From the IMG/VR virus record IMGVR_UViG_3300044997_000286, positions 1 through 20,537 of that record: DNA of 20,537 nt, one strand, 5' to 3'. The stretch is from a virus. The notes under the pieces are model-generated. The model was given only the letters and a program-made list of their open reading frames with translations, was not told the DNA's origin and searched no databases. Positions 1 to 20,537 of the stretch are shown here, piece by piece. The position numbers and the translations under genes were made by a program. The stretch's first letter is position 1; the number at the start of each line of letters is the position of its first letter.

Positions 1-312
1 ACTCTACCACCATCATCTACAATTAAACCTATAACAGAGATAAAAAAAGTATCAAAAGATATAATCGCTGATATAAATGCTAAGTTAAAAGAAACATTAA
101 GTAAAATAAAATCAAATGATAAAGAACGTTTAAAAAATAAAGTTGAATCACTTAAAACAGAGGTTAGTGATTACTTAGAACGTAAAAGAAAAAAGAGATT
201 ACTTGAAAAAGAAATAGGTGAATTATCAACTATAAATACAGATAAAGGTAAACCTACTGCATTTTATGATATTGATAAAATTGACATGTATGATAAAAAG
301 AAAACTGAATAA
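1..312 (+). CDS. C-terminal part of a coiled-coil phage protein (partial)
   Basis: An open frame runs from the first base of the window to a TAA at 310-312, so only the last 103 residues are seen and the start lies upstream. The visible part is very rich in Lys and Glu with heptad-like spacing of Ile/Leu (about residues 12-75), which predicts a long helical coiled coil. It is followed by a short polar tail ending in a run of lysines and acids. There is no recognisable catalytic motif. It lies 12 nt before a holin-like gene, so it could belong to a structural or lysis module, but this is only context. The reading frame is certain; the function is unknown. Confidence 0.7.
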   Translation, partial: TLPPSSTIKPITEIKKVSKDIIADINAKLKETLSKIKSNDKERLKNKVESLKTEVSDYLERKRKKRLLEKEIGELSTINTDKGKPTAFYDIDKIDMYDKKKTE

Positions 313-324
313 GTAAAAAATAAT

Positions 325-663
325 ATGGATAACAATACTGATTTGAAAATAGATCTTAAAAGTATGTGGCGACCAGCGATTGCTTGGTTGTATATTGCTA
401 TTTGCTTTTTTGATTTTATGATATTTCCTATTTTATGGAACGTAGCACAAATATCATTTTTAAAAACAATAGTAATTACTCCTTGGGATCCATTAACATT
501 AAAAGGTGGTGGATTATTTCACGTTTCTATGGGTGCGATATTAGGAGTAACAGCTTATGGAAGAACACAAGAAAAAATTAATGGAGTGACTACTACTTCA
601 GCTATAATAAGTTCATCATCATTGGCTAAACCACCTACACCTAATTTTCCAACAAGGGATTAA
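325..663 (+). CDS. Holin-like small membrane protein
   Basis: This is a 112-residue protein with a short polar N terminus, a Trp-Arg-Pro motif (residues 15-17), a strong hydrophobic segment at about 18-42, and a second Gly-rich hydrophobic segment at about 61-79 ending in a Gly-Arg-Thr-Gln basic stop. This plan (WRP, first membrane helix, W-x-P-L-T-L loop, G-G-G-x-F-H-x-S-M-G-A helix) matches the holin-like proteins I know from marine T4-like phages and the GTA/3TM holin family. Such proteins form membrane holes that time lysis. No endolysin is visible beside it in the window. The Ser/Thr/Pro-rich tail (88-112) is predicted disordered. The membrane topology is well supported; the holin role is a family-level inference. 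Confidence 0.7.
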   Translation: MDNNTDLKIDLKSMWRPAIAWLYIAICFFDFMIFPILWNVAQISFLKTIVITPWDPLTLKGGGLFHVSMGAILGVTAYGRTQEKINGVTTTSAIISSSSLAKPPTPNFPTRD

Positions 664-664
664 T

Positions 665-802
665 ATGACACAGAAAAAAGAAGAAAATAAAAAATATAAT
701 ACACCAGAAGAATTTATAAAGTATCTTAATGAAAAATTAAATTCTGAAAAAGAAAAACTAAAAGAAAACTTAATAAAAGAAAACTTAAAAAGACAAAACT
801 AA
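665..802 (+). CDS. Small charged hypothetical protein (45 aa)
   Basis: This short frame begins with ATG one base after the stop of the holin-like gene and ends in TAA. The 45 residues are almost entirely Lys, Glu and Asn with Leu/Ile at helical spacing, so it is probably one amphipathic helix. There is no recognisable domain. The tight junctions on both sides (1 nt and 3 nt) support it as a real co-transcribed phage gene, although composition alone would fit a chance ORF in such AT-rich DNA. Confidence 0.5.
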   Translation: MTQKKEENKKYNTPEEFIKYLNEKLNSEKEKLKENLIKENLKRQN

Positions 803-805
803 ATT

Positions 806-958
806 ATGGCGAAACGTGCGATAAATTATGGAGTAAATACTAAGAAACAATCTAAACCTAAATGTACAAGCATTGGGAATGGTTTTATTAGCAAAACAAT
901 GATGAATAAAAGTAAACGAAGAAGTTATAAACCTTATCGTGGACAAGGTAGACGATAA
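806..958 (+). CDS. Small basic protein with KRRSYKPYRGQGRR tail (50 aa)
   Basis: A 50-residue, strongly basic protein starts at ATG 806, 3 nt after the preceding stop. Its C-terminal half carries S-I-G-N-G-F-I-S-K-T-M-M-N followed by a Lys/Arg/Tyr-rich end finishing in R-G-Q-G-R-R. I recall similar tiny proteins ending in Y-R-G-Q-G in marine T4-like phages, where they remain uncharacterised. The charge suggests nucleic acid binding, but no fold is recognisable and that is inference. Confidence 0.6.
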   Translation: MAKRAINYGVNTKKQSKPKCTSIGNGFISKTMMNKSKRRSYKPYRGQGRR

Positions 959-975
959 AACAATAAGGAGTACAA

Positions 976-1035
976 ATGAAAAACTTAATTGAAAAAATAA
1001 AAAAATTATTTAAAAGATGTATTTGTAAAAAATAA
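976..1035 (+). CDS. Possible 19-residue cationic peptide
   Basis: A 20-codon frame starts at ATG 976 with a good ribosome site (AAGGAG at 965-970, 5 nt before the ATG), better than most genes here have. The peptide is Lys-rich with Leu/Ile on one helical face (N-L-I-E-K-I-K-K-L-F-K-R) and ends in C-I-C-K-K. It would form a short amphipathic cationic helix. It may be a real micro-protein, a leader peptide for the SDR gene that starts 22 nt downstream, or chance. The ribosome site is the main support. Confidence 0.4.
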   Translation: MKNLIEKIKKLFKRCICKK

Positions 1036-1057
1036 TTTATTATAAAAACTTTTTATT

Positions 1058-1639
1058 ATGAATGACGTTATGAAATATGTGATTACAGGTCATAGATCTG
1101 GTATAGGAGAAGCCATATTTAAATATTACGGTAAACAACCTAATATATATTGTGTTGGTTATGATAAATCACATTACTTAGATTTAAATGACGACAGAGT
1201 ACATTCAGATTTTTTAGAGAGATGTGAAGATGCTTCAGTTATTATATTAAACGCACATACTGGTAGACAACATATCTCTTTAAAAACCCTTTATACTCTT
1301 TACAAATCAAAACATAAACATATAATTGTAATTGGTTCATTAGTAAGTAAAATATGGAAAACACAACAAGAAGTCCCAAAAGGTTTTGAAGAATATTGGT
1401 CTCAAAAAATATTACTCGATAAAACAGTAGAAGAATTATATGATCCTAACAGTTCTTTTCTAGAACTATACACTCCACTTAAAATAAGTATTATTCGTCC
1501 AGCTTGGGTTGACACTCCATTAGCAAAAGATTATACAGGAAAAAAATTAACAATAAATTCAGTTTTAAATGCAGTAAGATTTATAATTGAGAATAAAGAT
1601 GCTTATATAACAAATATGGATTTACAATGTACGAATTAA
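1058..1639 (+). CDS. Short-chain dehydrogenase/reductase (SDR) family oxidoreductase
   Basis: This is a 193-residue Rossmann protein. It shows T-G-H-R-S-G-I-G at residues 10-17 (the SDR TGxxxGxG NAD(P) site), an N-A-H-T-G equivalent of NNAG at 65-69, Ser94 in V-I-G-S (catalytic Ser), Y113-x-x-x-K117 (catalytic Tyr and Lys), and I-R-P-A-W-V-D-T-P at 146-154, equivalent to the SDR PGxVxT segment. The complete triad argues for an active NAD(P)-dependent ketone/alcohol oxidoreductase; the substrate cannot be read. It is shorter than a typical 240-250 residue SDR, mostly in the central and C-terminal parts. A start at Met5 (1070) is possible. The last 13 nt overlap the aminotransferase gene, so the two are probably translationally coupled and may act in one pathway. 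Confidence 0.85.
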   Translation: MNDVMKYVITGHRSGIGEAIFKYYGKQPNIYCVGYDKSHYLDLNDDRVHSDFLERCEDASVIILNAHTGRQHISLKTLYTLYKSKHKHIIVIGSLVSKIWKTQQEVPKGFEEYWSQKILLDKTVEELYDPNSSFLELYTPLKISIIRPAWVDTPLAKDYTGKKLTINSVLNAVRFIIENKDAYITNMDLQCTN

Positions 1640-2850
1640 GAAATAGTGCTGACGGTGAAATTGAAAAAATAGTTAAGAATACTTATCGTTATTGGGTTGA
1701 GATGAATGATGGTAAAAAATATTTAGATATTCAATCTGGCAACAGTGCTTTTATACTTGGTTATGGAAATACTGAAATTATAAAAGCAATGGCTGACAAA
1801 ATATTTTCTGTTAGTTTTTTAAGAGGTAATACAGGTGAGACTGATGTTGATACTCAGGAACTAGTTTCTTTTGTATTATCTGAATCAAGAATGTCAGTAA
1901 TGTCTTGGGCTATTTCTGGCACATCAGCAGTGGAATGTGCGATTATGATGAATGATAGTTATTGGAAACAAGTAAATGCTAAAAAACATTTAATCGTATC
2001 TTGTTCTCCAGGATATCACGGTACAAGTTATTTGACTAGATGTATGGCTAATCCATATTCAATCGAATTTCCATCAGATAGATTAAGATGTATTCGTGCA
2101 CCTAAATGGAGGAATATAGAAGAACGTGCAGATGAAGAACAAAGAGCAATTATAGAGTTAGAAAGAAGACTCTCTAAATTTGATGACTCTTCAAATGTTG
2201 GTGCTTTTATAATGGAAACTTGTCCTTGGATGAATGGAATATTACCATATAGTAGATGGTGGTGGAATAGTGTAAGAAGTATTTGTGACAAATATAAAAT
2301 AAATTTTATTACAGATGATGTAGCAGTATGTTGGGGCAAATCATTATCTTATTTTGGTTATTCAACAGCAGGATACAATATTCAACCAGATATTATTGCT
2401 TGCGGTAAATCATTATCAGCAGGGTATGCACCGATAGGATTCGCAGTAGGTAATGCTCGTATAGGTGAAGTCCTTTCAACACAGGAGTGGGGATGGGGGC
2501 ATACTTGGCAACCTTATATGGCTGGTATTGGTGCGATGAAAAAAGTAAAAGAAATTATTTCAAATAATGGTTTATTTCATATAGCAAAAAATACAGTTAT
2601 ACGATTAGAAGAAATAGCAAAAGATTTATATAATCAAGGTTATTTAAATTGTTATAGACAAGAGGGTTTATTTTTAGAATTAGATTCTAAAAAACCAATT
2701 CTTGGAGTAATGGGAAAACTTATACGTTCAGGAATGTTATCAACTACTACACAAGACAGTTCAGTTAGAATTATAGCTAATTTAATTGCTGATGATGAGT
2801 ATTTTAGGGAATTAAAGGCAAGATTAAATGACTTTTTTAGCAAAAATTAA
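1627..2850 (+). CDS. Class III PLP-dependent aminotransferase
   Basis: This 407-residue protein has the class III (ornithine/GABA aminotransferase, glutamate-1-semialdehyde mutase) landmarks in order. They are S-G-T-S-A-V-E-C-A at about 97-105 (phosphate cup), Y-H-G at 130-132 (ring stacking), T-D230-D at 229-231 in place of the usual D-E-V (PLP N1), C-G-K261-S-L-S-A-G-Y-A-P-I-G (Schiff-base Lys261), and G-H-T-W at 291-294 in place of HxxTF. All key PLP ligands are present, so it should be active. It would move an amino group between an amine or amino acid and a carbonyl, or act as an aminomutase; the substrate is unknown. The 13-nt overlap with the SDR suggests a two-step alcohol-ketone-amine conversion (inference). 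The length is normal for the family. Confidence 0.9.
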   Translation: MYELRNSADGEIEKIVKNTYRYWVEMNDGKKYLDIQSGNSAFILGYGNTEIIKAMADKIFSVSFLRGNTGETDVDTQELVSFVLSESRMSVMSWAISGTSAVECAIMMNDSYWKQVNAKKHLIVSCSPGYHGTSYLTRCMANPYSIEFPSDRLRCIRAPKWRNIEERADEEQRAIIELERRLSKFDDSSNVGAFIMETCPWMNGILPYSRWWWNSVRSICDKYKINFITDDVAVCWGKSLSYFGYSTAGYNIQPDIIACGKSLSAGYAPIGFAVGNARIGEVLSTQEWGWGHTWQPYMAGIGAMKKVKEIISNNGLFHIAKNTVIRLEEIAKDLYNQGYLNCYRQEGLFLELDSKKPILGVMGKLIRSGMLSTTTQDSSVRIIANLIADDEYFRELKARLNDFFSKN

Positions 2851-2853
2851 CTC

Positions 2854-2882
2854 TTTACATACAAGCTTTTTTATAGTATAAT
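2854..2882 (+). promoter_or_regulatory. Sigma70-type promoter P1
   Basis: TTTACA (2854-2859) and TATAAT (2877-2882) are separated by exactly 17 bp, in the short gap after the aminotransferase gene. The -10 is embedded in TATAGTATAATAT, which recurs at two other gaps in this window (5424-5452 and 18916-18944) with the same spacing. Transcription would start near 2889-2890, at or beside the ATG of the next frame. It is probably an early promoter read by host RNA polymerase and would drive the RNase H cluster. Confidence 0.8.
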
Positions 2883-2889
2883 ATACCTT

Positions 2890-3363
2890 ATGATTATAGT
2901 AATAAATCATATTAATATGTCAAATACTGATCCATTTAAAATTGATATGATTGAATATGACTTAAAAACTAATCTTGGAAAAAAGGCTCTTGTTCCTTTA
3001 TTTGGAAGCATATTTGATATTCAACTCAAAAGAAACAAATATTCTCTTGTAAATAAAAACTGGAATAATCGCATACATGGTCAAGTTATTAGTTTCGATA
3101 GGACTTCTCCAAATTCCATCTTTTTTGAAATCCACACAAAATATGTTCCACCAATTCCTTTTTATGATTATCTAGTTGAAAAACAAAGATATAATATAGA
3201 AGCAACTTATGGTACTGAAAAAACAAATTATGAAGATTTTAATGAGTATGGATTTGTTGGTAGTTATGAAAATGGTGATGATGAAAGTTGGGAAACTACA
3301 CCACACAATTTAAAAGATGATTTAATACCACCACATTTATTAGTTTTATATAATGTAGTATGA
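2890..3363 (+). CDS. Hypothetical protein (up to 157 aa)
   Basis: This is a soluble, acidic protein with aromatic-rich beta-like stretches and no domain I recognise. The longest frame starts at ATG 2890, almost exactly where P1 transcripts should begin, which would make it leaderless. An internal ATG at 2917 (Met10, M-S-N-T-D) gives a protein without the hydrophobic N-terminal nonapeptide and a leader of about 27 nt, but has no clear ribosome site either. Its stop overlaps a 15-codon frame that in turn overlaps RNase H, so it is the first gene of that operon. Confidence 0.75.
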   Translation: MIIVINHINMSNTDPFKIDMIEYDLKTNLGKKALVPLFGSIFDIQLKRNKYSLVNKNWNNRIHGQVISFDRTSPNSIFFEIHTKYVPPIPFYDYLVEKQRYNIEATYGTEKTNYEDFNEYGFVGSYENGDDESWETTPHNLKDDLIPPHLLVLYNVV

Positions 3364-3407
3364 GAAAATCTGTAATAGTTAAACTAAAAGAAAAATTAAA
3401 AAAATGA
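3360..3407 (+). CDS. Possible 15-residue coupling micro-ORF
   Basis: A 16-codon frame bridges the hypothetical gene and RNase H. Its ATG overlaps the upstream TGA (ATGA at 3360-3363) and its own TGA overlaps the RNase H ATG (ATGA at 3404-3407). The peptide is short and Lys-rich (M-R-K-S-V-I-V-K-L-K-E-K-L-K-K). The double stop-start overlap means a ribosome finishing the first gene could re-initiate twice and reach RNase H without a free ribosome site. It may be a true micro-protein or only a coupling device; its sequence alone carries no function. Confidence 0.4.
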   Translation: MRKSVIVKLKEKLKK

Positions 3408-4270
3408 TATTAATTGATTATTCACAAGTAGCAATCGCAAATATACTTTCTTTTAAACAAGATGTTCAAAAAGGAAGACCAATGGAAGAAGTATCTAATA
3501 TTATTCGTCATGCGATACTCTCTACTATTAAATATTATAAGAAGAAATTTTCAGCTGATTATGGTGATTTAGTTATATGTGCTGATGGTAAAGAAGTTTG
3601 GAGAAAAACAGAGTTTCCTTTATATAAAGCACATCGTAAGAAAAATAGAGAAGCAGATCCAGTTGATTGGAAACTTATTTTTGAAACTATGGCTGATGTA
3701 AGAGAAGATTTAGTAAAACACTTTCCATATAAAGTATTACATATAAATCATGCTGAAGCAGATGATGTGATAGCTACACTAGTGAAAGAAAGACCTTTAG
3801 AAAAACATATGATTGTTTCTTCTGATAAAGACTTTAAACAATTACAAAAATGTGGAAACGTTGAACAATATTCACCATTACTTAAAAAGCAAGTAAATAA
3901 ATCATCAGTAAGAGAAGCTGAACAATATATAATAGAACATATAGTAAGAGGCGATTCAGGTGATGGTGTTCCGAATGTACTTTCACCAGATGATATATTC
4001 ATACGTGATGAAAGACAAAAACCAATTACTAAAAAAATATTAAATAATTTCTTAGAGAAAGGTATTAATGCTTGTCAAAATGATGAACAAAAAAAGAACT
4101 ATTTAAGAAATGAAAAATTAGTAAGTCTTGATTCTATACCTAAACATATAGGAGAGAGTATATTAAATACATTTAATAATAACAAACCAAAAGGAGATAA
4201 GATGACTATATATAACTATCTTATAGAAAAACGTTGTAGTCTATTACTTCAAGAAATAGAGGAGTTTTAA
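3404..4270 (+). CDS. rnh: T4 RNase H-like 5'-3' exonuclease/flap nuclease
   Basis: This 288-residue protein belongs to the FEN/5'-exonuclease superfamily and resembles T4 Rnh (about 305 aa), which removes RNA primers and flaps from lagging-strand DNA at the phage fork. Metal-binding acids appear in the expected order: Asp5 in L-I-D-Y, Asp61 in C-A-D-G, E118-A-D120-D121 (H-A-E-A-D-D-V-I-A), D141-K-D143 in S-S-D-K-D-F, and the helix-hairpin-helix G-D184-S-G-D187-G-V-P-N. All are intact. The start overlaps an upstream micro-ORF stop by ATGA. Following genes are 2 nt away or overlapping, so it sits in a replication/early operon driven from P1. Confidence 0.93.
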   Translation: MILIDYSQVAIANILSFKQDVQKGRPMEEVSNIIRHAILSTIKYYKKKFSADYGDLVICADGKEVWRKTEFPLYKAHRKKNREADPVDWKLIFETMADVREDLVKHFPYKVLHINHAEADDVIATLVKERPLEKHMIVSSDKDFKQLQKCGNVEQYSPLLKKQVNKSSVREAEQYIIEHIVRGDSGDGVPNVLSPDDIFIRDERQKPITKKILNNFLEKGINACQNDEQKKNYLRNEKLVSLDSIPKHIGESILNTFNNNKPKGDKMTIYNYLIEKRCSLLLQEIEEF

Positions 4271-4272
4271 AC

Positions 4273-4665
4273 ATGGGAAAACGTGTTTATGAAATATTAG
4301 AAGAAATAAATAATGATATAACCGCTATTATTAATTATAAAGATAATATTGCTTTAAAATTAACATTACAGAATAACTTTAATAGCAGTTTAAAATGGGA
4401 TTTACCAGAAACTAATCCACCATTTAAAGCAGCGATTGAACCATTAAATATGGCTCCATCGAATCTTACTTTAGAAGTAAGAAAGTTTTATATTTTTAGA
4501 AGAAAAGATTTAAAACCTGCTAAAAGAGAGATATTGTTTATTCAAATGTTAGAAAGATTAGATGCGAAAGAACAAGAAATACTTTTAGCAATAAAAAATC
4601 AAAACTTAACATCTTTATATCCAAATATTACAAAAGAATCCATTTCATCATACATCAATGCTTAA
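4273..4665 (+). CDS. Conserved T4-like marine phage protein (DUF6433-like)
   Basis: A 130-residue protein starts 2 nt after rnh. The opening K-R-V-Y-E-I-L-E-E-I, the central W-x-L-P-E-x-x-P-P-F (residues 41-51), P-S-N-L with the following K-F-Y-I-F, and the late R-E-I-L-F-I-Q-M-L-E and A-K-E-Q-E-I-L-L-A-I-K segments match a family I recall from cyanophages and pelagiphages (DUF6433). Its role is unknown. It appears mostly helical and soluble. The assignment rests on recalled motif order, not a search. Confidence 0.7.
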   Translation: MGKRVYEILEEINNDITAIINYKDNIALKLTLQNNFNSSLKWDLPETNPPFKAAIEPLNMAPSNLTLEVRKFYIFRRKDLKPAKREILFIQMLERLDAKEQEILLAIKNQNLTSLYPNITKESISSYINA

Positions 4666-4900
4666 AATAGGCAACATAGTAGAAAAAATATCTAATGCTT
4701 CATTCCCAGCTGAGATAAGAGTTTGGGAAGATGAAAGATTAGTTACAGTGCATCGTTCAATAGATACAGCACAATTAATTATAACAGAATTTACTTCCTT
4801 TGCTAATGGTACTTGGGAAAATGAAAAATTTAAAATATCATATCCTAAGGTTGACAGAACTAAAAAAATTGAAACATTAGTAAGAGTTAAAAAAAAGTAA
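4658..4900 (+). CDS. Hypothetical protein (80 aa)
   Basis: A small soluble protein overlaps the previous gene by 8 nt. It has a beta-strand-like pattern (I-G-N-I-V-E-K, A-E-I-R-V-W-E, L-V-T-V-H-R) and a basic C-terminal tail ending in V-K-K-K. I recognise no motif. In T4 the neighbourhood after rnh holds dsbA, 33 and 59, so a small transcription or replication accessory factor would fit the place, but the sequence gives no direct support. Confidence 0.65.
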   Translation: MLKIGNIVEKISNASFPAEIRVWEDERLVTVHRSIDTAQLIITEFTSFANGTWENEKFKISYPKVDRTKKIETLVRVKKK

Positions 4901-4909
4901 GATTATATT

Positions 4910-5386
4910 ATGTCCAGTGAAAATAAAATTGTAGGAATACGTCATAAATTCGCTACAATGCGAAATCAAACTATTCATATAGATATCAATGGCTTTCAAT
5001 TAAAAACCACAGTTGATAAGGTTGATGAACTTTTTGAATATAACGTAATACGTTATTGTGTTAATTCTGTATTGTATCAACTTGATAGAGCAAGACAAGA
5101 TGCTATAGACTATAATACAACACCACAATTTGCCTTTCCTTGTAGATATAATAACACAGCAAATATACCAGCAGAATCTTCTGGTCATACCGAATCACAA
5201 AAAGTTTCAATTATTATATTAGTCGATGATCCAGATGGTAGATTACCAGATTATTGTGTTAAAGGAACAATAGGAACATCATGGAGCATACATTCAAACC
5301 CTGAAACACCAGAATTCTTAGATTGTATTAATTATGTTACTGGTACTTTAGATAAACCAGAAGCTGAAATAGTGACATTACACTAA
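4910..5386 (+). CDS. Hypothetical protein (158 aa)
   Basis: A soluble protein starts 9 nt after the previous gene and is the last of the P1-driven group. It has no recognisable domain. Visible features are a helix-like stretch (residues 35-66, V-D-E-L-F-E...R-A-R-Q-D-A-I), a single C-R-Y-N-N-T segment, and a strand-like I-I-I-L-V-D-D-P-D-G-R-L-P-D turn at about 100-114. About 100 bp of non-coding DNA carrying promoter P2 follow. Confidence 0.75.
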   Translation: MSSENKIVGIRHKFATMRNQTIHIDINGFQLKTTVDKVDELFEYNVIRYCVNSVLYQLDRARQDAIDYNTTPQFAFPCRYNNTANIPAESSGHTESQKVSIIILVDDPDGRLPDYCVKGTIGTSWSIHSNPETPEFLDCINYVTGTLDKPEAEIVTLH

Positions 5387-5423
5387 GTCATTGATTTTAA
5401 ACACTTTTAAATGCATTTTGTAC

Positions 5424-5452
5424 TTTACTTTTCGATTAAAATATAGTACAAT
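5424..5452 (+). promoter_or_regulatory. Sigma70-type promoter P2
   Basis: TTTACT (5424-5429) and TACAAT (5447-5452) are 17 bp apart inside TATAGTACAATAT, a close copy of the P1 and P3 elements, in a 101-bp intergenic gap. Transcription would begin near 5459, giving a leader of about 29 nt that holds an AAGGA ribosome site (5474-5478) before the ATG at 5488. It would drive the run of very small genes that follows. Confidence 0.8.
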
Positions 5453-5487
5453 ATACGTATAAACTAACTAAAAAAGGAATATATATT

Positions 5488-5652
5488 ATGGGTAATGTAA
5501 AAAACTGGTTAATGGAAATGGAAGAAGATTTTTATAATTTATCTAAAGATGAGTTTGTTAAAAAACATGGTATTAGACACTATGAAAATTTTAAAAACAA
5601 AGAGTCTGAAGAAGAACAACAAGCAATAGCTGAGTTTGATAATTTTAATTAA
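5488..5652 (+). CDS. Small acidic hypothetical protein (54 aa)
   Basis: First gene after promoter P2, with an AAGGA ribosome site 9 nt before the ATG. The protein is helical and acidic, containing W-L-M-E-M-E-E-D-F-Y and a Glu/Gln-rich C-terminal half ending in E-F-D-N-F-N. Early phage proteins of this size and charge often bind host proteins, but no motif shows that here. The promoter and ribosome site make it a convincing gene. Confidence 0.75.
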   Translation: MGNVKNWLMEMEEDFYNLSKDEFVKKHGIRHYENFKNKESEEEQQAIAEFDNFN

Positions 5653-5654
5653 GT

Positions 5655-5783
5655 ATGCTTAATACTATTTTATTAATTGTTTTAATTTGGGGTGTATATT
5701 CTCACGTACAAACGCAAAGACGTATTGAAATACATTTGGAAGAAATAAAATATAATTTAAGAGAAAGATTTAGAAGAGAATGA
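5655..5783 (+). CDS. Single-pass membrane protein (42 aa)
   Basis: Starts 2 nt after the previous stop. Residues 3-15 (N-T-I-L-L-I-V-L-I-W-G-V-Y) form one membrane helix. The rest is an Arg/Glu-rich amphipathic helix (Q-R-R-I-E-I-H-L-E-E-I...R-E-R-F-R-R-E) that would lie in the cytoplasm by the positive-inside rule. Its TGA overlaps the next possible start (ATGA, 5780-5783). An inner-membrane peptide; the function is unknown. Confidence 0.65.
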   Translation: MLNTILLIVLIWGVYSHVQTQRRIEIHLEEIKYNLRERFRRE

Positions 5784-6007
5784 ATAGCTTGTTTAATAGG
5801 AAAGTAGGAATTACTATGAAGATAGATGGATCAGATGCTCAATTATTTTGGAAAACTACTAAAAATGGTTTTTATAAAATTTTAGATGATTTTGAATATT
5901 TTCAATCTGAAGGACTGGCACAACAAGTAGTAAAAGAAGTATTTTCTTTGCCTGATAATAAACCTTTTAAAGTTTTAAGATATACATTTACTAAAAGAGA
6001 AATATGA
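5780..6007 (+). CDS. Hypothetical protein (75 aa, or 63 aa from the internal start)
   Basis: The ATG at 5780 overlaps the previous stop as ATGA. A second ATG at 5816 (Met13, M-K-I-D-G-S) has AGGAA five bases upstream and may be the true start. The protein has alternating hydrophobic residues and aromatic pairs (F-Y-K-I-L-D-D-F-E-Y-F) and no recognisable domain. It ends in an ATGA overlap with the next gene, so it belongs to the translationally coupled small-gene chain. Confidence 0.65.
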   Translation: MNSLFNRKVGITMKIDGSDAQLFWKTTKNGFYKILDDFEYFQSEGLAQQVVKEVFSLPDNKPFKVLRYTFTKREI

Positions 6008-6285
6008 CTATTAAACAACTAGTATTACCAAATTATTTTACCAAAGAAACGCATTACTATGCAGATGCTTTTGCTTCAGCTGTTAATACGAATAAAATAT
6101 ATTTTATTAAAGAATATATGTCTTTAAAACTTAAATTTAAAGCACAAATAAAATATAACGAACAAAAAAATATAACCTTTATTGACTTAGATGGTATTGG
6201 CGGTCATGAATATTCAGATGTTATTACGTTGAGAGGTAATCCACAAGTAGATGCTATTAAAGATTGGTTAATAAATAAATGGTAG
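6004..6285 (+). CDS. Hypothetical protein (93 aa)
   Basis: A small mixed alpha/beta protein with an ATGA overlap at its start. It contains an aromatic N-terminal part (Y-F-T-K-E-T-H-Y-Y-A-D-A-F), a central basic strand region, and D-L-D-G-I-G-G-H-E-Y. I recognise no family. The stop TAG (6283-6285) lies inside the first copy of a 37-bp tandem duplication, and this gene once overlapped its downstream neighbour by 7 nt (ATGGTAG). Confidence 0.7.
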   Translation: MTIKQLVLPNYFTKETHYYADAFASAVNTNKIYFIKEYMSLKLKFKAQIKYNEQKNITFIDLDGIGGHEYSDVITLRGNPQVDAIKDWLINKW

Positions 6286-6350
6286 ACAAAGTAATTTTAT
6301 TAGAAGAATACAGAAATGGTAGACAAAGTAATTTTATTAGAAGAATACAG
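6277..6350 (+). repeat. 37-bp tandem duplication over a gene start
   Basis: Positions 6277-6313 and 6314-6350 are identical, and identity runs 3 bases further. Each copy carries ATG-GTA-GAC-AAA and the first dozen codons of the downstream coiled-coil gene. Because 37 is not a multiple of three, translation from the first ATG (6279) shifts frame and stops after 28 codons (TGA at 6363-6365), while the second ATG (6316) gives the full protein. The exact identity implies a recent event. Confidence 0.97.
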
Positions 6351-6528
6351 AAAAAGAATAAATGATCAAGAAAAGCTTATTGCAGAACAATCATTTAAAA
6401 TAAATGATTTAAAAGATGTAATAGACCGTTTGAATGAAGACATAGAAAATTTAAATAGAGTTATAAAACAAATGAAATATATAGATCCTGTTGATTCTAT
6501 GCTTTTTACAGATGACGACAAAGACTAA
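6316..6528 (+). CDS. Small coiled-coil protein (70 aa)
   Basis: From the second ATG of the duplicated start the protein is a continuous coiled coil (about residues 3-55: K-V-I-L-L-E-E-Y, K-I-N-D-L-K-D-V-I-D-R-L, I-E-N-L-N-R-V-I) with an acidic tail ending in D-D-D-K-D. It resembles short phage scaffold or oligomerisation helices, but nothing specific is visible. Before the duplication the gene began at a start overlapping the upstream stop. Now it lies 30 nt downstream of that stop, so coupling may be weaker. Confidence 0.7.
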   Translation: MVDKVILLEEYRKRINDQEKLIAEQSFKINDLKDVIDRLNEDIENLNRVIKQMKYIDPVDSMLFTDDDKD

Positions 6529-6677
6529 TGAAAAAAATAGATAAAAAATGTTATCGATTTTTAGCTGATTATGTAGAGTCCGATTATATACCATGCACAG
6601 AAATAATAAAATATTTAAGTGATAAAAAATTTAATAAATGGTATAGAAAAAAATATTTAAAATTAAATGCCAATTAA
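6528..6677 (+). CDS. Small basic hypothetical protein (49 aa)
   Basis: Starts at a TAATG overlap with the previous stop. It is Lys/Tyr-rich and contains two Cys (K-C-Y-R and I-P-C-T-E) too far apart for a simple zinc knuckle. It ends W-Y-R-K-K-Y-L-K-L-N. No domain is recognisable. The overlap with its neighbour and a sensible amino-acid mix support it as a real gene. Confidence 0.6.
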   Translation: MKKIDKKCYRFLADYVESDYIPCTEIIKYLSDKKFNKWYRKKYLKLNAN

Positions 6678-6686
6678 AATAATAAG

Positions 6687-6833
6687 ATGAAAGATAAAAA
6701 ATTGAAAAACAAAAAATGGATTAAGGATGGTTTTTATTATGATGGTAAAGATCATTATAATATATTTAAAGATTCAAAAGGTAATGTAAAACACGTTAAG
6801 TTTAAAAATAAACTTAAAGTATGCAAGAAGTAA
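6687..6833 (+). CDS. Small basic hypothetical protein (48 aa)
   Basis: Starts 9 nt after the previous gene, with only a weak AAG just before the ATG. It is Lys-rich with a compact aromatic core (W-I-K-D-G-F-Y-Y-D-G-K-D-H-Y-N-I-F-K-D) that looks like a beta hairpin, followed by H-V-K-F-K-N-K-L-K-V. Its end overlaps the next gene by 13 nt. Function unknown; possibly nucleic-acid binding from charge only. Confidence 0.55.
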   Translation: MKDKKLKNKKWIKDGFYYDGKDHYNIFKDSKGNVKHVKFKNKLKVCKK

Positions 6834-7372
6834 AAAAAGAAATTACTCATTGGAGAGACAGAGCGTCTAATTTTAGAAAGTTATCTGATGTTGAGTTAAA
6901 CAACTGTTTAGCTAAATTAAAAAAATCTAAATTAAGTGCTAATATTCAAGATGACATGATTATGTGCCTTTCCAATTTAAGAGATTTAGGAATGGTTCCA
7001 TCTTTTCATATGGAATTACGAGAAAAGTTTTTTATATATTGTAAAGAGATAGGTGTAGATATCGATAGTTATAAAAGAGCAGAAGAAAAAAGAGTTATGA
7101 GTTCTTCTTTTGGTAGTATAGTGTGGGATAAGATAGTTAAACTATTAAACGATAATGAGGCAGATACTTCAAAAAGAGTTAAGGGTATAAAGAAATTAGT
7201 TCTTTTTCGTTTATTACAAAAAGAATTACCAGATGTTGATAAAAAACATATTCATAAAAACGTTAAGGCAAATATTAAATTAGGTGCTTTAGAATATCAT
7301 CAACAATCTAAGTCAAGTAAATTAATACGTAAAGGACAATATTGGAACACATATGTTAAAGTCAATAAGTAA
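6821..7372 (+). CDS. Hypothetical protein (183 aa)
   Basis: A soluble, mostly helical, basic protein, the last of the small-gene chain from P2. It overlaps its upstream neighbour by 13 nt and the desaturase by 20 nt. Helical segments run at about 1-35 (W-R-D-R-A-S-N-F-R-K-L-S), 40-80 and 100-135 (V-K-G-I-K-K-L-V-L-F-R-L-L-Q-K-E-L-P). The C-terminal part is Lys/His-rich and ends in W-N-T-Y-V-K-V. I do not recognise a family. The overlap with the desaturase ties the two in expression, not necessarily in function. Confidence 0.75.
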   Translation: MQEVKKEITHWRDRASNFRKLSDVELNNCLAKLKKSKLSANIQDDMIMCLSNLRDLGMVPSFHMELREKFFIYCKEIGVDIDSYKRAEEKRVMSSSFGSIVWDKIVKLLNDNEADTSKRVKGIKKLVLFRLLQKELPDVDKKHIHKNVKANIKLGALEYHQQSKSSKLIRKGQYWNTYVKVNK

Positions 7373-8186
7373 TTTTAGTTGGGAAGAATTTTCAACACGT
7401 AATAATCTATATTTTCGTGTTGCTTATTATATTTTTGTACATATATTAGCATTATTCGTATTTAAATATGGTACACTTACTACATTCTTTACGTTCATTT
7501 TATTCTGGTGGTTTGGTGCTTGGGCTGTATCAGGATATACGCATAGAGCACTTTCACATGGTTCAATTAAAGTTAAGAGTAATTTATTAGAACATTTAAG
7601 TAATATATTTGCTATATACGCAGGTATTGGTACTCCTTTAGGGTGGGCAGCACTACATCGTATGCATCATACTCATCTCGATACTCATTTAGATCCACAT
7701 AGTCCACACAGAATAGGATTTTGGAGATCCTATTTACATTTATGGGATTGGCGAAAAGAAGATGTACCATTAAAATATACAACAGGATTATTTCGTAATC
7801 ATATTGCTATGTATTATCACAATCGTGCTATTCCTACTTTATTTTTATTTTGGATTAGTTTATATATCGTATCAGAATTTTTAAAAGTTAATTTAGGAAT
7901 ATTGGGTGGCTTAGAAGTTTGTATTGGAGCAGCATTAGCTGTAGTTGCAGGATTACATGGAATGGGTGTTACAAATGCAGTAAGTCATAATCATGAAACA
8001 CCTAAACAAGTTATATCACTTGATCCAATCGCAGGTGCATTTATTAATTGGGGTGAAGGCAATCATGAATATCATCATGCTAAACCAAGGGATTATTCTT
8101 TTGGTGATGGTATCTCAGATCCTGTTGCTAGGACTGCCGAATTATTTGAACAATTAGATTTAGTTGAGATAAACAGAAACGAGTGA
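7353..8186 (+). CDS. Membrane fatty-acid desaturase (delta-9 type)
   Basis: This 277-residue integral membrane di-iron enzyme has all three histidine boxes: H64-R-A-L-S-H69, H102-R-M-H105-H106, and H238-E-Y-H241-H242, with hydrophobic segments at about 22-60, 82-98, 158-178 and 185-205. Length and box spacing match the DesC/stearoyl-type delta-9 desaturases, which use O2 and electrons from ferredoxin or cytochrome b5 to place a double bond in an acyl chain. It should be active and could raise membrane unsaturation in the infected cell. Desaturases are known auxiliary genes of marine T4-like phages. The gene starts within its upstream neighbour (20-nt overlap). Its stop region forms the left arm of a perfect 20-bp inverted repeat. 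Confidence 0.93.
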   Translation: MLKSISNFSWEEFSTRNNLYFRVAYYIFVHILALFVFKYGTLTTFFTFILFWWFGAWAVSGYTHRALSHGSIKVKSNLLEHLSNIFAIYAGIGTPLGWAALHRMHHTHLDTHLDPHSPHRIGFWRSYLHLWDWRKEDVPLKYTTGLFRNHIAMYYHNRAIPTLFLFWISLYIVSEFLKVNLGILGGLEVCIGAALAVVAGLHGMGVTNAVSHNHETPKQVISLDPIAGAFINWGEGNHEYHHAKPRDYSFGDGISDPVARTAELFEQLDLVEINRNE

Positions 8187-8372
8187 ATAAAATGGATAAA
8201 ATATTTATTTTAATAATAATATTGTTTCTTTCAGGATGTATTCATAATACTGCTACCGATACAGGATGTAGCACTACAAATACTGAAATTAAAAAAGAAG
8301 AGAAAAAATCACCATTACGAAATGTTTTTGAAGGATTGAGACTACCTTAATCTATCCATTTTATTCACTCGT
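8179..8372. repeat. Perfect 20-bp inverted repeat bracketing the lipoprotein gene
   Basis: The arm at 8179-8198 is the exact reverse complement of 8353-8372, with 154 bp between them. The left arm covers the desaturase stop (8184-8186) and the lipoprotein ATG (8192-8194). The right arm lies just after the lipoprotein stop and covers the whole 5' acceptor strand of the tRNA-Arg (8365-8371). A transcript through both could fold into a 20-bp stem. Twenty consecutive matches are very unlikely by chance even in AT-rich DNA. Confidence 0.97.
8192..8350 (+). CDS. Small secreted lipoprotein (52 aa)
   Basis: The start ATG lies 5 nt after the desaturase stop. Residues 4-13 form a hydrophobic signal helix ending in the lipobox L-S-G-C16. 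Cleavage by signal peptidase II would leave a 37-residue lipid-anchored peptide with a second Cys at 26 and a basic-acidic Lys/Glu stretch (34-41). Phage mini-lipoproteins can act as outer-membrane spanins or in superinfection exclusion. A spanin is conceivable, but no inner-membrane partner overlaps it, so this stays open. The start codon is buried in the left arm of a 20-bp inverted repeat, which could block its translation. Confidence 0.75.
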   Translation: MDKIFILIIILFLSGCIHNTATDTGCSTTNTEIKKEEKKSPLRNVFEGLRLP

Positions 8373-8440
8373 AGTTCAATGGATAGAATGCTGGTCTACG
8401 AAACCAGAGGTTGCAGGTTCAAGTCCTGCCGAGTGAGCCA
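8365..8440 (+). tRNA. tRNA-Arg (anticodon ACG)
   Basis: A complete cloverleaf can be drawn. The acceptor TCACTCG (8365-8371) pairs with CGAGTGA (8430-8436). The D arm is GTTC/GAAT with loop AATGGATA. The anticodon stem CTGGT/ACCAG has loop CTACGAA (anticodon ACG at 8398-8400). A 5-nt variable loop follows, then a T arm GCAGG/CCTGC with loop TTCAAGT, discriminator G and an encoded CCA (8438-8440). ACG reads CGU directly, and also CGC/CGA after deamination to inosine by host TadA. Its 5' strand is shared with the right arm of the 20-bp inverted repeat. Confidence 0.95.
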
Positions 8441-8455
8441 AACTAAATACATTAT

Positions 8456-9124
8456 ATGAACTTTGTAGTAAATTTACCACATATACAATGCTGGATTAAA
8501 AAAGAGTTTCTTTATGACTTTAAAAAAGGTTTTGGAGAGTATATTCCATGCACATGGGTAACACTTAAATCTATTCCACGCAGAGCTTTTTATATTGAAA
8601 GTTATTTACCAGAATATGGAGCACTCTATGATAAACTTCCTATAAGTGCTTATGTATGGAAAACTGATATTGATTTAGATAAACAACTTCCTTTAGATTT
8701 TTTACAATTATGGGATGGGTTTAGTTATCATATTTCATTAATTGAAAAACAATTTTTACAAAATTGTCGTGTTGAAATTATATTAAGAGATGGTTCACGT
8801 ATGAGCGGTGAATACCTATTCACAATAGATAGTGCTCATGCTGATCCGAATATTCCAAACGTCACTGAGTCCGAAGTCCCCACAGAACATAAATCACATA
8901 ATATCGGTAAGTTAGATAATGGGCAATGGTTTGCTCAACCAAATAATCGCATGTTGTTTTTTGAATCAAGTTCAGTTAGATCAAAAGGATTAAGTGTTCC
9001 TGACTTTAAAGTAAGTTCAAAATATTATCATTGTGAACAAAATCCAAAATGGGTATTTGGAGATAGCGATGAATACTTTTATCCATCATACGAAGTAAAT
9101 AAAAAACCAAATGACAAAGAATAA
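8456..9124 (+). CDS. Conserved marine T4-like phage protein, function unknown (222 aa)
   Basis: This soluble, aromatic-rich protein is one I recall as widely conserved in cyanophages and pelagiphages. Hallmarks are the opening N-L-P-H-I-Q-C-W-I-K-K-E-F-L-Y-D, E-S-Y-L-P-E-Y-G-A-L-Y-D-K-L-P-I-S-A (residues 48-65), L-P-L-D-F-L-Q-L-W-D, G-E-Y-L-F-T-I-D, E-H-K-S-H-N-I, and N-G-Q-W-F-A-Q-P-N-N-R (155-165). No enzyme motif is evident and its role is unknown. The gene starts 15 nt after the tRNA. ACTAAATA (8442-8449), somewhat like a late-promoter box, lies in that gap. Confidence 0.8.
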   Translation: MNFVVNLPHIQCWIKKEFLYDFKKGFGEYIPCTWVTLKSIPRRAFYIESYLPEYGALYDKLPISAYVWKTDIDLDKQLPLDFLQLWDGFSYHISLIEKQFLQNCRVEIILRDGSRMSGEYLFTIDSAHADPNIPNVTESEVPTEHKSHNIGKLDNGQWFAQPNNRMLFFESSSVRSKGLSVPDFKVSSKYYHCEQNPKWVFGDSDEYFYPSYEVNKKPNDKE

Positions 9125-9132
9125 ACAATTTT

Positions 9133-9855
9133 ATGTTATTTAATGAATCGGTTATAAATCATAAAGCACTTCATTATCAGATATGCCCTCTTCCTTTAAA
9201 TGATGAAGGAATGAAGTGGATGGAAGAACAAACATTTTCAAAACAAACTAAATTATGGGTGCCGATTAAGTATCACAGTCATGTGTTTTTGAAATGGACT
9301 AAAATGATTGGTTTAAGTATTACAGATATAGAATTATTTTATAATCCACCAAGTCATTCAATGCCTGTTCATATTGATGGAAATAATATTCATGATGAAT
9401 TTAAATTAAATTATGCTTTTAATCCAGTTGGAAATAGTTTAATGAATTGGTTTAAACCTAAAGTAAATACAGTAGCAAAAGCTCAAGGAGTGTTGTACGA
9501 AAATCAATCTGAAAGAGATATTAATACAGCAGATTTATATTGGTATCCTGATGAAGTTGATTTAGTTGAAAGTCATGATATTAAAGTTTCAATTGTTCAA
9601 GTTGGACAACCACATAATGTTACTACTACTCATTCTTCTCGTAAATGTTTATCTTGTGTATTTGATAAAATATTAATTCCAGGATGGACTACAAATGATC
9701 AGATTATATTAAATGAAGATTTAAGTAAAATATCATTAGATAGAGATAAAGCAGTTAAAGATGGAATTTTACAAGATGTTGTACCAATGTGGGATGCTGT
9801 AAATTTGTTTAAAAATTATATTATACAGCATGAACAGCATGAACAACATGAATAA
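9133..9855 (+). CDS. 2OG-Fe(II) oxygenase-like protein, family B member 1
   Basis: A 240-residue protein in which the double-stranded beta-helix iron site can be traced: M-P-V-H80-I-D82-G (HxD), then G-Q-P-H161-N-V (distal His) and S-R170-K-C-L-S (Arg that would hold the 2-oxoglutarate C5 carboxylate). Two proteins downstream (10018-10611 and 10580-11200) share the same plan, H-x-D then G-x-P-H-x-(V/I/M) then R, so the three are paralogues. The expected chemistry is O2- and 2OG-dependent hydroxylation of an unknown substrate, in the cytoplasm. The C terminus is a Q-H-E-Q-H-E-Q-H-E repeat made by a 9-bp tandem repeat that also contains starts for the next gene. Confidence 0.7.
   Translation: MLFNESVINHKALHYQICPLPLNDEGMKWMEEQTFSKQTKLWVPIKYHSHVFLKWTKMIGLSITDIELFYNPPSHSMPVHIDGNNIHDEFKLNYAFNPVGNSLMNWFKPKVNTVAKAQGVLYENQSERDINTADLYWYPDEVDLVESHDIKVSIVQVGQPHNVTTTHSSRKCLSCVFDKILIPGWTTNDQIILNEDLSKISLDRDKAVKDGILQDVVPMWDAVNLFKNYIIQHEQHEQHE
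9826..9852 (+). repeat. 9-bp tandem repeat (three units) at a gene junction
   Basis: Three copies of CAGCATGAA (9826-9834, 9835-9843) and CAACATGAA (9844-9852). In one frame they encode the Q-H-E triplets that end the upstream protein. In another frame each unit supplies an ATG (9830, 9839, 9848) for the zinc-finger gene. Copy-number change would alter both proteins without shifting either frame, since the unit is nine bases. Confidence 0.95.
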
Positions 9856-10021
9856 AAAAACAATTATAGAAACTTCAGAAGATACAGTTTACTGTGATGG
9901 ATACGATCCTGATCTAGATGACGATACTCATCCAAGAGTATTTTATACATTAAAAGAACGTCCAAATGGTGAAATAAATGCTGTTTGTTTTTATTGCGGT
10001 ATAATTTTTAAAAAAGTATGA
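9830..10021 (+). CDS. Small CHCC-type zinc-finger protein (57-63 aa)
   Basis: The sequence shows C22-D-G, then T-H34-P-R-V-F-Y, then C53-x-x-C56-G, which is the zf-CHCC pattern (C-D-G...H-P-x-V...C-x-x-C-G) found in mitochondrial complex I subunit NDUFS6 and in small bacterial proteins. One zinc ion should be held by the three Cys and one His. The middle is unusually acidic (D-P-D-L-D-D-D). Any of three ATGs (9830, 9839, 9848) in the 9-bp repeat could start it. It overlaps oxygenase genes on both sides (26 nt and 4 nt), so it is co-expressed with them, perhaps as a partner (inference). Confidence 0.75.
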   Translation: MNSMNNMNKKTIIETSEDTVYCDGYDPDLDDDTHPRVFYTLKERPNGEINAVCFYCGIIFKKV

Positions 10022-10611
10022 AAAATATTTATTGCGCAAATTTAAAATTACCAGTAAACGATGTAATGATAGATAAAAACTGGTTAAGTAAAATGCCTAA
10101 AAAGGGACACTTTCCTATACCAGAAAAAGAAGTAAATCCTGAATTATTAGATTTTTTTGAAAGCAAAGGAATGTACTTAAAAAATGCTGATGTATTTTGT
10201 TCTCCTCCTGGATTTTATTTACAAATACATATTGATGGAACAGATTTGGGTACTAATTCTTGTGCGATTAATTGGCAATATTGTACAGAAAAAGGTTCTT
10301 ATATGCAATGGTGGAATCCTAAACCTGAATTTGCAAATAAAGAAATTATAGAGCCAGAAAGTTTTAGTGAAAATAGTTATAAAATAGAAACAACACCATA
10401 TGCTTATGCTTGGACACCTGAAGAATGTGATTTAATTCATACATCTGAAATAGGTTATCCATCATTAGTAAATATTGGAGTACCACACTCAATGAAAAAT
10501 GATACAAAAGTTAATCGATATGCCGTTAGTTTAACTTGGAGGCGTTATAACGGTTCAACAGTAGAATGGAATTACGTATATGAGAAACTACAGTCATACG
10601 TTATGGCGTGA
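10018..10611 (+). CDS. 2OG-Fe(II) oxygenase-like protein, family B member 2
   Basis: A 197-residue paralogue of the preceding oxygenase-like protein. L-Q-I-H71-I-D73-G supplies two iron ligands, G-V-P-H157-S-M the third, and N-R167-Y-A-V the likely 2OG-binding Arg. Q-W-W-N-P-K-P (97-103) corresponds to N-W-F-K-P-K in member 1, a family-specific tryptophan segment between the two halves of the site. All metal ligands are present, so it should be active. It starts at an ATGA overlap with the zinc-finger gene and its end overlaps the next paralogue by 32 nt. The substrate is unknown. Confidence 0.7.
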   Translation: MKNIYCANLKLPVNDVMIDKNWLSKMPKKGHFPIPEKEVNPELLDFFESKGMYLKNADVFCSPPGFYLQIHIDGTDLGTNSCAINWQYCTEKGSYMQWWNPKPEFANKEIIEPESFSENSYKIETTPYAYAWTPEECDLIHTSEIGYPSLVNIGVPHSMKNDTKVNRYAVSLTWRRYNGSTVEWNYVYEKLQSYVMA

Positions 10612-11200
10612 GTTAAATTTACCAATATCACCGATTACTAAGGATTACGTATTTCCGAAAGAGTCGGAACAACACGATAACGCAAAGTATGAGGATCATT
10701 ACGCACAAAGAGAATTAATTAATCCTGATTTTATTAATTGGGCTAAGTCTATAGATCTTGGTGTACTCCGTATTGAAAGATTTTCATCTAAACCAAATTA
10801 TAGAATGTATATTCATACGGATAATGATGATTGGATAGATGATTTAGTTAAAATTATTTGGTGTTATTGTCCTACAGATGATCATTTTATGCATTGGTAT
10901 GATGTTAAAGATGTAACTTATTTCGAAACTGAAACAAATAACGATTCTGGTCCGACAATGCGATTTCCAGACTTTAATATTGATAAACTTATTACAAGCA
11001 CAACTATTAAACAAAATCCTATACTTGCGAATACTGGGCGACCGCATAATATAGAAAACGGAAGTAGTTATAGACATGTAGTTTGTGCTTGGTTTCATGA
11101 TTTAAAGTCAAATGAAACAGTTATAGCAGATGGAAACACTTATCCAAAACCTCTTCAGTGGAATGTTGCAGTTGAACGTATGAGTAAGTTTATATTATAA
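10580..11200 (+). CDS. 2OG-Fe(II) oxygenase-like protein, family B member 3
   Basis: A 206-residue paralogue of the two preceding oxygenase-like proteins. The site is M-Y-I-H79-T-D81, H-W-Y-D-V-K (105-110, the family tryptophan segment), G-R-P-H156-N-I and Y-R165-H-V-V. The metal set is complete. The start gives an unusual 32-nt overlap with the previous gene; the region before the first conserved block is long enough that a later start is conceivable, but no better ATG with a ribosome site is seen. Its stop codon lies inside a duplicated 17-bp unit that also carries TATAAATA late-promoter boxes for the ketosynthase gene. Confidence 0.7.
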   Translation: MRNYSHTLWRELNLPISPITKDYVFPKESEQHDNAKYEDHYAQRELINPDFINWAKSIDLGVLRIERFSSKPNYRMYIHTDNDDWIDDLVKIIWCYCPTDDHFMHWYDVKDVTYFETETNNDSGPTMRFPDFNIDKLITSTTIKQNPILANTGRPHNIENGSSYRHVVCAWFHDLKSNETVIADGNTYPKPLQWNVAVERMSKFIL

Positions 11201-11218
11201 ATAAGTTTATATTATAAA
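11185..11218 (+). repeat. 17-bp tandem duplication carrying late-promoter boxes
   Basis: 11185-11201 and 11202-11218 are two exact copies of a 17-bp unit. Each copy, with the two bases that follow, contains TATAAATA. The first copy includes the last codons and TAA of the upstream oxygenase-like gene; the second is non-coding. Duplication therefore doubled the promoter box without altering the protein. Confidence 0.95.
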
Positions 11219-11220
11219 TA
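11196..11220 (+). promoter_or_regulatory. Tandem T4-type late promoters
   Basis: TATAAATA occurs at 11196-11203 and 11213-11220, spaced 17 bp, upstream of the ketosynthase ATG at 11237. TATAAATA is the T4 late-promoter -10 consensus used by gp55-bound RNA polymerase. A start a few bases downstream of the second box would leave a leader of about 10 nt. These are the clearest late boxes in the window, and they imply that the ketosynthase-to-oxygenase block is expressed late. Confidence 0.7.
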
Positions 11221-11236
11221 TAATTAAGATTAGATT

Positions 11237-12412
11237 ATGAAACCAGTATATGTAGTTGGATATGGAATGATTGATAGTCTTGGAAATAATTCAAAAGATT
11301 GTTTCGATAGGATGTTAGATAATCATGATTATTCTTCTGAATTAACTGAATTGAAAGCAGAAAATGCTAAAGTGTATCGTGGTGCTATATTCAATCCAAA
11401 CGATTGCATTATACCAAAAGAATTTGATATTAAAATGCTTAGGTCATTGACCAATGCACAAAAAATGATGCTTCACGCAGTTGATGCAGCATTAAAAATG
11501 TCAAAGTTAACACATCACTATGATGTAGCAACTCTTCTTTCAACAGTTTCAAACGATACTGAATTTCTAGATGAGTTGTATTTACCCACAAAAAATCATA
11601 AAAGAGTAAATCCTAGAAAGTCAGCAAATCGTATTCCAGATATGGGATGTTCGCATATAACATCTTATTATAAATTTATGGGATTAAGTGCAGCAACATT
11701 CGCAAGTTGTTCTACTGGTCTTGTGACAATCGATTATGGAATGCGATTAGTTGATGAATATGAATACGTAGTTGTTGGTGGAGCTGATGCAGGTTGTTTT
11801 CCAATGGCTATTAAGTATTTCAATACATTAGGTGCTGTAGGAAATTACAGTATGCCTTTTGATGATAGCCGTACTGGTTTTTTAATGGGCGATGGTTGTG
11901 GTGTACTAATATTGCAATCAGAAGCTATGGTTAAAAAGTACGGAAGTAAGGTATTCGCTAAGTTATATCCTTGCGGTATGGCTAGTGATGCTTTAGATAT
12001 GACAAGCCCTGCTAATGATGGTCGTGGTGCTCGTATTAGTATGTCTAAAGCAATAAAAGATATCGGAGAAATAGATTTTGTATGTGCGCATGCAACTTCT
12101 ACACCAATAGGTGATCCGATAGAGTACGAAACTGTAGCAAGTTTCTTGGGAGAAAAACCTATTTGGGCTCCGAAGTCTAAAATAGGTCATACCCTAGCAG
12201 CTGCTGGAGTGTTAGAATGTATATATTCAATTATTTCAATGGAAAAAGGAATAATTCCTCATATACATAATTTAAAGAGTGCTTCTTGCGATACTAAAAA
12301 TCTTTTAGTACGTGAGAATTTAAAAACTAACAAAAAAGTATTGCGAACATTAAATAACTCATTCGGATTTGGGGGAAAATGTATGTCGCAAGTAATAGAG
12401 GTAAATAAATGA
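11237..12412 (+). CDS. Beta-ketoacyl-ACP synthase (FabF-like)
   Basis: A 391-residue thiolase-fold enzyme with a full decarboxylating-ketosynthase site: Cys158 in A-S-C-S-T-G, His285 in A-H-A-T-S-T-P-I-G-D, Lys313 and His318 in K-S-K-I-G-H-T-L-A-A-A-G, and the C-terminal S-F-G-F-G-G (375-380). The triad and lysine are those of KAS I/II, so it should condense an acyl chain with malonyl-ACP. It is slightly shorter than E. coli FabF (about 410 aa). The canonical N-A-H-G-T-S-T reads C-A-H-A-T-S-T here. It follows duplicated late promoters and overlaps a small membrane-protein gene by ATGA. It may extend host fatty acids, feed the phage desaturase, or serve a special acyl product; the sequence does not decide. 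Confidence 0.92.
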   Translation: MKPVYVVGYGMIDSLGNNSKDCFDRMLDNHDYSSELTELKAENAKVYRGAIFNPNDCIIPKEFDIKMLRSLTNAQKMMLHAVDAALKMSKLTHHYDVATLLSTVSNDTEFLDELYLPTKNHKRVNPRKSANRIPDMGCSHITSYYKFMGLSAATFASCSTGLVTIDYGMRLVDEYEYVVVGGADAGCFPMAIKYFNTLGAVGNYSMPFDDSRTGFLMGDGCGVLILQSEAMVKKYGSKVFAKLYPCGMASDALDMTSPANDGRGARISMSKAIKDIGEIDFVCAHATSTPIGDPIEYETVASFLGEKPIWAPKSKIGHTLAAAGVLECIYSIISMEKGIIPHIHNLKSASCDTKNLLVRENLKTNKKVLRTLNNSFGFGGKCMSQVIEVNK

Positions 12413-12558
12413 AAACAATAATACTTTTAGCAATCGGTGTATTAATCGGTTGGCTTTATAAACCAGCGTTTGCTGATAATATTATAAACAAATCTAAAGA
12501 AATTATAATTGGTGCTTACACTAATTTGAAATCCTTATTTAAAAAAGGAGACAAATAG
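12409..12558 (+). CDS. Small membrane or secreted protein (49 aa)
   Basis: Starts at an ATGA overlap with the ketosynthase stop. Residues 3-16 (T-I-I-L-L-A-I-G-V-L-I-G-W-L) form one membrane helix, followed by Y-K-P-A-F-A-D-N, where A-F-A could be a signal-peptidase site. The rest is amphipathic and Lys-rich (L-K-S-L-F-K-K-G-D-K). It is either a single-pass inner-membrane peptide or a short exported one. No family is recognised. Coupling to the ketosynthase places it in the late block. Confidence 0.65.
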   Translation: MKTIILLAIGVLIGWLYKPAFADNIINKSKEIIIGAYTNLKSLFKKGDK

Positions 12559-12563
12559 TAAAA

Positions 12564-12974
12564 ATGGCACGGACAATTAGTAAAACGGAAATAACAAATA
12601 CAAAGGAGATACCCCAACGTCAAAAATCGTGGGGTTATCACCTAATTATTGATGCAAAAGGTTGTACTAAAAATTTTAATAAACCAGAAATTTTAAAAAC
12701 ATTTTTAAATGACCTTTTAGTTCAAATTGATATGAACGCATGGGGTGATCCATGGATTACTCACTTTTCTGAAAAACCAGAGATAGCTGGTTGGACAGTA
12801 ATACAAGCATTGACTACAAGTTCATTAACAATACACTTTTTAGACAATAGTGGTGATTGTTATTTCGATTTGTTTTCGTGCAAAACTTTTGATATTGAAA
12901 TGGTGAAAACTATGATAAAAGTATACTTTGATCCTATTTCAATGAAGGATCAGTATCTTGTTAGACAAGCGTAA
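12564..12974 (+). CDS. speD: S-adenosylmethionine decarboxylase-like proenzyme (SpeD/SpeH type)
   Basis: A 136-residue protein with W-G-Y-H-L-I-I-D-A-K-G-C (residues 23-34), like the opening strand of bacterial AdoMetDC (G-x-H-L-I-x-D-x-x-G-C), and S-L-T-I-H91...F-D-L-F-S-C106. Ser86 lies 5 residues before His91, and Cys106 lies 15 after, the same spacing as Ser63, His68 and Cys83 of the Thermotoga enzyme. Ser86 would become the pyruvoyl cofactor by self-cleavage. The residue before it is Thr where Glu is usual, so processing should be tested. The product, decarboxylated AdoMet, donates aminopropyl groups for spermidine. SpeD genes are known in cyanophages. It overlaps the next gene by 17 nt. 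Confidence 0.82.
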   Translation: MARTISKTEITNTKEIPQRQKSWGYHLIIDAKGCTKNFNKPEILKTFLNDLLVQIDMNAWGDPWITHFSEKPEIAGWTVIQALTTSSLTIHFLDNSGDCYFDLFSCKTFDIEMVKTMIKVYFDPISMKDQYLVRQA

Positions 12975-13440
12975 CATCACACCAAAAGAAGCAGTAAAAG
13001 AGTGGTTGGCGAGACTTAAAATACCTCGCCAAGCACTTGATGGTCATTCCATATGTCCCTTTAGTAAAGGAATTAATGTAAAAAAACCAGAGGACTTGCA
13101 TATAGATATATCTTTCCGCCCTCCTTTACTTTCACAAATTAGAAAAATTAAAATTTATAATATAACCAATCCTAATCTTACACCTGTAGAATTAGATTAT
13201 TGGTGTGAATATTTTACAAACAGATATGAAAATTATATATTTATGAGTGACCATAAAGATAGAGACACTTATATTAATGGAATTAAAACGAATAATGGTT
13301 ATTTTAATTTCATGTTAGTTCAAAGTTTACCAGAATTAAATGAAGCACGTAAGAGTTTATTAAAAACAAACTATTATAGTTTTTGGGATCCTGAATACTT
13401 AAAAGAGACTTGGAATAATAGTTTTAACAAAGATGAATAA
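12958..13440 (+). CDS. Hypothetical protein between speD-like and amidinotransferase genes (160 aa)
   Basis: A soluble protein overlapping the AdoMetDC-like gene by 17 nt and ending 2 nt before the amidinotransferase. It has W-L-A-R-L-K-I-P-R, then D-G-H-S-I-C33-P-F-S-K-G, a D-I-S-F-R-P-P strand, and a late segment L-P-E-L-N-E-A-R-K-S-L-L...W-D-P-E-Y. The C-P-F motif near the N terminus recalls small uncharacterised bacterial proteins with a C-P-W/C-P-F opening, but I cannot name a family. Its place between two arginine/AdoMet enzymes suggests a shared role (inference). Confidence 0.7.
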   Translation: MLDKRNITPKEAVKEWLARLKIPRQALDGHSICPFSKGINVKKPEDLHIDISFRPPLLSQIRKIKIYNITNPNLTPVELDYWCEYFTNRYENYIFMSDHKDRDTYINGIKTNNGYFNFMLVQSLPELNEARKSLLKTNYYSFWDPEYLKETWNNSFNKDE

Positions 13441-13442
13441 TT

Positions 13443-14525
13443 ATGAGTGTTTGGACTGACTACGATTCATTAAAAGAAATTATTATTGGTGTTATACCAA
13501 AGCCTGAATACTTTTCAAATTTTTTAAAACCAGATATATTAGAAGTCCTTATTCCAATTATAAAAGAAACAGAAGAAGACTTAGAAAGATTTTCGAATAT
13601 ATGTACTTCTTTAGGGGTAAAAGTATACAGACCAAAGGTAATGGATTTTAGAGAACCATTAAAGCTTCCTGGATTTAAAATTAAAAATCCAATCGCACCA
13701 TTAGTTCCGAGAGATAGTTATCTAGTATATGGAAATACAATCTATTCTTCTTATACAAGTATGGCTGATAGGTGGTTAGAGTCATTATCCTTTTATGATA
13801 TATTTATGGATAAGTATAAAGAAGGATATAATTGGATATCGACACCAGTTCCACAGCTAAAAGATTTTCGCCCTGATACTCAATGGTACACTCATGGTGG
13901 TGATCGTTATGGAGTAGATTTAGTTAATAAAATATTATGGCATTGTGCTACGATGTATAAATGTGGTGATGCAATAATTGTAAATTCTTCTGGTCCTGGA
14001 ACTAAGTTAGGATATGAATGGATGAAACGAAACATACCAAATACTAGATTTATAGATAATGGAAATAAACCACATCGAGGATGGGGGCATATAGATCAGT
14101 TTTTTTTTCAAACAGATGACACAACTGTATTCTGTACTAATCGAAACTATGTACCTGAGGTATTCCTAAATAATAATAAGTTTAAAGTACATGAATTTGG
14201 TCATTTAATTAAAGATGTAGATATGAAAATATATGAACATCGTCTTGCTCAAACAGATGGTAAGTATAGTATTGAATGGATTAATGAGTGGATAGATGAA
14301 TGGAGAGGTTTTGCTCAAGAAGTAGCATTTGATAGTAATGTAGTTGTAGTTGATAATAAAAATATAATTGTTACTAACGAACAACCAGCACTTTCAAATT
14401 ATTTTAAAGAATTTGGTATAACATTACATCCTGTTAATTTAAGACAAGGTGGATTTTGGGATGGCGGAGTTCATTGTTTATCACTTGATATTAAACGAGA
14501 TGGAGAAAAAAGAAGCATTATATGA
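13443..14525 (+). CDS. Amidinotransferase (glycine amidinotransferase-like)
   Basis: A 360-residue enzyme of the guanidino-group-modifying superfamily. Visible active-site elements are P-R90-D91-S-Y-L-V (substrate/positioning Asp), D176 in C-G-D-A-I-I-V-N, W-G-H216-I-D218-Q (catalytic His with Asp), and G-G-V-H-C345-L-S-L-D (nucleophilic Cys), in the order and spacing of AGAT. Enzymes of this family transfer the amidino group of arginine through a Cys-amidino intermediate to an amine such as glycine, releasing ornithine; deiminase-like hydrolysis is the alternative. The length fits AGAT-type enzymes better than arginine deiminases. It lies 2 nt after one gene and overlaps the first array oxygenase by ATGA. 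The acceptor amine is unknown. Confidence 0.85.
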   Translation: MSVWTDYDSLKEIIIGVIPKPEYFSNFLKPDILEVLIPIIKETEEDLERFSNICTSLGVKVYRPKVMDFREPLKLPGFKIKNPIAPLVPRDSYLVYGNTIYSSYTSMADRWLESLSFYDIFMDKYKEGYNWISTPVPQLKDFRPDTQWYTHGGDRYGVDLVNKILWHCATMYKCGDAIIVNSSGPGTKLGYEWMKRNIPNTRFIDNGNKPHRGWGHIDQFFFQTDDTTVFCTNRNYVPEVFLNNNKFKVHEFGHLIKDVDMKIYEHRLAQTDGKYSIEWINEWIDEWRGFAQEVAFDSNVVVVDNKNIIVTNEQPALSNYFKEFGITLHPVNLRQGGFWDGGVHCLSLDIKRDGEKRSII

Positions 14526-15517
14526 GAAAAGTTTATAACTGGATAAATCCTACACATTACGTGGATTATGAAAAATTAAAGAATGTAATCGTTCCTTTAA
14601 TGCAAGAAGATTTAAATGAGTGGATGAAAACAAATCCTATTGAGACAAGCACTGAATGTGCTTATGCTCCACCAGAAGAAGTAGAAGAAAAAATATTATC
14701 ACAGAAACAAGAGATAAAAGCACATAAGAATCGTTCGATAGCTTATAAAGAACTTCTTACAGATGAAGCTGAAAGAAAACATTATAATGACTGGAGATCA
14801 ATAGATTTTCTTTATGAACGTAAATGGAATAAAGAAGTATTTAAAAGATCTTGGCAATTAATGTCTGAGTGTGTAGGAGTTAAACAAATTTTTATTAATT
14901 TTATTAAACCACATGGAATTATTACACCACATCTAGATACTTCTACTTGGGAAAAAATAGAAGAAGACTGGGAATTACCACTTTATACATTAGAGGGTGC
15001 AAGTATTATTGCTACACTTTTTACAGGTATGAAAAATAGAGAAACTAAGTCTGTTGGAATGAAAGTTAATGGAGTTTATAAGTATCCATTAGCAGGAGAA
15101 TTAGTTTGCTTTGATGGAAGATGGAACGAACATCAAATGTGGAATAATACAGATGAATGGAGAATTACAGCAGTTATAGATATTGATAGAAAATTTTTTA
15201 ATGAAGTAGTTGAAGATGTTGATGAAGAAAAAATAGAAATAAAAAAACCAAAAGACATAATTACCATAGAGGAAGGTGTAACACTTAAACTTAAAAATTA
15301 TTTTAGCAAAGAAGAAGTAGAATATTATTTAAATCATAATTTAACTGAGAAAATAGAATTTTTAAAAGATAGAATACTTTGGTTAACCAATTCAGGGCGT
15401 AAAATATACGCAGACTATTTAGATGAAGATTCAACAACAATTTTTTTAAATAGTAATATAGCAAAAATAGATATTTACTTTAAATCATATAGAGATTTTT
15501 ATGTTCATAGCACCTAA
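14522..15517 (+). CDS. Asp/Asn beta-hydroxylase-like 2OG oxygenase with C-terminal extension (array member 1)
   Basis: This is the first and longest (331 aa) of six paralogues. The core site is I-N-F-I-K-P-H-G-I-I-T-P-H137-L-D139 (HxD), C-F-D-G-R-W-N-E-H204-Q-M-W-N-N-T (distal His) and E-W-R214-I-T-A-V-I-D (2OG Arg). The order H-x-D, F-D-x-x-x-x-x-H-x-x-W-N, R-I-x-x-V-x-D resembles aspartyl/asparaginyl beta-hydroxylases, except that the second position is Asp where AspH has Gly, so a full facial triad is present. Residues 230-331 are an extra region found in no other member here and not recognised. An insertion at 50-85 is Glu/Lys-rich. It overlaps the amidinotransferase by 4 nt. Confidence 0.78.
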   Translation: MRKVYNWINPTHYVDYEKLKNVIVPLMQEDLNEWMKTNPIETSTECAYAPPEEVEEKILSQKQEIKAHKNRSIAYKELLTDEAERKHYNDWRSIDFLYERKWNKEVFKRSWQLMSECVGVKQIFINFIKPHGIITPHLDTSTWEKIEEDWELPLYTLEGASIIATLFTGMKNRETKSVGMKVNGVYKYPLAGELVCFDGRWNEHQMWNNTDEWRITAVIDIDRKFFNEVVEDVDEEKIEIKKPKDIITIEEGVTLKLKNYFSKEEVEYYLNHNLTEKIEFLKDRILWLTNSGRKIYADYLDEDSTTIFLNSNIAKIDIYFKSYRDFYVHST

Positions 15518-16196
15518 TTCTTATATTGATTATGCTTTTTTATTAGATTATTATCCATCATTAGTTGAGGATATGAATGAATGGCTTAAAACGCATACAC
15601 CAGAAAAAGATTCAATAAGTGTATATGCTGATGATGAACCTGTAAATAAATTTTTATCTACTACTATTAATTTCGTAGAAACTTGGACAACTCATGAAGA
15701 ATATGAGCATCGTAATGATTGGAAATCTATACCTGTATTCTTTGAAAAGGTGTGGAATGAGAAAGATTTTCCTAGATTTTCAGAGCATGGTAAAAAATTA
15801 AAAGGATTAAGGCAATTAATTATTAATTTTATTGCTCCATATGGTAAAATAACATTACATACTGATGTTGATAATTGGGCTAAGATGACTCAAGACTGGG
15901 GTTGTAAATGTGAAGGATATTCATTAATTGCTACTTTGAAATCAGGTATGAAAAATTCTAAAGAAGAAACAGTTGGAACACGCATAAGAAATATTAAAAC
16001 TGGTGATGACACATGGGCTTATCCAATTGAGAATGAATTTGTTTGTTTTGATGGATTAAATTATAATCATGCAATAACTAACAATACAAACGAATGGAGA
16101 ATTTCAGCTGTGTTTGATATTGATAAAGAAAAATTTAATTCTAATTATATTAAAACTGGTAAACAAGTTTGTGAATCTTTTAAAGAAATTATATGA
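15501..16196 (+). CDS. Asp/Asn beta-hydroxylase-like 2OG oxygenase (array member 2)
   Basis: A 231-residue paralogue of the preceding oxygenase. The shared blocks are V-E-D-M-N-E-W-L-K-T-H (22-32), R-N-D-W-K-S-I-P (71-78), I-I-N-F-I-A-P-Y-G-K-I-T-L-H120-T-D122, Y-S-L-I-A-T-L-K-S-G-M-K-N, V-C-F-D-G...H190, and E-W-R200-I-S-A-V-F-D-I-D. The metal and 2OG residues are complete. The start overlaps the previous extension by 17 nt, and its end overlaps the next gene by ATGA. It lacks the tryptophan after the distal His seen in most paralogues (A-I-T-N-N-T instead of M-W-N-N-T), which may affect substrate choice. Confidence 0.78.
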   Translation: MFIAPNSYIDYAFLLDYYPSLVEDMNEWLKTHTPEKDSISVYADDEPVNKFLSTTINFVETWTTHEEYEHRNDWKSIPVFFEKVWNEKDFPRFSEHGKKLKGLRQLIINFIAPYGKITLHTDVDNWAKMTQDWGCKCEGYSLIATLKSGMKNSKEETVGTRIRNIKTGDDTWAYPIENEFVCFDGLNYNHAITNNTNEWRISAVFDIDKEKFNSNYIKTGKQVCESFKEII

Positions 16197-16888
16197 AAGA
16201 CTATCCTTTTAGTTTAAAATTAGAAAAAATATTTGATCCAATTATAAATTTAAATTCTATATACACGTACCCTGCTGGTAGGCATGTTTTAGAAAAGGTT
16301 TACGATCATAAAACAACTAAAATATCTTCAGATAATTTAAAAAAATTAGAAACTGATAATTGGAAAGTAAAACTAATCGAATTATATGTTATACCACATG
16401 AGACTAAATGGACTGATATAAATTCAACTCATTGTGGATATCCAAGTCTTGATCCTCATATATTAAGACATTATTCACCAAATATATCAATGGAAGGAAC
16501 TGCTAAATTATTTTTTATATATGGTGGCGATTTAAATAGTAAAATGGAGTGGTTTAAATTAAAACCTTTAGCTTCAGAAAGTTCATTTAACAGCGATGGT
16601 CACCCTCTGACAAAGCGTAATTACGCATTTTGTGCTGCTCTTTTTAAAGAAAGTGATTGTGAATTAATTTTTGAATCAAAATTACAAAATTTAATGTTTA
16701 TTAATGTATCATTACCTCATAGAATAAATAATTCTAATTCTTATAAAAAGATTTATATAATAAGTTGTTTATTTGAAGATGAAGAATATGAAATTAAAAA
16801 TAATGTTCATGAAAAATGGATACATTATACCAGAGGAATATCGATTAAACAAGCTTCTCAAATATATAATAATTTATTAGAAAAATAA
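16193..16888 (+). CDS. Degenerate family B oxygenase-like protein
   Basis: This 231-residue protein sits inside the AspH-like array but resembles the other family (9133-11200). M-E-W-F-K-L-K-P (118-125) and N-V-S-L-P-H176-R-I-N-N align with N-W-F-K-P-K and G-x-P-H-x-(V/I/M). At the HxD position it reads D-P-H89-I-L91, so the iron-binding Asp is replaced by Leu, and the Arg position holds Lys (Y-K185-K). It is therefore probably unable to bind iron normally and may be a pseudo-enzyme, partner or regulator. The frame is intact and overlapped by its neighbour (ATGA at its start), so it is not a decaying pseudogene. The alignment is by eye. Confidence 0.62.
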   Translation: MKDYPFSLKLEKIFDPIINLNSIYTYPAGRHVLEKVYDHKTTKISSDNLKKLETDNWKVKLIELYVIPHETKWTDINSTHCGYPSLDPHILRHYSPNISMEGTAKLFFIYGGDLNSKMEWFKLKPLASESSFNSDGHPLTKRNYAFCAALFKESDCELIFESKLQNLMFINVSLPHRINNSNSYKKIYIISCLFEDEEYEIKNNVHEKWIHYTRGISIKQASQIYNNLLEK

Positions 16889-16889
16889 A

Positions 16890-17633
16890 ATGTGGATGGA
16901 TGTAAAAAAATATAAAGATTATCAAAAATTAAATGATTGTCAACCTTTAATTATTGATGATTTAAAAAATTGGTTAAAAACTCACAAAATTGAAGAAGCA
17001 AAACTTGTATTTTCCAGTAATGACTCAAAAGATTCAGTAAGAAAACATAACTGGAATATTTCTTATGCTTGGCTAACTCCAAAGGGAATAACTTTTACTG
17101 ATCCTGAAGAAGAAGTAGATGAAACAGAAGATACTCCAAATCCAGCATTTAATCCAAACACATATAAACATGTAGATAATTGGAGATTTGTTCCAGGATA
17201 CGTTGAGGGTAAATGGAATATGGAATTTTTAAGTGTAAAAACACAAAAAGTATTAAGTGAATTACAAGGATTGCTACAAATGAATATAAATTTCTTAACT
17301 CCATTTGGAAAAATAACACCACATACAGATGTGGGTAGTTGGAATAAAATGGCTACTTATTATAATAAGCCAGACATAGATGGCTATTTAATTATATCAA
17401 CAATACATTCGGGTATGACGGATCCTAAAACTAAAACGGTGGGTATGCGTGTAGGTATAGGTGACTCGTATATGAATTGGCAACCAGATGATTATGTTGA
17501 ACGTAGATACCCATTAGTTGGAGAATTAGTTTGTTTTGATGGAAGAAGAGGGGTTCATGACATGTGGAATAATACAAAAGAGTATCGTATAACTGCTGTA
17601 TTTGATATAGATAAAAACGCATTTAATTTATGA
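16890..17633 (+). CDS. Asp/Asn beta-hydroxylase-like 2OG oxygenase (array member 3)
   Basis: A 247-residue paralogue starting 1 nt after the previous stop. It opens M-W-M-D-V-K-K-Y-K-D-Y, matching the openings of members 5 and 6. The site is M-N-I-N-F-L-T-P-F-G-K-I-T-P-H145-T-D147-V-G-S-W, V-C-F-D-G-R-R-G-V-H223-D-M-W-N-N-T and E-Y-R233-I-T-A-V-F-D-I-D. All residues are intact. An acidic insert (D-P-E-E-E-V-D-E-T-E-D, about 71-81) lies before the conserved D-N-W-R-F-V-P block. Soluble, cytoplasmic, probably 2OG- and O2-dependent; the substrate is unknown. Confidence 0.8.
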   Translation: MWMDVKKYKDYQKLNDCQPLIIDDLKNWLKTHKIEEAKLVFSSNDSKDSVRKHNWNISYAWLTPKGITFTDPEEEVDETEDTPNPAFNPNTYKHVDNWRFVPGYVEGKWNMEFLSVKTQKVLSELQGLLQMNINFLTPFGKITPHTDVGSWNKMATYYNKPDIDGYLIISTIHSGMTDPKTKTVGMRVGIGDSYMNWQPDDYVERRYPLVGELVCFDGRRGVHDMWNNTKEYRITAVFDIDKNAFNL

Positions 17634-18328
17634 TAATTGAAACACGAACATTTAAATGGTATAAACAATTAATTGAATTACAAGAATTAATTAAAGAAGA
17701 TTTTAATAATTGGTTATTAAAATATAAATTTGAAGATAGAGTTCAAGTACAAAAATTTGAAAATCCAGAAGTGTATCCTGAATATTCAAACATTACAGGT
17801 GATATGGATGATTATCATAGACCTGAGAATATAAAAGATAAAGAAGAGGGTAAGTCAAAAGAATATTGGTTTTGTGATCCTATACTTACAAATAAAGGTA
17901 ATATTAAATGTAAGTATTATGAAGATTGGAAAAACTCTGCTGACTTTGCTGCTAAAATTCCAGGACTAGTACAATATATTGTAAATTTTGTAAGACCAAA
18001 AGCTAAACTTCCTATGCACGATGATAGTGGTGGTTGGAAAAGACAAGAAAAAGATTTAGGAATTAAATTAAACGGATTTACAAATGTATTTGGTTTACAA
18101 GCTAATGGAAATAATTCTTATTTTGAATTTGGTAAAACAAATTCTAAACACCCATTAAACACAGGACAATGGATAACATTTGAAGGCAAAACACATGATC
18201 ACAACGTAGTGAATAATAGTAGTATGTGGCGTGTAACTGCAGTTGTCGACTTTTTAGCATCTGAGTATAACCTTTCAATAGAAGAAAATAAATACTTAAA
18301 TCATAGATGGAATAACTATAATTACTAA
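17630..18328 (+). CDS. Asp/Asn beta-hydroxylase-like 2OG oxygenase (array member 4)
   Basis: A 232-residue paralogue with an ATGA overlap at its start. The site is V-N-F-V-R-P-K-A-K-L-P-M-H130-D-D132-S-G-G-W-K-R, W-I-T-F-E-G-K-T-H-D-H191-N-V-V-N-N-S and M-W-R201-V-T-A-V-V-D-F. The ligands are present. This and the next two members share L-P-(M/L/V)-H-x-D and the F-x-G...H...N-W/M-W-R pattern, so they form a subgroup distinct from members 1-3 (T-P-H or T-L-H). The N-terminal 100 residues are poorly conserved, which suggests divergence of substrate or partner binding. Confidence 0.76.
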   Translation: MIIETRTFKWYKQLIELQELIKEDFNNWLLKYKFEDRVQVQKFENPEVYPEYSNITGDMDDYHRPENIKDKEEGKSKEYWFCDPILTNKGNIKCKYYEDWKNSADFAAKIPGLVQYIVNFVRPKAKLPMHDDSGGWKRQEKDLGIKLNGFTNVFGLQANGNNSYFEFGKTNSKHPLNTGQWITFEGKTHDHNVVNNSSMWRVTAVVDFLASEYNLSIEENKYLNHRWNNYNY

Positions 18329-18329
18329 T

Positions 18330-18914
18330 ATGTGGATAGACGCAAAAAAATATAAACATTATGAATATCTTAATAAAAGTTTAATTCCTGCATTGGAATT
18401 AGATTACAATAGATTTATTCGTAAATTTAATATAATAGAAACAGGTATAAATGTATTTCGATTTGAATATCCAAATCGAGAAGATGATCATGCTGATGAT
18501 TGGTGGGCAATACCACTTATTCAAGGAGGCAAAGCAGTTCCACCTTTAAAAAATCCATGGCAGCATTCAACAGCAAGTCTTAAAGAAATTCCAGGAGTAT
18601 TTCAATCGATCGTAAACTTTATAAAACCATTCGGTGGTTTACCATTACATCACGATTTTGGTAGTTGGCAAAGGATTGAAGAAGCATTAGGTCGTCGAGT
18701 AGAAGGATATACACTTGCGATAGGTATTGATATGCCTTCAAATGACCCAAATATTTGTGGTATGGAGTTTGAAAATGACAATTATCCAAGAACTTATAAA
18801 AATAATGAAATCGTAGCATTTAATGGGCGTGATTATATGCATAGAGTATGGAATAAGACAGGAAATTGGCGTGTTTCTTGCGTAATTGATACAAATGTAG
18901 ATAGTTGGTTATGA
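18330..18914 (+). CDS. Asp/Asn beta-hydroxylase-like 2OG oxygenase (array member 5)
   Basis: The most compact array member so far (194 aa), starting 1 nt after the previous stop with M-W-I-D-A-K-K-Y-K-H-Y. The site is I-V-N-F-I-K-P-F-G-G-L-P-L-H107-H-D109-F-G-S-W, I-V-A-F-N-G-R-D-Y-M-H171-R-V-W-N-K-T and N-W-R181-V-S-C-V-I-D. All key residues are present. The usual F-D of the FDGR block is F-N. It ends 1 nt before the -35 box of promoter P3, so the next paralogue can be expressed separately. Confidence 0.8.
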   Translation: MWIDAKKYKHYEYLNKSLIPALELDYNRFIRKFNIIETGINVFRFEYPNREDDHADDWWAIPLIQGGKAVPPLKNPWQHSTASLKEIPGVFQSIVNFIKPFGGLPLHHDFGSWQRIEEALGRRVEGYTLAIGIDMPSNDPNICGMEFENDNYPRTYKNNEIVAFNGRDYMHRVWNKTGNWRVSCVIDTNVDSWL

Positions 18915-18915
18915 C

Positions 18916-18944
18916 TTTACAAACAACTTAAATTATAGTATAAT
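18916..18944 (+). promoter_or_regulatory. Sigma70-type promoter P3
   Basis: TTTACA (18916-18921) and TATAAT (18939-18944) are 17 bp apart within TATAGTATAATAT, which is identical to the P1 -10 region. The element fits exactly in the 39-bp gap between two oxygenase paralogues. The start point would fall near 18950-18952, leaving two to four bases before the ATG at 18954, so the transcript should be leaderless or nearly so. Only the last oxygenase and the following genes would come from it. Confidence 0.8.
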
Positions 18945-18953
18945 ATTGAATAT

Positions 18954-19547
18954 ATGTGGCTTGGTAATCCTACAAATTATAAACACTATCATGAATTAAG
19001 CATTATGATGATGGCTTTGATGAGCGATTATGCTGAATGGAGAAGGCAACGATCCTTTGAAACAAATACAGTAAATGCTGATGATCGTTATTCTATGCCT
19101 ATTGAAAATAAAGGTGGATTTAAAGCATTACCATTAATTGATGCTCGCAAAATAAATGAACAACTAGAAGATAGATATTATTGGAAACGTGCTACTACAC
19201 AATTTTATCATATTCCTGGTGCTATAGATTTATGTATTAATATGATACGTCCTGGGAAAATGTTACCAGTTCATCATGATGGTTATGTTTGGGACTGGAT
19301 CCGTCAGAGTATGGGAGATCCTACGTTAGAGGGGTATACTGTAAGCTTTGGTATTGATATACCAGAACCTGAAAATCAAGGACTAATATTTGATGGTGTA
19401 GAAAAAATTTGGAAAACAGGTGAGTTCGTAGCGTTTAATGGTCATGATATTCAACATAGTTTAACAAATAAATCAAATAATCCAATGCATTGGCGTGTGA
19501 CAGCTGTAATGGAAATAGATAAAAAAGAATTTAACACAATACAATAA
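18954..19547 (+). CDS. Asp/Asn beta-hydroxylase-like 2OG oxygenase (array member 6)
   Basis: A 197-residue paralogue opening M-W-L-G-N-P-T-N-Y-K-H-Y. The site is I-N-M-I-R-P-G-K-M-L-P-V-H107-H-D109-G, F-V-A-F-N-G-H-D-I-Q-H168-S-L-T-N-K-S and H-W-R181-V-T-A-V-M-E-I-D. The metal and 2OG residues are complete. It keeps the family's central E-G-Y-T-(V/L)-x-x-G-I-D strand shared with member 5, its closest relative by eye. It is the only array member with its own sigma70-type promoter (P3) and would be made early from a near-leaderless mRNA, while the others may be expressed from upstream late promoters. Confidence 0.8.
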   Translation: MWLGNPTNYKHYHELSIMMMALMSDYAEWRRQRSFETNTVNADDRYSMPIENKGGFKALPLIDARKINEQLEDRYYWKRATTQFYHIPGAIDLCINMIRPGKMLPVHHDGYVWDWIRQSMGDPTLEGYTVSFGIDIPEPENQGLIFDGVEKIWKTGEFVAFNGHDIQHSLTNKSNNPMHWRVTAVMEIDKKEFNTIQ

Positions 19548-19548
19548 T

Positions 19549-19818
19549 ATGAACAATATACTTGACGAAGATAAACTTCAAGAAGAAATATATAATGAAA
19601 TATTTACTTGTGCTATGGATCTTCATGTTAAACATTATAAAAATCAAAACATTAATCAAATAGTATCAAGTTCGATGCTTGCGATTGCTATGCGTTTTTA
19701 TAGAACATCTTTAACATCAGAGGAGTATTTAAAATTTTTAAATTCAGTGGTAGAGGTTGGTAAAGAAGCTAAACCATTCGGAGTTGCTGATATAGTACCA
19801 AAAAAAAGTTTACATTAG
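19549..19818 (+). CDS. Hypothetical helical phage protein (89 aa)
   Basis: Starts 1 nt after the last oxygenase. It is mostly helical (E-D-K-L-Q-E-E-I-Y-N-E-I-F...A-M-D-L-H), followed by S-S-S-M-L-A-I-A-M-R-F-Y-R-T-S-L-T-S-E-E-Y. This looks like small proteins I have seen in marine phages without known function, but I cannot name a family. Soluble. The stop is followed immediately by a strong ribosome-site sequence with no ordinary gene behind it. Confidence 0.7.
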   Translation: MNNILDEDKLQEEIYNEIFTCAMDLHVKHYKNQNINQIVSSSMLAIAMRFYRTSLTSEEYLKFLNSVVEVGKEAKPFGVADIVPKKSLH

Positions 19819-19869
19819 GGAGGTATATTGACTAAATAAGTTTGCTTTATTTTAACAAAGGAGGTTGCA

Positions 19870-19974
19870 ATGACTCTTTTTGTTTATGAGGTAATAGTAC
19901 TTATTTTATCAGTTACTATATTAGGTGTGTTTATATACTATATGATTAAAATTGAAAAAAATCGAAAAAAATAA
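19870..19974 (+). CDS. Tiny single-pass membrane protein (34 aa)
   Basis: A 34-residue frame preceded by the best ribosome site in the window (AAAGGAGG at 19857-19864, 5 nt before the ATG). Residues 3-26 are one hydrophobic helix (L-F-V-Y-E-V-I-V-L-I-L-S-V-T-I-L-G-V-F-I-Y-Y), followed by the basic tail K-I-E-K-N-R-K-K, so the C terminus should face the cytoplasm. It could be a small holin- or antiholin-like peptide or a modulator of a host membrane complex; nothing more specific is visible. Confidence 0.7.
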   Translation: MTLFVYEVIVLILSVTILGVFIYYMIKIEKNRKK

Positions 19975-19998
19975 TTATTATTTTACATAATTTACATA

Positions 19999-20537
19999 AT
20001 GAATATATTTTACTTAGATAAAGATCCTAAAATCTGTGCGACAATGCACTGCGATAAACATGTAGTAAAAATGATTATAGAGTATGCGCAGTTATTGTCA
20101 ACTGCGCATCGCGTCCTCGATGGTACTTCACTAAACACCTTTTCAAAATCAAATCGTAAAATTATAACTTGGATTCATCCTACTCCATTAATGGAAACTA
20201 CATTATATAAATCTACTATGAAGAACCACCCATCAGCTATATGGGTACGTGAAAGTGTGACACATTATGAATATTTAAAAGAGTTATGGAAACATTTATC
20301 AGATGAATATACTCATCGTTATAAAGGCATACACAGTACTTATGCTAAATTAAAAGATGTATTAAAAATAAATCCAATCAAAATACCTAATCTTCCATTT
20401 AATGAACCACCACCTGCGATGAAACATTTTTCAGATTGTATTGTACCAAATAATAGTCTTCACTCTTACTATAATTATTATATTGTAGCTAAGAGTTATT
20501 TTGCTAAATGGACTAATCGTCCTATACCTTTATGGTA
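19999..20537 (+). CDS. Conserved marine phage protein of unknown function (3' truncated)
   Basis: An open frame starts at ATG 19999 and runs off the window end after 179 complete codons. It opens N-I-F-Y-L-D-K-D-P, then H-C-D-K-H-V-V-K-M (17-25), A-Q-L-L-S-T-A-H-R-V-L-D-G (30-42), K-N-H-P-S-A-I-W-V-R (75-84), D-E-Y-T-H-R-Y (102-108), P-F-N-E-P-P-P-A-M (133-141), S-Y-Y-N-Y-Y (157-162) and W-T-N-R-P-I-P-L-W. I recall this order of blocks from a family widespread in T4-like cyanophages and pelagiphages. The His/Cys-rich conserved blocks look like an enzyme or metal site, but I know no function. No clear ribosome site precedes the ATG. Confidence 0.8.
   Translation, partial: MNIFYLDKDPKICATMHCDKHVVKMIIEYAQLLSTAHRVLDGTSLNTFSKSNRKIITWIHPTPLMETTLYKSTMKNHPSAIWVRESVTHYEYLKELWKHLSDEYTHRYKGIHSTYAKLKDVLKINPIKIPNLPFNEPPPAMKHFSDCIVPNNSLHSYYNYYIVAKSYFAKWTNRPIPLW

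Follow-up and report, generated by a model that had tools for sequence, protein, structure and literature searches.

Phage-encoded biosynthetic gene clusters (pBGCs) are rare: they were found in 69 of 10,062 phage genomes, mostly as bacteriocin clusters of temperate phages, and 153 cyanophages yielded no predicted cluster (PMC10452541). 2OG oxygenases are carried by cyanophages at up to five per genome in the clusters described in PMC3037559, and ornithine decarboxylase activity has been measured for SpeD homologues of freshwater phages (PMC9992855). The window analysed here, the whole 20,537-nt stretch of virus record IMGVR_UViG_3300044997_000286, resembles the pBGCs in that biosynthetic enzymes are co-localised in a phage genome, but here the enzymes are of the amine/guanidine type and the phage is T4-like. 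With the marine T4-like cyanophages it shares phage-borne 2OG oxygenases, yet theirs are mostly scattered, as are the eight PF13640 oxygenases of cyanophage Syn1, whereas here paralogous arrays lie inside a putative biosynthetic operon. Cyanophage P-HM1 was rejected as a precedent for an AspH-like array, its two PF05118 genes being 15 kb apart, and a search of 50,697 phage records returned no relatives of A1, A5 or B2. The first-pass annotation had called the size of the array unusual. Given the eight genes of Syn1 the number is not extreme; what is unusual is the operonic array together with biosynthesis genes, not the oxygenase number alone. The virus itself is a T4-like phage of water bacteria. 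Judged by its major capsid protein, it is closest to two isolates, Methylophilales phage Melnitz (66%) and Pelagibacter phage HTVC008M (64%), followed by cyanophages, and the earlier label "marine" is not supported.

Ten oxygenase-fold genes of two families span positions 9133-19547, and all ten ORFs, six AspH-like (A1-A6) and four of a second family (B1-B4), are present at the starts first assigned to them (Table 1). The order is B1-B3, KAS, SpeD-like, g12958, AmdT, A1, A2, B4, A3, A4, A5, A6, all on the (+) strand, such that the A and B arrays flank KAS, the pyruvoyl decarboxylase, g12958 and AmdT. Between 12564 and 19547 adjacent genes overlap or are at most 39 bases apart. All ten oxygenase genes are under purifying selection (dN/dS 0.07-0.31), and the likely catalytic residues are kept in KAS, the SpeD-like protein, AmdT and nine oxygenases. 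On balance, we lean somewhat towards the view that this region is a virus-encoded biosynthetic operon for a guanidino/amine metabolite, in which the oxygenases would perform successive tailoring steps.

Table 1. Features of the window, in order of position
Feature	Position	Strand	Description	Evidence
SDR-like	1058..1639	+	YxxxK present; overlaps AT3	motifs TGxxxGIG/YWSQK
AT3	1627..2850	+	class-III aminotransferase, omega-transaminase type	Pfam Aminotran_3 2e-41
Desaturase-like	7353..8186	+	fatty-acid desaturase-like membrane protein, His boxes	NCBIfam DesA 3.5e-7, far under curated cut-off
B1	9133..9855	+	family B, HxD..H..R intact	dN/dS 0.18
B2	10018..10611	+	family B, site intact, structure predicted	dN/dS 0.07
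B3	10580..11200	+	family B, site intact	dN/dS 0.09
TATAAATA	11196..11220	+	two T4-late-promoter-like words before KAS	
KAS	11237..12412	+	FabF-like beta-ketoacyl synthase, C-H-H triad	Pfam 1e-22/3.7e-22
SpeD-like	12564..12974	+	pyruvoyl decarboxylase, candidate SpeDC type	Pfam AdoMet_dc 2.7e-13
g12958	12958..13440	+	CPF/CPY motif protein, AmdT partner	phrog_10325
AmdT	13443..14525	+	arginine:amine amidinotransferase family	HsvA/StrB1/SxtG/AGAT matches, E 4.8e-21 to 3.5e-17
A1	14522..15517	+	AspH-like, C-terminal extension, HxD..H..R intact	PF05118 2.5e-6; dN/dS 0.19
A2	15501..16196	+	AspH-like, site intact	PF05118 below cut-off; dN/dS 0.12
B4	16193..16888	+	family B, Asp and Arg ligands lost	dN/dS 0.31
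A3	16890..17633	+	AspH-like, site intact	PF05118 below cut-off; dN/dS 0.16
A4	17630..18328	+	AspH-like, site intact, missing from G001	dN/dS 0.07
A5	18330..18914	+	AspH-like, site intact, structure predicted	PF05118 4.7e-6; dN/dS 0.15
A6	18954..19547	+	AspH-like, site intact	orthologues in G001, G013, G014, G016; dN/dS 0.11

The A proteins are paralogues: with A5 as query the remaining five are recovered at E 5.9e-26 to 2.5e-14. Their scores range from just above the cut-off of Pfam Asp_Arg_Hydrox (PF05118; A1 and A5) to just below it (A2, A3, A4 and A6). The HxD...H...R motif is kept in all six, in 24 of 24 sequences of a diverse A alignment and in 84 of 84 clustered relatives; it also occurs in 96 of 527 further ORFs of comparable length from these loci, a background that may itself contain oxygenases. 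An AlphaFold model of A5 (pLDDT 93.8) gives 207 PDB matches at E<=0.001, AspH first (E 3.5e-8), and places HxD, the distal H and R on strands or strand ends, in double-stranded beta helix order. By predicted fold and ligand motif, family A belongs to the 2OG-Fe(II) oxygenase superfamily. It has the fold and the HxD..H..R site of the PF05118 superfamily (AspH, LpxO, L-proline cis-4-hydroxylase) and differs in that six genes stand in tandem within one phage. The iron site of animal AspH consists of two His without an acidic ligand. This animal type, with its two-His site and TPR domain, does not fit family A: the metal-binding Asp is kept in all six proteins, identity to AspH is about 16%, and the proteins are small (194-331 aa), A5 aligning with the oxygenase domain of AspH only. 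Nor is the N-terminal half simply variable, as had been proposed, since in family A it contains the near-invariant residues Y8, Y11, L14 and D25. Four A lineages (A1-3, A4, A5, A6) have orthologues in more distant viruses, where their order is unchanged, and therefore their roles probably differ and they are probably not redundant. From the earlier idea of an expansion towards different substrates, divergence to different roles is thus retained.

For the four B proteins neither a Pfam oxygenase family nor a PHROG was matched, PDB sequence searches gave nothing usable, and the proteins retrieve one another and about 40 viral relatives. Profile comparison of A with B yields an hhalign probability of 1.3%, so the two cannot be related by profile and their initial separation into two families is correct. 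The motif is intact in B1, B2 and B3, whereas B4 and its orthologue have lost the Asp and carry Lys in place of Arg, which agrees with the nine intact sites (six A, three B) reported at first. Judging from these substitutions, B4 probably does not work as an ordinary 2OG oxygenase; the arrays of G001 and G008 lack it. In the B alignment the ligands are kept as H in 40/40, D in 38/40, H in 40/40 and R in 35/40 sequences, and HxD..H..R is found in 62 of 64 clustered relatives, compared with the 96 of 527 ORFs of the background given above. The AlphaFold model of B2 (pLDDT 92.2) has nearly all 2OG oxygenases or cupins among its best 50 PDB matches, although with TM-scores of 0.3-0.5, and HxD, the distal H and R again occupy strands or strand ends in double-stranded beta helix order. 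By modelled fold and HxD...H...R, except for the motif of B4, family B would also be part of the 2OG-Fe(II) oxygenase superfamily. The double-stranded beta helix expected of the array is thus seen in the two models made, A5 and B2, both with 2OG oxygenases as top PDB matches.

Among the enzymes between the arrays, AmdT is homologous to HsvA, StrB1, SxtG and AGAT over most of its chain, with conserved Cys and His motifs, but it constitutes a separate viral family of arginine amidinotransferases. It has the GHxD and GGxHC catalytic motifs of these enzymes: G215-H216-I217-D218 and H344-C345 are invariant in four diverged members and the stretch around the Cys can be aligned to HsvA and StrB1, making His216 and Cys345 likely catalytic. 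The SpeD-like protein keeps S86, H91 and C106, with Gln81, Thr85 and Phe92 invariant and a Tyr near 102, and so has candidates for the pyruvoyl Ser, the catalytic His and Cys and the Gln/Thr/Phe/Tyr residues of freshwater-phage SpeDC. Compared by residue kind, those given as diagnostic for SpeDC in PMC10407285 occur at plausible places. Its residues suggest that the enzyme is probably of the ornithine-decarboxylase (SpeDC) type; unlike the genes of the freshwater-phage enzymes, its gene shares an operon with AmdT, g12958 and the oxygenase arrays. KAS matches FabF structures at E 2.6e-41. It counts against the biosynthetic reading that the phage contigs showed no carrier protein (PF00550 absent) and that neither a ligase nor a thioesterase was seen, which leaves KAS to draw on the ACP of the host or to have another role. 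KAS matches in phage records were left unused, most being unannotated records that resemble bacterial contamination. For g12958, a PDB sequence search gave nothing usable. Further upstream, AT3 has GABA, polyamine and omega transaminases as PDB relatives, and the SDR-like protein, which had no match in a Pfam scan, has an orthologue adjoining AT3 in G001 and G014.

The B-KAS-SpeD-g12958-AmdT-A block is kept in related viral contigs G001, G005, G008, G006 and G003, and also in G013, G014 and G016 (AmdT identity to the window 70%, 62% and 46%), where in G016 it is split by about 6.5 kb. All window-like A-array loci long enough to judge carry AmdT, the exceptions being contig ends, and no A arrays were found away from the AmdT block. 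Co-localisation and co-conservation of the biosynthetic genes are therefore observed, as for a candidate gene cluster by sequence. Family B can be linked to the pathway only in part, since by its distribution it also occurs without AmdT in range and is not exclusive. AmdT relatives are present in 146 viral loci, of which 80, sharing 39% identity or more with the AmdT of the window, were kept; KAS is confined to 16 window-like loci among these, another point against the reading. The 43 non-redundant AmdT loci also carry g12958 (31, in 27 cases immediately upstream of AmdT), AT3 (23), family B (19), SpeD (18) and SDR (17), and often radical-SAM, tryptophan-halogenase-like and further oxygenase genes. 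Campylobacter phage CP220 has a 27% AmdT relative amid radical-SAM genes. Short-pattern scans for AmdT in 84,980 prokaryote genomes, and for B2 relatives in prokaryote genomes, found none; a bacterial origin was set aside, short patterns being no proof of absence. We tentatively raise the possibility that AmdT and g12958 mark a virus-only class of biosynthetic clusters, present in many aquatic phages, whose products would be hypermodified guanidino metabolites and whose tailoring genes would be exchangeable (oxygenase arrays, radical SAM enzymes or halogenases), the window being an oxygenase-expanded version.

Among the substrates first envisaged for the oxygenases, a small molecule built by the neighbouring enzymes has the strongest support, since the genes for A, B, KAS, the pyruvoyl decarboxylase, g12958 and AmdT stay together from virus to virus. 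The operon probably provides the virus with an assembly line for a heavily hydroxylated, nitrogen-rich small molecule. AmdT would use arginine as amidino donor for an amine, releasing ornithine, which the SpeDC-type enzyme could convert into putrescine, perhaps the acceptor amine of AmdT. AT3 and the SDR may interconvert amine, aldehyde and alcohol ends, and KAS may add or transfer an acyl unit via a host carrier protein, and the nine oxygenases would then add hydroxyl groups to the guanidino/amine compound one position after another as it grows. The finished compound could have the host cell or competitors as its target, or could be an unusual polyamine for the phage DNA.

It is also conceivable, though unlikely, that the oxygenases hydroxylate proteins, a different host or virion protein for each paralogue, and that the amine enzymes form a separate polyamine module. 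Indeed, the nearest fold of A5 is the peptide-hydroxylating AspH, among the weak fold matches of B2 are FIH and two ribosomal oxygenases, NO66 and YcfD, and stand-alone phage polyamine enzymes are known (PMC9992855). However, A arrays did not turn up outside the AmdT block, and the structural scores do not single out protein substrates: B2 reaches TM 0.3-0.5 with protein hydroxylases and scores similarly with the small-molecule oxygenases GriE and KanJ, and A5 matches L-proline cis-4-hydroxylase about as well as protein hydroxylases.

Remodelling of membrane lipids strikes us as improbable. KAS and the desaturase would alter acyl chains, the AspH-like enzymes would hydroxylate lipids in the manner of LpxO, a lipid A hydroxylase that PF05118 includes, and AmdT and AT3 would decorate an amino lipid. 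The FabF-like nature of KAS and the presence of the desaturase upstream in all relatives compared (G001, G005, G013, G014 and G016) are consistent with this scheme, but the desaturase stands apart from the block, to which it is only loosely tied, and diverges faster (47% in G014, 31% in G016). Moreover, other AmdT clusters lack KAS while retaining oxygenases, and neither acyltransferase nor glycerolipid genes were seen. Nucleic-acid hypermodification by TET/AlkB-like activity is very improbable: the distal His/Arg region weakly matches a Tet-like dioxygenase (E 0.03-0.06) and QueD- and QueE-like genes, named from sequence, occur in AmdT loci of another clade, yet the match spans about 40 residues of generic motif, whole-fold matches favour AspH, and G001, G002, G003, G013 and G016, which are incomplete contigs, contain no thymidylate-synthase-type enzyme. 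We give hardly any credence to a 2-oxoglutarate sink that lowers 2OG and disturbs host nitrogen signalling, a modulating role proposed for cyanophages rich in 2OG oxygenases (PMC3037559), because one efficient enzyme would be enough and neither four order-conserved, diverged lineages nor linkage to AmdT and KAS would be needed.

If the biosynthetic reading is true, T4-like phages make complex small molecules during infection by a conserved multi-enzyme amine/guanidine pathway with up to ten oxygenase-fold genes, although phage biosynthetic clusters are otherwise thought to be rare and mostly temperate-phage bacteriocins. The ordered series of diverged hydroxylases would offer a system for the evolution of oxygenase specificity, and the cluster includes two protein families for which no characterised member was found in this analysis. 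A further point against the biosynthetic reading is that phage variable regions can assemble unrelated auxiliary genes. An anti-phage defence system was rejected, as no PADLOC model matched any of ten cluster proteins at E<=0.001. Late-promoter control of the KAS-A operon via TATAAATA is not claimed, and a promoter role is unproven, because the word is not enriched upstream of other G001 genes; one copy is kept at -25 relative to KAS in window-like relatives.

All ten oxygenase-fold ORFs claimed by the first-pass annotation were found in place on checking (see the table), and it is very likely that nine of them are indeed oxygenases. The window, a virus record of 20,537 bases, also holds one tRNA-Arg, a phage exonuclease gene and, truncated at its end, a pyrimidine-dimer-glycosylase-like gene. 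Directly ahead of B1, at 8456-9124, lies a phrog_3704 gene annotated 'ferredoxin' (1.6e-86), which is missing from the corresponding place in the more distant relatives G013 and G014.

Positions in the window of the six AspH-like genes (A) and the four genes of the second family (B), all on the + strand
Gene	Position
A1	14522
A2	15501
A3	16890
A4	17630
A5	18330
A6	18954
B1	9133
B2	10018
B3	10580
B4	16193

That A1-A6 are paralogues was borne out by a search with A5, the other family A proteins being 24-44% identical to A1. The proposed H-D-H-R site is kept in 24/24 aligned sequences; within the six, H137, D139, H204 and R214 (A1 numbering) are invariant, and A1 and A5 match PF05118 above the Pfam cut-off. 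The family had been called AspH-like, and the predicted structure of A5 (pLDDT 93.8, pTM 0.90; from a 24-sequence alignment) indeed has the AspH oxygenase domain as its top PDB match (E 3.5e-8, TM about 0.7 on the query), followed by L-proline cis-4-hydroxylase and then others. The tree resolves four old lineages (A1/A2/A3, A4, A5 and A6), some deeper forks being weak, and A1-A3 look like later copies within the window's own clade. G013 and G014 carry A1-, A4-, A5- and A6-type orthologues in the same order as the window, a third distant relative, G016, retains three family A genes, and A4 is missing from the window-like contig G001. Since gene order is retained over such distances, this argues for distinct, non-redundant family A steps.

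Family B matched no Pfam oxygenase family and no PHROG. Most PDB matches of the B2 model (pLDDT 92.2; from a 40-sequence alignment) are 2OG oxygenases, though the scores are weak (E about 1e-4, TM 0.3-0.5); in BFVD the model matches close uncharacterised proteins of uncultured phages (E 5.9e-17, TM 0.84). Family B is therefore a divergent oxygenase-fold family. It is separate from family A, as had been claimed, the two profiles not being alignable. The ligand site ascribed to it holds for B1-B3 and fails for B4, which lacks the Asp and Arg ligands; B4 is also missing from G001 and from another window-like contig, G008. Two more family B genes, one without the Arg, lie about 36 kb from the cluster (L026:7524-8969; G001 47.5-48.9 kb).

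Between and around the oxygenase arrays are situated a FabF-like beta-ketoacyl synthase (KAS) with C-H-H, a SpeD-like pyruvoyl decarboxylase, g12958 (a protein with a CPF/CPY motif) and AmdT, of the arginine amidinotransferase family; a short-chain dehydrogenase-like gene (SDR), an omega-transaminase-type class-III aminotransferase (AT3) and a desaturase lie upstream. Many block genes overlap by 4-32 bases or are a few bases apart, the larger gaps being 36 bases ahead of KAS, 151 past it and 39 ahead of A6. Tandem copies of TATAAATA, a word less frequent in the window than chance predicts, stand ahead of KAS (11196-11220), and one TATAAATA is conserved at -25 in relatives. The order B-KAS-SpeD-g12958-AmdT-A is kept in the window-like contigs, G013 and G014, and every window-like A-array locus without AmdT is a short contig starting inside the array. 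In G016 the block is split: KAS stands next to the B genes, and about 6.5 kb separates them from SpeD-g12958-AmdT-A. Measured against the window-like contig G005, dN/dS is 0.07-0.31 for the ten oxygenase-fold genes, B4 being highest at 0.31, and 0.07-0.18 for KAS, SpeD-like, g12958 and AmdT. Downstream of the arrays, G001 and most window-like relatives carry one more class-III aminotransferase, which shares about 32% identity with AT3 (L028:16172-17392).

In the SpeD-like protein the pyruvoyl Ser is retained, as are the His and Cys; it also has Gln, Thr, Phe and Tyr residues that, compared by residue kind rather than exact column, resemble those named in PMC10407285 as diagnostic for ornithine decarboxylase. 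Ornithine decarboxylase activity has been measured for several freshwater-phage homologues (PMC9992855). AmdT matches HsvA, StrB1, SxtG and AGAT. Because amidinotransferases release ornithine from arginine, a pairing is chemically sensible in which AmdT would free ornithine and the SpeD-like enzyme would use it. We lean towards a single pathway common to the block and the oxygenases.

G001 (144,834 bases) has T4-type structural genes and a capsid protein 66% identical to that of Methylophilales phage Melnitz and 64% to that of HTVC008M, two phages absent among the phage-record matches for A, B and AmdT. Many of the source datasets are presumably from lakes. Relatives of A1, A5 and B2 were not found in 50,697 phage records, nor was a description of this cluster in the open literature searched. 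Cyanophages carry several 2OG oxygenases (PMC3037559), and three of their genomes have 6-8 PF13640 matches each; unlike the arrays here, the two PF05118 genes of cyanophage P-HM1 stand 15 kb apart. Few biosynthetic clusters are known from phages, and most of these are for bacteriocins (PMC10452541).

AmdT relatives occur at 146 viral loci, of which 80 were kept; two short patterns run against 84,980 prokaryote genomes found none. After collapsing to 43 non-redundant loci, the genes near AmdT are g12958 (31/43), AT3 (23/43) and family B (19/43), then SpeD (18/43), SDR (17/43) and family A (10/43). Among the 80 kept loci, KAS is restricted to the 16 window-like ones. The pair AmdT-g12958 thus has a wider spread than the oxygenase expansion and probably predates it. 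Radical-SAM proteins also recur near AmdT, as do a protein of the tryptophan-halogenase family (3.7e-82) and more PF05118 proteins. The flavin-dependent halogenase lies near AmdT/g12958 clusters of aquatic phages at 22/80 AmdT loci (for example L165:12845-14452), and these clusters also have radical-SAM and B12-radical-SAM genes. T4-like cyanophages, S-PM2 and Syn1 among them, carry relatives of g12958 (12958-13440; phrog_10325) at 28-38% identity. In the Syn1 and Sf-FR1 regions that were read, these relatives stand close to the baseplate gene gp25, and AmdT is not annotated there. Besides A and B there is a third expanded family, 'comp 8' (L150:1362-4989; 71 genes in 26 loci), whose proteins of about 180 aa have HxD..H..R in 45/71; it forms arrays of up to six, has one member weakly touching PF05118 and is probably another oxygenase array. 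Finally, a different AmdT clade (L177:11436-16368) has genes named from sequence as QueD- and QueE-like, which suggests that AmdT may be put to a different use there.

What the first reader, a model, noticed from the sequence alone, without database searches (positions are those of the whole stretch)
11237..14525. Ketosynthase, AdoMet decarboxylase and amidinotransferase next to the oxygenases
A FabF-like ketosynthase, a SpeD-like proenzyme and an AGAT-like amidinotransferase, all with complete active-site residues, lie in one late-type block feeding into the oxygenase array. Amidino transfer from arginine releases ornithine, a polyamine precursor, and SpeD provides the aminopropyl donor. Alternatively, ketosynthase, SDR, aminotransferase and amidinotransferase chemistry could make a guanidino or amino acyl product later hydroxylated by the array. 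Either would be a new phage-encoded pathway.
Basis: partly seen in the sequence, partly recalled or inferred. Interest (0 to 1): 0.7.

Follow-up and report, generated by a model that had tools for sequence, protein, structure and literature searches.

The report
Paired phage guanidino and acyl cassettes
A freshwater bacterial virus carries a fatty-acid-type enzyme next to a pair that probably turns arginine into putrescine plus an unknown guanidine compound; comparison with many other phages shows two cassettes that usually travel apart, so this is a revealing but largely familiar kind of viral metabolic gene set.

Summary
The three genes are real, on one strand, in a T4-like freshwater pelagimyophage-type genome. 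Two corrections. (1) The SpeD homologue keeps the self-cleaving Ser/His/Cys but carries the Gln/Thr/Phe/Tyr set published as diagnostic of pyruvoyl ornithine decarboxylase and lacks the proline of true AdoMet decarboxylase; it should make putrescine, not an aminopropyl donor. (2) The amidinotransferase has the right fold (Z 32-33 to HsvA, AGAT, SxtG, StrB1), but the triad Asp is His, as in most phage relatives. The genes do not form one obligate pathway: none of 23 other amidinotransferase contigs carries the ketosynthase, and 1 of 22 other ketosynthase contigs carries an amidinotransferase. The ketosynthase has a desaturase within 6 kb in 7 of 20 lineages, and FabI and AcpS in marine relatives. 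The amidinotransferase recurs with a small unknown protein (12 of 25 lineages), a class III aminotransferase (5), SpeD (4) and an SDR (3). Best reading: an arginine-ornithine-putrescine/guanidino cassette beside a separate acyl cassette. speH, fabF and desaturase in such phages, and phage SpeD-type ornithine decarboxylases, are in print; the amidinotransferase-aminotransferase-SDR association was not found in my searches. Products are unknown.

The parts
1058..1639 (+). short SDR-like protein (193 aa), start of the SDR-aminotransferase pair
   Evidence: No Pfam/NCBIfam hit itself; relatives by blast in G001, G009, G036; phage SDR relatives next to amidinotransferases L126-L130, one of which has weak NCBIfam SDR hits, 5e-4
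1627..2850 (+). class III PLP aminotransferase (407 aa), overlaps the SDR ORF by 13 bases
   Evidence: Pfam Aminotran_3 2e-41; relatives next to amidinotransferases in 5 of 25 lineages
7353..8186 (+). fatty-acid desaturase (277 aa) with three His boxes (HRALSH, HRMHH, HEYHH)
   Evidence: NCBIfam DesA 3.5e-7; marine orthologue Pfam FA_desaturase 5.7e-8; within 6 kb of the ketosynthase in 32 of 80 loci, 7 of 20 lineages
9133..11200 (+). three 2OG-type oxygenase-like genes (9133-9855, 10018-10611, 10580-11200) directly before the ketosynthase
   Evidence: read from sequence (HxD...H); family 'OX' near KS in 26 of 80 loci
11237..12412 (+). ketosynthase, FabF-like, C158-H285-H318
   Evidence: Pfam and PDB hits, invariant triad
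12409..12558 (+). 49-aa ORF with a hydrophobic N-terminus, ATGA overlap with the ketosynthase stop
   Evidence: homologue in 11 of 80 KS loci
12564..12974 (+). SpeD-family protein, predicted pyruvoyl ornithine decarboxylase (Q81, T85, S86, H91, F92, Y100, C106)
   Evidence: Pfam 2.7e-13; residues; published diagnostic residues PMC10407285
12958..13440 (+). phrog_10325 protein, 160 aa, TTG start, invariant W16, C33, P34, Q122, T137, Y139, Y140, W143; function unknown
   Evidence: alignment; near the amidinotransferase in 32 of 78 loci, 12 of 25 lineages
13443..14525 (+). amidinotransferase (360 aa), Cys345/His216/Asp218/Asp91, His167 in place of the triad Asp
14522..19547 (+). downstream oxygenase array, coupled to the amidinotransferase by a 4-base overlap
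   Evidence: ORFs; Pfam Asp_Arg_Hydrox 2.5e-6 for the first

Best explanation
The block is two cassettes in one late-type gene string of a T4-like freshwater pelagimyophage. Cassette A (guanidino/polyamine): the amidinotransferase takes the amidino group of arginine, passes it to an amine and releases ornithine; the SpeD homologue, a pyruvoyl ornithine decarboxylase, turns that ornithine into putrescine, which also pulls the reversible transfer forward. The upstream SDR and class III aminotransferase probably make the acceptor amine, and the 160-aa phrog_10325 protein serves the amidinotransferase. Cassette B (acyl): the ketosynthase and the desaturase extend and desaturate an acyl chain on the host's carrier protein, with the neighbouring oxygenases as possible modifiers; in marine relatives this cassette includes enoyl reductase, holo-ACP synthase and an ACP domain. 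Shown: genes, folds or families, residues, gene neighbourhoods. Inferred: every reaction, both acceptors and the products.
For: SpeD: Q81, T85, F92, Y100 and no proline, the same in all 15 window-group sequences; true-SpeD-type sequences in the same script (L107, L208, L219) read ESH...HTWPE. The set Gln, Thr, Phe, Tyr is published as diagnostic of the ornithine decarboxylase group (PMC10407285 section 7), and five SpeD homologues of freshwater phages were measured as ornithine decarboxylases (PMC9992855). Fonsibacter's own 'ODC' acts on arginine, so a phage ODC would add a step. Amidinotransferase: model pLDDT 86, Z 33.2 to HsvA, 32.5 AGAT, 32.2 SxtG and StrB1, against 24.3 for the best deiminase. 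Linkage A: P10325 32 of 78 loci (12 of 25 lineages), aminotransferase 18 of 78 (5 of 25), SpeD 15 of 78 (4 of 25), SDR 5 of 78 (3 of 25), against aminotransferase and SDR 0 of 80 around the ketosynthase. L129 carries SpeD, P10325, amidinotransferase, SDR and aminotransferase within about 9 kb. Linkage B: desaturase 32 of 80 KS loci, 7 of 20 lineages; FabI 7, AcpS 8, ACP domain 3 of 24 contigs. Separation of A and B.
Against: No activity is shown for any protein. The triad Asp is His in the amidinotransferase, so catalysis or substrate may differ. The figure with the diagnostic SpeD positions was not visible to me; I matched letters and order from the text. phiN3 SpeD, a measured AdoMet decarboxylase, shares three of the four residues. 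In three lineages A and B travel together, and gene overlaps in the window suggest co-expression from KS through the oxygenases. 48 of 80 KS loci and 13 of 20 lineages have no desaturase within 6 kb. No ACP or AcpS was found in the window group. SDR and aminotransferase lie about 10 kb from the amidinotransferase in the window. Lineage counts are collapsed at 70% identity only; the loci are the best 78 of at least 556 and the best 80 of 111 relatives.
Confidence: 0.62

Rival explanations
1. One pathway: ketosynthase, SDR, aminotransferase and amidinotransferase together build a guanidino- or amino-acyl compound that the oxygenase array then hydroxylates.
For: Window group, G009 and divergent G036 all carry SDR, aminotransferase, desaturase, oxygenases, KS, SpeD-P10325-amidinotransferase and a second oxygenase set; in G036 all on one strand in the window's order at 31-57% identity. 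Overlapping reading frames from KS to the oxygenases (sequence).
Against: KS absent from 23 of 23 tested contigs of other amidinotransferase lineages and amidinotransferase absent from 21 of 22 tested KS contigs. In G036, KS and SpeD are 6.5 kb apart. No dedicated ACP in the window group.
Confidence: 0.15
2. Bona fide polyamine boost: SpeD is a true AdoMet decarboxylase supplying aminopropyl groups, the amidinotransferase only makes ornithine, KS and desaturase top up host lipid enzymes.
For: SpeD-type AMGs with real AdoMetDC activity exist in phages, among them phiN3, 37% identical to this one.
Against: Residue set matches the ornithine decarboxylase group and phiN3 lacks the Thr; no spermidine synthase match in 11 of 11 group contigs.
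Confidence: 0.12
3. The SpeD homologue is an arginine decarboxylase (as in pelagiphage HTVC201P) and the amidinotransferase makes or uses agmatine-like guanidines.
For: HTVC201P SpeD homologue decarboxylates arginine and lies near the ODC clade (PMC9992855, PMC10407285).
Against: All four ODC residues are present; five of five measured freshwater phage homologues act on ornithine, one of them clearly also on arginine.
Confidence: 0.11

Closest known systems
Pyruvoyl-dependent ornithine decarboxylase SpeDC of freshwater phages (PMC9992855, PMC10407285)
   Same: Phage-encoded, small class 1b SpeD homologue; Ser/His/Cys kept; Gln, Thr, Phe, Tyr present; no proline after the His
   Different: Here linked to an amidinotransferase that could supply its ornithine; sequences of the tested phage proteins were not available to me, so identity to them is not known
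Amidinotransferases HsvA, AGAT, StrB1, SxtG
   Same: Fold and length; Cys, His and two Asp of the active site
   Different: Triad Asp replaced by His in this phage family; acceptor unknown; only 22-25% identical in structural alignment
Fonsimyophages, group PMP-D (PMC7029224)
   Same: Paper reports speH, fabF, stearoyl-CoA desaturase and a 2OG oxygenase in freshwater pelagimyophages
   Different: Amidinotransferase and aminotransferase do not occur as words in that text; identity of the window to those genomes was not tested
FabF (beta-ketoacyl-ACP synthase II)
   Same: Both Pfam domains, Cys-His-His triad, E. coli FabF-type chain 2.6e-41
   Different: 211 bits against the FabF equivalog cut-off of 493.75; GFGGKC in all 8 aligned phage relatives where FabF has GFGGTN; forms its own phage family
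Amidinotransferase of Campylobacter phage CP220
   Same: Phage amidinotransferase, 29% identical
   Different: Sits among radical SAM and glycosyltransferase-like genes, keeps Asp where the window has His

Membership tests
Ketoacyl synthase (thiolase fold, FabF/FabB type) | N- and C-terminal ketoacyl synthase domains | tested here: met
   Pfam PF00109 1e-22, PF02801 3.7e-22, above cut-offs
Ketoacyl synthase (thiolase fold, FabF/FabB type) | Cys-His-His catalytic triad | tested here: met
   C158, H285, H318 invariant in 8 relatives, aligned to FabF
FabF equivalog | Curated NCBIfam score cut-off | tested here: not met
   211.3 bits against 493.75
Bona fide AdoMet decarboxylase (SpeD class 1b) | Conserved proline after the catalytic His | tested here: not met
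   HFLDN against HTWPE in L107, L208, L219
Bona fide AdoMet decarboxylase (SpeD class 1b) | Partner spermidine synthase in the genome | tested here: inconclusive
   No PF01564 match in 11 of 11 contigs, but contigs are fragments and a host enzyme could serve
Pyruvoyl ornithine decarboxylase SpeDC | Processing and catalytic Ser, His, Cys | tested here: met
   S86, H91, C106
Pyruvoyl ornithine decarboxylase SpeDC | Diagnostic Gln, Thr, Phe, Tyr | tested here: met
   Q81, T85, F92, Y100 in order; positions inferred from the text of PMC10407285, figure not seen
Pyruvoyl ornithine decarboxylase SpeDC | Decarboxylates ornithine, not AdoMet | not testable with these tools
   needs the purified protein
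Amidinotransferase (AGAT/StrB1/HsvA) | Amidinotransferase fold closer than to deiminases | tested here: met
   Z 33.2-32.0 for six amidinotransferase chains, then 24.3
Amidinotransferase (AGAT/StrB1/HsvA) | Nucleophile Cys and general-acid His | tested here: met
   C345 and H216 invariant in 30 phage sequences
Amidinotransferase (AGAT/StrB1/HsvA) | Triad Asp (AGAT Asp254, number recalled) | tested here: not met
   His167 aligned to the Asp of FDAADF
Amidinotransferase (AGAT/StrB1/HsvA) | Transfers amidino group from arginine to an amine | not testable with these tools
   needs an assay

The most novel reading that the evidence does not exclude
Phages of several lineages share an undescribed guanidine-making cassette: SDR and class III aminotransferase make an amine, a modified amidinotransferase (Asp to His) with its phrog_10325 partner guanidinylates it, and a SpeD-derived ornithine decarboxylase removes the ornithine by-product as putrescine, so that one arginine yields both a guanidino compound and a polyamine for the virus.
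Probability: 0.38. Interest if true: 0.75.

Novelty: new variant of a known kind. Interest (0 to 1): 0.5.

Why it matters
Phage polyamine and lipid genes are usually listed one by one. Here neighbourhood data across 25 amidinotransferase lineages and 20 ketosynthase lineages give two testable modules: an arginine-to-putrescine route that uses amidino transfer in place of arginase, in phages of what are probably SAR11-type hosts whose own decarboxylase acts on arginine, and an acyl module that in marine relatives includes carrier protein, its activating enzyme, enoyl reductase, ketosynthase and desaturase. The first could explain why SpeD-type ornithine decarboxylases occur in phages at all, and points at an unknown guanidino product.

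Tried and rejected
SpeD as aminopropyl donor: rejected on residues and no spermidine synthase match.

One pathway through the ketosynthase: weakened, not excluded.

A MaoC-like dehydratase in the marine contig (L068:16946-17461, minus strand) looked likely by eye, but had no Pfam, NCBIfam or PDB sequence match, so it is not counted.

Function of phrog_10325 by structure: good model (pLDDT 89.7), but no Foldseek match below 0.001 and best VIA Z 3.5 (rmsd 4.8, 81 aligned); nothing learned.

PDB profile search with the SpeD alignment gave only chance hits and an AdoMetDC proenzyme (1tlu) at E 0.64. Promoter and terminator scans were not usefully above shuffles: 71 promoter-like against 80.7 expected, 4 terminator-like against 2.8.

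Ornithine-lipid synthesis (ornithine + acyl chain + OlsC-like hydroxylase) was considered: the only support is an OlsC hit of E 0.026, so it stays a guess. DNA hypermodification: no evidence sought beyond reading the genes of G001.

The regular expression was wrong by one position and matched nothing; the residues were read from the printed segments instead.

Absence in the literature rests on the searches in the held library only; most subscription papers are not in it.
Full report
WHAT IS THERE. The window holds a single + strand string of late-type genes. Within 11237-14525 lie five ORFs: ketosynthase 11237-12412; a 49-aa ORF 12409-12558 whose ATG overlaps the ketosynthase stop; SpeD homologue 12564-12974; a 160-aa protein with a TTG start 12958-13440 (phrog_10325); and the amidinotransferase 13443-14525, whose end overlaps the first gene of the following oxygenase array (14522). 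The genome is a fragment of 20,537 bases; near-identical contig G004 and a 144.8-kb relative G001 show T4-type genes such as UvsX/RecA-like, DNA polymerase, RNR, terminase-like and tail proteins (read from sequence by eye). Gene content fits the freshwater pelagimyophage group PMP-D, putative Fonsibacter phages, for which a paper already lists speH, fabF, stearoyl-CoA desaturase and a 2OG oxygenase (PMC7029224, section 8 and passages read). I did not test host or identity to those genomes.

KETOSYNTHASE. Pfam and PDB matches are strong and the Cys-His-His triad is invariant in eight aligned relatives. It falls far below the FabF equivalog cut-off, 211 against 493.75 bits, and all eight read GFGGKC where FabF reads GFGGTN, so it is a divergent, phage-specific branch. 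A profile scan of viral contigs found 111 relatives; the best 80 loci fall into 20 lineages at 70% identity. A desaturase lies within 6 kb in 32 of 80 loci and 7 of 20 lineages; in 48 loci and 13 lineages it does not. In 24 contigs from the first scans (the window included), FabI occurs in 7, AcpS in 8 and an ACP domain (in a 323-aa protein with a DSLD motif) in the three long marine contigs G005, G006 and G007. In 16 further KS contigs one has an ACP and none an AcpS. The window group has neither, so its ketosynthase would have to use a host carrier protein (inference).

SPED HOMOLOGUE. It is 37% identical to SpeD of Sinorhizobium phage phiN3. The processing Ser, His and Cys are present (S86, H91, C106). 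Around them it reads IQALTTSSLTIHFLDNSGDCYFDLFSC; a true-SpeD type in my set (L107) reads [27 protein letters not shown]. A paper on these enzymes names Gln, Thr, Phe and Tyr in this region as diagnostic of the ornithine decarboxylase group, and a proline as the mark of true AdoMetDC (PMC10407285; abstract, sections 5 and 7 and passages read). The window has all four and no such proline; all 15 window-group sequences agree. phiN3, measured as a true AdoMetDC and placed in the ODC clade by the authors, has Gln, Phe, Tyr but Asp in place of Thr. The same authors measured five SpeD homologues of lake and freshwater phages as ornithine decarboxylases (PMC9992855; abstract, sections 5 and 6 read). 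A FastTree of my set groups the window with L123, next to bacterial sequences of the ETS type, away from phiN3 and from the true-SpeD types; branch support was not inspected. No spermidine-synthase family match was found in 11 of 11 contigs of the window group; the same search rings in 14 of 14 control genomes, over the cut-off in 10.

AMIDINOTRANSFERASE. No Pfam hit and NCBIfam only chance scores; PDB sequence hits are HsvA, StrB1, SxtG and AGAT. The AlphaFold model (mean pLDDT 86.1, 30 sequences) matches six amidinotransferase chains at Z 33.2-32.0 (rmsd 3.0-3.3, 308-318 aligned) and the best deiminase at 24.3 (rmsd 3.3, 287 aligned). HsvA, AGAT, SxtG and StrB1 are tied, so the acceptor cannot be told. 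In 30 aligned phage sequences Cys345, His216, Asp218 and Asp91 are invariant; His167 stands where HsvA has the Asp of FDAADF, and is nearly invariant, L187 keeping Asp. CP220, outside that set, also keeps Asp, and the marine record L079 has Asn.

WHO TRAVELS WITH WHOM. Relatives of the amidinotransferase are common: at least 556 matches in viral contigs, of which the best 78 loci were kept (25 clusters at 70% identity). Within 6 kb of it: phrog_10325 in 32 of 78 loci (12 of 25 lineages), class III aminotransferase in 18 (5 lineages), SpeD in 15 (4), SDR in 5 (3), ketosynthase in 12 and desaturase in 9 (both the window group only). Around the ketosynthase: aminotransferase 0 of 80, SDR 0 of 80, phrog_10325 15 of 80 (window group only), SpeD 17 of 80 (window group, plus L208 and L219 of the true-SpeD type). 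In the window, in L130 and in G036 the SDR and aminotransferase ORFs overlap each other (13, 10 and 4 bases), and in L130 this pair lies directly against phrog_10325-amidinotransferase. L129 has SpeD, phrog_10325, amidinotransferase, SDR and aminotransferase within about 9 kb. By whole-contig search, 0 of 23 contigs of other amidinotransferase lineages carry the ketosynthase family and 1 of 22 other KS contigs carries the amidinotransferase; the ketosynthase profile found its family in 6 of 6 positive controls. Among the first 28 KS contigs, SpeD, phrog_10325 and amidinotransferase are present in 15 and absent in 13, always together; many of these contigs are fragments.

RESULT AGAINST THE SPLIT. 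Contig G036 (52 kb), 57% identical in KS and 46% in amidinotransferase, carries SDR-aminotransferase, desaturase, four oxygenases, KS, then SpeD-phrog_10325-amidinotransferase and three more oxygenases, all on one strand and in the window's order, with 6.5 kb between KS and SpeD. G009 also has the full set. Joint retention in three lineages may be descent of one region or a shared role; it keeps the one-pathway reading alive at low probability.

MECHANISM. Most likely: arginine + amine gives guanidino compound + ornithine (amidinotransferase); ornithine gives putrescine + CO2 (SpeD homologue). Amidino transfer is freely reversible and inhibited by ornithine in AGAT (recalled, no call), so decarboxylation of ornithine would pull it. 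SAR11-type hosts are reported to decarboxylate arginine, not ornithine, so the phage step would be new to the cell (PMC9992855). The aminotransferase and SDR would supply the acceptor. The acyl cassette would act on host acyl-ACP. All of this is inference from family, residues and neighbourhood.

NOVELTY. Phage SpeDC, phage fabF/desaturase, and glycine-amidinotransferase annotations in viral catalogues are in print (PMC9992855, PMC7029224, PMC8226683 table row, PMC11360552 passages). I found no paper on the amidinotransferase-aminotransferase-SDR-phrog_10325 association or on a phage ACP/AcpS/FabI/KS set in the searches and 107 of the held library (listings read; PMC11480375 and PMC7678222 passages also read). 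PMC11360552 says that viral genes of the ocean, taken together, cover fatty acid synthesis. I rate this a new variant of a known kind.

Noticed in passing
L042:12981-13418 (marine relative G005): Phage-encoded cytochrome c with a heme motif close to the ketosynthase (Pfam 2.5e-8).
   Followed up: partly
L069:15921-17198, minus strand (G005): Myo-inositol-1-phosphate synthase in the same marine phage (Pfam 8.9e-10).
   Followed up: no
L069:5440-6411, minus strand (G005): 323-aa acidic protein with an acyl carrier protein domain in its middle (DSLDAIELI).
   Followed up: partly
window:12958-13440: phrog_10325 also occurs in 25 T4-like cyanophage records (S-PM2, Syn1, S-RIM44 and others), as unannotated or hypothetical genes.
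   Followed up: partly
L105-L110 except L107: Bacterial two-domain SpeD fusions (about 270-290 aa) found by the SpeD scan, with ESH in the second domain.
   Followed up: no
L076:12350-13582: A second class III aminotransferase, 34% identical to the first, lies beyond the window's right end in the overlapping contig.
   Followed up: partly
L080-L104: Close SpeD relatives with the same Gln/Thr/Phe/Tyr set in Methylophilaceae, Verrucomicrobia and Chlamydiae-type genomes.
   Followed up: partly
window:8365-8440: tRNA-Arg (ACG) between desaturase and oxygenases, also in G001 at the same place.
   Followed up: no
L155-L179: Many amidinotransferase relatives in marine phages sit in clusters of radical SAM-like proteins (cluster of 130 members in 32 loci), as in Campylobacter phage CP220.
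   Followed up: partly
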